From Chloroflexota bacterium (GTDB lineage: Bacteria; Chloroflexota; Anaerolineae; Anaerolineales; Villigracilaceae), in assembly GCA_021795965.1 (NCBI GenBank), contig JAJYOU010000003.1, forward strand, positions 62,001 through 126,000: a stretch of DNA of 64,000 bases, in the 5' to 3' direction. Positions 1-64,000 of this stretch are shown here, one piece after another. The translations under genes were made by a program, and so were the position numbers. The notes under the pieces were generated by a model. It saw nothing but the letters and a program-made list of their open reading frames with translations, was not told where the DNA came from and did no database searches. Within the stretch, counting starts at the first letter, position 1; each line of letters begins with the position of its first letter.

Positions 1-77
1 CCAGGGGAGATCTTACTCACAATCTTCCAGACAAAGGTTTGGAATTGTTTTGGGTCTGGTGGTGATGAAAAGCCCAT
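1..77 (-). CDS. MGMT/alkyltransferase-like protein, N-terminal fragment (cut by window edge)
   Basis: An open frame runs from an ATG at 77 down to the window start without a stop. About 25 residues are visible, starting MGFSSPPDPKQF and continuing FVWKIVSKISPG. The pattern F-x(3)-VW-x-IV-x-x-I-x-x-G resembles the start of the DNA-binding domain of O6-alkylguanine-DNA alkyltransferases and alkyltransferase-like (ATL) proteins, where it is followed by a Tyr-Gly-x-Ile-Ala segment that lies outside this window. A possible Shine-Dalgarno AAAGG sits 8 nt upstream. It begins 21 nt after the holB stop, so it is probably the next gene of the same operon. Whether the alkyl-accepting Cys is present (MGMT) or replaced (ATL) cannot be seen. 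Confidence 0.5.
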   Translation of the reverse strand, partial: MGFSSPPDPKQFQTFVWKIVSKISP

Positions 78-97
78 AACCACAACCTTTCATATTT

Positions 98-1210
98 TCA
101 AACCTTCACTCTAGGGATATCGAGCATCAATACTTCGACCAGCAACCGACTATTAACATTGTGATCCAGTCTCAGAAGAGCTGTTTCCAAACTCGAAATC
201 ACTTTAATGATGGTCGATCGATCCAGCTTCCCGGCAATGAGCTCGATCTCCCCGGCGCAATCAATGTTGGTGATTTCTACTTTCGAACCAGTCGTAATTA
301 ACAAAACATCCCGCCAATAAGTAAGCCAAATTCGGAAAGTTTTTCGAAGGATTCCCTCTTCCAAATTTTCCTCCTCCTCAGGATTAACCTCAATTTCTTT
401 CGAAAAATCCTGCTTTTTGAAATTTTTTTGTATCTGGGCAAGCTTTTTTCTTGCCTGTTCCCTGGCTTTATAATCTATGCCTACCAGGTTTTCTGCATAA
501 GAAAACCGCTCCGAGTATCTCTGCGAAAGCAGTTGATGCATGTCTTTCAATTTTTCCATCCGAAAAACGAGCAGTTCGGAATCAGGGGTATTCAAATTTA
601 AAGCATAGCCTGGGCGTCCCTCACCGAGATGGGAAAGAAGGGTTAATTTCTCCCCCTTGACACCCTCTGAGGTTAGAAATTCGCTTAGCTGCGGGATGGA
701 AACCGGTCGCAGACGCAAGACTTCACAACGGGAAAGAATGGTCAATGGCACCTGATCTGTATTGTTGGCGATCAATACCATCAGCGCATAATCGGGGGCT
801 TCCTCCAGCGTTTTGAGCAGGGCGTTAAAAGAACTCTCATTGGCGTTTTGAATATCCAAAAATAACAGAACCTTATGAGTTGAAATGAAAGGTTTTAGAC
901 TCAAAAATCTGGTGGCTTCGCGGACCTGTTCAATTAAAATTTCAGTTTTTCCACCCAGGCGTTGGATGGTCATTAAATCAAAAAACTTCCCCTCTTCGAT
1001 CTGCTTACAAATTCGGCAGGTTAAACAGGGCACCCCGGGCGAGAGCGGAGTCGGGCAATTCAAGGCTTGCACCAAGCGGATTGCCATTGTGCGTCTTCCA
1101 ACTCCATCGGGACCGGTTACCAAATATGCATGATGCAGGGAATGACTGCCAACCTTTTTTTGCAGCAATTCCACTGCCCAATCTTGACCAAAAACCTGCC
1201 AGGTGTTCAT
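98..1210 (-). CDS. holB: DNA polymerase III delta' subunit
   Basis: This is a clamp-loader AAA+ subunit of 370 aa, which with gamma/tau and delta opens the beta clamp during replication. Seen: an N-terminal ATPase-like fold with a degenerate P-loop (GPDGVGRRT, Arg where the catalytic Lys would be), a four-Cys zinc module at about residues 52-68 (C..C-LT-C-RI-C), the sensor-like NANESSFNALLKTLEEAP segment at about 122-139, and a C-terminal helical region ending in a Leu-rich stretch. The delta' subunit usually does not hydrolyse ATP, which fits the altered P-loop. It lies downstream of rsgA with a 151-nt gap. The Glu/Lys-rich insertion at about residues 255-285 (KKQDFSKEIEVNPEEEENLEEG) looks like a flexible lineage-specific loop. 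Confidence 0.9.
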   Translation of the reverse strand: MNTWQVFGQDWAVELLQKKVGSHSLHHAYLVTGPDGVGRRTMAIRLVQALNCPTPLSPGVPCLTCRICKQIEEGKFFDLMTIQRLGGKTEILIEQVREATRFLSLKPFISTHKVLLFLDIQNANESSFNALLKTLEEAPDYALMVLIANNTDQVPLTILSRCEVLRLRPVSIPQLSEFLTSEGVKGEKLTLLSHLGEGRPGYALNLNTPDSELLVFRMEKLKDMHQLLSQRYSERFSYAENLVGIDYKAREQARKKLAQIQKNFKKQDFSKEIEVNPEEEENLEEGILRKTFRIWLTYWRDVLLITTGSKVEITNIDCAGEIELIAGKLDRSTIIKVISSLETALLRLDHNVNSRLLVEVLMLDIPRVKV

Positions 1211-1361
1211 TATGATATTTTTACCTTAAAACGAAAAATGCAGTCTATTGAAACCAAAGATAAGACCGGTGACATTACAGGTAAAGTGCTTTCGATTCCT
1301 CTTTTAAGAAGAGACAGAATTTCGGCAAGGTTATCCAAGGCTTTTTTCCAAATCGTTTGGA

Positions 1362-2282
1362 TTATTCCTGGCCGGCTTTCAAGCGGAGATATGACTCGTA
1401 TCGTTCGCGCCGGATGGTTCCTTTGGCTAATGCCTCTAAAACCGCGCAGCCAGGTTCGTGTTGGTGACTACAATTACTGAATTGACAATACTGCACAAGC
1501 ACGGATAATTCGGGAAAATAAGCATCAATCTCTTCAGGGTAAGTGTCCCAGAGGGCAAGGGATTTCCATCCAGGCGCATCCGCAACCCAACCCCCGTTCT
1601 CAAGCGGGTGAAGCTGGCGGAAATTCGTTGTATGCTTGCCTTTTTCATTAAACTGGCTGACTTCGCCCACAGTGATCCCCAACCCTGGCTGGAGGACATT
1701 TAATAAGCTTGATTTTCCCACCCCGGATGGACCTGCCAAGGCAGAAAGCTTTCCCTGTAATTTTGCTTTGAGATCCAGAATTCCAATATTTTCCTTGACC
1801 GAAGTATAAATGACCGGGTAACCCAACTCGGGGTAATAATCGAATATTTCCCGCGCCGCTGCCAGACCGATAAGATCCACCTTGTTTGCAACGATTAATA
1901 CGGGAATATTTTGTTTTTCAGCGATAACCAGGTATCTATCCAACATCCTCAAATGAGGCTCGGGCTGCGAGCAAGCAAAAACGAACACAACCTGGTCAAC
2001 ATTTGCCAGAAATATTTGCCGGTAAACTCCCTGTGGGCGTGGGTCAAGGCGGACAATCTCATTTTTTCTCGGGCAAATTTCGTTAATGGCACCCGAGCCA
2101 TCAGTTGACAGCGTAAAATTGACGCGATCTCCCACTGCTGCAATATCTCCTGAGCGCCGGCTATTTTTTAACCTGCCACGCAGCGTACATGTAACCACCT
2201 GGTCTCTGCCATCCGGCAGAACGAAAAAGAACCCTGATTGAGCCCGAATGATTAATCCGGATAGATCATTTTCATCAGTCAT
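1362..2282 (-). CDS. rsgA: Ribosome small-subunit-dependent GTPase A
   Basis: A circularly permuted GTPase (about 306 aa) that assists late 30S maturation. Seen in order: an OB-fold N-terminus; the G4 motif NKVD; then the G1 P-loop GPSGVGKSS; G3 as DAPGW; and the zinc knuckle C-x(4)-C-x-H-x(5)-C near the C-terminus. The order G4-G1-G3 is the hallmark of the YjeQ/RsgA family. I chose the ATG at 2282 (protein MTDEND) because it overlaps the stop codon of the upstream penicillin-binding protein by one base (TAATG), which suggests translational coupling. A longer frame extends upstream but lies inside the neighbour's coding sequence. Confidence 0.93.
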   Translation of the reverse strand: MTDENDLSGLIIRAQSGFFFVLPDGRDQVVTCTLRGRLKNSRRSGDIAAVGDRVNFTLSTDGSGAINEICPRKNEIVRLDPRPQGVYRQIFLANVDQVVFVFACSQPEPHLRMLDRYLVIAEKQNIPVLIVANKVDLIGLAAAREIFDYYPELGYPVIYTSVKENIGILDLKAKLQGKLSALAGPSGVGKSSLLNVLQPGLGITVGEVSQFNEKGKHTTNFRQLHPLENGGWVADAPGWKSLALWDTYPEEIDAYFPELSVLVQYCQFSNCSHQHEPGCAVLEALAKGTIRRERYESYLRLKAGQE

Positions 2283-4519
2283 TAAGGAGTCGGCGTTTCT
2301 GATGGGGTGGGTGTGACCGGGGAAGTGGGAGTGCGCGTAACGCCAATGCTGGTCTCCCACGGGTATGGGCTAAGAGCTTTCCCAAAAAAGTAAATTTCGA
2401 CCATTCGTTTAAACATGGGTGCGGCGATTTCAGAACCTTCACCCCCATTTTCTGCGATCACTGCTATTGAAATATCTCCAAGATCGGGGTTGTTCGCATC
2501 CGTGTAACCGGCAAACCAGGCATGCGAATTACCAGTGGTCTGAGCTGTCCCTGTTTTACCGTAAATGGGAACAGTTGTCAGATTGAGGAAGCGATTATAA
2601 GCAGTGCCACGGGGGTTTCGGATCACCGCCAGCATGGCTGTTCGCAATGTTGAAAGCGTCTCGGGTTTCATGGGAAGCACCCCACGAGATTCTGGCTTAA
2701 AGATGGTGGTATCGTTTCCATTACTATCAGTAACATCTTCAACAATTTGTGGGCGGAAAAGTGTTCCACCATTTCCGATTGCCGCCATAAAATCAGCAAC
2801 CTGGAGCGGAGTCACGAGGACGTCACCCTGTCCTATCGCCTGGTTAACTGCATCCAGCGGAGTTGTTGGATTAACGATGGTTCCTGAAGCCTCATCCAGG
2901 ACGCCTATGCCTGTCTTGGAACCCAGACCAAACCCGCGAGCCATGTTAGCAATGGCAGAAACTCTGCCCTGGTCATATAAATCGAGCCCGATATGCCAGA
3001 AGTACGGGTTGCATGATCGCATCAAGCCTTGAACGAGAGTTAAATCACCTGATGGCCTGGTTTTGCCTTCCCCGGTGGCAGCCAGTTCATTCTGGTAATG
3101 TTCCCAGGTCCAATCATGTAAAACGCGATCGGGTAATTCTGAAAAATCATAGCCGCAATGATACATGGTATCCGGCGTGTAAGTTCCGCTTTCAAGCGCG
3201 GCGGAGAATGTCATTACTTTAAATACAGACCCCAATGGATATTGACCTTGAATGGAACGATCCAAAAGGGGAGATTGAGGATCATTCAGAATATTACCCA
3301 ATGCATATCCGCTGTTTGCATTATTTGGATCAAAGAGGTTGGGATCAAATTTCGGTGAAGATGCCATTGCCAGGATTCGACCGGTGTCCCGCTCCATCAC
3401 GACGATCGAGCCGTTGAAACCCGATAATGCATCTTGAGCACCGATTTGCATTTTCTCATCTAATGTCAGGGAAATCGAGGAGGCTTTTTTTGCTTCTGTT
3501 TTACCAAGCGTCGTCAAAACAACGCCATCCTTGGATACGATGTACAGGGTTTCGCCAGTTGTTCCAGAGAGGAATGGTTCGCCCCATTTTTCAATGCCTG
3601 CTTGTCCCACCCTTGCAGCTGGTGAGTATCCTGCACGCACGTACTGGTCAAGCTGTTCCTTGGTGACTGGTGAGACATAGCCGATCGTTTGCGGAGCGAT
3701 CCCATTTTCGTAATAAAAACGTGATGTGTACTGGGTCATCACGGCACCGGCCAGACCAGCCAGCCTTTTGGCATCAGCGGCGATTGCTTCCCCAACCGGC
3801 ACATACCAATCTGTATTGCGCTTATCATCGTAGAGAGCCATAATCATCCCCGGGTACATACCGGTTAAACGGCTCAATTCGCCCAGAAGGGCATTTTCGG
3901 TTTTAGGATTAATTTGTGAGGGGATAACCCCTAAAGCCACGACATCGGTCTGAGTGACGAACGGTTTTCCATTGCGATCAAGAATCATTCCCCGCGCAGG
4001 AACATCATAATCTGCTTGAAGGTAACTGCCATCCTTCAACTCCGGTAATATCATCCCCTGATCCCAAACGATCCGCCAGCCCGCATCATCCCGAACAAAG
4101 TTTGCGGTCAAGTCGCGTGGAAAATCTCCAAAAAGATTCGTTTTAAAAACAACGTGAAAATTGAGCGAAGGGGGATTCTTAGAATTATCCGCAGAAGGAA
4201 TTTGAAAAGTGAACTCTTTCAACGTCAGAGCATTCATCGAGTCGCGGTACTTTGCAACAAAATTATCGGAGCTGATCGTTTTTTGAGCGTCCTTCGAGAT
4301 CAATTGATACATTGAAGCATATTCATCTTTTGCCCAAAAATTCAGATAATCTTTTAAAATGGTTTCGGGGGATGCCAAAACAGGTTCCGTTACATGCACA
4401 ATCGGGGTCGGAAGGTTTTGGGCGGCACCTGATGTCGGAAGGAGTGTATTTGCGTTGCCCGCGCACCCCGCAACGAAGACCAGGAAACAAGCCAGATAGA
4501 TTATTTTCATCACTTTCAT
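2282..4519 (-). CDS. Penicillin-binding protein 2-like transpeptidase (lipoprotein, MecA-N/NTF2 domain)
   Basis: A peptidoglycan D,D-transpeptidase of about 745 aa. The ATG at 4519 is preceded by AAAGG 8 nt away and gives a lipoprotein signal with lipobox FVAGC (Cys about 19), so the enzyme is probably anchored as a lipoprotein rather than by the usual N-terminal transmembrane helix. Domains: an NTF2-like MecA-N region (about 55-150), a PBP dimerisation domain with the segment DVPARGMILDRNG, and the transpeptidase domain with SVFK (catalytic Ser), SCN and KTGTAQT. The C-terminus ends in a Thr/Pro-rich tail. It sits 12 nt after maf and overlaps rsgA. The class-B architecture with MecA-N is typical of Gram-positives and some Chloroflexota; the role in elongation versus division cannot be settled here. 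Confidence 0.9.
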   Translation of the reverse strand: MKVMKIIYLACFLVFVAGCAGNANTLLPTSGAAQNLPTPIVHVTEPVLASPETILKDYLNFWAKDEYASMYQLISKDAQKTISSDNFVAKYRDSMNALTLKEFTFQIPSADNSKNPPSLNFHVVFKTNLFGDFPRDLTANFVRDDAGWRIVWDQGMILPELKDGSYLQADYDVPARGMILDRNGKPFVTQTDVVALGVIPSQINPKTENALLGELSRLTGMYPGMIMALYDDKRNTDWYVPVGEAIAADAKRLAGLAGAVMTQYTSRFYYENGIAPQTIGYVSPVTKEQLDQYVRAGYSPAARVGQAGIEKWGEPFLSGTTGETLYIVSKDGVVLTTLGKTEAKKASSISLTLDEKMQIGAQDALSGFNGSIVVMERDTGRILAMASSPKFDPNLFDPNNANSGYALGNILNDPQSPLLDRSIQGQYPLGSVFKVMTFSAALESGTYTPDTMYHCGYDFSELPDRVLHDWTWEHYQNELAATGEGKTRPSGDLTLVQGLMRSCNPYFWHIGLDLYDQGRVSAIANMARGFGLGSKTGIGVLDEASGTIVNPTTPLDAVNQAIGQGDVLVTPLQVADFMAAIGNGGTLFRPQIVEDVTDSNGNDTTIFKPESRGVLPMKPETLSTLRTAMLAVIRNPRGTAYNRFLNLTTVPIYGKTGTAQTTGNSHAWFAGYTDANNPDLGDISIAVIAENGGEGSEIAAPMFKRMVEIYFFGKALSPYPWETSIGVTRTPTSPVTPTPSETPTP

Positions 4520-4530
4520 ATAAATCACCT

Positions 4531-5202
4531 TTAAGAATCTGGCACAGCTTTTAAATAATTTTGGAATACTGTACAGTCATAGTGAATGGTATCCTGGCAA
4601 TTTTGCGCAACACTGGCAAAGGGAGGATGTCCCACCTGTGCCATTAAATATCCCAGCCGGCAAAGTGGAAGCCCCATTACAGATGCATAACAGCCGGACA
4701 TGCTGGCAACCGGTTGAAAATCTGGATTTTGAATGCCATACGCACCAGCTTTGTCCAGGGGATCCCCTGTTTGGATATATTGATCAATTTCTTCCATTGA
4801 ATAATTGCGCATGGGTACATCAGTCACAACAACATCTGACTGAATGGATGAATCCGAGGTAGATAAAACCGCTAAACCCGTAAATACCTGGTGGGTTCGC
4901 CCGCGCAAACGAAGAAGCATGCTGCGAGCCTGGTCAGCATCCACCGGTTTACCCAGAATATCAGAATCGATGACAACAGCTGTATCCGCACCGATGATGA
5001 ATTGGCCATTTTTTGCGCGGGGCTGGGCTGCTCGGGATTTGGCAACCGCCAGGCGACGAACGTAGTCTCGCGCGGTTTCATCAGCTAAAGGCGTTTCATC
5101 GATATCGGACGAATCCAAATCAAAAGACCAACCACCCAGTGCCAGAAGTTGTCTTCGGCGCGGAGAATTGGAGGATAGTAATAAAAGGTTGGTTTCCATC
5201 AT
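4531..5202 (-). CDS. maf: Maf-like nucleoside triphosphate pyrophosphatase
   Basis: A house-cleaning pyrophosphatase (223 aa) that hydrolyses non-canonical or m5U/dTTP-type nucleotides. Seen: the N-terminal SNSPRRRQLL substrate-binding loop, the S..DID-E segment at about 34-37, YVRRLAVAKSRAA with the conserved Lys, and the GADTAVV box with the catalytic Asp. The length is slightly above the usual 190-210 aa because of a C-terminal extension (about 25 residues after the GLPLCRL segment). First gene of the minus-strand block maf, PBP2, rsgA, holB. No strong ribosome-binding site is visible before the paired ATG codons at 5202/5199. Confidence 0.9.
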   Translation of the reverse strand: MMETNLLLLSSNSPRRRQLLALGGWSFDLDSSDIDETPLADETARDYVRRLAVAKSRAAQPRAKNGQFIIGADTAVVIDSDILGKPVDADQARSMLLRLRGRTHQVFTGLAVLSTSDSSIQSDVVVTDVPMRNYSMEEIDQYIQTGDPLDKAGAYGIQNPDFQPVASMSGCYASVMGLPLCRLGYLMAQVGHPPFASVAQNCQDTIHYDCTVFQNYLKAVPDS

Positions 5203-5256
5203 AGGTCATGGAAAATTGTAACACAACCTTGTAAACAGGATCGAATCCCAATATAC

Positions 5257-5291
5257 AAAAGCTCTGGCAGCATTTCGACCGCCAGAGCTTT
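5257..5291 (-). terminator. Hairpin downstream of gdhA
   Basis: Inverted repeat AAAGCTCTGGC / GCCAGAGCTTT (arms about 5258-5268 and 5281-5291) with a 12-nt loop. On the minus strand the stem is followed by TTTTG. It lies 24-58 nt after the gdhA stop codon and separates it from maf. Confidence 0.7.
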
Positions 5292-5314
5292 AGGAAAATC
5301 AATTGGTCAGGTGA

Positions 5315-6601
5315 TTAAATCTGACCGCGCAATTGCATTGCCTTGACAACGCGATCAATCGCAACCATGTAAGCTGCATCGCGCATGTAAACTTTTTCCT
5401 TCTTGCTCATATCAAGAACTGCATGGAAAGCACTGGTCATCTTGGTATCCAGGCGTTCCAACACTTCCTGTTTCGTCCAGTAATAATTCATGTCATTTTG
5501 GACGGATTCAAAATATGAGGTCGTCACACCGCCTGAATTGCAGAGGAAATCGGGGATATCAAAAATTCCATTCTTTTTGATGTAATCATCGGCTTCCGGA
5601 GTGCAGGGACCATTCGCACCTTCGGCAAGAATTTTCACACGTTTGGAGATGCGTTTGACGGATTCTCCATTGACATGACCTTCAATGGCAGCTGGGATAA
5701 GAACATCGCATTCCTTCTCAATCCACTTCTCGCCATCTTCAATGACATAACCGGCATCCTTGGCTTTTTTCTGATCGATCGTACCATATTGGTCAACAAT
5801 CGTCAGAAGGAAGCGAGGATCTACACCATCTTTGTGACTGTAAGTATAAGATGTCTTGTCATTCCGATCCCAACAGGAAACACAGGCAACTTTGCCGCCC
5901 AGAATTTCCTTAAAACCAATCGCAGCATACTGTGCCACATTGCCAAAACCTTCGATGGCTGCGACAGAGTTTTTCGGATCCATCTTAAGGTGTTTCATGG
6001 CTTCCCGAACGGCATAGATCACGCCATAGCCTGTCGCTTCCGTGCGTCCTTCCGAACCGCCGCCCCCCAAAGGTTTGCCGGTAAAGACGCCCGGGGTATA
6101 TTGACCGACAAGTGTGGAGTATTCATCCATCATCCATCCCATCATCTGCGGGGTGGTTCCAACATCCGGAGCCGGAACATCCTGGCGTGGACCGATATTC
6201 TTCCACATATTTTGTACCCAACCGCGGCAAAGACGTTCTTTTTCTGGGGTGGTAATGGAGGATGGGTCAACAATAATGCCACCCTTGCCGCCGCCCAAAG
6301 GAATGTCAGCAACTGCGCACTTCCAGGTCATCCAGGTTGCCAGCGCACGCACGGTATCAAAGGTTTCATTCGGGTGAAAACGGATGCCACCCTTGTATGG
6401 TCCACGTGCATCATTATGCTGTACGCGATATCCCTGGAATACGCGCAAAGTACCATCATCCATGCGCACAGGAATGCGGAAGCTGAATTCCTTCTTCGGC
6501 CAGCGCAGGACCTCAGCAATTTGAGGGTCCAGATTCAGCATCTTGGCGACACCATCAAACTGTTTTTGTGCCATTTCAAACGCATTGATTTGTCCAGCCA
6601 T
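5315..6601 (-). CDS. gdhA: Glutamate dehydrogenase (Glu/Leu/Phe/Val dehydrogenase family)
   Basis: Catalyses reversible oxidative deamination of glutamate to 2-oxoglutarate and ammonia; 428 aa, the usual length for hexameric class I enzymes. Seen: the catalytic-domain segment GPYKGGIRFHP, the lysine-containing motif CAVADIPLGGGKGGI, the PAPDVGT loop, and the Rossmann segment EGFGNVAQYAA. The C-terminal RDAAYMVAIDRV segment is typical of the family. Coenzyme preference cannot be told from this reading. AGGAG lies 5 nt before the ATG at 6601. It is a single-gene unit with a strong hairpin in its leader and another after its stop. A 322-codon frame on the opposite strand is an antisense shadow. 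Confidence 0.95.
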   Translation of the reverse strand: MAGQINAFEMAQKQFDGVAKMLNLDPQIAEVLRWPKKEFSFRIPVRMDDGTLRVFQGYRVQHNDARGPYKGGIRFHPNETFDTVRALATWMTWKCAVADIPLGGGKGGIIVDPSSITTPEKERLCRGWVQNMWKNIGPRQDVPAPDVGTTPQMMGWMMDEYSTLVGQYTPGVFTGKPLGGGGSEGRTEATGYGVIYAVREAMKHLKMDPKNSVAAIEGFGNVAQYAAIGFKEILGGKVACVSCWDRNDKTSYTYSHKDGVDPRFLLTIVDQYGTIDQKKAKDAGYVIEDGEKWIEKECDVLIPAAIEGHVNGESVKRISKRVKILAEGANGPCTPEADDYIKKNGIFDIPDFLCNSGGVTTSYFESVQNDMNYYWTKQEVLERLDTKMTSAFHAVLDMSKKEKVYMRDAAYMVAIDRVVKAMQLRGQI

Positions 6602-6644
6602 GTTTTCTCCTATATCTTGTTGCCGTTTTGCAAAAAAATATAAA

Positions 6645-6667
6645 CGGGCACCCGGATCGGGTGCCCG
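6645..6667 (-). terminator. GC-rich hairpin in the gdhA leader
   Basis: Perfect 9-bp stem CGGGCACCC / GGGTGCCCG with a 5-nt loop. On the minus strand it is followed by GTTTATATTTTTTT, a good U-tract, and ends about 44 nt before the gdhA start codon. It can stop transcripts arriving from the CoA-transferase operon (stop at 6839), or act as an attenuator of gdhA if the gdhA promoter lies upstream of it, in 6670-6830. Confidence 0.65.
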
Positions 6668-6838
6668 CTTTTTAACTAGATTATGTCAAAGAAATAAATC
6701 ATAATGATGATAATCCATTTTCCTTTATTAGTTATAGGTTACTCTGAAAAGGATTGTAAGTCAATATGATGGTCATCATGATTAAAGTCATGGATTTTCA
6801 AAAAAATATCGATCCTATTATTTCCTGGATTCTTATTT

Positions 6839-8032
6839 TCATGCAATTATTTTTTCCCTGATGAGGGTTTCGATTTCCTGCTGGGAAAAGGAAAGATCTT
6901 TCGATAGAATTTCGACTGAATGTTCTCCCAAGCGGGGGGGAGCGCTGCGAATTGTGGCTGGAGTTTGGGACATCTTTGGAACCGGTCCGATCAGGTTCAG
7001 ACCTTTTCCCTCGGGGTATTGGACATGTTGAACCATTCCGCGCGGTTGGATCTGCGGATGGTTGAGTGCGGTTGGAATATCATTAATCGGTCCGACAGGA
7101 ATTCCCAATGAGCTGATCACGCTGATCCAATCAGAAGTTGTCCTCTTCTGAAAAGTTTGTTGTAATTGGGGAATTAAAATCAACCGGTTTTCAACACGCC
7201 CCGGATTGGTCTTGAAACGCAAGTCTTCCCAAAGATCCAGACGATTAACCGCTTTGCAGAGATCCATGTATTGGCGGTCATTGCCCACTCCAAGAGCCAG
7301 GTATCCATCTGCTGTCTGAAATATTTCATAAGGAACGATATTGGCATGAGCATTTCCATAACGCCGGGGCGTTTTTTCAGAGACCAGGTAATTTTGCCCC
7401 ACATTCACCAGCCATCCGAGTTGTGAATCAAAGAGGGCGATATCGATATATTGACCCTGACCAGTCCTCTGCCGGTAAAAAAGTGCTGCAAGAATGGCAT
7501 GACTGGCATACAAACCCGCGGTGACATCCACAATAGCCACCCCCACTTTTTGAGGAGGTCCTTCAACCGGGCCGGTAATGGACATCAAACCGGCTTCAGC
7601 CTGGATAATGAAATCATAACCGGCATGGTTTCGATACGGACCAGTTTGTCCATAGCCGGTGATACTGCAGTACACCAGCCCCGGATTACTTTTTGACAGC
7701 GTCTCATAATCCAGGCCAAATTTTTGCATCCCCTGGACTTTGAAGTTCTCAACCAGAACATCTGCATTTTTTGCCAGTTTTTTGGCTATTTCCTGCCCGC
7801 GTGGATCCTTAAGGTTTAGTGCCAGGCTGCGCTTGTTACGGTTGATGCTGAGGTAATAGGCGCTTTCACCATCCAGGTTCGGCGGACCCCATTGGCGTGT
7901 GTCATCCCCTTCCAGACTCTCAATTTTAATTACATCAGCACCAAAATCTGCCAGGAGCATCGTGCAGTAAGGACCGGCAAGCACCCTTGAAAAATCAACT
8001 ACTCGAATTCCTTCAAGCGCAGCAGTATTCAT
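6839..8032 (-). CDS. CaiB/BaiF family (class III) CoA transferase
   Basis: Moves CoA between carboxylic acids through an enzyme aspartyl-CoA anhydride; 397 aa, normal length. Seen: the N-terminal VVDFSRVLAGPYCTMLLADFGADV-type start, the nucleotide-binding segment VIKIE, NRNKRSLALNLKDP, and the catalytic-region Asp in VDVTAGLYA. The C-terminus carries the expected RLGEH segment. It follows an acyl-CoA dehydrogenase by 17 nt and lies in the same orientation as an IclR regulator, so it probably activates an organic acid that the dehydrogenase then oxidises. Glutarate-, succinate- or branched-acid use are all possible. Substrate cannot be assigned. Confidence 0.9.
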   Translation of the reverse strand: MNTAALEGIRVVDFSRVLAGPYCTMLLADFGADVIKIESLEGDDTRQWGPPNLDGESAYYLSINRNKRSLALNLKDPRGQEIAKKLAKNADVLVENFKVQGMQKFGLDYETLSKSNPGLVYCSITGYGQTGPYRNHAGYDFIIQAEAGLMSITGPVEGPPQKVGVAIVDVTAGLYASHAILAALFYRQRTGQGQYIDIALFDSQLGWLVNVGQNYLVSEKTPRRYGNAHANIVPYEIFQTADGYLALGVGNDRQYMDLCKAVNRLDLWEDLRFKTNPGRVENRLILIPQLQQTFQKRTTSDWISVISSLGIPVGPINDIPTALNHPQIQPRGMVQHVQYPEGKGLNLIGPVPKMSQTPATIRSAPPRLGEHSVEILSKDLSFSQQEIETLIREKIIA

Positions 8033-8049
8033 GTTTTTTCCAGGGCTGA

Positions 8050-9258
8050 TCAGGAGTGCCAGATTTCTTCATCATAAGCTGGCAGCTCGCAGCGCAGGGC
8101 TCCATCGGTTCGATACCCAAGGGCATATCCAGCCTGCATCAACTGGTGAATTTCGCTGGTTCCTTCATAAATGATGGCCCCTCGGCTATTTCGCAGGTAG
8201 CGCTCAACATCATATTCATCACTATAACCGTATGCGCCATGAACTTGGATTGCTTCATTTGCCGCTTCAAAAGAGGCATCAGTAGCAAACCATTTCAAAA
8301 GGGAAGTTTCTCGCGTGTTGCGGATGCCCTGGTTCTTCATCCAGCCGACCTTCAACAGCATTAGGTGACCGTATTCATAATCGCGCACCATTCTGGCAAT
8401 TTTTTGTTGAACCAATTGGTGCTTTCCGATCTCTTTCCCAAAAGTTTTTCGCAAGCCTGCATAGCGGACACTTGCATCCAAAGCTGCACGGATCAAACCG
8501 ACTGCACCTGCTCCAACAGTGAAACGTCCATTGTCCAGGCAGGACATCGCAATTTTGAAACCTTCGCCTTCTTCTCCGAGTCGATTTTCCACGGGAACAA
8601 TCACGTCCTGGCAGTTCACCCAGCCAGTCGAACCTGCCCGCACACCCAGTTTGCCGTGCAAATCACCGCGTGTCACACCCGGCCAATCGGTTTCAACGAT
8701 GAACGCGCTGAGTTGTTCGTGTGGATCTGATCTTTCGGGATTGGTGCGTGCCACCCAGAGAATGTTGTGAGCTTTCGTGGCAAGAGAAATCCACATCTTC
8801 TCCCCGTTCAAAACATAATGATCCCCTTCACGCCGGGCGGTCGAAGCCATGGCTGAGACATCACTCCCAACACCTGCCTCGGTTAAACCGAACATGGCGT
8901 ATTTTTCGCCTTTTGCCTGTGGGACAAGGTATTTTTGTTTTTGTTCTTCAGTTCCCCATTGGAGTAGAGCCAGGCTGTTCAAACCCATATGAACCGACAT
9001 AATCACCCGCAGGGATGTATCCAGATATTCTAATTCCTCGCTTACCAATCCCAGGGTGACATAATCAAAGCCCTGGCCGCCGTACTTTTCAGGAATACAA
9101 ATGCCCAGGATTCCCAGTTCAGCCATTCTCGGCAGAATGGATGGATGCATGGTCTGGGTGCGGTCAGCTTCCTTGATAATGGGAGCAACCTCCTTGCGGC
9201 AAAAATCTCGCACAACTTTTATGACCTGTTCTTGTTCTTTAGAAATTGAGAAATCCAT
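8050..9258 (-). CDS. Acyl-CoA dehydrogenase
   Basis: FAD-dependent alpha,beta-dehydrogenation of an acyl-CoA; 402 aa. Seen: an N-terminal helical domain, the FAD/substrate signature YAMFGLTEAGVGSDVS, the NGEKMWIS segment of the beta domain, a QLVQQKIA helix, and the catalytic-base segment YEGTSEIHQ near residue 370 with Glu in place. The C-terminal extension LPAYDEEIW is seen in a subset of ACADs near the glutaryl-/butyryl-CoA groups. It is coupled to a CaiB-type CoA transferase (17 nt) and preceded 3 nt upstream by the IclR gene, so the three form one catabolic operon. Electron transfer would go to an ETF that is not encoded here. Confidence 0.92.
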   Translation of the reverse strand: MDFSISKEQEQVIKVVRDFCRKEVAPIIKEADRTQTMHPSILPRMAELGILGICIPEKYGGQGFDYVTLGLVSEELEYLDTSLRVIMSVHMGLNSLALLQWGTEEQKQKYLVPQAKGEKYAMFGLTEAGVGSDVSAMASTARREGDHYVLNGEKMWISLATKAHNILWVARTNPERSDPHEQLSAFIVETDWPGVTRGDLHGKLGVRAGSTGWVNCQDVIVPVENRLGEEGEGFKIAMSCLDNGRFTVGAGAVGLIRAALDASVRYAGLRKTFGKEIGKHQLVQQKIARMVRDYEYGHLMLLKVGWMKNQGIRNTRETSLLKWFATDASFEAANEAIQVHGAYGYSDEYDVERYLRNSRGAIIYEGTSEIHQLMQAGYALGYRTDGALRCELPAYDEEIWHS

Positions 9259-9260
9259 GT

Positions 9261-10073
9261 TTACCTCTCTCCTTTTGGCTGGAACTTGACATAACCGTAG
9301 GCTGTCGAAATTTGTTTTGTGAGATTTAGCAAGGCTGGAATGACAGTATTTTCCAGCAGCTTATAAGATAATTCCTGAGTGGTTCCGGTTACATTCACCG
9401 CAGCGAGAATACCTCCTGCAGAATCATGGATGGGTGCAGCAACTGCTCTTAAACCAATGGATAGCTCTTCGTCGTCCAGGCTGTATTCTTGCAAGCGAAT
9501 CTTTTCCAATTCAACCAGCAAATCGGGATGGGAAGTGATCGTCATGGGAGTGAAAGATTTAAGGGTTCGATCCTCCAACAGTTTCTCCAGGCTTTCAGGA
9601 TTCAAACCCGCCAAAAGCACTTTCCCAAGCGCGGTGCAATGCGCAGGTAAGCGGGAACCCACCCCCAAGACCACGCCCACAATGTTTTGGTTCCGCACCC
9701 GATCAATATAAATGGTATCAAACCCATCCAGTATCCCCAGACTGACCGTTTTGTCCAAATCCTGGGATAATTTCTCGAGGTAAGGATGAGCTACCTGGCG
9801 AACATCCAGTGAATTAATCGCAGTAAAACCAAGTTGAAGAGTTTTGAGACCTGGACGGTAAGTGTGATTTGTCGAATCTTGATCGAGGTAACCCTGGTTT
9901 TCAAGCGTGGATAATACACGAAACACGGTGCTTTTATTCATTTGGAGTTTTTCAACGATTTGGGTAAGCGTCAGAGCAGGATTTTCCATCGAAAAAAGGG
10001 AAAGCAGGTCCAGACCGCGTTCCAGGGCTTCGATATGATAGCGTGACTTAGGGTTGGCAGATAATTGTTTCAT
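9261..10073 (-). CDS. IclR family transcriptional regulator
   Basis: A 270-aa regulator with an N-terminal winged helix (SRYHIEALERGLDLL; recognition helix region MNKSTVFRVLSTL) and the C-terminal IclR effector domain (LGFTAINS, ...DTIYIDRV..., AHCTALGKVLLAGL). I chose the ATG at 10073 because a promoter (TTGACA, 17 nt, TAAAAT) lies at 10133-10105 and would put the transcription start near 10098, excluding longer upstream starts. It is 2 nt from the acyl-CoA dehydrogenase gene, so it probably controls the ACAD/CoA-transferase operon and itself. The effector is probably the acid or its CoA ester; this is inference. Confidence 0.93.
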   Translation of the reverse strand: MKQLSANPKSRYHIEALERGLDLLSLFSMENPALTLTQIVEKLQMNKSTVFRVLSTLENQGYLDQDSTNHTYRPGLKTLQLGFTAINSLDVRQVAHPYLEKLSQDLDKTVSLGILDGFDTIYIDRVRNQNIVGVVLGVGSRLPAHCTALGKVLLAGLNPESLEKLLEDRTLKSFTPMTITSHPDLLVELEKIRLQEYSLDDEELSIGLRAVAAPIHDSAGGILAAVNVTGTTQELSYKLLENTVIPALLNLTKQISTAYGYVKFQPKGER

Positions 10074-10095
10074 ACAATAAAACATTATATCATTA

Positions 10096-10112
10096 GATAA
10101 AACTATTTTATC
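10096..10112. promoter_or_regulatory. Palindrome overlapping the -10 box of the IclR operon (candidate operator)
   Basis: Perfect 7-bp inverted repeat GATAAAA-N3-TTTTATC. It covers the -10 hexamer (10105-10110) of the promoter read on the minus strand, where a bound regulator would block RNA polymerase. IclR-family proteins commonly bind such short palindromes and autoregulate. Confidence 0.6.
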
Positions 10113-10133
10113 GAATTGGGAAGTATTTGTCAA
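10105..10133 (-). promoter_or_regulatory. Sigma70-type promoter of the IclR-ACAD-CoA transferase operon
   Basis: On the minus strand TTGACA (10133-10128) and TAAAAT (10110-10105) are separated by exactly 17 nt. The expected transcription start is near 10098, about 25 nt before the chosen ATG at 10073. Confidence 0.75.
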
Positions 10134-10298
10134 GTAATTTAATCCCGAGAGCAATGAGCAAATTCTTCAATGATTTTTTTTTAGCTTTTCCTGGTTCTTT
10201 CTCTTCCCTTTGTAGGTCGAATGTTATACTTGTTGATTATTTCCAAAATCAGAAATTAAATCTCTGGTTGTTGATAGTGAAATAGAAATGGAATAAAT

Positions 10299-10919
10299 AT
10301 GAACAGATTTGATGAACGTGCCAGGGACTGGGATTCGGATCCAGCCAAAGTGGAACGTGCAAAGCTGACTGCGCAAGCCATTCAAACCTTTCTTCCCCCT
10401 GGTGAAAAATTAACAGCCCTCGAGTATGGGTGCGGCACAGGATTATTAAGCTTTGCCCTCAAGGATGATTTCAATTTAATCACAATGGTTGATTCGTCCC
10501 AGGGAATGCTGGATGTACTTTCTGAAAAAATACGCAAAGCCCGCATCACCAATATGATTCCAAAAAAATGGGATTTCACCAATCAGGATTTGCCCTCAAT
10601 TCGGGTCGATGTGATTTTCTCTCTATTGGTCCTGCATCACATTCCCGACACGGGCACCATCCTGCGTCATTTTTCCTCTTTGCTGAATCCGAATGGATAT
10701 TTATTCCTCGCGGATCTTGAAAAAGAAGATGGATCCTTTCATGGCAAAGATGTCACCGATGTTCATCGAGGTTTTGATCATTCTGAACTGAGCTCACTGG
10801 CAGAGGCAGCAGGATTTCAAAACATTCGATTTTCTCCGGCATTTTCAGTTACAAAAAAAATCCAGGACCAGGAGAAAATTTTCCCGGTTTTCCTAATGTC
10901 AGCCAGAAAAAATCCTTAA
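10299..10919 (+). CDS. Class I SAM-dependent methyltransferase (Methyltransf_11/UbiE type)
   Basis: 206 aa. Seen: motif I LEYGCGTGLLSFAL, an acidic SAM-binding residue in MVDSSQGMLDVL, and the post-motif LLVLHHIPD, followed by NPNGYLFLADLEKEDGSF. The start MNRFDERARDWD is a common opening of small-molecule methyltransferases of this type. No partner gene identifies its substrate. It stands alone on the plus strand, divergent from the IclR operon. Confidence 0.85.
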   Translation: MNRFDERARDWDSDPAKVERAKLTAQAIQTFLPPGEKLTALEYGCGTGLLSFALKDDFNLITMVDSSQGMLDVLSEKIRKARITNMIPKKWDFTNQDLPSIRVDVIFSLLVLHHIPDTGTILRHFSSLLNPNGYLFLADLEKEDGSFHGKDVTDVHRGFDHSELSSLAEAAGFQNIRFSPAFSVTKKIQDQEKIFPVFLMSARKNP

Positions 10920-11057
10920 CAAATTGATTCCAGTTCAATAAATACTATACGCATAGCAAATTACTCGATTCTAGAAAAATGAACCCGGATCATCCATCCG
11001 GTAATAAGATTTATTCCAAACAGCCATCATTTTATTAAATTGCCAAAGGGACGAAAA

Positions 11058-11528
11058 ATGCCAAAAAGTAATGATCAAACCCTGAAATTACCTGTTCCCC
11101 CGCCTTTCCTGCTGGCAATATTTTTAATCGTGGCGTTGATATTTGGCTGGAAGCTGCTGATCCCGGTTGCTTCTCCCTGGTGGATACGGTTAACAGGCTC
11201 GATCATCCTGTTGGGCGGCGTTTTTCTGGCTTTGAGCGCAGTACGAGAATTGTTAGCACATCAGTGCTCTCCGAACCCCGCCAAACCTGTCACAGAAATG
11301 GTGACCAGCGGTCCTTTTCGCATGACAAGAAACCCAATTTATCTAGGATTCCTCCTGGTTTTAGCCGGATTCCCGCTTATTTTTGGCTATTATTGGGGTT
11401 GTATCCTGGCTCCGATCGCAGGGGATGCATTTTCGCGTTTGATCATCGTTCGTGAAGAAACTTATTTATTGGCTCGATTCAACCAAAAATATTTTGATTA
11501 CCAAGCCAAGGTTAGAAGATGGATCTAG
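11058..11528 (+). CDS. Isoprenylcysteine carboxyl methyltransferase-like membrane protein
   Basis: 156 aa from the ATG at 11058; AAAGGG lies 7 nt upstream. Four or so hydrophobic segments, followed by the C-terminal PEMT/ICMT signature: GPFRMTRNPIYLGFLL (the RxP-x-Y motif that binds SAM) and the Glu pair in REETYLLARFNQKYFDYQ. Bacterial members methylate lipids or unknown small molecules and are not protein isoprenylcysteine enzymes. A longer reading from a TTG at 11040 lacks a ribosome-binding site. Confidence 0.85.
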   Translation: MPKSNDQTLKLPVPPPFLLAIFLIVALIFGWKLLIPVASPWWIRLTGSIILLGGVFLALSAVRELLAHQCSPNPAKPVTEMVTSGPFRMTRNPIYLGFLLVLAGFPLIFGYYWGCILAPIAGDAFSRLIIVREETYLLARFNQKYFDYQAKVRRWI

Positions 11529-11542
11529 ATTTTCTGTTTAAT

Positions 11543-11590
11543 TAAATTAAAAGCTTCCCCGATCAATCACGGAGAAGCTTTTAATTTTTT
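11543..11590. terminator. Bidirectional terminator between the ICMT-like gene and the old yellow enzyme
   Basis: Long inverted repeat (AATTAAAAGCTTC / GAAGCTTTTAATT) around 11545-11586 with a run of T on the plus side and a matching A/T stretch on the other. It lies between convergent genes ending at 11528 and 11605. Confidence 0.85.
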
Positions 11591-11604
11591 TTTTCGTTAC
11601 CGGC

Positions 11605-12669
11605 TTAAAATGCCCGAAGGTATTGTTGCGGTACTGGGGCTGGCTGTTTTAGCACCTGGGCTGCATGCAGCGGCCAGTATGGATCACGCAGCAATTCGCG
11701 TCCCAATAAAACCACATCAGCCTGACCATTCCGAATAATTTCATCAGCCTGGGCCGGTGCGGTAATCATCCCGACAGCAGCTGTGAGCACATTTGCGCCA
11801 TGTCGAACTGCATCAGAGATCGGGACCTGGTACCCGGCTCCCTCTGGAATGGCAACACGGGGTACATTTCCACCAGAAGAGCAGTCAATCAAATCCACCC
11901 CTTCCGATTTTAATTGGATGGCCAGTTCCACTGAATCAGGAATCGACCAACCACCTTCCACCCAATCGGTCCCGGATATGCGCACAGCCAGGGGGTATGC
12001 ATCTGGCCATACTTCGCGAACTCCCTGAACAGTTTCCCTCAGGAACCGGGTTCTATTTTCAAAGCTGCCACCATACTCATCAGTACGCTGGTTGGATATC
12101 GGAGAATAAAAGTTATGAATCAGGTAACCATGGGCAGCATGAATTTCGAGCCATTCAAAACCAGCTTCTTTGGCTCTTTTGGCAGCATTAATAAAAGCGG
12201 TTTGTTTTTCCTTAATCTCACTCCGACTCAATTCGTGGGGAATTGCATGCTTTTCATTAAAGGGAATCGGACTTGGAGCCACTCCCTGCCAGCCAAGAGG
12301 TTCGCCAGGGAGAATCGGTTTTCCACCGTTCCAGGGCTGTGCGCTGCTGGCTTTTCGGCCGGCATGTGCAAGTTGAATTCCCGCCACGGCACCATTACTT
12401 TTCAAAACCCTGGTTAATCGAGCCAACGGTTCAATCTGGTCATCCGACCAAATCCCAACATCAAAAGGCGAAATGCGTCCTTCTGGTTCAATTGAAGTGG
12501 CTTCAGTCAAAATTAATGCAACGCCACCCACGGCTCTTGCGCCCAGGTGAGTAATCTGCCAATCGTTGGAAAATCCATCTATGTAACTATATTGGCACAT
12601 GGGTGAAATCCCAATCCGGTTGCGAAGTGTAATCCCTCGTATGGTCAGCGGGTCAAAAAGATGAGGCAT
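11605..12669 (-). CDS. NADH:flavin oxidoreductase / old yellow enzyme (YqjM-like)
   Basis: FMN-dependent ene-reductase of 354 aa. Seen: LRNRIGISPMCQYS (the Cys-Tyr pair near residue 25 typical of YqjM-type enzymes), HLGARAVGGVALI, QLAHAGRKAS, IHAAHGYLIHNFYSPISNQRTDEYGGSFENR (His pair and FMN-binding segment) and the C-terminal VVLLGRELLRDPYWP. AAAGGAG is 6 nt before the ATG. It probably reduces activated C=C bonds with NADPH. It is divergent from lpdA across a 307-nt spacer. Confidence 0.93.
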   Translation of the reverse strand: MPHLFDPLTIRGITLRNRIGISPMCQYSYIDGFSNDWQITHLGARAVGGVALILTEATSIEPEGRISPFDVGIWSDDQIEPLARLTRVLKSNGAVAGIQLAHAGRKASSAQPWNGGKPILPGEPLGWQGVAPSPIPFNEKHAIPHELSRSEIKEKQTAFINAAKRAKEAGFEWLEIHAAHGYLIHNFYSPISNQRTDEYGGSFENRTRFLRETVQGVREVWPDAYPLAVRISGTDWVEGGWSIPDSVELAIQLKSEGVDLIDCSSGGNVPRVAIPEGAGYQVPISDAVRHGANVLTAAVGMITAPAQADEIIRNGQADVVLLGRELLRDPYWPLHAAQVLKQPAPVPQQYLRAF

Positions 12670-12976
12670 GAAAACTCCTTTAGATTAACGTTCAATTTAA
12701 GAAGAACTTTGACTCGCACAATTCGCTGTTTTTGAATCTGCGTCAAAGGTTATCTTCCGAATTATTAATGCACAAAATTCTCTGATTTCAAGTCGTGAAG
12801 AAGATCTTGCTCCGGTAACAAATTAGTTTATCACAATGAAAGAATTTTCATCAATCGGAATTAGAATGGTTTTTCATGGAGTAAAATTAAAATCTAAAAC
12901 TAGTAAAATTATCAGGACAAATTCAGATTTTCAGGCAGCTATTTTGCCTGGGATTAATGGATAGATTGGAGTTAAC
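12670..12976. other. Divergent intergenic region, no gene seen
   Basis: About 300 nt of AT-rich DNA between the old yellow enzyme gene (minus) and lpdA (plus). Ribosome-binding sites are clear at both ends (AAAGGAG and TTGGAG), but I could not find a convincing -35/-10 pair or a conserved operator. Confidence 0.5.
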
Positions 12977-14377
12977 ATGGTCGAACAAATGGATGTGGTC
13001 GTGATCGGCGCCGGACCGGGAGGATATGTTGCCGCAATTCGAGCGGCGCAGCTTGGACAAAAAACGGCAATCGTGGATAAAGAATGGATGGGGGGTGTTT
13101 GTCTCAATGTCGGTTGCATCCCATCCAAAGCCCTGCTGCGCAATGCGGAAGTCGCTCATATTTTGCGCGAAAGGGGAAAAGAATTTGGATTTTCGTTTGA
13201 AAACCTGAACCTTGACTTCAGTGTTGCAGCAAAACGCAGCCGCCAGGTCTCGGACCGACTGGTCAAAGGGGTCGGGTTCTTAATGAAGAAAAATAATATC
13301 CTTGTTCAGAATGGTGCCGCCAGGTTGGCTTCCAAAGATCAAATCATCATCACTGGCAAGGATGGGTCTGAAATTGAACTCAGGTCAAAAAACATCATCA
13401 TCGCCACAGGAGCGACATCAGCTGTACCAGCAGCCTGGAAAATTGATGGCTCTAAAATTCTCACTTATCGCGAAGCCATTCTGCAGGAAAAGCTGCCCAA
13501 ATCAGTCATCATTATCGGATCTGGAGCTATTGGGGTGGAATTTTCCACAATCTGGAATTCTTATGGCAGCGAGGTGACCGTTGTTGAAATGCTGCCGCGG
13601 TTGGTGCCGTTGGAAGACCCGGAAATCAGTGCGGAATTGGAAAAATCCTTCAAAAAACGCGGCATTAAAACCCTGACCGGGCACAAGGTGGAATCAGTGG
13701 AGACTACCAGCAGCGGAGTAAAAGTCACCGTCTCTGCAGATGGAGAAACAAAAGTACTCGAAGCTGAACAAGCTTTGATTGCAATCGGCTTTCGTCCAAA
13801 TTCGAAAAATCTTGGACTAGAAGAAATCGGCGTGAAGATTACTGAGCGCGGATTCATCGAAATTGATGAAAGAATGGCCACGAATGTTCCTGGAATCTGG
13901 GCAATTGGCGATGTGACCGGAAAGTTGATGCTGGCTCATGTCGGTTCTGCCATGGGGATCGTCTGCGCTGAAAACATCTGTCATCAGGAAACGGTCAAAC
14001 TGGATTATGAAATGATGCCTCGTGCAACCTACTGCCAACCTCAGATCGCTTCATTTGGATTGAGTGAACCCCAGGCGCTTGATCGTGGCTACGAGATCAA
14101 GGTTGGTCGCTTCCCTTTTATGGCGAATGGGAAAGCACTCGGTCTGGGGGATTATGCCGGCTGGGTCAAACTGATTATCAACAAGCAAAACGGTGAAATC
14201 CTAGGCGCTCATATGATCGGTCCGGAGGTGACCGAACTTTTACCTGAACTTACCCTGGCTCGAAACCAGGAGCTGACTATCGAGGAAATCGCTCGAAATG
14301 TCCATGCCCACCCAACTCTCTCTGAAGCGATCATGGAGGCTGCCCACGCCGCAATGGGCAGCGCCATCCACATTTAG
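12977..14377 (+). CDS. lpdA: Dihydrolipoyl dehydrogenase (E3)
   Basis: FAD disulfide oxidoreductase of 466 aa that reoxidises dihydrolipoamide in 2-oxoacid dehydrogenase complexes or the glycine cleavage system. Seen: GAGPGGYVAAIRAAQLG, the redox pair in CLNVGCIPSK, the NAD-binding GSGAIGVEF, the second FAD segment AIGDVTG, and the C-terminal His-x(4)-Glu active-site segment HAHPTLSEA. TTGGAG lies upstream of the ATG. No E1/E2 genes are next to it, so it may serve several complexes. A strong terminator follows directly. Confidence 0.95.
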   Translation: MVEQMDVVVIGAGPGGYVAAIRAAQLGQKTAIVDKEWMGGVCLNVGCIPSKALLRNAEVAHILRERGKEFGFSFENLNLDFSVAAKRSRQVSDRLVKGVGFLMKKNNILVQNGAARLASKDQIIITGKDGSEIELRSKNIIIATGATSAVPAAWKIDGSKILTYREAILQEKLPKSVIIIGSGAIGVEFSTIWNSYGSEVTVVEMLPRLVPLEDPEISAELEKSFKKRGIKTLTGHKVESVETTSSGVKVTVSADGETKVLEAEQALIAIGFRPNSKNLGLEEIGVKITERGFIEIDERMATNVPGIWAIGDVTGKLMLAHVGSAMGIVCAENICHQETVKLDYEMMPRATYCQPQIASFGLSEPQALDRGYEIKVGRFPFMANGKALGLGDYAGWVKLIINKQNGEILGAHMIGPEVTELLPELTLARNQELTIEEIARNVHAHPTLSEAIMEAAHAAMGSAIHI

Positions 14378-14378
14378 G

Positions 14379-14424
14379 AAAACAACAACCTCTCGATTTT
14401 AATACTTCGAGAGGTTGTTGTTTT
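14379..14424 (+). terminator. Strong terminator after lpdA
   Basis: 18-bp perfect inverted repeat (arms 14379-14396 and 14407-14424, beginning AAAACAACAACCTCTCGA) with a 10-nt loop, starting 2 nt after the lpdA stop codon and ending in TTTT on the plus strand. Confidence 0.9.
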
Positions 14425-14430
14425 AAACGG

Positions 14431-14457
14431 TTTGCACCGGGGGAGGACCGGTGCAAA
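14431..14457. terminator. Second GC-rich hairpin between convergent units
   Basis: Perfect 10-bp stem TTTGCACCGG / CCGGTGCAAA with a 7-nt loop. It lies 120 nt downstream of the DNPH1-like gene on the minus strand. It lacks a clear U-tract on either side, so it may be a processing or stabilising structure rather than a classical terminator. Confidence 0.4.
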
Positions 14458-14527
14458 CATTCGCCAAAGGAGGAGACAGGGCAGGGCTTTTATTCGCTAC
14501 CCTTTGTCAATTTCAATAATAACCTAT

Positions 14528-14581
14528 TGTGATAATTTACACAATTATTTTTGTCACAAAATAGGTGTGACGAATTTCACA
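14528..14581. promoter_or_regulatory. Cluster of CRP/FNR-like TGTGA palindromes
   Basis: TGTGACGAATTTCACA at 14566-14581 is a perfect TGTGA-N6-TCACA palindrome; TGTGATAATTTACACA at 14528-14543 differs in one position; a further TGTCACA lies between. They overlap the 3' end of the minus-strand DNPH1-like gene and no start codon is close, so their role is unclear. The spacing matches the Crp/Fnr superfamily consensus. Confidence 0.4.
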
Positions 14582-15008
14582 ATTTATGCAACGAGTTTTC
14601 CGCAAGAAAATTACGCACTATTTGAACGGCATCCTCAAAATCAGAGTATTGCTTCACATTCAACTTGGGGTCTGGGTTGCCTGAGATCATCTTGCTGATT
14701 TTCCGATCTTTGCGCGAACAGGCAAAAACAGGTTTACCCAGCCCGAGTGCGTAACCAATCTCATAGCCCACCCCATGGGATGGAGTACTCACCTCAGCAA
14801 CCAGCACATCGGCGTTTCTAATCCAAGTGACATCGCGGGTATAAACATCGCCCGGAGAGACGATTTGCTCCATTTCCTTAACGGATGGATCCGCCAGGTG
14901 GGCAGTGGGCACTTCGTGCCCATCCTCCAGGAGCGCCTTCACGATGGATTGGTAGACAGGTTCAAACTCACGTCCGCCTGTGATCGAACATGCGAAATAA
15001 ATGTTCAA
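14577..15008 (-). CDS. DNPH1-like 2'-deoxynucleoside 5'-phosphate N-hydrolase (nucleoside 2-deoxyribosyltransferase fold)
   Basis: 143 aa. The sequence follows human DNPH1 closely: IYFACSITGGRE at the N-terminus (human YFCGSIRGGRE), the Asp in VYTRDVTWI, and the catalytic Glu in THG-less GVGYEIGYALG. Members cleave the N-glycosidic bond of deoxynucleoside monophosphates and sanitise the nucleotide pool. It is the last gene of the ssb operon, 24 nt after the translin-like gene. The operon context (single-strand DNA protein, possible RNase) supports nucleic-acid or nucleotide maintenance. Ribosyltransferase activity is the alternative. Confidence 0.8.
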   Translation of the reverse strand: MNIYFACSITGGREFEPVYQSIVKALLEDGHEVPTAHLADPSVKEMEQIVSPGDVYTRDVTWIRNADVLVAEVSTPSHGVGYEIGYALGLGKPVFACSRKDRKISKMISGNPDPKLNVKQYSDFEDAVQIVRNFLAENSLHKL

Positions 15009-15032
15009 AGGATCACCTATATTTTTCCAGGT

Positions 15033-15716
15033 CTAATCATTATCATTCCCCGAGCGGCTGAGAAGTGGACCTTCCGGACCGGCTTCGCCAGTCATCTGCT
15101 CGCTCAATTTTGAAATGGCTTTTTCGAGGAATTCTCCCCGCAGGCTGAAGGTGATATCACCCCGGGTTTTTTCAATGATACTTCTTGCAATGTCCGTCTG
15201 CCGGCGCAAGCCGTTGGTAATTGCGTCGGGGTAGTCCATTGTCACCAGGACAGCGTAAATATCATCCATCAGGTTGAGCAGTCGTTCCGCCTCAGACGAA
15301 TACCCGTGCCGCAGAATATCCAGACAGCGACGGCGAAGTTCTCCTACCACTTCAGATAATCCATTTAAGTACGTGTTATATTCCACACCCAACTCTTCCG
15401 GGCTGATCAAGGATTGATTCTTAATCAAAGCACAGGTATTGTTCGCTTCCACGAATTCTTTGAGGGCATCCTGGGTGTAACCCGCATAATAAATATCTGG
15501 AAAATCTTTCAGGGTGGAGTGGAGGGCGGTTGCCAGGGTGCGCGCTTCCCCAAGCTGTGAAAGCATTTCATCATCATCATCCCGATGAACAGCGCGAATG
15601 GCTTGTGAGCAATGGCGGGTAAGCGCCCTAGCCTGTGCCAGCGCCTGGTCACGAGCAGCGGTGCGGGCATCGAACTGGATGCGAATTTGGTCAGAAATTG
15701 TTTCAAGCCTGTCCAT
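15033..15716 (-). CDS. Translin/TRAX family protein (bacterial C3PO-like)
   Basis: 227 aa, all-helical. It aligns by eye with eukaryotic TRAX: KEFVEAN at 86-92 (TRAX QEYVEAV), then YLNGLSEVVGELRRRC at 116-131 (TRAX YLLGVADLTGELMRMC), and DIYAVLVTMDYPDAITNGLRRQTD near 152-175. Residues Glu87, Glu90, Glu122 and Glu126 fall where TRAX has its acidic catalytic cluster, one Asp being Glu here. TRAX with translin forms the RNA-trimming nuclease C3PO; archaeal and bacterial relatives form homo-oligomeric RNases. The ATG at 15716 overlaps the DUF3467 stop by one base (TGATG). Nuclease activity is inference. Confidence 0.78.
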   Translation of the reverse strand: MDRLETISDQIRIQFDARTAARDQALAQARALTRHCSQAIRAVHRDDDDEMLSQLGEARTLATALHSTLKDFPDIYYAGYTQDALKEFVEANNTCALIKNQSLISPEELGVEYNTYLNGLSEVVGELRRRCLDILRHGYSSEAERLLNLMDDIYAVLVTMDYPDAITNGLRRQTDIARSIIEKTRGDITFSLRGEFLEKAISKLSEQMTGEAGPEGPLLSRSGNDND

Positions 15717-16057
15717 CAAACTTCCCCTTCATCGGGTGGGGTAGGTCCATCCGGCGGTTGTTGAAATGGTTTAAAGAGTTGATCTGCCAGTGATGAACGG
15801 GGCAGTGTAATCTCGCCAAATGTGGTTTCGTAGCGGGCAAGATTCTCAGTCAGGGCTCGCAGTAAAAGCTTTGCACTTAAAGGAGACATCAGGATGCGAG
15901 CACCAATACGAGCTTTTGATTCACCCGGGAGCAATTGAGCAAAATCAAAGACAAAATCAGCCGGCGAATGTGCTATTCGCACGAGATTGGCGTAGGTGGT
16001 CTGTAGATCCGCGGCAGCTTCGAGAGTGGTGGGAGGGTGTTGGGAAGGAGTTTCCAT
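15716..16057 (-). CDS. DUF3467 family protein
   Basis: About 113 aa from the ATG at 16057, preceded by AAAGGAA. The core TTYANLVRIAHSPADFVFDFAQLLPGES and ARILMSPLSAKLLLRALTENLARYETTFGEI matches the DUF3467 family of small proteins of unknown function; the YAN-h-x-h-x-x-S/T-x-x-DFxhDF pattern is its hallmark. The C-terminus is Pro-rich and probably disordered. Between ssb and the translin-like gene and translationally coupled to the latter. Longer upstream readings lack a ribosome-binding site. Confidence 0.75.
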   Translation of the reverse strand: METPSQHPPTTLEAAADLQTTYANLVRIAHSPADFVFDFAQLLPGESKARIGARILMSPLSAKLLLRALTENLARYETTFGEITLPRSSLADQLFKPFQQPPDGPTPPDEGEV

Positions 16058-16206
16058 TGGTTTTCCTTTTAACAAAACCCCAAAGAGAAATCTTCTTCCC
16101 TCTGGGGCTTGAAATCGTAATATTCGGACACTGGTTATCAATTCCCCTGCAGACAGATTACCAGATCGGGGTCAAGGGGAATTTCAAAAATATTTCACAA
16201 CAGGTT

Positions 16207-16629
16207 CTAGAAGGGGATGTCGTCTTCCGGCGCCCCGACAAATGATCCGCTGCCTGAATCTCCGCCACCACCATCCCCTTCGGTCCGTGGGGAAAGGAAT
16301 TGTACGGTATTGGCGGTCACCTCAAAGGATGCGCGGGGTGATCCACCTTCCGGAGTCCAGACGCGAGGTCCACCGGTTGCTGGATCAACGGTCAAGCGAC
16401 CTTCGACCAGCACTTTACTGCCCTTTTTCACATATTGATTACAGACTTCTGCTTGTTTGCCCCAGGTAGTCACGCGAAACCAGATGGTTTCCTTGACCTT
16501 TTCGCCGTTATTGGCGGTGTACTGGCGGTTTGTGGCAACTGAAAAAGATGTCACCGGCTGACCCGTAGGCGTATACCGCATATCAGGATCTTTTCCAACA
16601 TTTCCAACAAGAATCAGGGTATGGTACAT
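16207..16629 (-). CDS. ssb: Single-stranded DNA-binding protein
   Basis: 140 aa. OB-fold start MYHTLILVGNVGKDPDMRYTP, then VTSFSVATNR and TIWFRVTTWGKQAE, a Gly/Ser-rich linker, and the acidic tip DDIPF that binds partner proteins. GGAGG precedes the ATG at 16629 at good distance, so the six-residue longer frame is rejected. First gene of the operon that continues with the DUF3467, translin-like and DNPH1-like genes. Confidence 0.95.
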   Translation of the reverse strand: MYHTLILVGNVGKDPDMRYTPTGQPVTSFSVATNRQYTANNGEKVKETIWFRVTTWGKQAEVCNQYVKKGSKVLVEGRLTVDPATGGPRVWTPEGGSPRASFEVTANTVQFLSPRTEGDGGGGDSGSGSFVGAPEDDIPF

Positions 16630-16657
16630 GATTATCTCCTCCAACAAGCTTCAGGTA

Positions 16658-16676
16658 CCCATGCTAAATGCATGGG
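16658..16676 (-). promoter_or_regulatory. Hairpin in the ssb leader
   Basis: Perfect 7-bp stem CCCATGC / GCATGGG with a 5-nt loop, about 30 nt upstream of the ssb start codon on the minus strand. It could be the end of the upstream Fe-S oxidoreductase transcript or a leader structure of ssb. Confidence 0.4.
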
Positions 16677-16804
16677 GGATAAAAAAGTATTAATCAATTT
16701 TACCCTGACATCGCGTTTTTTCAACATTAAAAACAATATCAAATTTGTTCAAATTCAACCATTAATGAAAGAATAACCAGGTCAGGATCGATAAATTGGT
16801 TTTA

Positions 16805-18793
16805 TTAAACTTTTAACTTTTCGGCAACAATTTCAGCAACATCCCGAACCTGCATCGAATCGTTATCCGCACTGGCAGCATCCACCATCATCGCCAAGCA
16901 AAACGGGCAACCCACCGCCAGGGTCTGAGCTCCCGTCGTTTTAGCTTCTGCGTAACGAGTGACATTAACCCGGCTCGTTCCGGGTTCTTCTTCCTTCCAC
17001 ATTTGCGCACCGCCAGCTCCACAACAAAAGGATTTAGCCGAATTTCTTGGCATCTCGACCGTTTTCAAACTGACCTGCCCGAGAACATTTCTTGGTTCAG
17101 TCAAAATCCCGTTTTGCCTTCCGAGATAGCATGGGTCATGGAAAGTAATCACTTGATTTTCATTATTTTCAGCTAATTGGATCTTTCCTTCGTCAAGCAG
17201 TTCGTTAATTAGTTGTGTGTGATGAACGACCTCATAATTTCCACCGAAGGCTGGGTACTCGTTTTTTAAGGTATGCAGGCAGTGTGGACAGGTTGTGACA
17301 ATTCGTTTTGGATTGATTTCGTTCAGGATTTCTACATTTCCCTGGGCTAAACCAAAGAAAATATCTTCCCGGCCTGCCCGGCGGGCTGAATCGCCCGTGC
17401 AGGTTTCGTTTTTACCAAGGACCGCAAAATTGATGCCTGCCGCCTGTAGAATAGCTGCAAAAGCACGGGCGGTTTTTTGCGCCCTGGCATCTGTTGCGGG
17501 TGCACAACCCACCCACCAGAGAATATCTGGTTCCGGATTCTCTTCAATCGTGGGGATGTTCAAGCCCTGAGCCCATTTCATCCGGTCAGCTTGAGGTACA
17601 TTCCAGGGGTTCATATTGCGTTCCATGCCCTTGAAAGCAGTTTCAAGTTGTTTCGGAAATGCACTCTCCATCATTGCCAGGTTGCGGCGAATTTCGAGAA
17701 TGTCACGCATCGGTTCATTACCCACCGGGCAAATATCCACGCAAGCGCCGCAGGAAGTGCAAGCCCAAACGGCTTCTTCACTGATCAGATCAGTCAAGGG
17801 CCTATCGACGCCGCCGCCATGATTAAAGTTGTAGCGCTTGTTGATTTCCAGGGCTGCGGGCGATAAAATTTTTCCCGTGTTATAAGCCGGGCAGACTTCC
17901 TGGCAGCGAAAGCACATGATGCAGGCATAGGCATCAATGATTTGTTCATAGCCAAGCTCGCTGACTTTTGCAGCGCCAAACTGTTCTATCGATTGATCTT
18001 CAAGGTTGATAAAGCTCATCTCACCGATGGATCTTCTTTTAGGTTTTAATGCAAAGTTGATCGGCGCAAAAAACAGATGCAAATGTTTGGAATAGGGGAA
18101 ATAAGGAAGGAACGCCACCACAGCCCCGAGAGAAAGCCAGAACATTAAATGTTCACCTGCCTGTAACGTCAGGGGATTGGCTCCCTTCCACAAATTTGCA
18201 AGAGCAGAGACGGTCGGCTGCCAGGGATCAGGTTGACCACTCAGGCTGATGGTGAAAGATTCTCCCAGCAATCGTCCAGAGTTATGCAAAAAGATAAAAC
18301 CAGCCACGATTGCGGAATCCCTATTGATCCCCGTCCGGGCAGATGGATCAAGCAGCGTGGTTTGACGCGTGGAAAGCGTGGCAGGGCGCAAAATAAATCG
18401 GCGAATGACCATTCCAATAATGCCCACAAGGATTGCAACATTCAGAATATCTGCCAACAATCTATATAAGTCGCCGAAAAGACCAAGATTGTTTAAAATG
18501 CTCCAATCAGTGTAGGCTCTTACCACATCGTTCAGATTGATTAATAAAAATCCAAGAAAGCCCCAACCTATCATGCCATGCAAAATACTTGTGCCAAGGC
18601 GAAACCGGAAAACAGGTTGGAAAGTCAGGAATTTGAAAATTGCCTGCCCCATTTTGCCGCGAACCACCTTCCAGTCAGGTTTGTTTCGACCGGCATTAAT
18701 ATTTTGAAGGATACGCCGAACTCCCTGCCAGGTAAAATATAAAGAAACCGCCACGGCAAGAACAAAAATCAATTTTTCCACGAAAGTCAACAT
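16805..18793 (-). CDS. Membrane-bound Fe-S oxidoreductase (HdrD/GlpC-like, NarI-type N-terminus)
   Basis: 662 aa. The N-terminal third has four or five transmembrane helices with His residues (HGMIGWG, GEHLMFW), like the haem b subunit NarI. Then two [4Fe-4S] ferredoxin motifs (C291-x2-C-x2-C-x3-CP and C345-x2-C-x2-C-x3-CP) and two cysteine-rich CCG-type modules (WWVGCAP...TTCPHC; CCGAGGAQMW...VGCPFC) that in HdrD bind a special [4Fe-4S] cluster. Such fusions pass electrons between the quinone pool and cytosolic donors, for example ETF, D-lactate, or thiol/disulfide couples. It is alone in its unit, downstream of a LysR gene. The physiological partner is unknown; the ACAD at 8-9 kb would need such an ETF:quinone link. 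Confidence 0.85.
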   Translation of the reverse strand: MLTFVEKLIFVLAVAVSLYFTWQGVRRILQNINAGRNKPDWKVVRGKMGQAIFKFLTFQPVFRFRLGTSILHGMIGWGFLGFLLINLNDVVRAYTDWSILNNLGLFGDLYRLLADILNVAILVGIIGMVIRRFILRPATLSTRQTTLLDPSARTGINRDSAIVAGFIFLHNSGRLLGESFTISLSGQPDPWQPTVSALANLWKGANPLTLQAGEHLMFWLSLGAVVAFLPYFPYSKHLHLFFAPINFALKPKRRSIGEMSFINLEDQSIEQFGAAKVSELGYEQIIDAYACIMCFRCQEVCPAYNTGKILSPAALEINKRYNFNHGGGVDRPLTDLISEEAVWACTSCGACVDICPVGNEPMRDILEIRRNLAMMESAFPKQLETAFKGMERNMNPWNVPQADRMKWAQGLNIPTIEENPEPDILWWVGCAPATDARAQKTARAFAAILQAAGINFAVLGKNETCTGDSARRAGREDIFFGLAQGNVEILNEINPKRIVTTCPHCLHTLKNEYPAFGGNYEVVHHTQLINELLDEGKIQLAENNENQVITFHDPCYLGRQNGILTEPRNVLGQVSLKTVEMPRNSAKSFCCGAGGAQMWKEEEPGTSRVNVTRYAEAKTTGAQTLAVGCPFCLAMMVDAASADNDSMQVRDVAEIVAEKLKV

Positions 18794-18821
18794 AAAATCT
18801 CCTTGGTTCCTGGATTAAATT

Positions 18822-18862
18822 ACAACCGGTAAGTTTTGCTTTTCTGCGAAACTTACCGTTGT
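18822..18862 (-). terminator. Terminator-like hairpin after the LysR gene
   Basis: Inverted repeat ACAAC(C)GGTAAGTTT / AAACTTACCGTTGT with one bulge, between the LysR stop (18900) and the start of the Fe-S oxidoreductase (18793). It suggests that the two minus-strand genes are separate units. Confidence 0.6.
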
Positions 18863-18899
18863 TTAAGGCATTCAAGGGTGATCATGCTTCAGTTTAGCA

Positions 18900-19850
18900 T
18901 TAAAAAGCTCCGGAGTGGGAGACATCCGATAAACTCAGCATCAAGTTTGCAGCCAGGTCATTGTGCAGCGAAACATAATTCCATAACTTTTCTTCCGCTT
19001 GAATAAAATTGCGGGAAATATGCCTGACCAGGTAAACCTGCTGGGTGACATTAAAATCTTCAACCAGAACTTGTTTCACCCGTCCAAGAGCCAGACTCCG
19101 TGCTGCCATCATTTCTGAAATAAATGTGACACCGATTCCATTTTCAACTGCCATTTCGACCGCTTCGGCATTACCCAGCTGCATGATTACTTTGAAGTTT
19201 TTAGGATTCAACCCAACCTGGCGAACCGAATCATATAACAATTCAAAGGTTCCAGAATTTATTTCCCTGGTGATAAAAGGTTGTTCCATAACATCTTCCA
19301 GTTTGACCTTTTCTACGCGCGACCAGGGATGATTCGGGGGCACGATCAAAATGATCCGGTCTTCCAACATGAGCTGGCATTCCAGTTCCCTGTGTTCGGT
19401 GTAGCGACCGACCACTCCGAGGTTTAATGTCTGTGTCAACAACTCATCCAGCACTTTCTGCCTGCTCATCAAACTTAAGCGCGTCCGAACATGCGGAAAT
19501 TCCTGTTGAAAAGAAGCCAACAGGCTTGGAATGAAATAACGCCCTGAGGTGGTCGCGCAGGCGATCGTTAAATCCCCGGAAATTTCACCATTGACATTGG
19601 ATAGCGTATCCTCCAAAATGTGGGTTGTATTGAGCACCTCTCTTGCCATCGGTAGAATCTTAAGCCCCACATCACTCAATTGAACAGAACGACCGTGCCG
19701 GACAAACAGTTCGGTTCGATACAATCGCTCAATTGCCTGTATGTTTTGGCTAACCGCGGATTGAGATAAATGCAAACGTTCTGCAGCTCGGCTGAAATTC
19801 AGTTCTTCTGCAGCCATGACAAAGACTCTCAATTCAGGAATATTAATCAT
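18900..19850 (-). CDS. LysR family transcriptional regulator
   Basis: 316 aa. N-terminal winged helix with LRVFVMAAEELNFSRAAERLHLSQSAVSQNI (helix-turn-helix about 15-35), then the periplasmic-binding-like effector domain starting about residue 90 (GDLTIACATTSGRYFIP). The domain resembles CysB/CbbR-type members. GGGAG is 9 nt before the ATG. A near -10 palindrome upstream (19891-19908) may be its own operator. Targets may include the Fe-S oxidoreductase gene downstream; inference from position only. Confidence 0.9.
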   Translation of the reverse strand: MINIPELRVFVMAAEELNFSRAAERLHLSQSAVSQNIQAIERLYRTELFVRHGRSVQLSDVGLKILPMAREVLNTTHILEDTLSNVNGEISGDLTIACATTSGRYFIPSLLASFQQEFPHVRTRLSLMSRQKVLDELLTQTLNLGVVGRYTEHRELECQLMLEDRIILIVPPNHPWSRVEKVKLEDVMEQPFITREINSGTFELLYDSVRQVGLNPKNFKVIMQLGNAEAVEMAVENGIGVTFISEMMAARSLALGRVKQVLVEDFNVTQQVYLVRHISRNFIQAEEKLWNYVSLHNDLAANLMLSLSDVSHSGAF

Positions 19851-19890
19851 CTAAAATACTCCCTCTTGCCGGATGTTAAATCATTAAAAA

Positions 19891-19908
19891 TAATATTATC
19901 CAATATTA
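19891..19908. promoter_or_regulatory. Palindrome upstream of lysR (candidate LysR-type box)
   Basis: TAATATT-N4-AATATTA, a perfect 7-bp inverted repeat that also satisfies the T-N11-A rule of LysR-type operators. It lies 41-58 nt upstream of the lysR start codon. Confidence 0.5.
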
Positions 19909-20081
19909 GAATAAGCGAAAATGATCAATCCCATTAGTTACATTTATCACATAGCCGTATGAACATTCGCTTAATTATGGAAATCTGTTTTTTTTACCGC
20001 CCATTTTCAAAGATTTGCTTCAGATCAAATAGGTTTATTGGTCTTTTTATTTTCCCAAAATCTCTTTGATTCCAGTCCGAA

Positions 20082-21782
20082 TCAAGGTGTTGCCGTTGGA
20101 GTTTCAGTGGGTTGAGATCCAGAAGCTGCCGAATCCTTGCTGATATCTTCAACGTAAACTGTTGAGCCGGGACAATCCGATTCCAGAATGGGTGAAACAT
20201 TTTCCCATTTTAACGAGTTTTTCGCACCCGGATCATAAGTTTGCGTGATTGCTTCTGAAAGGCAACCAGCACCTGCGTTGTAATTCACCAGGGTAAATCT
20301 CCACATGGTTTCGTAGTCCACAACTTCCCCCGGCATGTGACCTGAAACATTTTGAACAATTTTTCCCGCCTGCTCACAATTTGCCAGTAAAGTGTGGGCA
20401 AAAATTTTAATACTGAAATTTGCCCTTGACAAATCCAACCCGAGCGGACAATTGGCACAACGTGCATCCACACTACCAACCAGGGCGCCGCGAAGGAGAT
20501 CCTGTTGATAAGGCTTGAGGGAGGCAAAGCCTTTGGTTTCACATTGATTCTTATTGAGAATCAACGGGCAAAATTGATTATAAAAGGAAGGATTCCAAAG
20601 CAAAGTTGTATCTGCGCCGCCTTCGGTCATTTGCCCAAGTCCAATATCTTTTCCGTTCTTGAAAACACCTGGCCAGAATTGACTCTCCCTGCTAAATAAA
20701 TTCTTGAGCAGTTGAGCAGGCACATCCACATCCTGGGCAACAGTAAAAATTAGCTGGTCAAATCGGTTTTGCCATTCGCGGACATCATTCTGCGCAGCGC
20801 GAATCCCACAGCCATTTGCAGATCCATCCGAATTTAACCCACCATTTGGACAGTTCGTCGCATCTGTCACACCCTGGGAAATCAAATTGGCAGCCAAATA
20901 ATTATAAGGAATATTTGATTTGAGATCTTCAATACTTGCCGGGGTAACCAACCATTGTGGCAAACCCTCTGTGGGCGGAAATGCCTCCCAGATTGCAGCA
21001 CAGGATGCGGTAGGAGTTCCAGTCCACTGGGAAGAGATGACATCGACGTACCAACTATTCGATAGCTGACCAGGTTTGGAGGATTCATCAAGAACCCTTA
21101 ATAAGGCATCATAAGGTTTACTGTTGTCGCCAAAAGTGGAATTTGCCCAAAATTTAATTCGAATTCCCGCGGGAATTGTCTTGGAAAGCTTAAAAGTACA
21201 GGTTTTTCCTTCACATTTGAAAGGGCTCTTTCCGATGGTTCCCTCGATGGAAACGATTGATTCGTTCGGGAGGGGTTCCTCTGCGGTCAGAACCAGTTTA
21301 GGCTGTTGGGTGCACCAGCCTCTTTTATCAGGATTGCACCCAGTCAGCGATATCCAAACTTGCGGCGAGGGTAGCTTTACAGTTACCTCTCGTGTTGCGG
21401 GTCTATGAGCAATTTGTATAAAATAATATCCGGGGCAGGCTTTTGAATCCGTTTCTTCGCAAGGCTTGGAATTAGCCTTCCATGCATTATATACTTCCAG
21501 CTTGCAGGCTGAATAAACATCGTTTTCTGTTGGAAGCCCTTCGTGATCAGCATAAAAGGAACAATATACCTTGTTGTCGCTCCATGCTGCCAGCCACCAG
21601 ACATAACGTGTGTAATCCACCTGCATCGTTGTAAATCGATTGGGACCTTGAGGAGTGGGAGCGGTTGCAGGCCTGGCAGCAAATGCCGTCCCGTGATTGA
21701 AAAACAGGAAAATTATTACGATCAATCCCGAAACAAGCGTTAATAAGGTGGCTGCTCTGAAAATGGTTTTACCCAAGCGCAA
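20082..21782 (-). CDS. Secreted protein with lysozyme-like (SLT-type) transglycosylase domain
   Basis: 566 aa with an N-terminal signal/anchor (about 9-35, ending AFAARP). Residues about 50-270 form a Cys-rich extracellular region with pairs of cysteines. From about 330 a lysozyme-like domain is visible: LLKNLFSRESQFWPG with the candidate catalytic Glu, DIGLGQMTEGGAD, and NYNAGAGCL, the same order of motifs as soluble lytic transglycosylases (ES-x(n)-GLMQ-x(n)-YNAG). The C-terminus ends in a Thr/Pro tail. It closes the ccm operon. The substrate is presumably peptidoglycan, but the fold call rests on motif order, and the N-terminal region is unknown. Confidence 0.6.
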   Translation of the reverse strand: MRLGKTIFRAATLLTLVSGLIVIIFLFFNHGTAFAARPATAPTPQGPNRFTTMQVDYTRYVWWLAAWSDNKVYCSFYADHEGLPTENDVYSACKLEVYNAWKANSKPCEETDSKACPGYYFIQIAHRPATREVTVKLPSPQVWISLTGCNPDKRGWCTQQPKLVLTAEEPLPNESIVSIEGTIGKSPFKCEGKTCTFKLSKTIPAGIRIKFWANSTFGDNSKPYDALLRVLDESSKPGQLSNSWYVDVISSQWTGTPTASCAAIWEAFPPTEGLPQWLVTPASIEDLKSNIPYNYLAANLISQGVTDATNCPNGGLNSDGSANGCGIRAAQNDVREWQNRFDQLIFTVAQDVDVPAQLLKNLFSRESQFWPGVFKNGKDIGLGQMTEGGADTTLLWNPSFYNQFCPLILNKNQCETKGFASLKPYQQDLLRGALVGSVDARCANCPLGLDLSRANFSIKIFAHTLLANCEQAGKIVQNVSGHMPGEVVDYETMWRFTLVNYNAGAGCLSEAITQTYDPGAKNSLKWENVSPILESDCPGSTVYVEDISKDSAASGSQPTETPTATP

Positions 21783-21830
21783 GCCTTCCTCTCCCGATCA
21801 AAACATCATCCATTAATTAAGTATAACGAA

Positions 21831-22001
21831 TTAATTATTTTTATCCACTGATTCTTTTTTTGCTAAATCCTTAAACATTTCCAAATCACGCATGCTATTT
21901 TTCCAGCGGAGAATTAAACTGGCAACGTAAGCGAGACTGACAACAGCAAAAACGATATATCCGCCGATCATGAAATCCATTGAAAGTTGAAAATTTTCCA
22001 T
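21831..22001 (-). CDS. ccmD: CcmD-like small membrane protein
   Basis: 56 aa, ATG at 22001 (MENFQLSMDFMIGGYIVF), stop at 21831. One transmembrane helix (about 9-33) followed by a charged, Lys-rich C-terminus (LRWKNSMRDLEMF). CcmD proteins have this layout and hold the CcmABC complex that releases holo-CcmE. AAAGG is 6 nt upstream, and the gene starts 9 nt after ccmC. The sequence itself is poorly conserved in the family, so the call leans on position. Confidence 0.75.
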   Translation of the reverse strand: MENFQLSMDFMIGGYIVFAVVSLAYVASLILRWKNSMRDLEMFKDLAKKESVDKNN

Positions 22002-22009
22002 GATAGCCT

Positions 22010-22699
22010 TTACTCTGTGACCGATAGTTTTGTGTGTTCGACTTCTTCACGCAGGAAGCCGAGTCGGATTCGATGCCAAAAAAGGGTGATGAAAACCAGG
22101 GTGAAAACCCCAATACTGATGAACATGGTCAAGAGCATTGAATTGCTCATATTCATCGTATCGGTTCCACCTCCCCCAATCAAAATGGGGTGTATTGTTC
22201 GAAAAATTCGAATTGAAATGAATGTCAGCGGAACGCTCAAACCACCCAGTAAGGTATAAACGGCACCGAAGCGCGCACGCCTTTCAGGATCTTCCAGTCC
22301 CTGGCGCAGCAATAAATATGCCAGGTAAATCATTTCCAAAATTGCGGCGGTGGTCAAGCGCGGGTCCCAGGTCCACCAGGTGCCCCAGGCGCGGCGAGCC
22401 CAAATTGATCCAAGCACAATCGCTTCAAAAAAGAAAACGAGGCTAATCTCAACTGCTGCCAGGCAAATTACATCCCATTTAAGATCTTTTGTAACCAGGT
22501 AAATCACCGCGACCACTGCCGATGCAATAAACCCGAGCATTCCCACCCAGGCAACAGCCACATGGAAATAGAAAATTTTTTGAACTGGACCCATTATTTC
22601 TTCATAGGGTGTAAATAAAATCACTTGCAGGAAAGCTCCCAAAACCAGTATTACGGATAATATATTTAAGGTTTTAAGAGCTCGAGGTTGAGGGGACAT
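22010..22699 (-). CDS. ccmC: Haem exporter subunit CcmC
   Basis: 229 aa, six transmembrane helices. The tryptophan-rich WWD segment WGTWWTWDPRLT sits between helices, and His residues flank it (KIFYFHVAVAW and IRTIHPIL), as in proteins that present haem to CcmE. AGGAG lies 5 nt before the ATG at 22699; the earlier TTG start is rejected. In the order ccmA-ccmB-ccmC-ccmD, 27 nt after ccmB. Confidence 0.92.
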   Translation of the reverse strand: MSPQPRALKTLNILSVILVLGAFLQVILFTPYEEIMGPVQKIFYFHVAVAWVGMLGFIASAVVAVIYLVTKDLKWDVICLAAVEISLVFFFEAIVLGSIWARRAWGTWWTWDPRLTTAAILEMIYLAYLLLRQGLEDPERRARFGAVYTLLGGLSVPLTFISIRIFRTIHPILIGGGGTDTMNMSNSMLLTMFISIGVFTLVFITLFWHRIRLGFLREEVEHTKLSVTE

Positions 22700-22726
22700 T
22701 TTTGCTCCTGTCAAAAATCGTTGGGA

Positions 22727-23434
22727 TTATTCTTCCACCACAAAATCAAAAACCATAAAAGAAACGGCGATAAAAATAATATCATAGACGATTAAAATAT
22801 TAAACCATGGTTCAATTTCACTCCATGCTGAGCCAAGTAAAAACCCGCTGCTCGCTTTTACAGCTGCAATCAAAACCGGGATGGTCAACGGGAAAAGCAG
22901 AATCGGTAACAAAATATCGCGGGTCCGGGTTTGAACGGACATGGCGGCCAGGAGGGTTCCGACAGCAATATATCCAACCGAACCCAGGAATGTGATTAGT
23001 AACAAGCCTGAATTAAATAAATTAATATTGTACATCACACTGTAGAAAGGTAAAACAATCGCTTCTACGATTGCCATGAAGAACAGGTTGCTGATCATTT
23101 TGCCAAAATAAATTGCTGAGCGGTCCACTGGTGCGAGTAAAAGACCATCCAGGCAGCCAAAATCTTTCTCTATAGCCATCGACCGGTTTAAGCCCAGGGT
23201 ACCGGCAAAGGCAAAAGTTACCCACAATGCCCCAGCAGTAATGCTGTTGCGGGCTTTGACATCCAGCTCAAGGGCAAAATAAAAAATTAAAATGACCAAC
23301 AATGAAAACACGAGCATTGCCGAGATCATTTCCCGTGAACGCAGCTCGGCAGCCATGTCCTTCCAGGTGATGGAAGCTACTGCTTTAAAATAATTACTGG
23401 AAGGTTTCTGTTGGGTATCCAAGGATTCAGCCAT
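22727..23434 (-). CDS. ccmB: Haem exporter subunit CcmB
   Basis: 235 aa, about six transmembrane helices. Typical features: a cytosolic N-terminal helix with WKDMAAELRSRE, the conserved NRSMAIEKDFGCLDGLLLAPVDRSAIYFGK loop that contacts the ATPase, and FPLTIPVLIAA. It forms the ABC transporter CcmAB with the upstream ATPase. Its start overlaps the ccmA stop by 8 nt. Confidence 0.92.
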   Translation of the reverse strand: MAESLDTQQKPSSNYFKAVASITWKDMAAELRSREMISAMLVFSLLVILIFYFALELDVKARNSITAGALWVTFAFAGTLGLNRSMAIEKDFGCLDGLLLAPVDRSAIYFGKMISNLFFMAIVEAIVLPFYSVMYNINLFNSGLLLITFLGSVGYIAVGTLLAAMSVQTRTRDILLPILLFPLTIPVLIAAVKASSGFLLGSAWSEIEPWFNILIVYDIIFIAVSFMVFDFVVEE

Positions 23435-24134
23435 CTGTACCAGCCAGTACTTTTTTGTAAAATGTCAACAAATTCCCCTGACCCAAATTTGATCTTTGAG
23501 CCGAAGCGCTGATCACGCCCCGGTTGAGAATATCGAAGCGTGTGCCAAGTTCTTCTGCCCGAGCAAGATCGTGGGAGGTCATGATTACAGTTCGTCCTTT
23601 TGCTGCAACATTTTTAAGAACGCCATCGAGCATCTCCGAAGCATCCTGATCAAGGCCTGTGTACGGTTCATCAAACAACATTACTTCAGGATTATGCAGC
23701 ACAGCCCGACCGATCGCAAGACGCTGCTGCATACCTCGTGAAAACGTCCGCACAAGATCCTTTTTTCGGCTGGATAGGCCGACCAGATCCAGTACCACTT
23801 CAATTCGCCGGTTTAGTAAAGGGATGTTGTAAAGCCGGCCATAGAATGTAAGGTTCTCTTCAGCAGTCAGATCTCCGTATAAAAGCGGCATGTGGGAGAC
23901 AACCCCCAGGCGCTGGCGCACGGGGGCCGCCTGGTTCGGCAATGAATAACCTGCAACTTTCACCAACCCCATTGACGGTCGGGAAAGGGAAGCCAAAATC
24001 CGAAGGAAGGTCGTTTTTCCTGCACCGTTCGGTCCCAATAGCACAACGAATTCCCCCGGGGTGGCATTAAAGTCCACTCCCCGCAGAACTGTTTTTAAAC
24101 CAAAACGCTTGACCAGTTTTTTGACTTCAATCAT
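23427..24134 (-). CDS. ccmA: Haem exporter ATPase CcmA
   Basis: ABC ATPase of 235 aa that powers release of holo-CcmE. Seen: Walker A GPNGAGKTT, signature FSRGMQQRLAIGRA, Walker B VMLFDEPYTGLD, and the switch His in MTSHD. The ATG at 24134 (MIEVKKLVKRFG) is preferred; the longer reading has no ribosome-binding site and would start inside the spacer. It overlaps ccmB by 8 nt. Confidence 0.92.
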   Translation of the reverse strand: MIEVKKLVKRFGLKTVLRGVDFNATPGEFVVLLGPNGAGKTTFLRILASLSRPSMGLVKVAGYSLPNQAAPVRQRLGVVSHMPLLYGDLTAEENLTFYGRLYNIPLLNRRIEVVLDLVGLSSRKKDLVRTFSRGMQQRLAIGRAVLHNPEVMLFDEPYTGLDQDASEMLDGVLKNVAAKGRTVIMTSHDLARAEELGTRFDILNRGVISASAQRSNLGQGNLLTFYKKVLAGTDG

Positions 24135-24201
24135 TTTTTTAAATTTTTCTGTTTCCTGGCTGGTTAAAAAAATGGATCTAATCAACCAGCCAGGTATATT
24201 T

Positions 24202-26184
24202 TTAAAGGTTATTCTTGAGTTTGGATTTTAACTCTGCACGGCGTTCCTGGTAAACGGCTTCTGGTATTTTACCTGACTTATACTGGTCGTCCAGCGCAAC
24301 GATTTCATCGATGATATCCTCCGATTCTTCCTGGCTGTCTTCTTCATCAGGTTCCTCTTCCTTCGACCGGCTGCGTTCCCGCTGGTACAACCACGCACCA
24401 ATGAGCAGGAGCGCTGCGCCCAGAACTCCAACCCCAATGATTATTCCCTGGTTGGAATTTGTACCAGTTGTGGTGGATGTCGTCACAGTTTTTGGAGTTC
24501 CGGAAGCGGTAAATTTCAACGTACTTCCCTTATCCAAACCTGTTGTATTAAAGACCTGGTACGTTGTACCGTTGCCCATATCCTGGTTGCCGGCTGCGGT
24601 GAAGTTCTGACCAACCACAGTCACACCATCAGGAGCCAAAACTGATAAAGCAGCGGTTTTCAAGGTGATGAGCTGGTCGATTTCGATCTGTTGTCCACCA
24701 AACATGCCGGCTTTTGGCAGCGGGATATCAAATCCAAAAATTAGCTGGTATTTTTGAGACCCTGGCATTACAGGGAGAGTATCAGCAAAACCATCAGCAG
24801 TTTTGAGATAACGACTTCCAATGGAACCTTGGTCAAATTGAAGGTTTGTATAATTTTTTGGTAACGAAATGGAAACAACCGGTCCATTTTTTTCAGTAGG
24901 AACAATTGCTTTTGTTCCAGGGTTGGAAATAATCATGAATTCCCAGATTTCGACCATCCCCTGCTTGCTGTAATCGAGCAGAACATGGGCTTTGTCAACC
25001 ACCAAACCACTTGCATCAGTGGTTGTCTCATATATGTTAACCGGAAGATCAAAAACTGTCTGGCCTGCAGTCGGGAAAACTGGGTCAGAATCGAATTCTG
25101 TCCCTAAATAGTTGACCGATACGAAGAAAGCCCTGGTTTGCAGTAATTGAACATCGCTAAATTTATAGGTGCCGTTCCCGGCAATTTGAGTGTCCTGACT
25201 GCCAACTTCTGTGAAATTTTGATTAGTTGCATCATGCTCGTAAATATGTAAGGTGACTGTTAATGATGCCGGGATGGAACTGCCAGAACCGTTGGTCACC
25301 TTACCAGAAATAATTCCAATCACTGTGGTTGGGGAGGCAGTCGGCTGGGAAGTTCCAATGGCTTGCGGAGTTCCAGCAGGTGTCGGTGTTAAATCAAGGG
25401 TTGAGACTGCTGCCGGAGTTGTCGTTAAATCTGACCCTGCGCTGGCGACGGTGGCGGTTGGAGTCGCATCCACCGCTTGAGGAGTATTCGTGTTTGTCAC
25501 AACAGTCGCTCCAGAGAGGATGGAGTAACTGCGCACATAGGAAGCCAGGGCATAAATATCTGAGTCAGGAATCAAACCTCCAAAGGCTGGCATCGTGCCG
25601 TTCCCGCGATTAATAAAGGCGGCAATATCCGCCTGGGTTAATTTGGACATCAGGGACTGGTCAGAAAAATTTACTTTATCGACGGCATCCCCGGCGGGGC
25701 CATGGCATTTGACACAATTTGTTTGGTAAAGCACTTGCCCTTTTAGTGATTCCGCCGCTGTCGCACCTCCCAGGGAAATGGTATAAGCGACTACATCCCA
25801 GCGCTGTTGGTCGCTGAGTGAGTCCTTGAAGGCAGGCATCTCAGAATTTACGTTCCCTTCAGTAACTGATGTATACCAGTTTGCCGGGGCAGCCTGGCGT
25901 CCGATTTCGGGGCTGCCGATCGCTGCAGGTTGTTTTTGCAAACCCGAGCTTTGCGGTCCGTCCCCTAGACCTTTATCGCCGTGACATGAAGCGCATTTTT
26001 CAGCATAAATTACCGCACCCGAAGCCAGATCGGCTGGTTTCTGTGGAAAAAGCGGGCTCATGGTTGGTCCCACGGTTGGCGACTGATAATTGGGTGGAGG
26101 GGTGACATCTTCTGCCAGCGAAAGTTGGCATGCGCTCAATAACAGGGTCAGCAAAACCAGAATAATAATCAAACGAGATCTCAT
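24202..26184 (-). CDS. Dihaem cytochrome c lipoprotein with carboxypeptidase-like and C-terminal transmembrane/SHOCT-like regions
   Basis: 660 aa. Lipobox LLSAC (Cys19), then two class I cytochrome c domains (C64-x2-CH68 and C157-x2-CH161, with distal Met segments SEMPAFK and TMPAFGG), a Thr/Pro/Ala-rich linker (about 225-290), an Ig/carboxypeptidase-regulatory-like beta domain (about 290-380), a second beta region (about 395-560), one transmembrane helix (about 580-600), an acidic stretch and the C-terminal helix pair LDDQYKSGKIPEAVYQERRAELK. The protein is therefore tethered twice. Its place between the CcmI-like gene and ccmA is unusual. It could be a terminal client or an electron donor that keeps the maturation thiols reduced. 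Function unknown. Confidence 0.8.
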   Translation of the reverse strand: MRSRLIIILVLLTLLLSACQLSLAEDVTPPPNYQSPTVGPTMSPLFPQKPADLASGAVIYAEKCASCHGDKGLGDGPQSSGLQKQPAAIGSPEIGRQAAPANWYTSVTEGNVNSEMPAFKDSLSDQQRWDVVAYTISLGGATAAESLKGQVLYQTNCVKCHGPAGDAVDKVNFSDQSLMSKLTQADIAAFINRGNGTMPAFGGLIPDSDIYALASYVRSYSILSGATVVTNTNTPQAVDATPTATVASAGSDLTTTPAAVSTLDLTPTPAGTPQAIGTSQPTASPTTVIGIISGKVTNGSGSSIPASLTVTLHIYEHDATNQNFTEVGSQDTQIAGNGTYKFSDVQLLQTRAFFVSVNYLGTEFDSDPVFPTAGQTVFDLPVNIYETTTDASGLVVDKAHVLLDYSKQGMVEIWEFMIISNPGTKAIVPTEKNGPVVSISLPKNYTNLQFDQGSIGSRYLKTADGFADTLPVMPGSQKYQLIFGFDIPLPKAGMFGGQQIEIDQLITLKTAALSVLAPDGVTVVGQNFTAAGNQDMGNGTTYQVFNTTGLDKGSTLKFTASGTPKTVTTSTTTGTNSNQGIIIGVGVLGAALLLIGAWLYQRERSRSKEEEPDEEDSQEESEDIIDEIVALDDQYKSGKIPEAVYQERRAELKSKLKNNL

Positions 26185-26207
26185 TATGAATCCTTTAAGT
26201 TATTTTT

Positions 26208-26741
26208 TTAATCCAAAATGGAGTGACCACAAGCAGGGCAAAATCGGTCTGATTTTACGATCGGTTTTCCACAATGAGGGCAGAATCCCACCGATTTTTC
26301 CTTGCGGCTCATGCGCCGTGCAGCGATCAAATCCTCAAGTTCATTGTCAGTTACTTCCCCACCCTTGCTGACGTTCGAAGCATCAGCGCGGCGGGCAGCG
26401 ATGACAGCTTCCACTCGATTTTCCGCATCTTCCCCAGAAGCTGCCTGGGGTTGAAGCTCATCAAGCTTGCGCAGTACATCCGCCGCATGCTGCAACAAAC
26501 CTGCCCGCGTACCTGGGTAATCAGCCGCGGGGATTTTCCCCAGTGTATGATCGAAATCCAGTTCCTGGAGCGCGCCAATCAAACGATCTCGCTCTGCCAT
26601 TAACGAGGAAATTTCCTGGTTTGGTTCCGAAATTTTTGAGATTGAGCGCAGGCTGTTTTGACCCATCAAAAAAGGTTGTGCCACAAAAAGAGCAGTTAAG
26701 AGACCTACCGCCAGAAGTATTAAGATAGCTCCAATATCCAT
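26208..26741 (-). CDS. CcmI-like membrane protein with C-terminal zinc ribbon
   Basis: 177 aa. One N-terminal transmembrane helix (about 3-24), then a cytosolic helical region with the CcmI-like segment LIGALQELDFDHTLGKIPAADY (E-x-D-x-x-x-GKI-x-x-x-DY), a coiled stretch, and a C-terminal zinc ribbon CPHC-x(12)-CPAC. In many Chloroflexota-like ccm operons such a gene stands next to the CcmG thioredoxin. The same GKI-x(4)-Y motif recurs at the C-terminus of the next gene. The role is likely scaffold for apocytochrome or haem-lyase assembly, by analogy. Confidence 0.7.
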   Translation of the reverse strand: MDIGAILILLAVGLLTALFVAQPFLMGQNSLRSISKISEPNQEISSLMAERDRLIGALQELDFDHTLGKIPAADYPGTRAGLLQHAADVLRKLDELQPQAASGEDAENRVEAVIAARRADASNVSKGGEVTDNELEDLIAARRMSRKEKSVGFCPHCGKPIVKSDRFCPACGHSILD

Positions 26742-26750
26742 GGTTTTTCC

Positions 26751-27347
26751 TTATTTTTGTATGAGGGGATCAATAATGGCTTGGATTTCCGATTCTGATC
26801 CGAAGGGACCGATCTGGGCATAAGCCAAATTTCCAGCCTGGTCAATAAAGTAGGTTTCGGGAACACCGGTGATGCGAAAATACTGGGATATTTTTGTCCC
26901 CACATCCGGACCGTTCGGAAAAGTGATTCCAAAATTGGAAAGATATTTTCGCGCTTCCGGTTCCGTATCCACATAATCTACACCGACAAAAACCACCTGT
27001 CCGCCGCTTTCGTAAGTTTTCCAGACGGATTCCAATGCAGCAGCTTCCTGTTCGCAGGGTTTACACCAGGAAGCCCAAAAATTAACCACCACAACTTTCC
27101 CCTTTAAATCAGATAGATTAATTTCAGGCTTACCCTGAAATTGGTAACCATCAAAAAAGGAAAGGGTAAAATTTTGTATTGGATCGCCGACCTTTAAAGA
27201 ACCTTGTTGCGAGCGTTTCATATTAAAAGCAATAATTGCCAGCAGTCCTAATAGCAGGAGCCAGATAATTACCTGTATCCATATTGGTACGCCCCGTTTT
27301 GGTGCGGCTTCAACTTCCGCGTTGGGGGTCGAATTTCCTTCATTCAT
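26751..27347 (-). CDS. ccmG: TlpA/CcmG-type thioredoxin
   Basis: 198 aa from the ATG at 27347 (AGGAG 7 nt upstream). One N-terminal transmembrane helix (about 22-42), then a redoxin domain with the active site FWASWCKPCEQEA (C-x-x-C), the later cis-Pro in GVPETYFID and the family insertion GYQFQGKPEINLSDLKGKVVVVNF. It reduces the apocytochrome CxxCH thiols before haem attachment, with CcmH. Neighbours: ccmH 47 nt upstream, CcmI-like gene 9 nt downstream. Confidence 0.9.
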   Translation of the reverse strand: MNEGNSTPNAEVEAAPKRGVPIWIQVIIWLLLLGLLAIIAFNMKRSQQGSLKVGDPIQNFTLSFFDGYQFQGKPEINLSDLKGKVVVVNFWASWCKPCEQEAAALESVWKTYESGGQVVFVGVDYVDTEPEARKYLSNFGITFPNGPDVGTKISQYFRITGVPETYFIDQAGNLAYAQIGPFGSESEIQAIIDPLIQK

Positions 27348-27394
27348 ACCCATTCTCCTCTTTTTTGGCACAAATCCAATTCAAAACCACAGTT

Positions 27395-27874
27395 CTAATT
27401 GCGCTTTTTTAATTCTTCTTCGATTCGCGATGTATATTCATCTGTTGCCGGTCCATTCGGTTCCGTTTCTCCGCCGGCCAGTTGGTTGACAGTGTGCATC
27501 GATCTGAAGGCTCTAAAAAGAATATAAACTCCAATCACGATTAAAAATGGCGGCACAATGTAAACCAGCCAGTTTAAACCCTGCCGGGGAGGTTCAGCGA
27601 GTACCCTCACGCCGTATTGAGTTGCAAAATATTGCTTGATCTGATCCGCGTTCCAGCCTTCGGAGAGTTTGGTTCGAATTAATTCCCTCCACTGGGCACA
27701 AGCCTGGGTCGGGCAGACGTCCAGGGGTGTGTTTTCACAAACGGGGCAAAACATTTGGCTTGCAACCGCGTTCACCTCGTCATCAGACGGAGTTGGTTTT
27801 TGAGCAAACACATTTCCCACCCAGACCAGCGAGAACAAACTGACTGCCAGAAATATCCACAAAAACCGTTTCAT
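27395..27874 (-). CDS. ccmH: Cytochrome c maturation protein CcmH
   Basis: 159 aa from the ATG at 27874 (GGAG 6 nt upstream); signal peptide ending VFAQK. The redox pair FCPVC (C43, C46) replaces the usual LRCxxC. A second cysteine pair CPTQAC (C54, C59) follows, which is not in classical CcmH. A helical region and one C-terminal transmembrane helix (about 95-117) follow. CcmH works with CcmF and CcmG on apocytochrome. The extra pair may bind metal or form a disulfide. Confidence 0.9.
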   Translation of the reverse strand: MKRFLWIFLAVSLFSLVWVGNVFAQKPTPSDDEVNAVASQMFCPVCENTPLDVCPTQACAQWRELIRTKLSEGWNADQIKQYFATQYGVRVLAEPPRQGLNWLVYIVPPFLIVIGVYILFRAFRSMHTVNQLAGGETEPNGPATDEYTSRIEEELKKRN

Positions 27875-27993
27875 CAAATTCTCCAATTCGACCAGGCAAT
27901 TATCCAGAACAGATCAAAACCAGTTCGGGCTGACATTCGTCCATATGTCTGGCAAAAATATCCGTTCTTACAAGAATTTCATTACATTGAAGT

Positions 27994-30069
27994 CTAGTCA
28001 ACCTGCTGTCCAACCGCGGACCCAGCAATTTGATTCCGGCGAACACGCGCAGGAACGATTTCAACTTCCTTATCCGGCCAGCCTGCCACGATGGAACCAA
28101 AAATCAAAATGATTGATCCCAACCAGAGCCAATTGACAAGTGGATTATGGTAAATTTTAAAAGTGGCTCCGCTGGATAAAATAGGTTGCCAGTCGACCAG
28201 GATGACATAGAGATCATCTGCCATGGTCGAACGCACGCCTGGAATCGTCATCGGCTGCTGAGATTCGTAGTAATAATCACGGCGGGGGTAAAGCTCAGTC
28301 AGAAATTGGCCATTTTTTGAAACTGTCAGTACAGCGCGGGCAACGTTCCGGTTGTCATTGGTGTCGAATACCGCCAAATCCTTATAGGTGACCGTGTAAC
28401 CATCGAGTTGGAGGGACTGACCTTGCGCGATGGTGCCTTGAGTTTGCGTCTGGAACATTTCGATCCCAATGATTCCCAGCGACATGCAGACAATGGCAAG
28501 GTGGATGATGTATCCGCCATAACGGCGGCGATTTCGTCCTGCCAAACGCCAGAGTGCCAGCAGGATATTTTCCTTTTGCGCCCGGCTGCGAGCACGAGCT
28601 GCCCGCCAAAATTCATAAATCGTGATAAACGCGCTTGTGAAAATCACAAAGAAACCGATCAGGGCATATGGTTGGCGAATGTCAAATCCAAAAAAGATGA
28701 TCACCATCACAACCAGCGAAGCAATCAGCGGTTTCCACATGGCTTGTCCGAGTGTCTTAAGGGTGGAATGACCCCAAGCCGAAAGCGGGGCAATCCCCAT
28801 TAAAAGCACCAGGGCAGCAAAAAGCGGTCCGGTCGCGTTTTTATAAAAAGGAGGGCCGACAGTGATTTTTTGCCCAGTAACAAGTTCTGAGATCAATGGG
28901 AAAATCACTCCCCAAAAACAAACTACCAGGATGCTCATGAAAAGGAGATTGTTCAGTAAAAATAAGGCTTCACGGGATAACATGGAAGTCATCTGTGATT
29001 CGGCTTTAAGATCCGCCCAACGGTAGATCAGAAGAGCGACCGAGGTTACAAAAGTGATACCGATGAAGATGAAAAATGCAGGACCAATCGCACTTTGCGC
29101 AAATGCATGGACGGAGGAAAGAACGCCAGACCTGGTCAGGAAAGTACCAAATATCACCAGGGCATAAGTCAGGATGATCAGCAGCATATTCCAATACTTG
29201 AGCATGCCTCTTTTTTCCTGGATCATGACCGAATGCAGGAAAGCCGTTCCTGTCAGCCAAGGCATGAAGGCTGAGATTTCAACCGGGTCCCAACCCCAAT
29301 AACCTCCCCAACCCAAAACATCGTAAGCCCACCTGCCGCCTAAAACCAACCCAAGCGAAAGAAAAGTCCAGGCGATGATGGTCCAACGCCTGGTGATTCG
29401 AATCCAACGATCGTCCGTTCGCCCGGTCACCAAAGCGGCAATTGCAAAGGCAAATGGGATCACAAAACTGACAAATCCAAGATAAAGCATCGGTGGATGA
29501 ATGACCATTCCGGGATGCCTGAGCAGAGGGTTCAAACCGCGTCCATCCGTGGGGGCGAAGAAGGCAGACCCGGCAGGTTGGAACATCGCTGAAATCACAT
29601 CACCGCTAAAAGATTTCCAATATTGAAGGAATGGATTTTCATAAAAAATAACCAGCCCTACGAAGAAAGCCATGGTCAAACTCGTGACCACCACCACCCA
29701 GGGCAGAAACTCGCGGTCGCGATCCCATTTTCGCAGTGAGACTGCTGTGGAGAATGCAGCCATGAGCCAGGCCCAAAAAACCAGGGACCCTGATTGACCG
29801 CCCCAGAGCGAGGTGATCTTCAGGTACATGGGCATGGAACGACTGGTGACTTCGTAAACAAAAGCCACATGGTATTGGTCATTTACCAACAGGTAAATCA
29901 GGCTGATGACACTCAATGTGAGGATCGGGAATGTGAGCTGCATCGCCAGGCGGGAGCTTTCCACCCATTTTTGAGATCGGTGCACGTAACCATAAACTGC
30001 CGACCCAATCGCATAGATTGCCAGAATAAAGCTTAAGATTAAGACGCCATAACCAAAATCTTCAACCAT
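27994..30069 (-). CDS. ccmF: Haem lyase CcmF
   Basis: 691 aa, about 14-15 transmembrane helices, somewhat longer than average. WWD motif GWGGYWGWDPVE and flanking conserved segments HPPMLYLGFVSF (His), FLHSVMIQEKRGM (His) and SGVLSSVHAFAQS (His), as expected for the CcmF haem handling site. The C-terminal soluble domain is extracytoplasmic. It accepts haem from CcmE and ligates it to CxxCH. The order E-F-H is the usual cluster order. Confidence 0.95.
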   Translation of the reverse strand: MVEDFGYGVLILSFILAIYAIGSAVYGYVHRSQKWVESSRLAMQLTFPILTLSVISLIYLLVNDQYHVAFVYEVTSRSMPMYLKITSLWGGQSGSLVFWAWLMAAFSTAVSLRKWDRDREFLPWVVVVTSLTMAFFVGLVIFYENPFLQYWKSFSGDVISAMFQPAGSAFFAPTDGRGLNPLLRHPGMVIHPPMLYLGFVSFVIPFAFAIAALVTGRTDDRWIRITRRWTIIAWTFLSLGLVLGGRWAYDVLGWGGYWGWDPVEISAFMPWLTGTAFLHSVMIQEKRGMLKYWNMLLIILTYALVIFGTFLTRSGVLSSVHAFAQSAIGPAFFIFIGITFVTSVALLIYRWADLKAESQMTSMLSREALFLLNNLLFMSILVVCFWGVIFPLISELVTGQKITVGPPFYKNATGPLFAALVLLMGIAPLSAWGHSTLKTLGQAMWKPLIASLVVMVIIFFGFDIRQPYALIGFFVIFTSAFITIYEFWRAARARSRAQKENILLALWRLAGRNRRRYGGYIIHLAIVCMSLGIIGIEMFQTQTQGTIAQGQSLQLDGYTVTYKDLAVFDTNDNRNVARAVLTVSKNGQFLTELYPRRDYYYESQQPMTIPGVRSTMADDLYVILVDWQPILSSGATFKIYHNPLVNWLWLGSIILIFGSIVAGWPDKEVEIVPARVRRNQIAGSAVGQQVD

Positions 30070-30137
30070 TCATTATTCTCCAAATGTAATCAAACTCGGA
30101 TTGGATCCGTTAATTCCTGTAATTCCTGCCAGGCAGT

Positions 30138-30623
30138 TTATCCTTGGGATTGCTGCGGGACTGCATCTTCATATTTCGTGGGACATTTCAAAAGCAACTC
30201 ATCTGCATGAAAAATGCCTTCTGAATCGAGGTGACCAGTCATAATTGCCTGGGCTTCATTTCGCATCAAATCAGGTTTGACCCCAACATAAATCACTTCC
30301 AGTTTGTTTCTCTGCGGATCAATCACCGCGGTATGCAGAACGGCTGCCAACCCGCCTTCTTTTTCAATTTCAGCATTGTCACCCGATACATGCGCTACGG
30401 TAAATTTTAAAGTGAGAGTTTTCGGGTCATAGGTGATCGTATCCCCAATCACCGCGCCAGAAACGCGGATATTTTGGTTGACGATAGTGGATTGTTGCGC
30501 TTTTATTTCATCCACGGTCATGAAGTACTCAGCGCTGGCTTTTGTGGAAGAAATAATTAAATAAGCCACCGCAACAAGAATTAACAAACCACCAATTAAA
30601 AACTTAATTTTTGGAGAATTCAT
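30138..30623 (-). CDS. ccmE: Haem chaperone CcmE, cysteine (CxxxY) variant
   Basis: 161 aa. N-terminal transmembrane helix (about 7-24), then an OB fold beginning VDEIKAQQ..NIRVSGAVIG and ending MTGHLDSEGIFHADELLLKC. The haem-binding His of the classical HxxxY motif is Cys147 here, followed by Tyr151 (CPTKY). In archaea, Desulfovibrio and some Gram-positives this CxxxY form is known. First gene of the ccm operon; the promoter is in 30624-30790 but not resolved. Confidence 0.9.
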   Translation of the reverse strand: MNSPKIKFLIGGLLILVAVAYLIISSTKASAEYFMTVDEIKAQQSTIVNQNIRVSGAVIGDTITYDPKTLTLKFTVAHVSGDNAEIEKEGGLAAVLHTAVIDPQRNKLEVIYVGVKPDLMRNEAQAIMTGHLDSEGIFHADELLLKCPTKYEDAVPQQSQG

Positions 30624-30790
30624 GCTTACCTCCTGGAAAACCGATCAAACTAAAGGTCATATGTGCATTTTTACACAAATAGATTAATACAACCTGAAAA
30701 TGGGATCATTGCTGAACATTTTCGAAAAATATACCATACTACTCCAATTAAATTGTCCAAAAGAACACAAGCTAACCTTCATTTAATAAA

Positions 30791-30818
30791 GAACGACCCT
30801 GTGGAGTCAGGGTCGTTC
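30791..30818 (-). terminator. Terminator after the NrfD-like gene
   Basis: Perfect 11-bp stem GAACGACCCTG / CAGGGTCGTTC with a 6-nt loop; on the minus strand it is followed by TTTATT. It lies 26 nt after the nrfD-like stop and separates the quinone module from the ccm operon. Confidence 0.85.
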
Positions 30819-30843
30819 CCTGGAGACATCTTTTTAAATCAAT

Positions 30844-32115
30844 CTAAACTTCAGAATGCTCCGACCCATTTTGGAAAGGCAAAAACCGGGTCGCCAGGCT
30901 GAAAGTAAGAAACCAGTAGGCAATCACCATTGTGCCCACCGCAAATTCAACCCAGGTTGGTGTATACGAATACAGGCGAACCGTGGGCGTATAAGGGTCA
31001 TAAGTCGCTCCAGCGATCAATCCTGCAAAATTGTAACTCCAGCGCGTCAATACCGTGGCAAAAATGGGCAAGACAGCCGACGCCATCAAAATTCGGAAAG
31101 AACGGATTTTTTTTGCATTTAGCAGGATCACCCCGGCGATGACCGGTAAAAGAGCCTGCCCCAGCCAGAAAGTCATGGAATACGGGGCAACCGAGTCCAG
31201 GAGTTGGGTCTGCAAAGATATTTGCTTATCAAAACTGTAATAATTGGTAACAGCCCAATCCCAAAAGCGCAGGTAAACCAGCAGCAGGGTGATTGCCCCT
31301 GCCAGGCGGGCAACATCGTATAAAATCTCATCCTTAACTGTACCGGGACGCATGACCCTGAAAACAAAGACACTGGCAAAAAACAGAAGGGAAATTCCTC
31401 CACTCATGGCGGAGAAAACAAATTGGGTCGGCGCACTTTGGTTGAACCAAACGCCACGACCATAAAGGACAGAGTAGGTTGCTCCAAGGGATGCCTGGTG
31501 GAGCAGAGAGAGAGTCATGCCGATGATAGCCAGGAGGGGACCGAATTTATGAATGGTATGTCCCACTGCCTGCAAAAAATTAGCCAGGGTTCGCAGGATC
31601 TTGTAGCGTTCCAGGAGCGGGTGGTCCTTGAAAATTGGGTGCTCCGTGATTGATGGGATCAATTCTGCCACCAGAACAGTCAGGTAAAGCACCACGCACA
31701 TCGTAATTTCCCAGAGCAGGGAGTGCGGCTGCCAGTAAATAATCGGGTGCCAAAAACGAAAAGGTTGCCCAAGGTCCATCAAGAGAATTAAGCCCGCGCT
31801 GGAGTAGCCGAGGAAACCAATTAACACTGCCAATTTTCCAACCGCCTCGAAACGCTTAATCTGCAAGATATAGATGATGGCGCCGAATACAAATGCACAG
31901 CCACCCAGGGCAATCGAGGATAAGTCAATTGAAATCCACAAACCCCAGGGAACCTTGTTGGATAACCCGGTTACCTGCAGACCATCCCGAAAGACATAAT
32001 AAACTCCAACCAACCCAAACATGATGCAGGCAAGTAAAAACCCGATCCAATATGGGAATATATCAACCATCTTCTTTCCGAAACGAATTTTTGGATAAAT
32101 AATTGATGTTTGCAT
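30844..32115 (-). CDS. NrfD/HybB/PsrC family quinone-interacting membrane subunit
   Basis: 423 aa, about ten transmembrane helices. Seen: IGFLLACIMFGLVGVYYV, WGLWISIDLSSIALGGCAFVFGA, the segment FRFWHPIIYWQPHSLLWEI, and LLHQASLGATYSVLYGR (conserved His, possible quinone site). Such subunits bind menaquinone and pass electrons to or from an attached Fe-S subunit. It starts 3 nt after the 4Fe-4S protein, whose upstream neighbour is a heptahaem cytochrome. HybB-type features (long helices at the N- and C-terminus) fit best. Confidence 0.88.
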   Translation of the reverse strand: MQTSIIYPKIRFGKKMVDIFPYWIGFLLACIMFGLVGVYYVFRDGLQVTGLSNKVPWGLWISIDLSSIALGGCAFVFGAIIYILQIKRFEAVGKLAVLIGFLGYSSAGLILLMDLGQPFRFWHPIIYWQPHSLLWEITMCVVLYLTVLVAELIPSITEHPIFKDHPLLERYKILRTLANFLQAVGHTIHKFGPLLAIIGMTLSLLHQASLGATYSVLYGRGVWFNQSAPTQFVFSAMSGGISLLFFASVFVFRVMRPGTVKDEILYDVARLAGAITLLLVYLRFWDWAVTNYYSFDKQISLQTQLLDSVAPYSMTFWLGQALLPVIAGVILLNAKKIRSFRILMASAVLPIFATVLTRWSYNFAGLIAGATYDPYTPTVRLYSYTPTWVEFAVGTMVIAYWFLTFSLATRFLPFQNGSEHSEV

Positions 32116-32118
32116 AGC

Positions 32119-32955
32119 TTATCCCTTCTGGAAAGGGTTATTGATGTTAGCTTCAGGCGGAATGTAATACACACTTGGCTCGGTGCTCAGTTCTTCTTCA
32201 CGAAGTCGCATGACAATCTTTGCTTCTGCGAGTACCTTGGAAACGGGGCTGTCCGGGTTTGTCAGATCTCCAAACGCCCTCGCTCCCGTCGGACAGGCGA
32301 CAACACAGGCTGGGGTCGCATTCGTATCCACGCCGGGAACCAATCCGCGGGCCAACCCACCATCAATCCGATGGACACAAAATGTACATTTTTCAACCAC
32401 TCCGCGCGGTCGGTTGGACACTTCAGCATACCCAAAATTTGGGGACTTCGGACTGGTTTTTATAGGGGCTTTCCAGTTGAAGACACGCGCATCGTAGGGA
32501 CAAGCCACCTGGCAATAACGGCACCCGATACAGCGGGTGTAATCCATCATTACGATGCCGTCCTGCCGTTTATACGTGGCTTTTACAGGGCAAACATGCA
32601 CACATGGGGCTTCGCCACAGTGCATACAGGGGCGGGAGAGAAAAAATTCTTTTCCATTTTGGAGTGTTTCTGTCGTGACCACACAATAAACCATATTGTC
32701 GGCAAGATTGTTAACAGCCTGACAGGAATAAGTGCAATATTTGCAACCGATACATTTATTAATATCAATCGACATTCCCCATTGGGGACCGCTGCCCGTC
32801 TCACCTTCAGCCCGATGTTGGCTGGCCTGGGTGACAGTAATGATTGTTTGAGTTAGAGCTGCAGCACCAGCCAGTGCGCCGCCCAATTTGATCAAATCGC
32901 GCCGTGAGGTATTGCCCTTTTCGGCTTTGGTTTGATTTTCATCCTTCTCTTTCAT
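32119..32955 (-). CDS. TAT-exported 4x[4Fe-4S] ferredoxin subunit (HybA/NrfC-like)
   Basis: 278 aa. Twin-arginine signal TSRRDLIKLGGALAGAA (Arg18-Arg19). Four cluster motifs: CIGCKYCTYSC, CMHCGEAPCVHVC, CIGCRYCQVAC with the fourth set at CTFCVHRID plus C.VAC, giving about sixteen cysteines. It would be translocated folded and sit on the outer face of the membrane, relaying electrons between the NrfD-like quinone site and the heptahaem cytochrome. No catalytic (molybdopterin or hydrogenase) subunit accompanies it. Operon order: cytochrome, ferredoxin, NrfD-like. Confidence 0.92.
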   Translation of the reverse strand: MKEKDENQTKAEKGNTSRRDLIKLGGALAGAAALTQTIITVTQASQHRAEGETGSGPQWGMSIDINKCIGCKYCTYSCQAVNNLADNMVYCVVTTETLQNGKEFFLSRPCMHCGEAPCVHVCPVKATYKRQDGIVMMDYTRCIGCRYCQVACPYDARVFNWKAPIKTSPKSPNFGYAEVSNRPRGVVEKCTFCVHRIDGGLARGLVPGVDTNATPACVVACPTGARAFGDLTNPDSPVSKVLAEAKIVMRLREEELSTEPSVYYIPPEANINNPFQKG

Positions 32956-33014
32956 TGGTAGCCTCCAGATTCGATGATCGAAGTTTCTAAGGTTGGAAAC
33001 CCAAAACCCGATTT

Positions 33015-33824
33015 TTATTTCGTGGGTTGGCCCGGTTCTTTCGCAAAAATTGCCCAGGATCCAATGCTACCAATTAGTAATCCGCCAAGGAGAAGCAAAA
33101 CGGAAGGTAAATGAATCCCACCAGCGGGGGTTGGAACCGGTGTTTCGGTTGGTTCAATTCCAATCGCACTGACATCCATGGGAGTTGCCAAAGGCTCAAT
33201 CTTGATGCCTGAACTGACAATTCGATTAGCTTTATGAAGATTTTGATGACAATCACCGCAGGTCGATCCTGCTACTACCAAAGTATGGCTTCTGCTGGTC
33301 CCCATGTGACAATTAATGCAGTTCAAGCCAGCTGCGGCGTGGGTGGAGCCAACCATATCCTGCATTTGCTCTTTATGACAATTCTCACATACGATTTTTG
33401 ACCCTGGAGAAAGTACCGGTCCCTGGGAATGAGGTTCATGGCAGGTTGTGCACTTCAAACCTACCTGGCCATGTTTGCTGAGTGCCAATTGTCCGGCAAT
33501 GTTTTCACCAGCCACTTCCGTGTGGCAGACCTGGCAGGTAGTGGCTTCATCCTCAATCGTATATTTGATCTGCGGGTGCTGCCCTTCACCAGATCCCAGC
33601 TTGTGGCAGACAAGGCAATTGACATTTCCAGAAGCATGCTTACTGCTCGACCAGGTCGCCACCTGGGTTGCGTGACAATTCTGGCAAGTATCGGTGATGT
33701 TGGACTGATTGGTTGCAGCAGCTGCCACATGTTCGGTCGGAGCCATCACCAGAAAACCAATCAGCAAGAATATCAGCGCCAAACACCATGTCAGGATCAA
33801 ATGTATGTAATTAGGTTTATTCAT
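33015..33824 (-). CDS. Membrane-anchored heptahaem cytochrome c
   Basis: 269 aa from the ATG at 33824 (GGAG 9 nt upstream). Signal peptide ending AAA, seven CxxCH motifs (CQNCH, CLVCH, CQVCH, CTTCH, CENCH, CINCH, CGDCH), then a Thr/Pro linker and a C-terminal transmembrane anchor (about 235-258, LLLLGGLLIGSIG). The haem spacing is irregular, like the NapC/NirT-Nrf and doubled-CXXCH families. It would take electrons from, or give them to, the Fe-S/NrfD module downstream. A Crp/Fnr-like palindrome lies just upstream. Confidence 0.88.
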   Translation of the reverse strand: MNKPNYIHLILTWCLALIFLLIGFLVMAPTEHVAAAATNQSNITDTCQNCHATQVATWSSSKHASGNVNCLVCHKLGSGEGQHPQIKYTIEDEATTCQVCHTEVAGENIAGQLALSKHGQVGLKCTTCHEPHSQGPVLSPGSKIVCENCHKEQMQDMVGSTHAAAGLNCINCHMGTSRSHTLVVAGSTCGDCHQNLHKANRIVSSGIKIEPLATPMDVSAIGIEPTETPVPTPAGGIHLPSVLLLLGGLLIGSIGSWAIFAKEPGQPTK

Positions 33825-33843
33825 CGATACATTCTCCAATTAA

Positions 33844-33859
33844 AGTGATATATTTCACA
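33844..33859. promoter_or_regulatory. Crp/Fnr-like palindrome upstream of the heptahaem cytochrome
   Basis: AGTGATATATTTCACA, that is AGTGA-N6-TCACA, one step from the perfect consensus TGTGA-N6-TCACA. It lies 20-35 nt upstream of the heptahaem start codon on the minus strand, so it probably overlaps the promoter. Confidence 0.5.
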
Positions 33860-34087
33860 ATTGAATATTAATAATTCATTAGAATACATGATAGTGCTGC
33901 CTGTCATCAGATGCTGGAACGAATGTCACTTAATGAATTACAAACACTTATAGTCATTCAATCATGGGTTTTTAATGTTTGCTTTAGGTTATACTTAACT
34001 TTGTTAATATTACCTTTTATGTTGGAGTGACGATGCTTATCGCTGAATTAACACACGAAGATCAGCTTTACAGCGGAGGGAAAAACG

Positions 34088-34333
34088 ATGAGTGATCCTG
34101 CTGGCAACCCAGTCTACGTAGCCCTTTTGTTTATCCTTCGATGCTTGATTCCTTTGTTAGTCCTCTTTGGAATCTCATATTTACTTCGTCGCCTGGGGCT
34201 GGTTCAAACCCAAGACCCGGAACCCCCTCAAGACGATTATTACGAATACGGCGAACCCTACGACGACGAAGAACATGCTGCACCTGAAACCTCGCCAGGT
34301 GACACCTCCAAATCAAACTCAAGGGGGTCATAA
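34088..34333 (+). CDS. Small membrane protein upstream of the multihaem array
   Basis: 81 aa. AGCGGAGGG lies 7 nt before the ATG. One hydrophobic segment (about 9-31, YVALLFILRCLIPLLVLFGI) with LLRRLGL after it, then a very acidic, Pro/Tyr-rich, probably disordered tail (EPPQDDYYEYGEPYDDEE). The multihaem cytochrome gene begins 4 nt later, so it is the first gene of the array operon. Role unknown; assembly factor or small subunit of the cytochrome complex is possible. No family recognised. Confidence 0.75.
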   Translation: MSDPAGNPVYVALLFILRCLIPLLVLFGISYLLRRLGLVQTQDPEPPQDDYYEYGEPYDDEEHAAPETSPGDTSKSNSRGS

Positions 34334-34336
34334 CCC

Positions 34337-35446
34337 ATGACTACCTACAACTTTCAACGTCTAAAAATAAGCAGCCTCACAGCTGGAATAATCGTTCTTT
34401 TGCTGTGTTTCGTCTTTATTACTCCGGCTCGAGCCGGACAGCCAGCCCAGGAAACTGATAAATATTGTCTTTCCTGTCACTCCGATTCAAACCTGAGCAT
34501 GACCATGCCAAGCGGGGAAAAAGTCTCCTTATTTGTATCCCTGGATTCGATCGAACATTCAGTGCATGGCAAATTGGGGATGGAATGTGAAGCCTGTCAT
34601 ACCAACCTCTCCACTTTCCCTCATCCACAACAAAACTTCCAATCCAGGCGGGACCTCTCGATCTCTTTGTACCAGGCCTGCCAGAAATGCCATGCAGATA
34701 ATTACGAGAAAACCAAGGATAGCTATCACGCCAAAATTGCTGCGGAGGGGAATAAGAACGCTGCTATCTGCACCGATTGCCACGGTTATCACGATATCCA
34801 GGTACCCGATCAACCCCGTTCCAGAATTTCCACAACCTGCAGTAAATGCCATGCTGAAATTTATAACACTTACAAAGAAAGCGTTCATGGATCTGCGCTG
34901 ATCAATGAGAATAACCAGGATGTCCCTGTTTGTACAGATTGTCATGGAGTTCACAATATTCTGGACCCACGCACGGCAAATTTCCGGGTTCAAACTCCCG
35001 AAATGTGCGCCCGCTGCCATGCAGACAAAACCTTGATGGACAAATATGGCTTGTCCACTGATGTCTACAGTCTTTACAAAACATCCTGGCACGGTGTCGA
35101 TATCTCGGTCTATAAAGCTCGCTGGCCAACCATCTGGCATGATAGTGCCGTCTGTTCAGACTGCCACGGCACGCATAATATTTTCAAGACCGACGATCCG
35201 AGGTCCGAGGTTAACCCGAAAAATCTTCTGCAAACTTGTCGTAAATGCCACCCTGACGCGGGTCCAAATTGGACAGGTGCCTGGACTGGTCATAACAAGA
35301 TCAGTCTGCAGCGAACACCCATGCTTTTCTATGTTGATGCTTTTTATTCCTCCTTCACCCCCTTCATTTTATGGATCTGCATCATTTACGTGGTTTTGCA
35401 AATCATCCACGCAATTGTTGACCGTTTCAGGAGTAACCTGCCATGA
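34337..35446 (+). CDS. Nonahaem cytochrome c with C-terminal membrane anchor (copy 1)
   Basis: 369 aa. Signal peptide ending ARAGQP. Nine CxxCH motifs (CLSCH, CEACH, CQKCH, CTDCH, CSKCH, CTDCH, CARCH, CSDCH, CRKCH), with spaced extra His such as SVHG and SWHG that can be distal ligands. A C-terminal transmembrane helix follows (about 336-360, FYSSFTPFILWICIIYVVL). The haem binding repeats (C-x-x-CH-x(n)-SVHG, CTDCHGxH) are shared with copies 2 and 3 (36165, 41172). Its stop overlaps the start of the cytochrome b gene (ATGA), so the two make one complex. Located outside the membrane. Confidence 0.9.
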   Translation: MTTYNFQRLKISSLTAGIIVLLLCFVFITPARAGQPAQETDKYCLSCHSDSNLSMTMPSGEKVSLFVSLDSIEHSVHGKLGMECEACHTNLSTFPHPQQNFQSRRDLSISLYQACQKCHADNYEKTKDSYHAKIAAEGNKNAAICTDCHGYHDIQVPDQPRSRISTTCSKCHAEIYNTYKESVHGSALINENNQDVPVCTDCHGVHNILDPRTANFRVQTPEMCARCHADKTLMDKYGLSTDVYSLYKTSWHGVDISVYKARWPTIWHDSAVCSDCHGTHNIFKTDDPRSEVNPKNLLQTCRKCHPDAGPNWTGAWTGHNKISLQRTPMLFYVDAFYSSFTPFILWICIIYVVLQIIHAIVDRFRSNLP

Positions 35447-36168
35447 CCGACAAAAAACCACAAGTACAAATCCAACAAGAGCGGACCTATCCCAGGTTTG
35501 ACCTGGGCCAGCGTTGGGAACATGGGTTGCTGGTAATCAGTGCAACAGTTCTTATGCTGACTGGGCTTCCGCAAAAATTTCGAGATTTGTCATGGAGCCA
35601 GTATCTTCTTTCAACCCCACACAGGCTGGAAATTTTCCAGCAAATTCACCATATTGCGGCATTGGTGCTCATTCTTGAAGCCCTTTATCACATTGGGAAA
35701 GCTATTTATCAACTTTCCAAACGTAAACTTTCAGCGGAATTTTTCCCCACCATGCAGGATGTTAAAGATGCCGGTCACATGTTGCAATATCTTTTCTTCC
35801 TCCGCAAGGATAAACCCAAATACGGGAAATATAATTTTGAACAGAAAGTGACTTATTGGGTTGTCTTTTTAGGCTTTCTGCTGATGATCATCAGCGGTTT
35901 GATCATCTGGTTTCCAATATTTTTTACAGATTACCTGCCTGGAGGTATCATTCCGGCAGCCAAATTAATGCACAGCACTGAAGCCATGGTAGCCACCATT
36001 TTCATATTAATCTGGCATTTCTACCACGTACACATTGAAAGATTAAACTTAAGCATCTTTACCGGGCGTTTGAGCGAAAAAGAGATGAAGGTTTACCACT
36101 CCCGGGAATATGAGCGCTTGAATCGAAAAAGCTCAAAGGAAATCAATAAACCAGGAGACCGGAAGTGA
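35443..36168 (+). CDS. Di-haem cytochrome b (FdnI/NarI-type) of the array, copy 1
   Basis: 241 aa, four transmembrane helices. Four His with fixed spacing: His27 and His83 (56 apart), His177 and His192 (15 apart), the pattern of cytochrome b subunits of formate dehydrogenase/Ni-Fe hydrogenase type. Copies 2 and 3 keep exactly the same distances. The WHFYHVHI segment lies at 191-198. It would oxidise or reduce menaquinone and exchange electrons with the attached nonahaem protein. Overlaps both neighbours (ATGA before; GTG start of the next gene at 36165). Confidence 0.88.
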   Translation: MTDKKPQVQIQQERTYPRFDLGQRWEHGLLVISATVLMLTGLPQKFRDLSWSQYLLSTPHRLEIFQQIHHIAALVLILEALYHIGKAIYQLSKRKLSAEFFPTMQDVKDAGHMLQYLFFLRKDKPKYGKYNFEQKVTYWVVFLGFLLMIISGLIIWFPIFFTDYLPGGIIPAAKLMHSTEAMVATIFILIWHFYHVHIERLNLSIFTGRLSEKEMKVYHSREYERLNRKSSKEINKPGDRK

Positions 36169-37376
36169 TTCGAATTCACCCATTCATCAAAATAGCTGGC
36201 TTGGCAACATTGCTGCTAATCCTGGGTGTTTCAATCCATCCGGTTAAAGCAGCCCCCACTTCTCAGGTTCCGACCGCGCAAAAAGCACTGATCAACCCCG
36301 ACGATTCTGCCTGTCTTGCCTGCCATCAAAACCCGAACTTTAATATTACAATCGGCATTCAGCAAAAGGAAACTCTCAGCCTTTTTGTTGATCCATCCAA
36401 GTTCCAACATTCGGTGCATGGAGAAATTGGAATTTCCTGTATAGGGTGTCACGAGGGGTTTAAACCTGAAGCCGGGCATGGCATGGTTTATGGCAGTCAT
36501 CGTGAATTGACCCTGCGCATGAATACTATTTGTGCGAACTGCCATCAGAAACAATCCGACCAGGAAAAAGACAGTGTCCATGCAGCCGCGCGGGCAGCAG
36601 GAAAACTCGAAGCCGCGATTTGCACAGACTGCCATACCGCGCATGAAGTCCAGCGTCTGAAAGATCCAAAAACCGGACAATTATTTCCAACGACGAGAAT
36701 CTGGATCCCGCTGACCTGCCAAAAATGCCATAGTACCATTTATGAAAAATATCGCAACAGTGTGCATGGTATCGCCCTGACAGATGGGAATAATCCTGAT
36801 GTGCCAACATGTATCGACTGCCACGGCGTTCATATCATTGAAGATCCAACCACTGCAAAATTCCGTCTTGACAGCCCGATGCTGTGCGCAAAATGTCATA
36901 CAAACCCGGCCATTATGGACAAGTATGGCATTTCCACACAAGTCTTGAACACCTACGTGGCAGATTTTCATGGAACCACGGTCACGATTTTTGAAAAATT
37001 ATCCCCCGATTCCGTCACAAACAAGCCTGTTTGCTACGACTGCCACGGTGTGCATGATATTACCAATGTTAACGACCCGCAAAAAGGTCTGACTATCAAG
37101 CAAAATTTACTCAAAAAATGCCAAAGGTGCCATCCTAATGCAAATACCAATTTCCCCGATGCCTGGCTTTCACACTACATCCCGAGCCCGCAGAAATACC
37201 CGATTGTGTATTACATTAATTTGTTCTATACCTTCTTTATTCCCGGGATATTGCTGCCAATGGCGGTATTGGTCTTAATGGATTTCGGACGGGCAATGGT
37301 GAATAAATTTACCAAACCTCACAGCAAGAAAAAAATCTTTTATCACACCAGCGACGGGGAGGATCACCATGAATAA
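36165..37376 (+). CDS. Nonahaem cytochrome c with C-terminal membrane anchor (copy 2)
   Basis: 403 aa; GTG start at 36165 overlaps the previous stop (GTGA), with GGAG upstream. Signal peptide ending VKAAPT. Nine CxxCH (CLACH, CIGCH, CANCH, CTDCH, CQKCH, CIDCH, CAKCH, CYDCH, CQRCH). The sequence segments KYGIST and CTDCHTAH match copies 1 and 3, so these are paralogues. A C-terminal helix (about 355-378) is followed by a Lys/His-rich cytosolic tail (SKKKIFYHTSDGEDHHE). Confidence 0.9.
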   Translation: MIRIHPFIKIAGLATLLLILGVSIHPVKAAPTSQVPTAQKALINPDDSACLACHQNPNFNITIGIQQKETLSLFVDPSKFQHSVHGEIGISCIGCHEGFKPEAGHGMVYGSHRELTLRMNTICANCHQKQSDQEKDSVHAAARAAGKLEAAICTDCHTAHEVQRLKDPKTGQLFPTTRIWIPLTCQKCHSTIYEKYRNSVHGIALTDGNNPDVPTCIDCHGVHIIEDPTTAKFRLDSPMLCAKCHTNPAIMDKYGISTQVLNTYVADFHGTTVTIFEKLSPDSVTNKPVCYDCHGVHDITNVNDPQKGLTIKQNLLKKCQRCHPNANTNFPDAWLSHYIPSPQKYPIVYYINLFYTFFIPGILLPMAVLVLMDFGRAMVNKFTKPHSKKKIFYHTSDGEDHHE

Positions 37377-38577
37377 ACTACCAAAGATGCCCCGGCTCGC
37401 CAGGCGTGATAGAAAACGACCTGTAGTTCAACCACAACCGGAATATAAGCGCTTTGATCTGCTCCAAAGAAGTGAGCATATCCTTTTCCTCCTTTCTTTC
37501 ACGCTCCTTGCCCTGACCGGTTTGCCACAAAAATTTCCACTTTCACCGATCAGCGACTGGATCTTTGGAATGCTTGGCGGTGTGGAAACGGCTCGTGCGA
37601 TACATCACCTTTCTGCCATTGCAATGATCATCATGAGCACTGTCCACATCCTCGAAGTTCCCTACCGGCTTATCGTTTTCCGAACTCCCATCACAATGAT
37701 CCCGTGGCTGGATGATGTGCGTCATGTGTGGGACGATATCCTCTATTATCTTGGATTCCGTAAGCATAAAGCATACTACGGTCGTTATTCTTATGCGGAA
37801 AAAATGGAATACCTTTCGCTGATCTGGGGAACGGTAGTGATGGCTATCACGGGTTTCATGATGTGGAACCCAATCACCACCTTGAAGTTTTTACCCGGCG
37901 AAGCCATTCCGGCTGCCAAAGCCGCACACGGCGGCGAGGCTCTCCTGGCTGTACTCGCAATCATCATCTGGCACTTCTACCATGTTCATATTAAAATGTT
38001 CAATAAGAGCATGTTCACTGGCTATATGAGCCGGGAAGAGATGCATCATGAACACCCTGCTGAACTGGCAGCCATTGACGAGGGGAAAAAGGTTGCCCCG
38101 AAAATCCCATTAAAAACTTTGACCTTACGGCGACTGATGTATCTGCCCTTCGCCGGAGTGACCCTCGCGGCTGCAGGTTTTGCCCTTTTCTACCTGGTGG
38201 ATTACGAAAATACCGCCATTAACTATGCACCTCCTGGCGAAACCGCGAAGGTTTTCGCACCATTGCCAACTCAAACTCCGCTTCCGACCCAGGCTGTACC
38301 CACTCCTGCCGCCCTGACCTGGACCTCTTTCGTCGGACCTCTTTTGCAACAAAAATGCACTGTCTGTCACGGCGTCAATGGTGTGGCTGGTTTGAATCTA
38401 ACCACCTATTCTGACGCAATGAAGGGTGCCACCACGGGTCCTGTAATTGTCAGCAATGATGCTGCCAACAGCCTGCTCTACCAAATTCAATCGGCAGGAG
38501 GTCACCCTGGACAGCTCCAGGCAAATGAATTGGAATTTATCAAACAGTGGATCGATGCAGGTGCACCAGAAAATTAA
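37369..38577 (+). CDS. Di-haem cytochrome b fused to a C-terminal cytochrome c domain
   Basis: 402 aa. Residues about 30-220 form a four-helix cytochrome b with His37/His93 (56 apart) and His187/His202 (15 apart). A fifth helix (about 254-277) leads outside to a Thr/Pro linker and one cytochrome c motif CTVCHGVNG (about 335), with the GLNLTTYSDAMKG and LEFIKQWIDAGAP segments typical of the planctomycete/c6-like type. Thus this copy carries its own monohaem domain. The start overlaps the previous gene by 8 nt. It ends the first block of the array; a terminator follows. Confidence 0.9.
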   Translation: MNKLPKMPRLARRDRKRPVVQPQPEYKRFDLLQRSEHILFLLSFTLLALTGLPQKFPLSPISDWIFGMLGGVETARAIHHLSAIAMIIMSTVHILEVPYRLIVFRTPITMIPWLDDVRHVWDDILYYLGFRKHKAYYGRYSYAEKMEYLSLIWGTVVMAITGFMMWNPITTLKFLPGEAIPAAKAAHGGEALLAVLAIIIWHFYHVHIKMFNKSMFTGYMSREEMHHEHPAELAAIDEGKKVAPKIPLKTLTLRRLMYLPFAGVTLAAAGFALFYLVDYENTAINYAPPGETAKVFAPLPTQTPLPTQAVPTPAALTWTSFVGPLLQQKCTVCHGVNGVAGLNLTTYSDAMKGATTGPVIVSNDAANSLLYQIQSAGGHPGQLQANELEFIKQWIDAGAPEN

Positions 38578-38600
38578 ATTTGCCTGTTAATATCAATAAA

Positions 38601-38635
38601 AAAATGGTTTCCTTTACGCAAGGGAAACCATTTTT
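38601..38635. terminator. Terminator after the first multihaem block
   Basis: Inverted repeat AAAATGGTTTCCTTT / AAGGGAAACCATTTT around 38601-38634 with loop ACGC (one mismatch), T-run after it on the plus strand and A-run before it, so it could serve both strands. It lies 24 nt after the cytochrome b-c stop and about 100 nt from the convergent zinc-ribbon gene. Confidence 0.85.
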
Positions 38636-38735
38636 GTTTCTGATGGATTTAATTTTGTCTTTATTGCTCAATAGTGTCCGACCAGAATCGATTTTTTTTA
38701 ACCGCCGAGTCACTCACTTCTCCACAATAGTTAAC

Positions 38736-39674
38736 TCAGATCTCCCGGATTCGGGCACCGCAGGTGCGACAGAAGCGATCGCCTGGTTTGGCCAGCTTGC
38801 CGCATTGGGAACAATGAACCTCGCTGCTGCCAACCTCCTCCACTTCGAGCGCGCGTACAGAATGGCGCTTTCGGGATGAGCCTGCCCTTTCAGGTCCCTT
38901 TTTGGAAGTCCAGTAGATATACCCCGCAACCAGCAGACAAATCACTCCAAACCCAACCAGTAACCAGGGTGCATTCGCCGTGAGGTCTGAAAGCCAGGAG
39001 TTCCAGCCGGATTGACCTGGTAAATTTTGGTCGAGAGGAGCACTTGGTTGAACTTTTAGAAATGCAGTGCTGGGAGAATCGGTCTCTCGCTGATATTTGA
39101 TCACAAATGATAATTCCTGACCGGGTGCGAGATTGGTCCTGGTCATGCTGCTTAATTGAAAACCGTCAGTATCCACGGTTGAATTGGTCAGAGGCGGAAC
39201 AACACTCACATTGGTTGATTGCAAAGGCTGGCGAAATTCAAAACTGAAGTTTTTGACTGCATAATCTCCCAACCATTGATAGGTAAATTCCCGTTGATTA
39301 CCAGTTTTCAACAGGTTGGGATCATAATATTCGATCTGAAGAAAGCGACCAGTCGCGGTCAAATTTATTCGTGAGTAATCAGTGCTAGTCGTGAATGTTT
39401 TGATCACTCCTGCGTCTGATACCCTGTCAAACGCATCTCCCACCGCAACCGCCGAGAGTTCCTTGACACTGGCTGGTAAGCGTAAAATAACATCCGTTGG
39501 CAGGTTGACGCCCGGATCGAGCGCAATTTTATAAATCACCAGGGCGGTGGAGGTGTCATATTCTGGCCAAATACTCACGTCCATGGATTCAAAAGTGATA
39601 GGACTTTGAGCTTTCGCGCTGGCAGGAAAAATCAACAAGGCTAAAATGAAAATAATTATGAAATACTTTCGCAT
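38736..39674 (-). CDS. Exported beta-domain protein with transmembrane helix and C-terminal zinc ribbon
   Basis: 312 aa from the ATG at 39674 (GGAGG 7 nt upstream). Signal peptide (FIIIFILALLIFPASAKAQ), an extracytoplasmic beta-rich region (about 20-210), a transmembrane helix (about 229-250, NAPWLLVGFGVICLLVAGY), a basic stretch, and a C-terminal zinc ribbon CSQCGK-x(7)-FCRTCG. This plan (outside beta domain, helix, cytosolic metal knuckle) repeats the layout of the 24202-26184 gene's second half. Function unknown; convergent with the array. Confidence 0.7.
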   Translation of the reverse strand: MRKYFIIIFILALLIFPASAKAQSPITFESMDVSIWPEYDTSTALVIYKIALDPGVNLPTDVILRLPASVKELSAVAVGDAFDRVSDAGVIKTFTTSTDYSRINLTATGRFLQIEYYDPNLLKTGNQREFTYQWLGDYAVKNFSFEFRQPLQSTNVSVVPPLTNSTVDTDGFQLSSMTRTNLAPGQELSFVIKYQRETDSPSTAFLKVQPSAPLDQNLPGQSGWNSWLSDLTANAPWLLVGFGVICLLVAGYIYWTSKKGPERAGSSRKRHSVRALEVEEVGSSEVHCSQCGKLAKPGDRFCRTCGARIREI

Positions 39675-39865
39675 AACAGGACCTCCATCCAAGAAATACG
39701 AGCAGATATTACCATAAATTTTTAAGATTTATTTAAGTTAAAGAGGTTCTAACCAAGGTCTAAAGTTTCTAATGCCGGTTTTTTTTAACAGGATTCGCTT
39801 TCGCGCCCTCGTGATTCCCTTATCTAATAAGATCCGCCCAGGTCGAATTGGATATATTAACATGA

Positions 39866-39887
39866 TAAAATCATTTAGATGATTTTA
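39866..39887. promoter_or_regulatory. Palindrome upstream of the response regulator gene
   Basis: TAAAATCAT-N4-ATGATTTTA, a perfect 9-bp inverted repeat ending 73 nt before the response regulator start. A third copy of the half-site (AAAATCATTT) follows at 39899. It could be an autoregulatory operator for the NarL-type regulator, or an operator for a global anaerobic factor. Confidence 0.5.
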
Positions 39888-39960
39888 AATTTGATCAACA
39901 AAATCATTTGGGGTCACAATAGAAAAATACGGCTCCAGGTTTTCTGAAAGACCCTGATAA

Positions 39961-40584
39961 ATGAGAATTTTTGTCATAGATGATCATTCCCTGTTTCGAG
40001 ATGGGGTTACCAGTTTGCTGAATGTCGGCGGGCATGATGTCGTCGGTCAGGCTGGGGATGGAAAAACAGCCCTGGAAAAAGTATTAACACTGCGACCTGA
40101 CCTGGTTTTGTTGGATATCAACTTGCCTGAAATGGATGGAATTCAGACTTTAAAGGAAATAAAAGCCGCCCTCCCTGAAACCAAAATCGTCATCCTGACT
40201 ATTTCCGAAGAAGATCATCATATTTTTTCAGCCATTAAAGCCGGGGCGGATGGTTACTTATTAAAATATCTGAATGCCCAGGAATTCCTCAAAATATTGG
40301 GTGAATTGGAGCATGGCATGCCTGCAGTTGATCCTTCGATCGCGGGACGTTTGTACAGACATTTTGGACAGGATGCAGTGGATTCCAGGGACCTGACTCT
40401 TTCCGAGAGGGAAATTGAAGTCCTTAAGCTGGTGGCTGAAGGCAAATCAAACCGCGATGTTGCCCAATCTCTTTCTATCAGCGAAAATACAATCAAATTC
40501 CACGTCAGGAAAATCATGGCGAAATTGAACACATCCAATCGGACCGAAACAGTCGTGGTGGCTTCACAAAAGAAATTGATCTAA
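39961..40584 (+). CDS. NarL/FixJ family response regulator
   Basis: 207 aa. Receiver domain with Asp7/Asp8, phospho-acceptor Asp52 (LLDINLP), Thr80 and Lys102 all in place; C-terminal LuxR-type HTH (LTLSEREIEVLKLVAEGKSNRDVAQSLSISENTIKFHVRKIMAKL). No sensor kinase is in the window, so it is an orphan here. Its position between the first array block and the pseudo-receiver suggests control of cytochrome gene expression, for example by redox state; inference. Confidence 0.93.
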   Translation: MRIFVIDDHSLFRDGVTSLLNVGGHDVVGQAGDGKTALEKVLTLRPDLVLLDINLPEMDGIQTLKEIKAALPETKIVILTISEEDHHIFSAIKAGADGYLLKYLNAQEFLKILGELEHGMPAVDPSIAGRLYRHFGQDAVDSRDLTLSEREIEVLKLVAEGKSNRDVAQSLSISENTIKFHVRKIMAKLNTSNRTETVVVASQKKLI

Positions 40585-40633
40585 AATCCCCCGATTAATA
40601 CAGTTTTATACTGATGCAACCCTCCTTCTTTCG

Positions 40634-40675
40634 AGGATTATTAAAACTATACTAAAGTGTAGTTTCAATAATCCT
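40634..40675. repeat. Near-perfect 42-nt hairpin/inverted repeat
   Basis: Arms at 40634-40653 and 40656-40675 match at 18 of 20 positions (begin AGGATTATT, end AATAATCCT) with a 2-nt loop. It starts 50 nt after the response regulator stop and ends 106 nt before the pseudo-receiver start. No T-run follows, so it is not a typical terminator. It may be a protein-binding palindrome or an RNA hairpin in the pseudo-receiver leader. Confidence 0.7.
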
Positions 40676-40780
40676 ATTTACCATCCTTTCGGCGATATCA
40701 ATCTACCTTTTGGAATGTTGTCTCATTTAATTTTAATATTATAATTGTTCGATAATTCACAATATGATGAAATTGGGCTT

Positions 40781-41167
40781 ATGATCACCTTTGCGGTAAT
40801 ATCAGATCATTCTTTGATGATGGAAGGGATTATTTCCCGTCTTTCATTAATCGAGCCTCCTATTATCGTTCACCTGATGGAATCTGCTCAAAAATCAGTG
40901 ATCGAAGAGTTGGTGACCACACAGCCCGAGGTCATCATCGTTGAATCCAAAATATTAAGCAACCCTGTTATTTTTTCACTAAACCGCTTATTTACCGAAT
41001 TATCCAGGGTTGTTGTCATTGAGGTCAGCTTGCATTCATCAATTATACAGATCATTGGAAGCAATCAATACGAAGCTTCCAGCGTTTCAGATTTAATCTC
41101 CATTTTTCAAAATGTTTCCGGGTACCCGCCGGCAGATGTTAATTCCTTTAAGGCAGTTGTGTGTTGA
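40781..41167 (+). CDS. Stand-alone degenerate receiver domain (Asp-to-Glu), no output domain
   Basis: 128 aa from the ATG at 40781. It aligns with the receiver half of the preceding regulator: VISDHSLMMEG matches VIDDHSLFRDG and PEVIIVESK matches PDLVLLDIN. One acidic pocket residue is Ser (Asp7-to-Ser8), the phospho-acceptor Asp is Glu55, and the usual Thr and Lys are not conserved. No DNA-binding domain follows; the frame ends at 41167, 4 nt before the multihaem gene. Glu in place of Asp often mimics the phosphorylated state, so this may be a constitutively active partner or inhibitor. It might equally be a decaying copy; the frame is intact and coupled to the next gene. Confidence 0.6.
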   Translation: MITFAVISDHSLMMEGIISRLSLIEPPIIVHLMESAQKSVIEELVTTQPEVIIVESKILSNPVIFSLNRLFTELSRVVVIEVSLHSSIIQIIGSNQYEASSVSDLISIFQNVSGYPPADVNSFKAVVC

Positions 41168-41171
41168 GACC

Positions 41172-42443
41172 ATGAGAATTAATTCACTTATCGTTCGCTC
41201 TTTTGTCCTGATTTTTATCATATTCACTGCGCTGGTCTTGTTAACGAGTATGAATACGACCAGCGTTTCTGCGCATGCCAGGTTTGACCTGACAGGAACC
41301 CCAGCCCCCCAGGCCAGTGCCACTCCTCCCCCTCAAGTCAGCTCAGCCACCCCGCTTCCTGACTCCAATCCACACATCAACGGAGTATGCCTGGGTTGCC
41401 ATGGAAAAATAAAGATGCAAGGCAGGTTGGCGAATGGTGAGTTAATTACACTCAATATCAAAATGCTGACCGACCAGAGTTCCTTCCACACCCAGAAGGG
41501 CGTGAGCTGCACCATCTGCCATCAGGATCAGGTCAATTATCCGCATAAAGGTTCCGCCGATGATTCATGCGCAACCTGTCATCCGCAATCGGTCGACATC
41601 GCTCCAGATTCTGAAGAGACTTTCACTTTTATTCTTCCGTTTAAGGACACCCGAGACCTGGCAATTTCTCTCTCCATAGCCTGTCAAAAATGCCATGGAG
41701 ATAAATTCGAGCAAGTAAAAAACAGCTCGCACACGAAGTTGCTGGCTGAAGGCAATACTGCCACCCCGGTTTGTGTGGATTGCCATACCGGGCATGATAT
41801 TGTCACGGTCGACAGGCAAACGGTTTCAAAAGTCTGCCAGAAATGCCACATGACTGAATACACCGCTTATAAAGCCAGCATCCACGGTTCAGCCCTCGAA
41901 AAGGAAAGCAACCAGGATGTTCCCACCTGCTCCGATTGTCACGGCTCACATGACGTTAAAGGCCCAAGTGATAACAGCTTCCGTCAGACCGCTGCAACTG
42001 AGATTTGCGGCAAATGCCACACCAATAAAGCGATTATGGATAAATACGGCATATCCACCAATGTCCTGACGACTTACATGGACGACGTTCATGGCCGGAC
42101 CTCACTTCTGGGCGGTATTGATAAAAGTGGTATTGTCAAAGCCACCTGCTATGATTGTCACGGCACACATGATATCCTGACTCCTTCCAATCCGTATTCC
42201 AAGGTTTACCCGGAAAACCTGCAGAAGACTTGCCAGCAGTGTCACAAGGATGCCAATATCACCTTTCCTGAAGCCTGGTTGAGCCACAAAACTCCTTCAA
42301 TGAATTCAATGCCTGCATTATTTCTGACAAACCGCTATGCGCTGGACATGGTCGGCATCATCGCAGGTTTGATCGTCCTCTTCATTCTTCTTGACGTTCG
42401 CCGGCAGCTTTCCATGAAAGCCAGGGAACCTGAAAATGAGTAA
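41172..42443 (+). CDS. Decahaem cytochrome c with C-terminal membrane anchor (copy 3)
   Basis: 423 aa from the ATG at 41172, 4 nt after the pseudo-receiver stop. Signal/anchor (about 8-33), a Pro/Ala-rich linker, ten CxxCH motifs (CLGCH, CTICH, CATCH, CQKCH, CVDCH, CQKCH, CSDCH, CGKCH, CYDCH, CQQCH), and a C-terminal transmembrane helix (about 388-410). It shares KYGIST, CYDCHGTHDI and the late segments with copies 1 and 2 and has one extra haem near the N-terminus. Extracytoplasmic; forms a pair with the cytochrome b gene 21 nt downstream. Confidence 0.9.
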   Translation: MRINSLIVRSFVLIFIIFTALVLLTSMNTTSVSAHARFDLTGTPAPQASATPPPQVSSATPLPDSNPHINGVCLGCHGKIKMQGRLANGELITLNIKMLTDQSSFHTQKGVSCTICHQDQVNYPHKGSADDSCATCHPQSVDIAPDSEETFTFILPFKDTRDLAISLSIACQKCHGDKFEQVKNSSHTKLLAEGNTATPVCVDCHTGHDIVTVDRQTVSKVCQKCHMTEYTAYKASIHGSALEKESNQDVPTCSDCHGSHDVKGPSDNSFRQTAATEICGKCHTNKAIMDKYGISTNVLTTYMDDVHGRTSLLGGIDKSGIVKATCYDCHGTHDILTPSNPYSKVYPENLQKTCQQCHKDANITFPEAWLSHKTPSMNSMPALFLTNRYALDMVGIIAGLIVLFILLDVRRQLSMKAREPENE

Positions 42444-42464
42444 TTTACTCCAGGAACTTTCTCG

Positions 42465-43601
42465 ATGACAAATATGAAAGAACAAAAACCTACTTACAAG
42501 AAATTTCGCCAACGGGCAACCCGCCGGGATGCTATAGACGCATTTACCCACCTTGAACCCGTGCGGGAGGGACACAATTACCTGATTCGTTTCTCCAAAG
42601 AATCACGAATTGAGCATCTTGTTTTAATGATTTCTGTGTTCATGCTGGCTTTGACCGGACTTTCCCAAACGTTTATGGTTCACCCCTTTGGTAAATTTAT
42701 TTTAACTTCCCTGGGTGGTTTGGAATCTACTCAGAATATCCATCATTTTTTTGCGTTGTTGCTCGGACTTTTGGCAGCCTTTCATTTATTGTTCGTACTC
42801 GATGGACTCTTCGTTCGCCGCATTAACTTCAAGATGATTCAGCCGCTGGATGACCTCAAAAATATCTTTCACATGTTTGGTCTCCTGCTCGGATTCTACA
42901 AAAAATTGCCGATTTTTGATCGTTACAAACCCGACGAAAAATTTATTTACTGGATGACCGTTAAAGCGGTCATTTTTTCGGGACTGACCGGTCTCCTGAT
43001 GCTCTACCCCGTCCAGGCACTTCAACTGGTGCCGGGCAGTGTTTACCCGTTCGCGGTGCTCATTCACCGCTGGATGGCTATCCTGGTGGTCCTGATCGTC
43101 GTAGTTTTGCATGGATACCAGACCCTCGTAATTCGCAGGAACTGGAGTATTTTTAACGGACGGATGGCATTAATCGACATGAAGGAAGAACATCCTGTCG
43201 AGCTGGCGTATCTCAACCAGGCAGCACTGCTCAAGGATGACAAGCATTGGCCGCATTTCATCGAATTTTCGGTCGAAGTGCCGCGAGCCGGGAGAATTTT
43301 CGTCTATGACCAGGAAATGGAACCTGCTGCAGAAAACGTCACGCAGCCCGCTGTCTCACCCTCAGCTGAATCTACACCACCAATCCCCGAAGCAGTTCCC
43401 CTGCCTACAGAATTGACCCCTCAAAACGTCAGGGAACCCGATCAGGAGAGCCTGGTCCACGAGGAAAAACTGCCTCAAGCCGAGATGAATGAACTCAAGA
43501 CACCAGAATCAACAGCCCTGGCAGCAGTTTCTGCGGAGGATCCTGCCAACAGTGACGAAATCGTCCCTGACAACCAGGCTGATCAAGCGGATTCAAGCTG
43601 A
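42465..43601 (+). CDS. Di-haem cytochrome b with long acidic C-terminal tail (copy 3)
   Basis: 378 aa. His51/His107 (56 apart) and His201/His216 (15 apart) match copies 1 and 2 exactly, so both haems are probably bound. The WHFYHVHI segment of the other copies is LHGYQTLVI here. After residue about 275 comes a Pro/Glu-rich low-complexity tail (QPAVSPSAESTPPIPEA and similar), probably disordered and cytosolic, in the place of the extra helix and cytochrome c domain of copy 2. The last gene of the array. Confidence 0.88.
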   Translation: MTNMKEQKPTYKKFRQRATRRDAIDAFTHLEPVREGHNYLIRFSKESRIEHLVLMISVFMLALTGLSQTFMVHPFGKFILTSLGGLESTQNIHHFFALLLGLLAAFHLLFVLDGLFVRRINFKMIQPLDDLKNIFHMFGLLLGFYKKLPIFDRYKPDEKFIYWMTVKAVIFSGLTGLLMLYPVQALQLVPGSVYPFAVLIHRWMAILVVLIVVVLHGYQTLVIRRNWSIFNGRMALIDMKEEHPVELAYLNQAALLKDDKHWPHFIEFSVEVPRAGRIFVYDQEMEPAAENVTQPAVSPSAESTPPIPEAVPLPTELTPQNVREPDQESLVHEEKLPQAEMNELKTPESTALAAVSAEDPANSDEIVPDNQADQADSS

Positions 43602-43617
43602 GATAATCCATAATAAA

Positions 43618-43638
43618 CGAAAAACGCAATTTTTTTCG
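43618..43638. terminator. Weak hairpin between convergent cytochrome b and panE genes
   Basis: CGAAAAA / TTTTTCG with a short loop, T-run on the plus side. It lies 17 nt after the cytochrome b stop. The stem is mostly A-T. Confidence 0.4.
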
Positions 43639-43658
43639 GTAACACAAGCCACCTAAAG

Positions 43659-44576
43659 TCAATCCTGGCAGGAAGAAACCAGCCGCCACATCATCCAGTT
43701 GACTGGAACCTGGACCGCGTGTGCATTTGCGATCCTGACGATCTCGCCACAAATCGCGTCAATCTCGGTCCGTGAACCGCGTTTAAGATCCTGGTACATG
43801 GAGGAATAATTGTTCGCAGTTTTCCTTGCAACCTCTTCCGCCGCGAGGATTGGGTCAGCAAAAGGCAGTTTGACCCCGATGGATACCGCCGTTAAAGCAG
43901 CTTCGTTTGCCAGCTCAGCCATCAGGTTGTGAGCCAGGGGTTGTTCGAGCAAGACCCCGTTTGGCACACCCAGCAGGGCTGTCAGCGGGTTGATGGCGGC
44001 GTTGATCACCAGTTTGCCCCAGATCAGGCTGCTGGCATTGGGGATGATTTCAGTTGCAAGTTTTGCCTGCGCAAATAACCGGCGAAAACGCTCAGCACCC
44101 GCATGATCCTCAAGCGAAATGACCCCATCCCCTCCCGGACGCGCCAATCCAGGTTCCACCAGGCTCGCACCAAGCGTGGTGACCCCTACGATGACTTTTT
44201 CCACACCAAGCCTGGCTGCCAGGACCTCGCGGTTTCCCAGGCCATTTTGCAATGTCAGCACCATCCCGCCCTGAGCCAGGCTGTGCAGCAGTTGCTCAGC
44301 TGCTTTTTCGGTTTGCCAGGCTTTCACCAAAACCAGTTCCAAGTCAAAAGGTGACTGACCCTGGAGATCGTTAATTGCATGCACCCGCATCCGTGAAACC
44401 TTCCCATCCGGCTGCAGCAGTCCGGCTCCGTCGCGATTTAATGCCTCAATTCCCGCAGTCCAACCACCCAGGATCACGACATCCACCCCAGCCCGGGCAA
44501 GCTGATAGGCAAAAAAGGTCGCCATTGCCCCCGTACCCACGATCAAGATCCGTTGGTCCCCGCCAGATTCAGCCAT
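43659..44576 (-). CDS. panE: 2-dehydropantoate 2-reductase
   Basis: 305 aa. NADPH-dependent reduction of ketopantoate to pantoate for coenzyme A. Seen: N-terminal Rossmann motif GTGAMATFFA, LVKAWQTEKA with the catalytic-site Lys, LQNGLGN, WGKLVINAAINPLTAL (Lys and Asn of the active site), and SSMYQDLKRGSRTEIDAICGE (the S-x-x-x-D segment near the C-terminus). 14 nt after panB in the same operon, which makes the assignment strong. Confidence 0.93.
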   Translation of the reverse strand: MAESGGDQRILIVGTGAMATFFAYQLARAGVDVVILGGWTAGIEALNRDGAGLLQPDGKVSRMRVHAINDLQGQSPFDLELVLVKAWQTEKAAEQLLHSLAQGGMVLTLQNGLGNREVLAARLGVEKVIVGVTTLGASLVEPGLARPGGDGVISLEDHAGAERFRRLFAQAKLATEIIPNASSLIWGKLVINAAINPLTALLGVPNGVLLEQPLAHNLMAELANEAALTAVSIGVKLPFADPILAAEEVARKTANNYSSMYQDLKRGSRTEIDAICGEIVRIANAHAVQVPVNWMMWRLVSSCQD

Positions 44577-44590
44577 TTATCCAGGCAATC

Positions 44591-45490
44591 TTAATCCCCG
44601 GATCCGGGTTGGGATTGAACATTTTTTAGAAATTCCTGCCATTCTCCCGCATCCATGAAGATGCTCTGTTCGGCGCCGGGGAACTGGTGCGTCTGTACAT
44701 CTTCCATGTAATCAACAAATGCTTTTTCCATCCCGGCATGCAAATCAACATATTTTTTGACGAATTTTGGGGTAAAACGATCAAACATACCCAGCATATC
44801 CGGGCTGACCAGGACCTGACCATCACAACCAGCTCCAGCGCCGATTCCGATGGTGGGAATGGAAAGCTTGCTGGAAATGTATTCTGCCAGCTGGGTCGGC
44901 ACAGATTCGAGCACGATTGCGAAACAGCCGGCTTCTTCCAGCATCAGTGCGTCCTCCAGCAGCCGTTTCGCCGCAGCTGCTGTTTTGCCCTGGGCTCTGA
45001 ATCCTCCCAGCAGGTGAACAGACTGGGGCGTCAACCCGAGATGCCCCATGACCGGGATGCCAGCTTGAATGATCGCGCGGATGGCAGCCAGGCGCTCACG
45101 TCCGCCTTCGAGTTTGACGCAGTCCATCCCCCCGTTTTGCAGGAATCGCCCCGCGTTTCTGACGGCTTCCTCCGTGGAGACCTGGTAGGACATAAAGGGC
45201 ATATCTCCCACCAGCAGTGAAGATTTTGCACCGCGGGAAACTGCCCGGCAGTGATGCAGCATTTCTTCCATGGTAACCGGCAGGGTATTTTCATACCCAA
45301 GCACGACCATGCCGAGCGAATCACCCACAAGGATGGAATCGATGCCCACCTGGTCCATCACCAGCGCCGTCGAATAATCATAGGCAGTCAACATGGAAAT
45401 GGGTTCAGCACGTTCCTTTTTTTGACGGAACGTGAGGGTGGTTACTTTTTTACGGGTGACAACAGGTGGAATAACACTGACAGTGGACAT
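44591..45490 (-). CDS. panB: 3-methyl-2-oxobutanoate hydroxymethyltransferase
   Basis: 299 aa. Adds a one-carbon unit from 5,10-methylenetetrahydrofolate to 2-oxoisovalerate, giving ketopantoate. Seen: ISMLTAYDYSTALVMD, VGDSLGMVVLGYENT (metal-binding Asp), VVGDMPFMSYQ-like LLVGDMPFMSYQ, KLEGG, MGHLGLTPQSVHLLGG and GIGAGAGCDGQVLV. The ATG at 45490 with GGAGGG upstream is preferred; the longer frame has no ribosome-binding site. panB-panE supply pantoate; panC and panD are not in the window. Confidence 0.95.
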   Translation of the reverse strand: MSTVSVIPPVVTRKKVTTLTFRQKKERAEPISMLTAYDYSTALVMDQVGIDSILVGDSLGMVVLGYENTLPVTMEEMLHHCRAVSRGAKSSLLVGDMPFMSYQVSTEEAVRNAGRFLQNGGMDCVKLEGGRERLAAIRAIIQAGIPVMGHLGLTPQSVHLLGGFRAQGKTAAAAKRLLEDALMLEEAGCFAIVLESVPTQLAEYISSKLSIPTIGIGAGAGCDGQVLVSPDMLGMFDRFTPKFVKKYVDLHAGMEKAFVDYMEDVQTHQFPGAEQSIFMDAGEWQEFLKNVQSQPGSGD

Positions 45491-45695
45491 GGTACCCTCC
45501 AGGATTGGTAGAGTCCGGACCGGTCCCCTAACCGGTGGAATGCAGAATAAAATCAAACTTGTTCCCGTCACAGTCTTTCGATCCATGCGGTGAGGCGATT
45601 ATAGCATGATCAGGTATTTATTTCAATTTCAACCATTTTTTCGCTCGAAGATGGATATTTTTCCGCTCAGATGTAAATAGTGAGATCAGAAGCGG

Positions 45696-45701
45696 TATAA
45701 T
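45696..45701 (+). promoter_or_regulatory. Candidate -10 box of the YtxH gene
   Basis: TATAAT 31 nt before the YtxH start codon. The matching -35 is poor, so this is a weak call. Confidence 0.35.
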
Positions 45702-45731
45702 TTGTATTAAGAGGCAAAAAGGAGAACTAAC

Positions 45732-45947
45732 ATGCGAAAAATGTTTAGCTTTATGATCGGAATTTTTGTGGGTTCATTAACCGGCGCATCGCTTGCGCTG
45801 CTCCTCGCCCCGGCGTCAGGAGAAAAATTGCGCGAGGACCTGCGCGCACGCTCCACCAATTTTACCCAGGAAATAAAATTAGCCGCCGATAACCGCCGCA
45901 AACAGCTTGAAGATGAGCTGGATGCCATGCGCGCACCCCGCTCATAA
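45732..45947 (+). CDS. YtxH domain protein
   Basis: 71 aa. AAAAAGGAG is 7 nt before the ATG. An N-terminal glycine-rich helix FMIGIFVGSLTGASLALLLAPASGEKLREDL, the YtxH signature (G-x(3)-G, LLAPxSGxxLRxDL), then a charged helix. These are small, membrane-associated, stress-related proteins of unknown function. It converges with and overlaps the YcaQ-type gene by 6 nt. Confidence 0.85.
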   Translation: MRKMFSFMIGIFVGSLTGASLALLLAPASGEKLREDLRARSTNFTQEIKLAADNRRKQLEDELDAMRAPRS

Positions 45948-47195
45948 GTCGGTGACCACCATCTGGCTTAACAATTTCCCGGCAAAAAAATCCGGGTCAC
46001 TTTTTTCAATCAGCAAATCGCTTGCCCGGTGAAAAAGCATAAAATCGCGCATGGTGCTGGCGATCGCAGATAACAGTTCTTCATCAGGCTCCACCCCTGG
46101 CTCGAGATAGAGCGCCTTCACCCGCAATAGACCGGTTTTTCTCTCGAGTTTTGGATCAAAACGTCCAACCAGCCGGTCCTTGTGCAGGATGGGCAGGCAG
46201 TAATAACCGTAAATCCTTTTATGAGCAGGACTGTACGCCTCAAGACGCTGGCGGAATCCCCAAAAAGCTTCATCCCGTTCCCGACCGTACCAGAAATTAT
46301 CAAAAGGATTGAGAAAGGTTGTGCGCCGGGGTTGGATCTCCCCAGCCGCAGCCTTTTCCAGGTTTTCGAGGTTGTCGGGATGCAGGATGAGAGTCTTGAC
46401 GCCATTCAGAGTTTCCCCCTGGACCTCAATTAATCGACTTGATTTTACCAGCCCGGCGATTTTCGACCGGGCATTTCCGCGCATTAAAGTGTAATCAGCG
46501 GGGTTTCGGGGTAAGCCAATTCCGAGGGCTTTCGCACCTCGCTCCAGCAGGTATAAATCACTTTCTTCCGCTTCTGGTTCGCTTTGATCCACCCAGGCGG
46601 GCAGCACCCGCTCAGTCAGGTCATAGTAACGTTGAAAGTTGTGACGTCTTGAAATCATCAGGTCACCGAAACTCCAGAGATGCTCGAGCGCCAGTTTTTC
46701 GGGTCTCCAATCCCACCAAGTTGCAAACTTCTTTTTTTCACCTTCCAGATCCGTGGCACGCAGTTCCCCCTGAACGCGCACCCGTTCAAGCATGGCATTC
46801 ATTAGTTCCAGGTTGCCTGGCTGCCGGATCCAATCGTTATACCAGTAATGACCATTTTCCTGTAAATTTTTCTGGCGGGGAATCTGGTAGCGGAATTCGT
46901 GAATGGGAATAAAACTGGCGGCGTGGAACCAGCCTTCAAATAAAAGCCTCGAGTCCTGATCATTCGCCATCCGGTCAAAAAGGGCGGGATCGTAGCTCCC
47001 CAGCCGGGACCAGATGGTCAGGTATTGGGCGCGGGCAACCATTTGCAGCGTGTCAATCTGAACTGCGCCAAGGCGATCCACAACCTGGAAAATATTTTCG
47101 AGGGTGGCAGGCGGTTCCTGCCCGTTCGGGATATCCAGACCTGTGGCATGCAGTGCCAGGGCTCGAATGGCTGAGAGCGGGTAAACTGTGGACAT
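45942..47195 (-). CDS. YcaQ/AlkX-type winged-helix DNA glycosylase (HTH_42 family)
   Basis: 417 aa. Members open alkylated or interstrand-crosslinked DNA by removing N7-alkylguanine. Seen: the QxD active-site motif as VQIDTL (Gln46, Asp48), which separates the YcaQ/AlkX subgroup from AlkZ (QxQ), followed by RAQYLTIWSRL. Later landmarks: LFEGWFHAASFIPIHEFRY, a winged-helix region, and the C-terminal FWGFRQRLEAYSPAHKRIYGYYCLPIL-type segment. 2 nt from dus, so co-transcribed. Confidence 0.85.
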   Translation of the reverse strand: MSTVYPLSAIRALALHATGLDIPNGQEPPATLENIFQVVDRLGAVQIDTLQMVARAQYLTIWSRLGSYDPALFDRMANDQDSRLLFEGWFHAASFIPIHEFRYQIPRQKNLQENGHYWYNDWIRQPGNLELMNAMLERVRVQGELRATDLEGEKKKFATWWDWRPEKLALEHLWSFGDLMISRRHNFQRYYDLTERVLPAWVDQSEPEAEESDLYLLERGAKALGIGLPRNPADYTLMRGNARSKIAGLVKSSRLIEVQGETLNGVKTLILHPDNLENLEKAAAGEIQPRRTTFLNPFDNFWYGRERDEAFWGFRQRLEAYSPAHKRIYGYYCLPILHKDRLVGRFDPKLERKTGLLRVKALYLEPGVEPDEELLSAIASTMRDFMLFHRASDLLIEKSDPDFFAGKLLSQMVVTDL

Positions 47196-47196
47196 G

Positions 47197-48207
47197 CTAG
47201 CTGCTGGCTTCTTTCATCCCATCCAGTGCAAAAGCTTCCGAAAGCAATGCAAGAAACTCCACGGGATCGTCCCTGGTGATGATTTGGGTGCGGACAAGTC
47301 GGGAAAAATGCTGCAATTTCAGATATTGGAGAGCGTGTTTGCGGAATAAGATCATTCCCACCCTCTCGCCGTAAAATGCCAGGTGTCGTTCGAGGTGCTG
47401 CTGAACCATGCTGAATACTTTTTCAGGAATGACCTGGTCCCGGTCCAGGTGTGAAAAAATCCACGGGTTGCCAATCGCAGCCCTGCCGATCATGACGGCA
47501 TCACAGCCCGTGTAAGCTTTCATGCGATCAATATCGGCTGCCACTTTGACATCCCCGTTTCCGATGACTGGAATTTTAACCGTTTGTTTTATTTCTGCGA
47601 TGATGTCCCAATCAGCCTGACCGGAATATGCCTGTTCCTTGGTTCGTCCATGGACAGCGATTAACGAGCCACCATTTTCTTCGACAATACGCGCGATCAG
47701 CTTGTAACTGCGAAAGTCTTCCCAGCCGATCCGAATCTTGCCCGTAACCGGGGTTTTCAAGACCCTGGTCAGCTTGCGGAAAATGCGAGCCACCTTCAAC
47801 GGGGATCGCATCAGTCCAACCCCCGCCCCCTGGTGAACGACCGTCTTCGCCGGGCAGCCCATATTGATGTCAATGATATCCGGGTGCCGGTCCTGGACCT
47901 TGAGCGCAGCCTGCAGCAGTTGATCCGGGTCATCCCCGTAAATTTGAAAGACCACCGGTCTCTCCACCTCTTCAAATGTCAGGCGGGCAGCCATGTGTTG
48001 GTAAGCCATGACAATGTGCTGGGCACGCACAAACTCGGTATAGCTCATGGCTGAACCGAATTTTCGGCACATGGAGCGGAAGGGCCAATCGGAGAAACCA
48101 TCCATGGGTGAAAGGATGGCATCTCCAAAAACCGGGATGTCACGCACCCAAAAAGTGGGAGCAGGCGAGGTCTCCAATCCTGGCGCGGTGACAGTCAATT
48201 CTTCCAT
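47197..48207 (-). CDS. dus: tRNA-dihydrouridine synthase
   Basis: 336 aa, FMN-dependent reduction of uridines in tRNA. Seen: LSPMDGFSDWPFRSM (start of the TIM barrel), NMGCPAKTVVHQGAGVGLM with the catalytic Cys, VTGKIRIGW (Lys), VHGRTKEQAYSG (His), VIGNGDVK, and DAVMIGRAAIGNPWIF (FMN phosphate loop). The DusB-like class fits the order, but the subfamily cannot be settled. Between msrA (15 nt upstream) and the YcaQ-type gene (2 nt downstream). Confidence 0.93.
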   Translation of the reverse strand: MEELTVTAPGLETSPAPTFWVRDIPVFGDAILSPMDGFSDWPFRSMCRKFGSAMSYTEFVRAQHIVMAYQHMAARLTFEEVERPVVFQIYGDDPDQLLQAALKVQDRHPDIIDINMGCPAKTVVHQGAGVGLMRSPLKVARIFRKLTRVLKTPVTGKIRIGWEDFRSYKLIARIVEENGGSLIAVHGRTKEQAYSGQADWDIIAEIKQTVKIPVIGNGDVKVAADIDRMKAYTGCDAVMIGRAAIGNPWIFSHLDRDQVIPEKVFSMVQQHLERHLAFYGERVGMILFRKHALQYLKLQHFSRLVRTQIITRDDPVEFLALLSEAFALDGMKEASS

Positions 48208-48221
48208 ATTTTAGTGGGAGT

Positions 48222-48755
48222 TTATTTCAGCGAATCCAGAAACTGCTTGCGAAATTTAGCCACTTTTGGAGCGACAATCACACGACAGTAAGGCTGTTCT
48301 GCATTATTCGCAAAATAATTCTGATGGTAATCCTCCGCCCGGTAAAAATGCTCAAAGCGGGTCACTTCGGTCACGATTGGCTCTGACCAAAGCTTTTCGG
48401 CTGTTAATTCGGCAATCACTTCATTCGCAACCTGTTCCTGTGTTTCGTCATGGAAGAATATTGCCGAACGATAGGATGTGCCAATATCATTCCCCTGGCG
48501 GTTTAAGGTCGTTGGATCGTGAATCGCGAAAAAGACTTTCAGCAAATCCTTATACGTGATTTCATCGGCATCATAATTCACCTGGACCACCTCGGCATGC
48601 CCGGTTGCGCCCGAACAAACCTGCTGATATGTAGGGTTCGCCACATGACCCTCCGCATATCCAGATTCAACTGAATTGACTCCTTTTAATGCAACAAAGA
48701 CAGCCTCCAGGCACCAGAAACAACCTCCAGCCAGTGTTGCAGTTTCATTCTTCAT
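48222..48755 (-). CDS. msrA: Peptide methionine sulfoxide reductase A
   Basis: 177 aa. Reduces methionine-S-sulfoxide in proteins. Active-site segment GGCFWCLEAVF (catalytic Cys12), then GVNSVESGYAEGHVANPTYQQVCSGATGHAE, the substrate site, and HDPTTLNRQGNDIGTSYRSAIF, all standard. First gene of msrA-dus-ycaQ. Later Cys residues expected for recycling lie near the C-terminus (CRV). Confidence 0.95.
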   Translation of the reverse strand: MKNETATLAGGCFWCLEAVFVALKGVNSVESGYAEGHVANPTYQQVCSGATGHAEVVQVNYDADEITYKDLLKVFFAIHDPTTLNRQGNDIGTSYRSAIFFHDETQEQVANEVIAELTAEKLWSEPIVTEVTRFEHFYRAEDYHQNYFANNAEQPYCRVIVAPKVAKFRKQFLDSLK

Positions 48756-48877
48756 TTTTCAACTCCTGTCAAACTAACAATCAAATCAAAACAATACACT
48801 TCTGCAAGCTAAAAACATCCAATATTTTTACAGGTCATCCGCCTGGAAATTTCTTTCCAGCTTGAACCAGATTGAAT

Positions 48878-48899
48878 AAAGGCGGCTTTCGCCGCCTTT
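48878..48899 (-). terminator. Terminator after clpC
   Basis: Perfect 9-bp stem AAAGGCGGC / GCCGCCTTT, loop TTTC, followed on the minus strand by TTTATT. It starts 10 nt after the clpC stop codon. A second hairpin CTGGAAA / TTTCCAG lies at 48843-48860. Confidence 0.85.
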
Positions 48900-48908
48900 A
48901 TTTTAAGT

Positions 48909-51416
48909 TTATATGCTTGGTTCCGGCGCCACTTCCGGGTTGGATATTTCCTTGCGAACCAGGACGATTTCTCCTGCAGGATTGACTTCAATCAGGATGT
49001 GATCTCCATCCATAAACGCGCCCGATAAAAGGCTGTCGGAGAGCGGGTCTTCAACCTTGAGTTGGATGATACGGCGCAGTGGTCGCGCACCCATATCAGG
49101 GTCATAGCCCTGGTCACCCAGGGATACGAGCGCCTCGGGTGAAGCTTCCAGTGTGATGGAATGTTCCTTCAAACGATCAGCCACCTTGGAAATTTCGAGG
49201 CTGACAATTTTCTGGATATCTCCCTTGTTGAGCGAACGGAAGACAATCACGCTGTCCACGCGGTTAATGAATTCTGGACGGAAGGCTCGTTTGAGTGTTT
49301 CCGTCAGCTTCTTGCGCATTTCCTCGTAGGAAAGCTGCTCTTCCATCGCTTCGTCCCGTTTGAGGGAGAAACCCAGCGAAGCCTGCTTTTTAATCATGTC
49401 TGCGCCAACATTGGAAGTCATGACAATGATTGCATTTCGGAAGTCCACTTTTCGACCACGGGCATCAGCCAGGTGACCTTCTTCCATGATCTGGAGCAGC
49501 ATGTTGTGAACTTCAGGATGCGCCTTCTCGATTTCATCAAAGACAACAATCGAGTAGGGCCGGCGCCGCAGGGCTTCTGTCAACTGACCGGCATCCTCGT
49601 AACCGATGTAACCGGGAGGGGCTCCAACCAAGCGGGCTGCCGTGTGGCGTTCCATAAACTCAGACATATCCAGGTGCACCGCAGCATCTTCACTGCCGAA
49701 CATGAATTTTGCCAGGGTCTTGGTTAATTCTGTCTTGCCGACTCCCGTCGGTCCGAGGAAAATGAAACTGCCGATCGGTCGGCGCGGATCCTTGAGACCT
49801 GCCCGGGCGCGGCGAACAGCGCGAGAGATCGATTCGATCGCTTCATTTTGCCCAATGATCGAACTCTTGAGCTCCTCTTCCATGTGAAGCAGTCTTTCCG
49901 ATTCTTCCTGGGCAATCTGCATCAAAGGAACCCCGGTCCACATCGAAACGACTTCCGCAATATCTTCAGCGCTGACCACCGGACTGGTTGCCCGGTCCCA
50001 GGCTGTGCGCATGCGTTCCAACTGGTTTTCAATCCCGCGTTCCTGTTCCTGCCAGGAATCCACTTCTTCGGTATTGCCTTCTTCCTGTGCCAGCGACCGG
50101 CTCTGGCGAACCTCGCGCAAACGAGTGAAAAGATCCTTCGCCTGTTTTGCTGCCGGAGATTTGTACATCCGCACACGTGAGGCTGATTCATCGATCAGGT
50201 CTATCGCCTTGTCAGGCAGGAAACGTTCCGTGACATACCGGGCTGATAAATGAATGGCAGATAGAAGTGCTTCGTCCGAGATGATCAACTTGTGATGTTC
50301 TTCATAGGCTGGTCGAATACCCTTGAGAATTTCAATGGTCTCTTCTTCAGAGGGTTCATCCACCTGAACTGGCTGGAAGCGGCGTTCAAGAGCGGCATCT
50401 GTCTCGATGTGCTTCCGGTATTCATCCAGCGTCGTCGCACCAATGACCTGCAGTTCGCCGCGGGATAAGGCTGGTTTGAGAATGTTCGCCGCATCCACCG
50501 ATGAGCCGGCAGCGCCTGCGCCCACCAGCATGTGAACTTCATCAATGAAAAGTATGGAGCCAGACTGCTTTAATTCGTCAATGACCCTTTTGAGCCGCTC
50601 TTCAAATTGTCCCCGGTACATGGTCCCTGCTACCAGCGAGCCAACATCGAGCTGTAAAACACGTTTATTCATTAATGGGGCTGGAACATCCCCGTCGATG
50701 ATGCGCTGAGCCAGACCTTCAACAATCGCGGTTTTACCCACCCCAGGTTCCCCGATCAAAGCCGGGTTATTCTTGGTGCGGCGGGCGAGGATCTGGATCA
50801 CTCGTTCAATCTCCATCTGTCGACCAATGACAGGATCCAATTTACCCTGTTCAGCTTTGGTGGTCAGGTCAGTGGCCAGTTGATCCACCATGGGGGTCTT
50901 GCCGGGGCTTTTTTCACCCTTCTGGGATTCAGCACGATTTGATGCGCCGACTTGTGCAGCGGGTGCCGAACTGGTGGAAGATTCCTGCAGCATGCGGCGG
51001 GTATTTCTGCGCACTTCATCCGGAGTCACTCCCAACCTGCGGAGAGCCTCAAGGGCTGTGCCTTCGTTTCGAACCAGAGCCAGTAAAATATGTTCGGTAC
51101 CAATATAATGATGACCAAGACGACGGGCTTCGTCCACCGCGTATTCCAAAACCATCTGGGTATCGCTGGAAAGATCGAGCTGACCGTCAGGAGGGTTTTT
51201 TCCTTCTCCCGTCAGGCGCATGATCATTTCCCGCACCCTTTCGAGTTCCAGATCCATCTCCCTTAAAACACGTCCAGCCACACCGCCGTCTTCTTCGATT
51301 AAACCAATTAAAATATGCTCCGTACCAATTGAAACTTGATGAGTACGTTCAGCTTCCTGATGGGCAAGGCTTAAGACCTTGCGTGCCCGTTGAGTAAATC
51401 GTTCCATACCTGCCAT
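48909..51416 (-). CDS. clpC: ATP-dependent Clp protease ATP-binding subunit ClpC
   Basis: 835 aa. AAA+ unfoldase that feeds ClpP. Domains: two N-terminal Clp-N repeats ([20 protein letters not shown]..., [20 protein letters not shown]), AAA-1 with [16 protein letters not shown] and [11 protein letters not shown], a UVR-like middle helix (about 425-465), AAA-2 with [15 protein letters not shown] and [11 protein letters not shown], and the ClpP-docking LGF tripeptide (ASLGFSLK). The ATG at 51416 has GGAG 6 nt away. A hairpin lies directly before the ribosome-binding site. ctsR, mcsA and mcsB, which accompany clpC in Firmicutes, are absent. Confidence 0.95.
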
Positions 51417-51429
51417 AAAAAATCTCCTT

Positions 51430-51450
51430 CACCAGGATATTAACCTGGTG
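51430..51450 (-). promoter_or_regulatory. Hairpin abutting the clpC ribosome-binding site
   Basis: Perfect 7-bp stem CACCAGG / CCTGGTG with a 7-nt loop, ending at the GTGAAGGAG of clpC. It could regulate translation, for example by temperature-dependent melting. No CIRCE or CtsR box is seen. Confidence 0.5.
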
Positions 51451-51777
51451 CTCCATTCCGAGAAAAATGGTCAGGTTTGATTTTACCAAAAAAGAATGCC
51501 CAATCCATGTATGAATCAGGTTAGAATTTATTTAATAATCTCGACCGTTTTTTAACCGGGTTCAGGGCTTTTCTCCAGGACACAAATCTCTGACTCAGCA
51601 AAAGAGGTTTATTTTTTCGCGGAAATGATGTTATCCTGAATTCGGACGAAAAATATCGAACGGAAGAAAATGCCTGGGAAGATTCCCGCGCTGATCTGAC
51701 TTTCCAGGGGTTCCCATGCGAAAAAGCTGTTAAATTCGTATCCCGCTCTTAACTCGAGATACGAAAAGGAGAAACTT
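51451..51777. other. Divergent intergenic region between clpC and the zinc-ribbon gene
   Basis: About 330 nt without a supported gene. A minus-strand frame of 104 codons here overlaps the next gene and has no ribosome-binding site. A hairpin TTCGTATC / GATACGAA (51735-51765) lies just before the ribosome-binding site of the zinc-ribbon gene. Confidence 0.5.
51735..51765 (+). promoter_or_regulatory. Hairpin in the leader of the zinc-ribbon gene
   Basis: 8-bp stem TTCGTATC / GATACGAA ending 3 nt before the AAGGAG ribosome-binding site of the small gene at 51778. Confidence 0.4.
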
Positions 51778-51972
51778 ATGCAAGTCAAATGCCCGTACTG
51801 CTCCATGCCCTTTGCCTTAACCAATGAACAAATCACCGAGGCGATTGAAATTTTCAAAAAAGGTGAAAGTACCCATTTTGATGCCCACTGCCCAAAGTGC
51901 CGGCACACCACGAAAGTGAGCAAAGAGATCTTTGAACTGAACCCGGTTTACAAAAACATGATGAAAGGTTGA
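51778..51972 (+). CDS. Small zinc-ribbon protein (two CxxC knuckles)
   Basis: 64 aa. AAAAGGAG lies 7 nt before the ATG. CPYC near the N-terminus and CPKC about 35 residues later, a classic zinc-ribbon pair, with a short helix between (TNEQITEAIEIFKK). 8 nt before the HAD gene. Function unknown; adaptor or nucleic-acid binding role is conjecture. Confidence 0.8.
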   Translation: MQVKCPYCSMPFALTNEQITEAIEIFKKGESTHFDAHCPKCRHTTKVSKEIFELNPVYKNMMKG

Positions 51973-51980
51973 CCTGACTC

Positions 51981-52583
51981 ATGCCCATCAAAGCCATTTA
52001 TGTCGATTTCGGCGGCGTCATTTTGACAACCACCTCACCCCAGCCTCGCAGTACTCTTGCCGCCGAATTCGGCATGACCGAAAGCGAAATGGTGCGCTTT
52101 GTTTTTAATTGCGAGACGGCTTCCCTGGCTTCCCTCGGCAAAATTTCTGAAGAAGATCATTGGCTGGATGTCACCCGCCGCTTAAAATTACCCGCATCTG
52201 AAATGCCGCGCATCCGGGATACTTTTTTCGGTGGAGATGAGTTAAACCAGGATCTGCTGCAGTTGTTGCGATCCCTGCGAAAAACGCACAAGATTGGGTT
52301 GATCAGCAACGGCTGGGACGGTTTGCGAAGCTGGATCACTGCCCATCAGATTGATGATGTCTTTGACCGGATGACCATTTCCTGCGAGGTGGGAATCACC
52401 AAGCCTGATGCGCGGATTTACCAAATTGCGCTCGCTAATTTTTCAGTCAATCCTGCTGAAGCCATCTTTGTGGATGATACTGAAAAGAACGTTACAGCCT
52501 GCCTAGCCCTCGGCATGCATGGAATCCTGTTTCAGAATTCCCAGCAGGTGATCAAGGATATTCATCGCCTGCTGGTCATGTAA
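51981..52583 (+). CDS. HAD superfamily hydrolase (IA type)
   Basis: 200 aa. Motif I is VDFGGVILT (the nucleophile position DFGGV; the second Asp of the usual DxD is Gly, as in the epoxide-hydrolase-like/phosphonatase-like subset), motif II LISNGWDG, motif III Lys in GITKPDARIY, and motif IV FVDDTEKNV. Probably a small-molecule phosphatase or dehalogenase-like protein. Substrate unknown. Confidence 0.85.
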   Translation: MPIKAIYVDFGGVILTTTSPQPRSTLAAEFGMTESEMVRFVFNCETASLASLGKISEEDHWLDVTRRLKLPASEMPRIRDTFFGGDELNQDLLQLLRSLRKTHKIGLISNGWDGLRSWITAHQIDDVFDRMTISCEVGITKPDARIYQIALANFSVNPAEAIFVDDTEKNVTACLALGMHGILFQNSQQVIKDIHRLLVM

Positions 52584-52670
52584 CTTTTTCAAGTTTTCAT
52601 CAAATTCGCTCTGGTTCGCACATCAATCGGAAAATTGATCGCGATTCCCCCCGACAATATTGCAGTTAAC

Positions 52671-52686
52671 CTCCCAATCCTGGGAG
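52671..52686. terminator. Short hairpin between convergent HAD and HIT genes
   Basis: CTCCCA / TGGGAG with a 4-nt loop in the 126-nt spacer. No U-tract, so a weak terminator candidate. Confidence 0.35.
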
Positions 52687-52709
52687 CGGCAACTTTATTC
52701 CACTTTTGA

Positions 52710-53165
52710 TTAATTTCCCAGCGCTTCCATTCGTTTCTTAATCGCCGCCCGGATGGAATCCATCATGGGTTTGTAACGCTCAAGATCCAAGGGCGGAGCC
52801 TGGGACAAATCATAAAACCAGACTGGACCTTTACGCATTGTCTCGGGTTCAGCGTCATAGCGCGGAATGATGTGGGCATGAAGCGCAGGATCGCTGTTCC
52901 CCAGGATTTCATAATTAATTCTCACTGCCCCGGTGACTTCCAAAAGTGCGTCGCCTATCAGGCTCATGTCCCGCAAAAACGTGACGCGCTCCGCCAGGTT
53001 CAGCGTATTTAAATCCGGGGGAACAGGGTCTGGCAGTAAAAGACAATAGCCATTCAGGATTTGCATATCTGCCATGACCGCCCAGCCAGATTCCATCCGG
53101 CATAAAACAGTCGGATTTTCCCCTCTCTGTGCAGAAAGCACCCTCTCGTGAATCATTGTTGGCAT
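52710..53165 (-). CDS. HIT-like protein
   Basis: 151 aa from the ATG at 53165 (GAAGG 7 nt upstream). C-terminal segment LHAHIIPRY (His96, His98) is the HIT motif HxHxHxx-like with the first His replaced by Ala94; the NYEILGNSDPA stretch before it and CLLLPDPVPP earlier fit the fold. The middle His is the nucleophile in HIT nucleotide hydrolases/transferases, so activity may persist. Longer upstream starts lack ribosome-binding sites. Confidence 0.7.
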   Translation of the reverse strand: MPTMIHERVLSAQRGENPTVLCRMESGWAVMADMQILNGYCLLLPDPVPPDLNTLNLAERVTFLRDMSLIGDALLEVTGAVRINYEILGNSDPALHAHIIPRYDAEPETMRKGPVWFYDLSQAPPLDLERYKPMMDSIRAAIKKRMEALGN

Positions 53166-53336
53166 GTTATTACCTTCAAACATCCTTCCAGCCCGGCAAA
53201 TCCGGTAAGAAGAAAAACCCATCACGGTGGGATAAACCCGTAAAACCTTTTGGATGAATTTTCCCGTTTTCGTTATCAGAACTATTTACCGGCAGAAAAA
53301 AAGCAGGTCAAAAAATAATTTTATCCATCCAGCGGG

Positions 53337-54353
53337 TTAATTTGATTCAACCGCTTGAAAATTTTGCAGCAGGTCTGACCAGAAGGAATCTCTTTCCCCG
53401 GGTACAAAGGGAATATAAAGTGAGAGCCGGTCTGCCAGGCTCTGGTAACGGCGCTTGAGTTCGACCCCAAGATCATGTGAGTTCTCTGCCTCAATACAAA
53501 ATTCTGAGAGCATCTGATCACTGATCAAAGCCGGCATCTCCCCCCATTGTCCATGCGCCGCCAGCCCGGAAAGCTTTTCACCAGTTTCAGCCCAGCCATG
53601 ATGTTCGAGAACAGGTCGATAGGAGGGTGTCGAGGCATAAAATGCGACCTGCTGCCGGCAAAATTCCCGTTCAAACTCGTTGGTGGCTGCGAATACAGAA
53701 ACCGCCAGGGTCACATCTTCCCGGCTGCGTTCATGCTTTTGAGCGCTTTCTGAAATGGCCGGCAGGATGACTTCCTTAAGATAACTGGGGGTGTGAAAAG
53801 GATGGGCATGGAAACCTTCGCAGCATTCCCCTGCCAGCCTGGCAAGACCCTGGTTCACTCCCGCAATATAAATGGGAATTTCCGGGTGAGAGATCTCACC
53901 GGGATTAAAGAAGGGGGTCATCAGGGTGATCTTGTAATATTCCCCTCTGAAATTCAGCGGAACACCGGTTTGCCAGGTATTCCACAAAGCGCGCATCACC
54001 AGGATCTGCTCCCTCAGTTTTCCCACGACAGAATCAGGCCATGCCATTCCAAAACGTCGTTCAATGTGAGCCTTGACCTGGGTCCCAAGACCCAGGATGA
54101 ACCTCCCCCTGGACTGCGCTGCCAGGTCCCAGGCAGTGTATGCGAGCGTGGTTGGTGAGCGTCCAAAAGATACGGCAATGCCGGTGCCTGAAATCAGCCT
54201 TTCGGTATGTTCAGCAATCAGTGCATGCGGTAGGAAAGGGTCATGCTGGGTTTCCTGGGTCCAAATCGCCGAAAAACCCAGCCGCTCTGCGGCAATGGCG
54301 GTTTCAGGTACGTCCTTGAGTGGTAGAGGCGCCAGGGCAGCGTCAAACTTCAT
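53337..54353 (-). CDS. LLM class flavin/F420-dependent oxidoreductase
   Basis: 338 aa from the ATG at 54353, preceded by a perfect AAGGAGG 5 nt away. Luciferase-like TIM barrel. Seen: AIAAERLGFSAIWTQETQHDPFLPHALIAEHTERL, AVSFGRSPTTLAYTAWDLAAQSRGRFILGLGTQ, and VPLNFRGEYYKIT, with IPIYIAGVN later. F420 use is common for this class (TIGR03617-like) but FMN cannot be excluded. Upstream reading to 54446 overlaps the next gene. Confidence 0.88.
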   Translation of the reverse strand: MKFDAALAPLPLKDVPETAIAAERLGFSAIWTQETQHDPFLPHALIAEHTERLISGTGIAVSFGRSPTTLAYTAWDLAAQSRGRFILGLGTQVKAHIERRFGMAWPDSVVGKLREQILVMRALWNTWQTGVPLNFRGEYYKITLMTPFFNPGEISHPEIPIYIAGVNQGLARLAGECCEGFHAHPFHTPSYLKEVILPAISESAQKHERSREDVTLAVSVFAATNEFEREFCRQQVAFYASTPSYRPVLEHHGWAETGEKLSGLAAHGQWGEMPALISDQMLSEFCIEAENSHDLGVELKRRYQSLADRLSLYIPFVPGERDSFWSDLLQNFQAVESN

Positions 54354-54415
54354 AATGACCTCCTTGGAATAACCAACCTGAGAAATATGAAAAAGCGAAA
54401 CAGGGCAAACCCTGG

Positions 54416-55465
54416 TCAATCTGTAAGCAGGTATGCCGAGATCCAATTCGATGTGGCTAAAAGTGCATCCAAATGAGTTCTCTCATAATTATGAGAAGCA
54501 TCCACACCCGGTCCGATCAAAGCTAAAGCCACGTCTCCCCCCGCCCGCCAGAAGGCTTCGCCGTCTGATCCATAATATGGGTAGATATCCGTTTTAAATG
54601 GGATATTGTTTTGTTCTGCAACCTGGCGGAGCTTTTGGCTCATCCCGTGATGGTAGGGTCCCCCGCTGTCCTTGAGGCATAACGTGGCATGAAATTCATC
54701 CGAGTTCTGACCATCTCCGATGGCTGCCATATCCACCGCCAGTAATTCTTGAACACAATCAGGGATTCCGGTGGCGGCACCGTGACCGACTTCTTCGTAA
54801 TTGCTGAAGTGAAAATACACCGTCTGAGCGGGCTGTAAACCGGCTTCGACCAGGGCGCGGATGGACGCCACAATGGTTGCAACTCCAGCCTTGTCATCCA
54901 GGAAACGCGAGCGGATAAAGCCTTCCGTTACCTCCACGCGCGGGTCAAATGCCACAAAATCACCGATCTGGATCCCCAATGCCAGGGTTTCAGCGGCATT
55001 GGTGCTGCGGGCATCCAACCTTACCTCCATATTTTCTTCACTGCGCCTGGTCTCGTTCACCAAATTTCCATGCACATGGACGGATGCTTTTTCAAACAAA
55101 TAAGAACCACGAATTTTTCCACCTTTATTCAACAAGACCCGGCAGCCCTCTGTTTCAACACCATTCAGGATTAATCCACCGATGCGGGAAAGTTTCAGGC
55201 GTCCATTTGGTTTAATTTCCTTGACCATGGCTCCCAGCGTATCCACATGGGCAGTCAAAGCGCGGGGTGCATCTGATTTCAGACCTTCCCAGCAAACCAC
55301 CAATGCACCTTTGCGTGAGCGGGAAATTTCCAACTGGGGGTAAATGCTGAGGGTTTTCTCGATAAAGGTAAGCGCCTCATCGGTAAAACCGGTGGGTGAA
55401 TCAATATTCAGCAGATCAACAAGAAATTGCTTTAAAAAATCCGGGTTGATGACAGGGATGGACAT
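54416..55465 (-). CDS. M42 family metallopeptidase (glutamyl-aminopeptidase/endoglucanase M type)
   Basis: 349 aa from the ATG at 55465 (AGGAG 7 nt upstream). Dinuclear metal site is readable: LTAHVDTLGAMV (His, Asp), FLDDKAGVATIVAS (bridging Asp), FSNYEEVGHGA (Glu-Glu), AIGDGQNSDE, and the C-terminal DASHNYERTHLDAL with a ligand His. Tetrahedral (TET) aminopeptidases have this pattern. Downstream of the thioesterase (10-nt gap), so co-transcribed. Confidence 0.9.
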   Translation of the reverse strand: MSIPVINPDFLKQFLVDLLNIDSPTGFTDEALTFIEKTLSIYPQLEISRSRKGALVVCWEGLKSDAPRALTAHVDTLGAMVKEIKPNGRLKLSRIGGLILNGVETEGCRVLLNKGGKIRGSYLFEKASVHVHGNLVNETRRSEENMEVRLDARSTNAAETLALGIQIGDFVAFDPRVEVTEGFIRSRFLDDKAGVATIVASIRALVEAGLQPAQTVYFHFSNYEEVGHGAATGIPDCVQELLAVDMAAIGDGQNSDEFHATLCLKDSGGPYHHGMSQKLRQVAEQNNIPFKTDIYPYYGSDGEAFWRAGGDVALALIGPGVDASHNYERTHLDALLATSNWISAYLLTD

Positions 55466-55475
55466 GTTTAATCTC

Positions 55476-55898
55476 CTAATCCAGATGTTCAAATTTACTG
55501 ATGATTGACCGCCAGTTTTCCGGGATGGGAATGGTGGAAAGGCTGTAGTAATCATACGCCACCAAGATGGTGGAGCCTGTCGCCAATTCAGCCTCATCGT
55601 CCATGCCTGCCAGCCGGTAATCCATCGTCATGGATTTATTTCCCATCTTATGAATGGCGGTATCAACCATAACTTTCATCCCAAAAAGAATGGGTTTCAG
55701 ATAAGTGATCCGGGCTTCAGCGATGATGATGCCTACTTTAAGAAATGATTCGCCGGGATCATAGAGACCCAGATGGATCAGGTAATTTATGCGAGCTTGT
55801 TCAAAATAGGATAAAAATTGCGCATTATTGACATGCCCCTGGGGATCAAGATCGGAATAACGGATTTCAATTGGGTGGGAAAATTGATATTTGGCCAT
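55476..55898 (-). CDS. Acyl-CoA thioesterase (4HBT/YbgC family)
   Basis: 140 aa hot-dog fold. Seen: YSDLDPQGHVNNAQFLSYFEQARINYL, with the catalytic Asp in DLDPQGHVNN, then EARITYLKPILFGMKV. It would hydrolyse acyl-CoA thioesters, perhaps in membrane or proofreading roles. First gene of a two-gene unit with the M42 peptidase. Confidence 0.9.
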   Translation of the reverse strand: MAKYQFSHPIEIRYSDLDPQGHVNNAQFLSYFEQARINYLIHLGLYDPGESFLKVGIIIAEARITYLKPILFGMKVMVDTAIHKMGNKSMTMDYRLAGMDDEAELATGSTILVAYDYYSLSTIPIPENWRSIISKFEHLD

Positions 55899-56108
55899 GG
55901 ATGAATTATATATCCTTTCGTAAAATTCAAGATTGTGGCATTTTTAATCCGATCTTTTTTCTCCTGACGAGAGCTGGAAATTGCCGCGCTGCCCTACAGC
56001 CGGCAGATGATATTGAGAAAGATGATCGTGTCTCTACACGGTATTTTTTGTGCCGCCTAAAAGCATGATAGAATTAATGTGCTAGAATTCTATTTTTGGA
56101 TAAATATC

Positions 56109-56351
56109 ATGAAAACATTGCGCGCATCGGATATCGGAACTTACATGTACTGCCATCGTGCCTGGTGGTACCGCGTCCATGGGCAGGAATCCATCAATCA
56201 CACGGAGCTGGCTGCCGGGTTGGAACTGCATCGCAGGCACGGGCGCCGGGTGCTGGTGGCTGGTTTGATCAGGGTCGTCGCGTTTATCCTACTTTTATCA
56301 GCCTGCGCCTTGATTACATTTTTTGGACTGACCACTTTCCTGGGAAAATGA
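56109..56351 (+). CDS. Cas4-like nuclease, N-terminal half with membrane segment (open reading frame 1)
   Basis: 80 aa. ATG at 56109. The start KTLRASDIGTYMYCHRAWWY carries the first [4Fe-4S] cysteine of Cas4 (Cys15), and AAGLELHRRH matches the Cas4 G-x(n)-H motif (His41). From about 48 to 78 a hydrophobic segment (LVAGLIRVVAFILLLSACALITF) follows, which is not part of known Cas4 proteins. The frame ends at TGA 56349-56351, where the next frame begins (ATGATG at 56348). The slippery heptamer G GGA AAA lies at 56342-56348, in the right phase for a -1 shift into the next frame. The half alone has no nuclease motif. No CRISPR array or other cas gene is nearby. Confidence 0.65.
   Translation: MKTLRASDIGTYMYCHRAWWYRVHGQESINHTELAAGLELHRRHGRRVLVAGLIRVVAFILLLSACALITFFGLTTFLGK
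56342..56348 (+). promoter_or_regulatory. Candidate -1 frameshift slippery heptamer
   Basis: G GGA AAA read in the phase of the first Cas4-like frame (codons GGA AAA, then TGA). A -1 slip would continue with ATG ATG CTG of the second frame and join both halves into about 253 residues. Phage lambda G/GT uses a similar G GGA AAG site. The same point also carries an ATGATG that could serve reinitiation. Confidence 0.5.
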
Positions 56352-56869
56352 TGCTGTACCTCTACCTGGCAATTTTTATCCTGATCCTGGGGCTGCTCCT
56401 GCTCTGGCTGGCAGCCCGCTCCCAAAAATCAGCCGGGCTTCCGGGCGGGCGGATCATCTATACCGATACCCGCGCCTGGGGCAGCAAACTTGAAAAATCA
56501 CTTTATGACAGCTCGCTCGGTTTAACCGGGAAACCTGATTATCTTGTCGAAAAAGACGGGCAGATTATCCCGGTCGAAGTGAAATCTGGGCGGGCGCCAG
56601 AAGAACCTTATGATTCCCACATCTTTCAATTGGCAGTTTACTGTCTCCTGGTGGAAAAAACCATGAACCGCAAACCTCCCTATGGAATTATCCATTACGA
56701 AAACAGGGATTTTGCCATTGATTACACTGATGATCTCAGAAAATCTGTGCTCGATTTGCTGATTGATATTCGCAGCAACGAACGCCGCAGCGATATTCCG
56801 CGATCTCACAACATCAGTCTGCGTTGTGCAAAATGTGGCTTCCGGAATGTTTGTGAACAGAAGCTTTAG
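56348..56869 (+). CDS. Cas4-like nuclease, C-terminal half with membrane segment (open reading frame 2)
   Basis: 173 aa from the ATG at 56348 (a second ATG follows). A hydrophobic segment (about 2-22, LYLYLAIFILILGLLLLWLA), then a PD-(D/E)XK core: Asp64 in GKPDYLV, Glu77 and Lys79 in VEVKSG, Gln94-x3-Tyr98 (FQLAVYC), and the C-terminal cluster cysteines C160-x2-C163-x5-C169 (CAKCGFRNVC). With Cys15 of the first frame these give the four cysteines of a Cas4 [4Fe-4S] site. The two halves together would place a transmembrane hairpin in the middle of a Cas4 fold and keep both ends in the cytosol. A frameshift mutation is the plain alternative. Confidence 0.7.
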   Translation: MMLYLYLAIFILILGLLLLWLAARSQKSAGLPGGRIIYTDTRAWGSKLEKSLYDSSLGLTGKPDYLVEKDGQIIPVEVKSGRAPEEPYDSHIFQLAVYCLLVEKTMNRKPPYGIIHYENRDFAIDYTDDLRKSVLDLLIDIRSNERRSDIPRSHNISLRCAKCGFRNVCEQKL

Positions 56870-56919
56870 TTTCGATTTCTGAAAAATCAATAATCCCCTT
56901 TAAGCTTTATAATTTGAGT

Positions 56920-57789
56920 ATGAATACAATCACTCCTCCCCGCCGCATCGTGGTGACCGGTCACCCCAAGCTGCTCGATTCCCTCGAAGAATCCGCAGCG
57001 ATTTCGGCTTATATCAAAACCAAGGGTCTCGAAGCACCCCCATTTGGTTCCCTTTACGATGAAAAAATACGCAAGCGAGTCCACGCAGGTGAATTTGACC
57101 TTCTGATAGCTGTAGGCGGCGACGGAACCATGCTCCGCGCCGGTCATTTATGCGCACCACATAACATTCCCATCCTGGGTGTTAATCGCGGAAGACTTGG
57201 ATTTTTATACCAGGTCGAAGAAGGCGGCTGGCAATCCATGATCGATCGTCTCCTCGCCGGAGATTTTTGGGTTGAAAACCGCATGATGCTCAACGCTGAA
57301 CACCTTCGCGCGGGCGAAAAACTTGGTTCCTGGTCTGCCTTGAACGATGCAGTGGTCAGCCGGGGTGCTTTGCTGCGCCCCATCCATGTCAAAGCCAGCG
57401 TGGATGAGCAGTATTTAACCACATATGTGGCGGATGGGTTGATCGCTTCCACCGCCACTGGTTCCACCGCTTACGCCCTCGCCTCCGGAGGACCCATCCT
57501 CCCACCCGAACTGCGAAATATATTGGTAATTCCGATCGCCCCTCATCTTTCCGTAGATCGTGCGGTCGTTTTATCTGAAGGTTCCACGGTCAGCATGACA
57601 GTTTTAACTGAAAATGCCGTGCTGAGTGTGGATGGGCAAATCCCCGTCGGGCTGGCGGAAGAGGACAGGGTGGACGTCAGGGCTGGCGAAGATACTGTTA
57701 AATTTATCCGGTTCGGGGATCAGGGCTATTTTTATCGCAACCTGACCGCCCATATGAACGTTAACACTACCATTGGATTGCCTCGATGA
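56920..57789 (+). CDS. nadK: NAD kinase
   Basis: 289 aa from the ATG at 56920. Phosphorylates NAD to NADP. GGDGTMLRA is the family GGDGT motif, followed by GVNRGRLGFL, NDAVVSRG, the conserved ADGLIASTATGSTAYALASGGPI, and VDGQIPV. The C-terminus overlaps the next start (ATGA). First gene of a run of plus-strand genes. Confidence 0.93.
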   Translation: MNTITPPRRIVVTGHPKLLDSLEESAAISAYIKTKGLEAPPFGSLYDEKIRKRVHAGEFDLLIAVGGDGTMLRAGHLCAPHNIPILGVNRGRLGFLYQVEEGGWQSMIDRLLAGDFWVENRMMLNAEHLRAGEKLGSWSALNDAVVSRGALLRPIHVKASVDEQYLTTYVADGLIASTATGSTAYALASGGPILPPELRNILVIPIAPHLSVDRAVVLSEGSTVSMTVLTENAVLSVDGQIPVGLAEEDRVDVRAGEDTVKFIRFGDQGYFYRNLTAHMNVNTTIGLPR

Positions 57790-58307
57790 GCGAACCAGAG
57801 ACTTTATATTGCGCCAATCACCCCAATGTTGAAACCTTGCTGCGCTGCAGCCGCTGCAACAAACCCATTTGCGCCAAATGCGCCATAAAATCACCGGTGG
57901 GCTATCTCTGCCCGGAATGTGTTCGCAGCCAGCAAAAATTATTCGATACCGCGCAATTGCAGGATTACCTGCTGGGCGGGGTGGTTGCACTCATTCTCTC
58001 AGGGGTTGCGAGTGTCATCATCAGCCTGGTCGGTTCGATCGGTTTTATTGGCTGGTTCCTGGTGGTTGCCATTGCTCCAACCGCCGGGGTGATCATCGCC
58101 GAAAGCACCCGCTACGTCATCCGACGCCATCGCTCGCGTAATTTATTTATCACCATTGCGGTCGCAGTCGGTCTCGGAGCAGTTCCTGTATTATTGTTCC
58201 AGCTTTTTTCCGGCAATATTTGGGGGCTTGCCTTTCAGGGTATTTACCTCTTCATCGCCATCCCAGCCCTTTATACGCGCCTCTCTGGAATCCAAATTTT
58301 TAAATAA
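57786..58307 (+). CDS. B-box-type zinc-finger membrane protein
   Basis: 173 aa. N-terminal zinc finger CANH-x(8)-CSRCNKPICAKCAIKSPVGYLCPEC (B-box/zf-like cysteines), then three or four transmembrane helices from about residue 60 (YLLGGVVALILSGVASVIIS...). The start overlaps nadK by 4 nt. Proteins with a B-box zinc finger and small membrane domain are common near rhomboid and stress genes; the function is unknown. Confidence 0.8.
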   Translation: MSEPETLYCANHPNVETLLRCSRCNKPICAKCAIKSPVGYLCPECVRSQQKLFDTAQLQDYLLGGVVALILSGVASVIISLVGSIGFIGWFLVVAIAPTAGVIIAESTRYVIRRHRSRNLFITIAVAVGLGAVPVLLFQLFSGNIWGLAFQGIYLFIAIPALYTRLSGIQIFK

Positions 58308-58310
58308 CCC

Positions 58311-60050
58311 ATGCTGACCGAACTCCGCATCGAAAACTTTGCCATCATTGACAAGCTTGAACTTGAATTTTCATCAGGCTTGATTATTTTTACTGGCGAA
58401 ACCGGTGCCGGGAAATCCATCATCATGGATGCCCTCGAGATGCTTCTGGGGGGGCGTGCGGATGCCTCGGTTTTGAGAACTGATGCCGAGCGAGCCAGCG
58501 TCGAAGGCGTTTTCAAACTCACCCAGGGCAACCGGCAGTCTATTCTTGATTTGCTGCTGCGGGAAGACCTGCTCGACGATGAGAATTACGTCGTTCTCGC
58601 GCGGGAAGTAAAACGGGAAGGACGTTCCACCGCCCGTATCAATGGAATTACGGTCAACGTCGCCCTGTTGAAAGAAATTGGCAAGTACCTGGTGGATATT
58701 CATGGGCAAACCGAGCACCTCTCCATCCTAGATCCGCACAGCCACCAGGGGCTGCTGGATCGCTATGCAAATGTGGCTGATCTCCTTTCCCGCTATCGCA
58801 AAATTTACTCCTCTCTCCAGGAACTGCGCGGTTCCATCAAAGAATTGCGCCTTGCCCAGGCTGATTCCACCCGCCGCATGGATATGCTCACGTTCCAGGT
58901 GACCGAAATTGAAGCCGCCAGGTTGAAACCGGGCGAGGATGAAGCTTTATACCAGGAGCGCACCCGCCTCGCTCATGCGGAGCAGCTGGCTGCCAGCGCA
59001 CAGGAAACTCTCCAAATCCTGGATGAAGGCACCCCCGAAACACCCTCGATCAGTGATCAGCTGGGTCGTGCGACCAAGACCTTGGCAGCCATGAGCCGCA
59101 TCGATACCCAGATTGATTTATCGCTGCGGATTGAAACTTTGAATGAAAGTATTGCCGAGATCTCACGGGAATTGCGTGATTACCTGGAAAGCATTGAATT
59201 TAATCCCAGGCGCCTGGAGGATGTGGAAGAGCGTCTGGATCTACTGCAGCGTCTGACCCGCAAATATGGCGGCAGCATTGAGGCAGTCATCGCGTTTGGG
59301 GAGAAAGCCCGGCTCGATTTGGAATCCATCAGCAATGCCAGCGAAAAAATCAATGAACTCAGCTCGCGTGAAGCTATATTGTTGAAAGACCTGGCAGATT
59401 TGGCAAACCAACTCTCAGAGAAGCGGAAAGCCGCCGCGGCAGAATTATCCAAAAAGGTGGAAATTGAACTGGATGATTTAAAAATGGCTTCGGCGCAGTT
59501 CAGCGTGGATTTTCAAACCAGGGCTGATCCTGCTGGGATTCCGCTGGGAAAAGATCATCGCCTGGCTTTTGACGAGAGTGGTTTCGACAAAATTGAATTT
59601 CTGGTAGCTCCCAACCCGGGAGAAGGTTTTAAACCGCTGGCAAAAATTGCCTCAGGCGGTGAAACTTCGCGTCTGATGCTGGCTTTGAAAAACACCATGG
59701 CAAACGAGGATCAAATTCCCAGCCTGGTCTTCGATGAAATTGACCAGGGAATTGGCGGGCGGGTAGGCGCGGTGGTCGGTCGAAAACTCTGGAACCTTGG
59801 ACGGATTCACCAGGTGCTCTGCGTCACCCATTTGCCCCAATTGGCTGCCTTTGGTGATCAGCATTTCCGCGTCCAAAAATTGATCAGTAATCAACGCACC
59901 ACGAGCCAGGTTGTGGCTCTTAAAGATGAGGAACGGCTGGTGGAACTTGCTCAAATGCTGGGGGAAGTGACAGAAGGAACCCTGCGGTCTGCACATGATC
60001 TTCTGCAGGCGGCTGAAACAATGGCGTCCACTCCCTCCCCTAAGAGTTGA
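58311..60050 (+). CDS. recN: DNA repair protein RecN
   Basis: 579 aa, SMC-like ATPase of double-strand-break repair. N-terminal IENFAIIDKLELEFSSGLIIFTGETGAGKS (Walker A), DIHGQTEHLSILDP (RecN Q-loop region), a coiled-coil middle (about 160-400), then KIASGGETSRLMLALK (signature) and LVFDEIDQGIGGRVG (Walker B) with LCVTHLPQLAAFGDQHF. Full length. 3 nt after the zinc-finger membrane gene. Confidence 0.95.
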   Translation: MLTELRIENFAIIDKLELEFSSGLIIFTGETGAGKSIIMDALEMLLGGRADASVLRTDAERASVEGVFKLTQGNRQSILDLLLREDLLDDENYVVLAREVKREGRSTARINGITVNVALLKEIGKYLVDIHGQTEHLSILDPHSHQGLLDRYANVADLLSRYRKIYSSLQELRGSIKELRLAQADSTRRMDMLTFQVTEIEAARLKPGEDEALYQERTRLAHAEQLAASAQETLQILDEGTPETPSISDQLGRATKTLAAMSRIDTQIDLSLRIETLNESIAEISRELRDYLESIEFNPRRLEDVEERLDLLQRLTRKYGGSIEAVIAFGEKARLDLESISNASEKINELSSREAILLKDLADLANQLSEKRKAAAAELSKKVEIELDDLKMASAQFSVDFQTRADPAGIPLGKDHRLAFDESGFDKIEFLVAPNPGEGFKPLAKIASGGETSRLMLALKNTMANEDQIPSLVFDEIDQGIGGRVGAVVGRKLWNLGRIHQVLCVTHLPQLAAFGDQHFRVQKLISNQRTTSQVVALKDEERLVELAQMLGEVTEGTLRSAHDLLQAAETMASTPSPKS

Positions 60051-60115
60051 CTTTTCCTACCCAACAAGGTCCAACCAGATTTCCGCTCAACCTGTTGTTG
60101 TATAATGGGAACACA

Positions 60116-60910
60116 ATGAAACGATTCACTCAAATTTTCATCCTGGTTACAGGTCTTATCCTCTTTTTCGGCTCGGTCTTCAGCGTGAAAGCTTCGGATC
60201 GCCTGCAAACTTTCACCACCCCCACCCCCGGTCCGGACGGTCGGATTGTTTACATCGTGAAGGAAGGGCAAAACTGTTCCATGATCGCAACCCTGGCAGG
60301 CATCCCCCTCAGCCAGCTGCGTTCTTTAAACAGTTTGGATGAAAATTGTACGATCAGACCCGGCGAACAGCTTCTGCTGGGTATTGCCTCTCCCCCTGGT
60401 GGCACAGCCACCCCGACTGAGGCAGCAGCCACCGCGACCCCGCTCCGGGTTACACTGACTCCTGCCCAGGGCGATGCAACCGTTTGTGTTTTACTGTATA
60501 ACGATCTGAATGGAGATGGACTTCACCAGGATACAGAAAGCTCCATCGCCGCCGGGGCGGTCAGCGTCACAGGCACCTCGGGTCAATATTCCCAATCCAA
60601 AAACACGACCGCGGATGATTTGCCGGTCTGTTTTGAAAAAGTGCTCGCTGGTTTGTACAACATCTCTGTCGCCGCACCTGAAGGATACAACCCGACGACC
60701 CAGCAAAATTTCACTATTGACATCAAGTCTGGCGAACAGATTTATGTCGATTTTGGGGCACAGGTGGCTGCCAAAGCCAAACCTCTCGATTCGAGCGGTG
60801 AACCCGGCTCGATCAATTTCCTGGCGATTTTCGGAGGTATCCTGATTTTATTGGCGCTCGGTCTGGGTGTTTATGCCTGGCTGGCTTACGGCAAAAAAGC
60901 CAGGTATTGA
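60116..60910 (+). CDS. LysM-domain lipoprotein-like/exported membrane protein
   Basis: 264 aa from the ATG at 60116. Signal (about 5-24), a Thr/Pro linker, a LysM-like module (VYIVKEGQNCSMIATLAGIPLSQLRSLNSLDENCTIRPGEQLLL), an Ala/Thr-rich linker, a SdrD-B-like segment (VLLYNDLNGDGLHQDTESSIAAGAVSVTG), then a C-terminal transmembrane helix (about 236-256). LysM suggests binding to peptidoglycan. TATAAT at 60101-60106 may be its own -10 box (weak -35). Confidence 0.78.
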   Translation: MKRFTQIFILVTGLILFFGSVFSVKASDRLQTFTTPTPGPDGRIVYIVKEGQNCSMIATLAGIPLSQLRSLNSLDENCTIRPGEQLLLGIASPPGGTATPTEAAATATPLRVTLTPAQGDATVCVLLYNDLNGDGLHQDTESSIAAGAVSVTGTSGQYSQSKNTTADDLPVCFEKVLAGLYNISVAAPEGYNPTTQQNFTIDIKSGEQIYVDFGAQVAAKAKPLDSSGEPGSINFLAIFGGILILLALGLGVYAWLAYGKKARY

Positions 60911-60998
60911 ACCCGATGAAACCCCTCGATTAAATAACAGGAACAGGGAAGCCATCCACTTCCCCGTTTTTAAGATCCCCCTCCAGAACATTTTTCAA

Positions 60999-61724
60999 AT
61001 GAACCCGCTCACAACCAGGAAGCTGCTCGAGTTAAATCAGGTTTTCTACCACCAGTTTGGATCGCAATTCTCACTCACCCGCCAGCGACTTCAACCCGGG
61101 GTCTCCCAATTGGTCCCGATTTTGCTGCAAGCTGGTTCCATCCTGGATATTGGCTGCGGCAATGGCGAACTCTCGCGCAATCTCAGCGCCAGGCATTTCC
61201 AGGGGCAGTACTTTGGGTTGGATTTCAGCGCACCTTTACTGCAGGCAGCCAAAGGCGCGGAAATGGATCCATCAATCACTTTTATACAATCGGATCTTGC
61301 ATCACCCACCTGGGACAGTTTGTTTTCTCCCGCACAGTTTTCGCACATCACGGCATTCGCAGTCCTGCACCATCTACCGGGCGCCGATTTGCGCGGGCGA
61401 ATCCTCAAGAAAATCCATTCCCTGCTGGGGTCTTCCGGCTGGTTTCTCTTTTCCAATTGGCAGTTTTTAAACAGTGAAAAACTGTCGAAACATGTTCAAC
61501 CCTGGGAAAAAGCTGGATTAACTGCGTCGGATGTGGACGAGGGCGATTATTTAATGGACTGGCGCAGCGGGGGATCTGGCTTGCGCTATGTGCATCATTT
61601 TTCAGAAAGGGAGCTGGAGGATCTGGCTCTCAGGAACGGTTTCAAAGTGCTGGATTCATATTTATCTGACGGAAAAAGCGGTCGATTAGGTTTGTATCAA
61701 ATTTGGGAGCGAAATGAATACTAA
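60999..61724 (+). CDS. SAM-dependent methyltransferase, Trm9/ALKBH8-like
   Basis: 241 aa from the ATG at 60999; the start is not certain because no ribosome-binding site is clear and an upstream frame is open. Motif I ILDIGCGNGELSRNL, GLDFSAPLL, AFAVLHHL, then SGWFLFSNWQ and the C-terminal DYLMDWRSGGSGLRYVHHFSERELEDLA, which resembles the RYYHLF-type end of eukaryotic wobble uridine methyltransferases Trm9/ALKBH8. Whether the substrate is tRNA is inference. It overlaps the AMP nucleosidase gene by 11 nt. Confidence 0.75.
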   Translation: MNPLTTRKLLELNQVFYHQFGSQFSLTRQRLQPGVSQLVPILLQAGSILDIGCGNGELSRNLSARHFQGQYFGLDFSAPLLQAAKGAEMDPSITFIQSDLASPTWDSLFSPAQFSHITAFAVLHHLPGADLRGRILKKIHSLLGSSGWFLFSNWQFLNSEKLSKHVQPWEKAGLTASDVDEGDYLMDWRSGGSGLRYVHHFSERELEDLALRNGFKVLDSYLSDGKSGRLGLYQIWERNEY

Positions 61725-62484
61725 AGATGAGATCGTCGATAACTGGCTGCCGCGATACACCGGGCGTGAACTGGGAGAATTTGGACAGTACATCCTCCTG
61801 ACCAATTTCAACAGCTACGTGCGAACTTTTGCAGAATGGAACGATGTCAGCGTGCGCGGATTGGACAAAAACATGCCCAACGCCAATGCCGGCAGGGTCA
61901 CCATCATTAATTTTGGCATGGGAAGTTCGAATGCTGCCACCATCATGGACCTTTTATCTGCCATTAAACCCAAGGCAGTCTTATTCCTCGGGAAATGCGG
62001 CGGATTGAAAGCAGTCAACAAGCTCGGCGACCTGATCCTGCCGATCGCTGCCATTCGCGGTGAGGGCACATCCAACGATTATTTTCCGCCAGAGGTGCCG
62101 GCTCTCCCGGCATTCAGTCTTCAAAAAGCGGTTTCGACCACGATCCGCAATCACGGCAGGAATTACTGGACCGGAACGGTTTACACCACCAACCGGCGGG
62201 TTTGGGAGCACGATAACGAATTTAAAGAATATTTAAAAAGAATCCATGCCATGGCAATTGATATGGAGACCGCCACAATTTTCAGCACCGGATTTTATAA
62301 TGACATCCCCACCGGCGCACTCCTGCTGGTATCAGACCAACCCATGACGCCTGAAGGGGTCAAAACCACTGAAAGCGACGAAAGAGTCAACCAGGAATTT
62401 GTTAACATCCATCTCAAGATTGGGATTGATGCTTTGCGTGAACTCATCAATAACGGTGCGACTTTAAAATACCTTCAATTTTGA
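61714..62484 (+). CDS. amn: AMP nucleosidase (short form)
   Basis: 256 aa. Hydrolyses AMP to adenine and ribose 5-phosphate. Seen: RYTGRELGEFGQYILLTNFNSYV, VTIINFGMGSSNAATIMDLLSA, LFLGKCGGL, the catalytic segment AMAIDMETATIFS, and the nucleobase Asp in LVSDQPMTPEG. The E. coli enzyme is about 480 aa with an extra N-terminal domain; this is the catalytic half only, as in Bacteroidetes. It would join purine salvage with the DNPH1-like hydrolase at 14.6 kb, although they are not linked. Confidence 0.9.
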   Translation: MNTKDEIVDNWLPRYTGRELGEFGQYILLTNFNSYVRTFAEWNDVSVRGLDKNMPNANAGRVTIINFGMGSSNAATIMDLLSAIKPKAVLFLGKCGGLKAVNKLGDLILPIAAIRGEGTSNDYFPPEVPALPAFSLQKAVSTTIRNHGRNYWTGTVYTTNRRVWEHDNEFKEYLKRIHAMAIDMETATIFSTGFYNDIPTGALLLVSDQPMTPEGVKTTESDERVNQEFVNIHLKIGIDALRELINNGATLKYLQF

Positions 62485-62493
62485 TGAACATTT

Positions 62494-63747
62494 ATGGCTA
62501 AGATCAGGAAGTTCATTTCAAAATGGTGGTTCATTCTCTTCCTGGTGATCCTGACCCCGGTTTACATCCTGGTTGCAATGAATAATGAGCGGATTGTTGA
62601 TTATGTCAACAATGGATTTTTCAGTTTCTGGCTTTCCGGTCATTTGCTGCCAATTGGCGGAAACCCGTATTCAAGCCTGGACTGGGTCGGCGGGCATCAC
62701 ATTTTCGCTGCCACCTGGATACCCGAGCAAATTTTTCCTTATCCTCTGCCGCTAGCCCTTTTGATGGTCCCCCTCGGACTGCTTCCCATTTCTACTGCCT
62801 ACATCCTCTGGAATTTCCTGGCTCAGGTCATGATTGGCGGCAGTGTATTATGGTTTTCGAGCAGGTTTCCGCAAATTAACCTGCGCCTCTTTTCATTCAT
62901 CATCCTGATTGCTGTCATTCTAAACGGGAACGTTTATTTGGGCCTGATGACAGGCACCATTGCCGCCCTCTTCCTGTTATTCCTCATGGCTGGACTTTAT
63001 TTTCTCGAAGCAGACCGTCCTTTCTTATCCGGCTTGATGCTGGCAAGCCTGGCTCTTAAACCACCCTTGCTAACCATAACCGTTTTGATCGGCATCGTCA
63101 TGCTTTTTCAAAAAAAATGGCGCGTCCTCGTAGGCATCTGTACAGGCTTGCTGGGTCTTTTGGGCGCCGGTCTGATGCTGGATCCAGGCTGGGTTGGTAA
63201 GTTTTTGGGAGCGGGTCAGAAACTCTTTAACGTTCGACTCGGAAACCAGCCATCCATCCCGAGTTTTACCCGCCTTGCCTGCTCAGGAAATATCGACTGC
63301 GCCCTCTGGTTCTATGCCCTGATTGCGCTGATCCTGGTCAGTCTTTTTATTCTGCTAGCCTGGCACAAAAAAGACCGCCTGACACCCGTCCAGATATTCA
63401 GCGCTGCGATTGCCTTGGGAGTCCTGCTTCCTCCTTACGTTTGGTCCTATGACTATACTCTTTCCCTGGTGGCGGTTTGCTTCGTTTCTTTTGAATTAAT
63501 CAGGCGGCATGAAAATTATTATTTCGCCGCACTCTTCCTGATCCTGCTGGATGTCATCTCGCTTGGCAGTCTGGCTCTCTTCTGGTCGCATCCTGAAAAC
63601 CCGGCGCTGACCATCCAGCGCGATATGTGGAGCATCGGGGTTGGAATTTATATCCTGCTGGCGACTTACGGGATTATCCTGACGGAAAAACCGGTTAAAA
63701 ATCCCAAACCCTCCAGCCAATCCCTTTATGAACCTCTATCCGGCTGA
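62494..63747 (+). CDS. Membrane glycosyltransferase-like protein (GT87/DUF2029 type)
   Basis: 417 aa, about ten transmembrane helices (first about 10-30, FLVILTPVYILVAM). The extracytoplasmic segment after helix 1 (NPYSSLDWVGGHHIFAATWIPEQIFPYPLPLALLMVPLGLLP) is the typical DUF2029/GT87 region with a Tyr-Pro-rich loop. Probably a polyprenyl-phosphate-sugar-dependent transferase for cell-surface glycans. 10 nt after amn. Donor and acceptor unknown. Confidence 0.8.
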   Translation: MAKIRKFISKWWFILFLVILTPVYILVAMNNERIVDYVNNGFFSFWLSGHLLPIGGNPYSSLDWVGGHHIFAATWIPEQIFPYPLPLALLMVPLGLLPISTAYILWNFLAQVMIGGSVLWFSSRFPQINLRLFSFIILIAVILNGNVYLGLMTGTIAALFLLFLMAGLYFLEADRPFLSGLMLASLALKPPLLTITVLIGIVMLFQKKWRVLVGICTGLLGLLGAGLMLDPGWVGKFLGAGQKLFNVRLGNQPSIPSFTRLACSGNIDCALWFYALIALILVSLFILLAWHKKDRLTPVQIFSAAIALGVLLPPYVWSYDYTLSLVAVCFVSFELIRRHENYYFAALFLILLDVISLGSLALFWSHPENPALTIQRDMWSIGVGIYILLATYGIILTEKPVKNPKPSSQSLYEPLSG

Positions 63748-63934
63748 TAATTTGATGACCTGTATCTGATCCATGGGGGATATTGAATCATGGCTATCTG
63801 GAAATATTCGGCACCCGTTACCCTTTACACCCGGCTGGTTTAATGTAATATTAGATTGTTGGCGTTTTCCTTGGTTTTTTCGAAATCGAGGGGGACGCTG
63901 ATAATATTTAACTATTGCGAAGGAGTCTTTATGA
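63748..63934. other. Right-edge spacer, no gene seen
   Basis: About 185 nt with no convincing gene or terminator. It ends in GAAGGAG, a good ribosome-binding site. Confidence 0.5.
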
Positions 63935-64000
63935 ATGTACGAACAACCGAGCTCATTTCTGTCGCCTAAAATTAAGGCCAGCCCGAGGGTTAATTTAGGT
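63935..64000 (+). CDS. Possible start of a gene cut by the window edge
   Basis: AAGGAG is followed by ATGAATG. The second ATG (63935) opens a frame that stays open for 22 codons to the window end (MYEQPSSFLSPKIKASPRVN...). The first ATG (63931) gives a 12-residue peptide (MNVRTTELISVA) that stops at TAA 63967-63969. Which is used cannot be told. A weak hairpin lies inside this stretch (TAAAATTAA / TTAATTTA, about 63967-63997), which could fit a leader peptide. Confidence 0.3.
   Translation, partial: MYEQPSSFLSPKIKASPRVNLG

Follow-up and report, generated by a model that had tools for sequence, protein, structure and literature searches.

The DNA analysed here, a 64,000-nucleotide stretch termed the window, encodes three pairs of an anchored multihaem cytochrome c and a cytochrome b. 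These pairs probably form membrane complexes that would conduct electrons from the quinone pool to an outward-facing multihaem cytochrome c and from there to surface cytochromes. They are best read as split quinol:multihaem-cytochrome oxidoreductases of the CbcL/CbcBA type that feed porin-free surface electron transfer. How the quinone pool is wired to the outside in monoderm bacteria is largely an open question, and Chloroflexota, for which no entry enzyme is established, are known from anoxic sediments and from anodes. With a two-gene module that is defined and widely inherited, a small subunit diagnostic of it and a candidate partner at the surface, this question becomes testable.

The ORFs and starts agreed with those in an earlier note on this DNA, which had described a tandem array of three c-b pairs. 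All three pairs were confirmed, but they do not form a single array: the arrangement is two plus one. The features of the locus and its neighbours are as follows.

22010..30623, - strand: genes for cytochrome c maturation, with a di-haem cytochrome between them (Pfam matches)
30844..32115, - strand: NrfD/QrcD-like membrane protein (PF03916, 76 bits)
32119..32955, - strand: DsrO/QrcC-like 4Fe-4S protein with TAT signal (NCBIfam DsrO, 207 bits, cut-off 200)
33015..33839, - strand: heptahaem cytochrome c of the divergent module, C-terminal helix, 7 CxxCH
34088..34333, + strand: orf81, membrane protein of 81 aa with a single helix (one TM segment) and an acidic tail
34337..35446, + strand: c1, nonahaem cytochrome c with signal peptide and C-terminal membrane helix, 9 CxxCH
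35443..36168, + strand: b1, four-helix cytochrome b of FdnI/PF01292 fold (62.4 bits), quinone-reactive subunit as judged by fold
36165..37376, + strand: c2, nonahaem cytochrome c, GTG start, C-terminal anchor (TM 353-371), 9 CxxCH
37369..38577, + strand: b2, cytochrome b with fifth helix and C-terminal PSCyt1-like monohaem c domain (PF01292 and PF07635 above cut-off)
38600..38635, + strand: intrinsic-terminator-like hairpin by consensus match only, 16 pairs, T tail
39961..40584, + strand: LuxR-type response regulator upstream of pair 3 (PF00072, PF00196)
40745..41167, + strand: 140-aa protein directly upstream of c3, degenerate receiver-like by eye, no Pfam match
41172..42443, + strand: c3, decahaem cytochrome c, C-terminal anchor (TM 391-409), 10 CxxCH
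42465..43601, + strand: b3, cytochrome b extended at the N terminus, with an acidic, Pro-rich tail at the C terminus (PF01292, 55.6 bits)

The genes orf81-c1-b1-c2-b2 overlap or abut up to the hairpin that closes the run, and pairs 1 and 2 are predicted to be one operon with orf81 at its head and a strong terminator-like hairpin at its end. Pair 3 is a separate unit 2.5 kb beyond, with an opposite-strand gene and the LuxR-type regulator intervening. A similar regulator lies upstream of pair 3 in several relatives (loci L063, L065 and L068). The 140-aa ORF is kept only with pair 3; a similar ORF precedes c3 in L063, L065, L068 and L074. In relatives, pair 3 runs on into a NapC/NirT-TPR-NHL-cytochrome cassette, which is absent from this locus. 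The small head gene follows the c1 clade: orf81 was found in 22/22 c1-clade loci and also in L063, from which c1 has been lost, as against 0/56 other long loci. This bears out the proposed link of the 81-aa protein to the system. The protein has no Pfam or NCBIfam match and is probably a small accessory or assembly subunit.

Pairing was counted for the c-family ORFs in the retrieved relative loci by six-frame profile searches, which also revealed b genes masked by high-GC antisense ORFs. For 140 of the 151 c-family ORFs, a b gene lies on the same strand at a distance of at most 400 nt, and 61 of these 140 ORFs overlap b by 1-8 nt. Among the 11 ORFs without such a b, six stop at or close to the end of their contig, three from Myxococcota have b in the frame immediately downstream, and the remaining two are different proteins with low scores. 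The c and b genes are thus kept together as a unit, and among relatives with room to show b the pairing is near-invariant in Chloroflexota and six other phyla. Distances in the c and b trees were correlated (r 0.86, 120 pairs; permutation maximum 0.15 in 999). Both trees recover a monophyletic c1 clade of 22 members with support of 100, and the c3 clade has support of 100 and 98 in the c and b trees, respectively. Tree congruence and clade support favour duplication of whole c-b pairs, in line with the suggested duplication origin; the homologues represent co-inherited pairs and not three unrelated transfers. In the Myxococcota locus L133, c and b are naturally fused.

PF01292 was matched above cut-off by all three b proteins. 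The AF2 model of b1 (pLDDT 87) has four long membrane helices, and its best PDB match was 1kqf_C, E. coli FdnI (E 2.6e-6, TM 0.63/0.69), which was also matched by sequence (E 3e-20). The b subunit thus has the FdnI fold, and this fold supports the quinone link that had been assumed: b would react with quinone. The description of b as a four-helix protein holds for the b1 model, but b2 has a fifth predicted helix. The His spacings are identical in b1-b3, namely 56 (H27-H83) and 15 (H177-H192), exactly as first noted. Residues H18, H57, H155 and H169 of E. coli FdnI, which we take to be haem ligands, align with b1 H27, H69, H177 and H192, and H69 and H83 are equally invariant (42/42). Based on this alignment and on the invariance of H69, spacings of 42 and 15 are probable for the ligands in the conserved set, and the two His spaced by 56 are probably not the pair that ligates the haem. 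H83 is a fifth invariant His, beyond the four FdnI-aligned positions.

The b proteins differ at their ends. In b2, the additional monohaem c domain was recovered (one CxxCH at 330, PSCyt1 match above cut-off); the corresponding domain is a separate gene in the relative locus L059, and the haem extension on b varies from 0 to 12 haems among relatives. This variable haem tail and the fused relative show evolutionary rebuilding of such complexes. The acidic tail of b3 was likewise evident (26 D/E, 7 K/R and 16 P in the last 123 residues) and would be cytoplasmic if the FdnI topology holds. We also considered whether b belongs to a formate dehydrogenase or a hydrogenase. This was rejected, since scores against TIGR01583 (formate dehydrogenase gamma) of 82.0, 43.3 and 45.0 bits are below the cut-off of 115.85, the CytB-hydogenase cut-off was not reached, and no such enzyme adjoins. 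When plasmid records were searched, b1 matched formate dehydrogenase gamma genes only and c1 had no match.

The c proteins contain 9, 9 and 10 CxxCH motifs (c1, c2 and c3), the counts given previously. Each has a hydrophobic N-terminal segment and the C-terminal membrane segment claimed for it (Kyte-Doolittle mean 2.3-2.6), and c2 is 41% identical to c1. In c1, the nine CxxCH His and nine other His are kept in at least 43 of 44 relatives, and His outside these 18 are not conserved (n=44). This conserved ligand set predicts nine bis-His haems and suggests that the nonahaem c is a wire without a catalytic site. The catalytic haems of hydroxylamine oxidoreductase (HAO) and NrfA lack a second His ligand. 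A catalytic nitrite or hydroxylamine enzyme was accordingly rejected for c, since every c1 haem has a conserved second His. A Foldseek search of the PDB with the c1 AF2 model (mean pLDDT 87) gave no match with E <0.001. In VIA-align, the model superposed on the haem-chain part of HAO with Z 9.4 over 235 residues (rmsd 12.6) and on MtrA with a lower rmsd (5.0 over 212 residues). Since second-look Z values of about 8-9 come with rmsd >12, the claim for c1 is limited to a common haem-chain arrangement.

The host is a monoderm, Chloroflexota-like bacterium. Omp85, in a profile search whose positive controls matched, and MtrB (PF11854) were each found in 0/61 genomes, consistent with the reported lack of an outer-membrane porin. 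The statement that no catalytic terminal reductase is encoded applies to the locus but not to the genome, which carries multihaem proteins on other contigs: an OmcA/MtrC-like decahaem lipoprotein, a hexahaem lipoprotein and a NapC/NirT-type heptahaem protein. The decahaem lipoprotein (L185), whose gene is unlinked to the c-b locus, matches TIGR03507 over residues 101-748 of 794 with 141.6 bits, below the cut-off of 209.3. It also matches PF22113 (MtrC/MtrF haem domains) in two stretches with 88 bits, and has, by eye, 10 CxxCH and an LTAC lipobox. Similar lipoproteins occur in genomes G002, G008, G010 and G034 (68-76% identity). Full-length matches were found in 5/10 c1-type genomes vs 1/51 others (Fisher p 2e-4, uncorrected for kinship). 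Some relatives encode a decahaem lipoprotein of about 740 aa.

We propose that each c-b pair would be one membrane complex. The FdnI-fold b would exchange electrons with the (mena)quinone pool via two haems b and pass them to the outward-facing nona- or decahaem c, tethered alongside by its C-terminal helix. The c protein would carry them across the monoderm wall zone to surface cytochromes, the candidate partner here being the OmcA/MtrC-like lipoprotein and, in the case of relatives, either the decahaem lipoprotein of ~740 aa or the NapC/NirT-TPR-NHL cassette. The paralogues differ in haem number, b output end and regulation, and by analogy with CbcL and CbcBA in Geobacter they probably serve different partners or potentials. 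On balance, electrons most likely flow outward, with oxidation of quinol. A bolder version is doubtful: a porin-free extracellular respiration of monoderm Chloroflexota with a ladder of at least three split Cbc complexes tuned to different potentials, whose b subunits bear exchangeable outward haem modules (0-12) and which connect directly to OmcA/MtrC-like lipoproteins, with flexible wall-spanning GPA-repeat stalks replacing the outer-membrane conduit.

Could these complexes instead work in reverse, taking electrons from outside the cell (from Fe(II), a partner cell or a cathode) into quinone and on to oxygen or another acceptor? Haem-copper oxidase matches over cut-off in 18/21 genomes (own and close relatives) make electron import possible. 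Furthermore, proteins of the CbcL/MtoC/MtrH type are shared by reducers and oxidisers, and no feature tells the two apart (PMC6295460), and the Chloroflexota isolate Ardenticatena runs current both ways (PMC5808234). However, low-potential menaquinone favours outward flow, and the orthologues derive from lake, groundwater and subsurface MAGs, many of them probably from anoxic habitats, which is not decisive. We regard import as rather unlikely. That c and b are operon neighbours and not one complex is very improbable: the support for pairing comes from gene order and trees, but the near-invariant adjacency in seven phyla, the tree congruence and the fused protein of L133 argue against mere neighbourhood.

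The pairs might instead feed soluble or wall-bound enzymes, such as an N or S oxyanion reductase or the NrfD/DsrO-like complex. Relatives keep the heptahaem c gene adjoining the array, and the NrfD and FeS genes of this divergent module are present in 15/20 long c1-clade loci; the NrfD module could be the main quinone enzyme instead. Relatives also keep the maturation genes in the same order next to the array: CcmB, CcmA, CcmF, CcmE and a thioredoxin-like protein (Pfam), with a further gene that is probably CcmC by position and order. Local respiration would also fit the resemblance of c1 to the HAO haem chain (Z 9.4, rmsd 12.6). Yet no terminal oxyanion reductase was recognised as recurring near the pairs in relative loci, all nine c1 haems have the second His that the catalytic HAO and NrfA haems lack, and MtrA superposes with lower rmsd. 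We consider such local respiration unlikely, and prefer electron transfer to surface cytochromes.

The earlier term "undescribed respiratory system" was too strong, as CbcL, CbcBA and the split pairs of Carboxydocella are published (PMC9129911, PMC12307469, PMC6085454). CbcL of Geobacter sulfurreducens and MtoC/MtrH have nine bis-His c haems on the outer face, and in CbcL the c part precedes a di-haem HydC/FdnI-type b part (PMC9129911, PMC6295460). Similarly, c1 and c2 have nine CxxCH (c3 has 10) with predicted bis-His ligation, b is FdnI/HydC-like by PF01292 and the 1kqf_C fold match, and c precedes b, a likeness drawn from the described features of CbcL. CbcL is one polypeptide, whereas c and b here are separate overlapping genes, fused only in the relative L133. 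The b part of CbcL has six membrane helices; here there are four in b1 plus one in c, and b2 adds one. Also unlike CbcL, there are three paralogues and no outer membrane. A 2018 CbcL survey has no Chloroflexi entry, perhaps because it sought the fused form. In CbcBA, b and c are reportedly separate proteins. By description, CbcBA resembles the present pairs, in which the gene of a di-haem b lies next to that of an anchored multihaem c, but the Geobacter host is diderm. CbcBA, a cytochrome of b and c type, sits in the inner membrane and works near -0.2 V (PMC12307469).

Carboxydocella thermautotrophica, a Gram-positive bacterium that reduces iron, has the split Cbc-like pairs CFE_2192-2193 and CFE_2225-2226, in which, as here, a di-haem b gene adjoins a gene for an anchored, outward multihaem c; the available part of the description mentions neither an 81-aa head gene nor a tandem of diverged pairs (PMC6085454). 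Mco of ANME-2 archaea, a hydrogenase-type cytochrome b repurposed with a 7-11-haem cytochrome c, likewise reaches outside the cell without an outer membrane, but its b is of the VhtC type, b precedes c, and methanophenazine replaces quinone (PMC9012536). E. coli FdnI (formate dehydrogenase-N gamma) shares the b fold and the four haem-ligand His positions; unlike FdnI, b has a multihaem cytochrome c as partner and not formate dehydrogenase, and the extra invariant H83 in helix 2. In contrast to the Mtr/Pcc porin-cytochrome conduit, there is no outer-membrane barrel (PF11854 and Omp85, each 0/61). Split pairs resembling Cbc are thus on record for Carboxydocella, and the new detail is their spread, the three paralogues and the b haem extension of 0-12: a kind of module known from iron-reducing bacteria occurs in Chloroflexota in a split, multiplied and modular form that is new in detail.

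The six c and b genes reported in the earlier note were all present, as three pairs of an anchored multihaem cytochrome c and a cytochrome b (c1/b1, 34337/35443; c2/b2, 36165/37369; c3/b3, 41172/42465). The genes orf81 (34088-34333, + strand; an 81-aa single-helix membrane protein), c1, b1, c2 and b2 were contiguous or overlapping, with overlaps of 4 nt (c1-b1), 4 nt (b1-c2) and 8 nt (c2-b2). Neighboring features were the following:

38600-38635: strong terminator-like hairpin (16 pairs plus T tail), 22 nt 3' of b2
Between hairpin and c3-b3, in order: opposite-strand zinc ribbon gene; LuxR-type response regulator; 140-aa protein
Left of the array, divergent: heptahaem cytochrome; DsrO/QrcC-like Fe-S protein; NrfD/QrcD-like protein; Ccm genes beyond

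The gene overlaps, the hairpin and the intervening genes indicate an operon of two pairs and a separately controlled third pair. Thus, of the proposed tandem array of three, the pairs stand and the single array does not. The divergent arrangement, including Ccm, was retained in several relatives. orf81 was present in 22 of 22 c1-clade loci and in L063, a locus that has itself lost c1, and in 0 of 56 other long loci. The 140-aa protein (40745-41167) had no Pfam match; it was found conserved only with pair 3 and appeared receiver-like by eye. Within the Ccm gene run, 24202-26184 encodes 660 aa carrying a pair of CBB3-type cytochrome c domains; this protein was conserved in relatives.

The CxxCH counts of c1, c2 and c3 (9, 9 and 10) and their C-terminal membrane segments were as described before; each also has an N-terminal hydrophobic segment. 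These counts are not due to chance, because no other frame in the window was comparable save a 7-haem gene (33015-33839), the rest falling far below. In a 44-sequence alignment, the nine CxxCH His of c1 and exactly nine further His (77, 96, 131, 152, 184, 206, 252, 280 and 319) were conserved in 43 or 44 sequences; the remaining three (74, 268 and 358) were not. Since exactly nine extra His are conserved, c1 is predicted to carry nine bis-His haems and to lack an open catalytic haem, a condition measured for CbcL (PMC9129911). The AF2 models of c1 and b1 both had a mean pLDDT of 87. Foldseek gave no match of the c1 model with E < 0.001; a second structure comparison gave the haem-chain part of HAO (Z about 9, rmsd >12) and MtrA (Z 6.7, rmsd 5.0 over 212 residues).

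All three b proteins matched PF01292 above cut-off. The best match of the b1 model was E. coli FdnI (1kqf_C; E 2.6e-6, TM 0.63/0.69), followed by hydrogenase-1 cytochrome b. FdnI H18, H57, H155 and H169, which we take to be its haem ligands, aligned with b1 H27, H69, H177 and H192. The reported His spacings of 56 and 15 were exact across b1-b3, and the four His chosen earlier were invariant in 42 aligned b proteins (57 instead of 56 in two). That choice included H83, a fifth invariant His; H219 is likewise invariant. H83 lies in membrane helix 2, 14 residues past H69. The b1 spacings (H69/H83, 14; H177/H192, 15) are cytochrome b6-like, yet the fold is that of FdnI. The additional haem domain of b2 was confirmed by a PSCyt1 match. 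No c-haem motif was found in b proteins of type 1 (c1 clade, 22 pairs) or type 3 (c3 clade, 8 pairs); the remaining b proteins had 0 (n=29), 1 (n=47) or 2-12 (n=16), mostly in a C-terminal extension past a fifth helix. At L059 the monohaem part is encoded as its own gene. C-terminal tails with 8-12 CxxCH were seen in L139, L153, L132 and L138, visibly repetitive in L139.

Homologues of c occurred in 35 of 61 genomes (own genome and relatives) and, phylum-wide, in 27 of 400 at E 1e-30. Loci were taken as the best 79 of 561 relatives in a named-genome scan; these best 79 were mostly from Anaerolineae, plus Dehalococcoidia, Caldilineae and Thermoflexia, and included Myxococcota, Methylomirabilota, Tectimicrobiota, Acidobacteriota, Actinomycetota and Nitrospirota. 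The c-b pair is conserved as a unit: b lay immediately 3' of 140 of 151 c-family ORFs (two locus fetches overlap; 120 distinct pairs once copies were removed). The 11 others comprised six at contig edges, three from Myxococcota, where b was found by eye in the next frame, and two low-scoring different proteins. In a Myxococcota MAG, a single 1333-aa ORF (L133:5398-9396) fuses 16 haems, a nonahaem c domain and cytochrome b.

Distances among c and among b proteins correlated (r 0.86; permutation maximum 0.15 in 999), and the c1 and c3 clades were supported in both trees, so the copies arose, as proposed, by duplication of whole pairs. Orthologues of c1 in other genera were at distances of 0.4-0.6 and own-genome c2 and c3 at 2.1 and 2.5; the duplication therefore predates the divergence of the genera compared. 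At six of eight type 3 loci, the genes after the pair encode an octahaem protein of the NapC/NirT type, a TPR protein and an NHL propeller protein, usually with a hexahaem or heptahaem cytochrome. This cassette was absent after pair 3 in the window, where a panE-like gene stands; in L063 a contig edge cuts off that region. In Dethiobacter, too, cytochromes are found together with NHL and TPR genes (PMC10376724).

Neither Omp85, found by the same search in seven control genomes, nor MtrB was detected in any of the 61 genomes (own genome 62% complete), which bears out the reported lack of an outer-membrane porin. Candidate partners were encoded at two other loci of the own genome:

L185:6785-9166 (contig C2): OmcA/MtrC-like decahaem lipoprotein, 794 aa, GPA repeats past the lipobox
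L186:6543-9563 (contig C1): hexahaem lipoprotein with GPA stalk and adjoining NapC/NirT-type heptahaem protein

The decahaem lipoprotein scored over cut-off for PF22113 and under it for TIGR03507 (OmcA/MtrC; 141.6 bits, cut-off 209.3). Its GPA repeats are collagen-like, in a genome with neither MtrB nor Omp85. Its orthologues in G002, G008, G010 and G034 are 68-76% identical and are stand-alone genes. The lipoprotein accompanied c1-type pairs in 5 of 10 genomes, vs 1 of 51 others (Fisher p 2e-4, kinship not corrected). The L186 heptahaem protein ends in a PSCyt1 domain, and its homologues adjoin c-b pairs in relatives.

We infer that c and b would form a complex passing electrons from quinol via b and c to a surface cytochrome, with net flow probably outward. 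Import, the same complexes carrying electrons inward, is a serious rival because most close relatives have haem-copper oxidases (over cut-off in 18 of 21).

The suggestion of an undescribed respiratory system went too far, as the kind is known. CbcL is a fused counterpart of these split pairs (PMC9129911, PMC6295460), and CbcBA is a further b/c cytochrome, from Geobacter (PMC12307469). Carboxydocella has two split pairs, described in nearly the same terms as those used here (PMC6085454). An analogous system from cells that lack an outer membrane is Mco of ANME (PMC9012536). A 2018 CbcL survey included no Chloroflexi (PMC6295460). The c-b pair system is not categorically new; its interest lies in its spread, modularity and monoderm setting.

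Follow-up and report, generated by a model that had tools for sequence, protein, structure and literature searches.

The protein encoded at 40781–41167 (+) of the window—the whole 64,000-nucleotide stretch of DNA analysed here—is described less well as a phosphomimic than as a stand-alone, α4-less pseudo-receiver at the head of a respiratory operon. Its family is under selection, its gene follows that of a regulator and leads a cytochrome operon, helically phased, inverted half-sites lie upstream, and its phosphorylation pocket is broken. In the AlphaFold models helix α4 is missing, whereas helix α1 is the best conserved element. As a whole, the explanation that we favour—with a probability of roughly 45%—is that of a regulator-induced, phosphorylation-blind accessory pseudo-receiver, which acts by protein contact as feedback. 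How bacterial pseudo-receivers work is itself called an open question in the excerpted text of a recent review (Bourret et al. 2025, PMC12632262).

The reading frame runs intact over 128 aa from the ATG at 40781 to the TGA at 41165–41167; an alternative in-frame TTG at 40745 would give 140 aa, but the alignment favours the start at 40781. A first-pass annotation had proposed that the protein shares the receiver fold of the preceding response regulator. Compared as single sequences, the two share 23% over 79 aa (E 0.018), while hhalign, a profile–profile comparison, matches the family to its neighbouring regulators at 97.2% across 117 columns and bears out the receiver origin. In the profile comparison, the kinship with NarL/LuxR-family receivers spans β1–α1 to β4, and common descent with the receiver domain (PF00072) follows from the same comparison. 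We conclude that the pseudo-receiver derives from the receiver domain of a NarL-family protein and would serve a redox-type two-component system as an accessory third component. The window protein itself has no Pfam match at E ≤ 1.

The altered pocket is present as first annotated: Ser8 replaces the first acidic-pocket Asp, Glu55 occupies the acceptor position, the Lys segment is deleted, and an output domain is absent, while Asp9, the second pocket residue, is kept. The claim that the Thr is lost applies to the relatives, which mostly carry Asp or Asn at this position (36/56 rows), but not to the window, where both alignments place Ser83, an allowed residue. Taking the five-residue receiver definition from the excerpted review (PMC12632262), the protein lacks the full PF00072 set of D, D, D, T, and K and falls under the broad definition of a pseudo-receiver, namely a receiver homologue with at least one of the five missing. 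The term aspartate-less receiver (ALR) fits the window's clade, but not the family as a whole.

Relatives were found in a first survey of 61 genomes—the window's own and related ones. A ten-member profile was searched against 400 genomes of the order, of which 37 match at E ≤ 6.4e-15, and a further set of relatives was found in the class. Weaker members occur in other parts of the phylum: at E ≤ 1e-10, 14/400 genomes match, and ten of these do not belong to the class. A search of named genomes with the single window protein gave no match. None of 44 family members matched PF00072 at E ≤ 0.1, nor, at the same threshold, the minor pseudo-receiver families PF06490, PF21155, PF21194, PF21695, PF21714, and PF22368, whose list was taken from the excerpted PMC12632262. 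A profile search of PDB sequences returned weak unrelated matches only, and a literature search, which left out most subscription-journal papers, yielded no paper on this family. In three class-level relatives the pseudo-receiver forms the N-terminal part of a 370–400 aa protein (L105 691–1842 (−), L106 1432–2640, and L115 1492–2613), the remainder of which matches DUF166 (PF02593); a LuxR regulator again lies upstream.

The family is almost certainly a conserved one and not a product of decay, because it shows purifying selection and a conserved gene order. NG86 dN/dS values of the pseudo-receiver in close pairs—some pairs are saturated in dS and give none—are 0.016 (L055/L056), 0.051 (L080/L081), 0.081 (L077/L080), 0.155 (L061/L063), and 0.161 (L076/L082), with a maximum of 0.229 (L087/L088). 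This range is much like that of the regulator, which gives 0.034, 0.057, 0.061, 0.113, and 0.107 for the first five pairs. That the gene is a decaying duplicate of the neighbouring receiver could be read from its divergence from this neighbour (23% over 79 aa) and from a truncated second copy in another genome; for the family it is refuted by dN/dS values of 0.016–0.23 and a gene order conserved across families, which leave it a negligible probability. The first-pass view of an intact gene stands: it is open and selected. The truncated copy, L058 7846–8031 (−), precedes a six-haem gene and is a decaying paralogue.

At position 55, the 56 aligned rows carry D (33), E (14), N (4), S (2), and Y, H, and M (one each), so that the residue is acidic in 47/56 and the window shares the absence of Asp at the acceptor position with 22 other rows. 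D is absent from position 8 in 56/56 rows and present at position 9 in 7 of 56, and Pro49 is invariant. In a tree built without columns 55 and 81, 12 of the 14 Glu55 rows, including the window, make up the whole of one clade (support 95/94), and E versus non-E requires three changes. Conservation of the Glu among homologues, which the first-pass annotation had proposed to check, thus divides: the residue is fixed within one clade (12/12), but most members carry Asp (33/56). Glu55 is therefore best seen as a substitution particular to this clade, at a site where most members carry an acid. An apparent coupling of Glu55 with Glu81—the latter found in 10/14 Glu55 rows versus 1/33 Asp55 rows—was rejected, as independent pairs do not support it and shared descent explains it.

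What unites the family is the loss of the first pocket Asp (56/56), of the Lys and, in the AlphaFold models, of helix α4, a change that the first-pass annotation did not note; a standard phosphomimetic role for Glu55 is hence unlikely. The idea, raised at first pass, of a receiver held constitutively active by a Glu55 that imitates phospho-Asp draws on the fixation of the replacement in all 12 rows of one clade and on the three changes that the tree requires. It is weakened by the restriction of Glu mainly to this clade and by the Asp kept in 33/56 relatives, and the protein lacks the Lys and an output domain. Moreover, a phosphomimic would act through the α4–β5–α5 output face, of which α4 is missing from the models. 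We consider this idea highly improbable. Standard phosphorylation signalling by the window pseudo-receiver is likewise unlikely, because the metal pocket is broken, the Lys is absent, and the models show no α4.

Structure prediction, suggested along with the first-pass annotation, was applied to the window protein (AlphaFold2; pLDDT 86, pTM 0.76) and to a D-type relative (pLDDT 88.8, pTM 0.80); as the alignments behind the two models consist largely of the same rows, they are not independent and amount nearly to one result seen twice. Both display β1–α1–β2–α2–β3–α3, a β4–β5 hairpin, and α5—with helix α4 missing—and so depart from the (βα)5 fold of PF00072. The best Foldseek match is the NarL-family regulator EvgA (E 0.005). 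In VIA-align, RcsB (Z 9.3) and the CikA pseudo-receiver 5jyu (Z 9.2; 85 residues, 3.1 Å) are tied, each over about 85 residues that fall mostly within residues 1–93. Across 50 rows, α1 reaches a mean relative entropy of 2.40, the highest conservation of any element. Cys65 is present in 26/49 members, with Phe65 in the window.

In the window, the gene is preceded by a NarL/LuxR-type response regulator (39961–40584 (+); Response_reg and GerE) with intact D, D, D, T, and K sites, which is the proposed controller and a possible partner. It is followed, 4 nt after its stop codon, by the ATG at 41172 of a decahaem cytochrome c with ten CxxCH motifs (41172–42443 (+); the ORF finder extends its start to 41112), and this short gap supports the probable co-expression noted at first pass. 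The next gene of the array encodes a cytochrome b561-type membrane protein (42465–43601 (+)). Divergent from the regulator, a gene for a zinc-ribbon-ended protein (38736–39692 (−)) sits where most relatives have a haem-c sensor kinase.

Across the order and the class, the arrangement haem-c sensor kinase–NarL/LuxR regulator–pseudo-receiver–multihaem cytochrome c recurs. The gene order was read at 59 places, including as much as 6 kb of flanking sequence to either side; 44 of them are core (A1 score ≥ 65) and 15 remote. A regulator lies within 500 nt upstream on the same strand in 34/39 core places with at least 1200 nt of upstream sequence, the exceptions being L058 (twice), L118 (where it lies at 1361 nt), L119, and L120; a multihaem cytochrome follows within 300 nt in 38/40 core places with at least 800 nt downstream, the exceptions being L067 and L122. 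Of 28 core places that have a regulator and 2800 nt of upstream sequence, 21 show a kinase with one or more CxxCH motifs directly upstream. Kinase, true regulator, and pseudo-receiver are hence encoded together in these 21/28 core relatives, while the window has no adjacent kinase. Remote members (A1 score < 65) keep the regulator in 12/13 cases and the cytochrome in 1/12. Some of them precede other membrane or energy genes (L085 5991–9596, L089 5986–10784 (−), and L125 4777–6391 (−)), whose products appear efflux-pump-like, NADH-dehydrogenase-like, and oxidase-like by eye from the ORF starts.

In genome G371 (L158 1373–5149), kinase, regulator, operator-like repeat, and decahaem gene occur without a pseudo-receiver—a natural experiment—and the kinase–regulator pairs of G254 and G172 likewise lack it; such loci indicate that the pseudo-receiver is dispensable to the layout. 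Conversely, L119 and L120 are linked to cytochromes with no regulator upstream in the available sequence, and L058 has two copies without a regulator, so that the protein may be tied in the first place to the cytochromes. Directly upstream of the regulator-less pseudo-receiver genes of L119 and L120, ORFs with 24 CxxCH motifs are found (L119 3506–5773 and L120 2151–4745).

The 196-nt gap before the window pseudo-receiver holds a 42-nt, near-perfect inverted repeat (40634–40675; 20-nt arms, 90%) with an operator-like core, CTATACTAAAGTGTAG (40647–40662), which the first-pass annotation had overlooked. A further half-site, CTACC (40703–40707 (+)), lies 56 nt downstream of the start of this core. 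The core, CTATAC-TAAA-GTGTAG, keeps the outer bases and the spacing of the family motif but deviates from its consensus of the CTACCC-N4-GGGTAG type; the window holds no second site of this kind, yet 0.24 are expected by chance, and taken alone the core could be a chance occurrence. Across the family, CTACCC/GGGTAG is the most enriched hexamer, found in 31/38 gaps between regulator and pseudo-receiver against a shuffle mean of 4.2, and inverted CTACC/GGTAG pairs occur in 24/38 gaps against a shuffle mean of 0.33 and a maximum of 2. In 46 upstream regions the half-sites are spaced by 11 nt (13 pairs), 22–24 nt (23), and 32–35 nt (13) and concentrate 100–175 nt before the start; they number 4.36 per kb in the sequence preceding the gene, compared with 1.27 per kb in the rest of the loci. 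At least two half-sites lie within 450 nt in 40/60 places, and some regions have none. Sites also precede pseudo-receivers without an adjacent regulator (L118, L119, and L120) and occur in the regulator–cytochrome gap of G371, where the pseudo-receiver is absent.

NarL-family proteins bind short inverted heptamers. Given the helically phased, inverted half-sites in the preceding gap, the neighbouring regulator probably drives a cytochrome operon of which the pseudo-receiver gene is the first. Reading the hairpins of the regulator gap as terminators was rejected, since spacings of 11/22/33 nt and sites at regulator-less genes fit an operator better; a terminator scan of the window found none. 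In the 5-Mb genome G001 a single copy of the 16-nt palindrome exists, at the pseudo-receiver promoter; G000, the window's genome, has two, one of them at this promoter. The other copy, a perfect-type palindrome (CTACCCGGGCGGGTAG, G000:C10:81200–81215), is a possible further target of the regulator. A backward-read control was commoner than the palindrome in G000, G001, and G004 and rarer in G006; across these four genomes the motif thus shows no genome-wide enrichment. A Crp-like TTGTG-N6..10-CACAA is present in 6/46 regions versus 0.09 in shuffles. Just before the pseudo-receiver start, the window (40745–40762) and many relatives carry TTCACAA, sometimes as TTGTG-N8-CACAA, which is perhaps a promoter element or a Crp/Fnr-type site.

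The upstream kinase comprises HAMP, HisKA_3, and HATPase domains, and in six kinases scanned with Pfam its periplasmic stretch weakly resembles Mcp40H-20_sensor, with no match to DUF3365. In seven two-motif kinases the CxxCH motifs are exactly 36 residues apart; periplasmic two-CxxCH kinases include L128 1181–2674, L053 7268–8740 (−), and L064 7118–8596 (−). Among 400 genomes of the order, 28 have both kinase and pseudo-receiver, 5 the kinase only, 9 the pseudo-receiver only, and 358 neither (odds ratio 223). One of the nine genomes with a pseudo-receiver but no full haem-c kinase match, G006, is 94% complete. No haem-c kinase was found in the window's genome, which is 62% complete; its sole full-length kinase match, G000:C20, was rejected as a partner, having no CxxCH and a regulator of its own. 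Three loci keep the pseudo-receiver although they lack a haem-c kinase next to it and their regulators have a mutated pocket. The acidic sites of these regulators read D-H-E in L059 (6558–7205 (−)), D-R-E in L090 (5663–6298), and D-K-E in L092 (552–1196 (−)), with Thr and Lys retained. A link between kinase loss and the Asp-to-Glu change at the phosphorylation site of the regulator would have these three cases behind it, too few for a test.

In the favoured explanation, the regulator would bind the phased sites and activate the cytochrome operon, and the pseudo-receiver, as the first product of this operon, would be made when the regulator is active. Blind to phosphorylation, it would act by protein contact through the kept α1 (and α5) face—most likely by pairing with the receiver of the regulator and tuning its output, where a limiting effect, as feedback, is favoured. 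Receivers use α1 to contact kinases, and some NarL-type regulators also use it to contact their dimer partners. The regulator is a more likely partner than the kinase alone, because the pseudo-receiver persists where an adjacent haem-c kinase is missing and the regulator pocket is mutated.

The partner might nevertheless be the kinase, a version of the decoy already suggested at first pass: the pseudo-receiver would use α1 to dock on the DHp helices of this haem-c sensor protein and lower autophosphorylation or transfer. The strong conservation of α1, the kinase directly upstream of the regulator in 21/28 core places with room, and the co-occurrence in the order (odds ratio 223) agree with such an attenuator, as does the precedent of the CikA pseudo-receiver, which lowers kinase activity according to the excerpted PMC6378743. 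It has to accommodate nine genomes without a full haem-c kinase match—among them the 94% complete G006—as well as L059, L090, and L092, which keep the pseudo-receiver although the phosphorylation pocket of their regulators is lost, and a window without an adjacent kinase. We consider the decoy idea rather unlikely.

Two further readings we regard as improbable. In the first, which takes up the haem or redox sensing suggested at first pass, a remodelled pocket might bind quinone, haem, or a metal and relay the redox state to a partner. The acid retained at position 55 in 47/56 rows despite the loss of the pocket, Cys65 in 26/49 members, and the respiratory neighbours would suit a sensor, and CikA and KaiA bind quinone analogues (excerpted in PMC6378743); yet, the window has Phe65 in place of Cys65, the residues around the pocket vary widely, and the likeness to these quinone-binding pseudo-receivers is structural only (Z 9.2). 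Alternatively, the protein could be a nonregulatory part of the cytochrome operon, e.g., a factor that helps multihaem cytochromes to assemble or dock. Its linkage to cytochromes (38/40 core places) is as strong as that to regulators, and L119 and L120 have cytochromes with no regulator upstream. Against this role, remote members keep the regulator (12/13) and not the cytochrome (1/12), and the protein is of receiver descent with a conserved α1.

The bacterial pseudo-receivers reviewed by Bourret et al. are likewise receiver homologues without catalytic residues, and the excerpted review proposes that such proteins may act via contact with other two-component parts, including those of CmrRST (PMC12632262). 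The window family differs from them in that neither PF00072 nor the pseudo-receiver Pfams match it, α4 is absent in its models, and the protein stands alone. In CmrRST of Clostridioides difficile, kinase, regulator, and pseudo-receiver protein are also encoded together (excerpted in PMC12632262), but CmrT is an OmpR-family response regulator, as given in the excerpted PMC12548384, whereas the window pseudo-receiver has no DNA-binding domain, its family's neighbours are of the NarL and haem-c types, and its gene leads a cytochrome operon. CikA and KaiA offer phosphorylation-blind receiver folds as well, yet as domains of larger proteins, and the CikA pseudo-receiver has five helices including α4 (excerpted in PMC6378743). 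NarL/LuxR-family receivers (EvgA, RcsB, NarL, and DosR) share the β1–α1 to β4 kinship and provide the best Foldseek matches; the window pseudo-receiver lacks their catalytic pocket, Lys, α4, and HTH. The upstream kinases of the relatives resemble sCache_heme/DUF3365 sensor kinases, in which an extracytoplasmic c-haem sensor is fused to a kinase and whose sensor domain is, in the excerpted text of PMC12889525, rare or absent in Chloroflexota; they differ from these in giving weak Mcp40H-20_sensor rather than DUF3365 matches and in the 36-residue distance between their two CxxCH motifs.

The size of the family, its fixed gene setting, the readable promoter, the adjacent candidate partner, and the variation found in nature—in the acceptor residue (Asp, Glu, Asn, or Ser) and in the presence or absence of the kinase and of the pseudo-receiver—make the feedback, decoy, and sensing models separable by simple assays. 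As a more tentative extension, which we consider doubtful, the α4-less, phosphorylation-blind single-domain receivers might serve the haem-sensing two-component systems of Chloroflexota as a third component of their own. They would be induced by the regulator along with the cytochromes through helically phased operators and pair with the regulator or the kinase, as feedback built into the expression of respiratory electron-transfer genes; in some lineages the kinase would be lost, leaving regulator and pseudo-receiver as a phosphorylation-independent pair. The family offers a way to read the multihaem cytochrome regulon in uncultured Chloroflexi.
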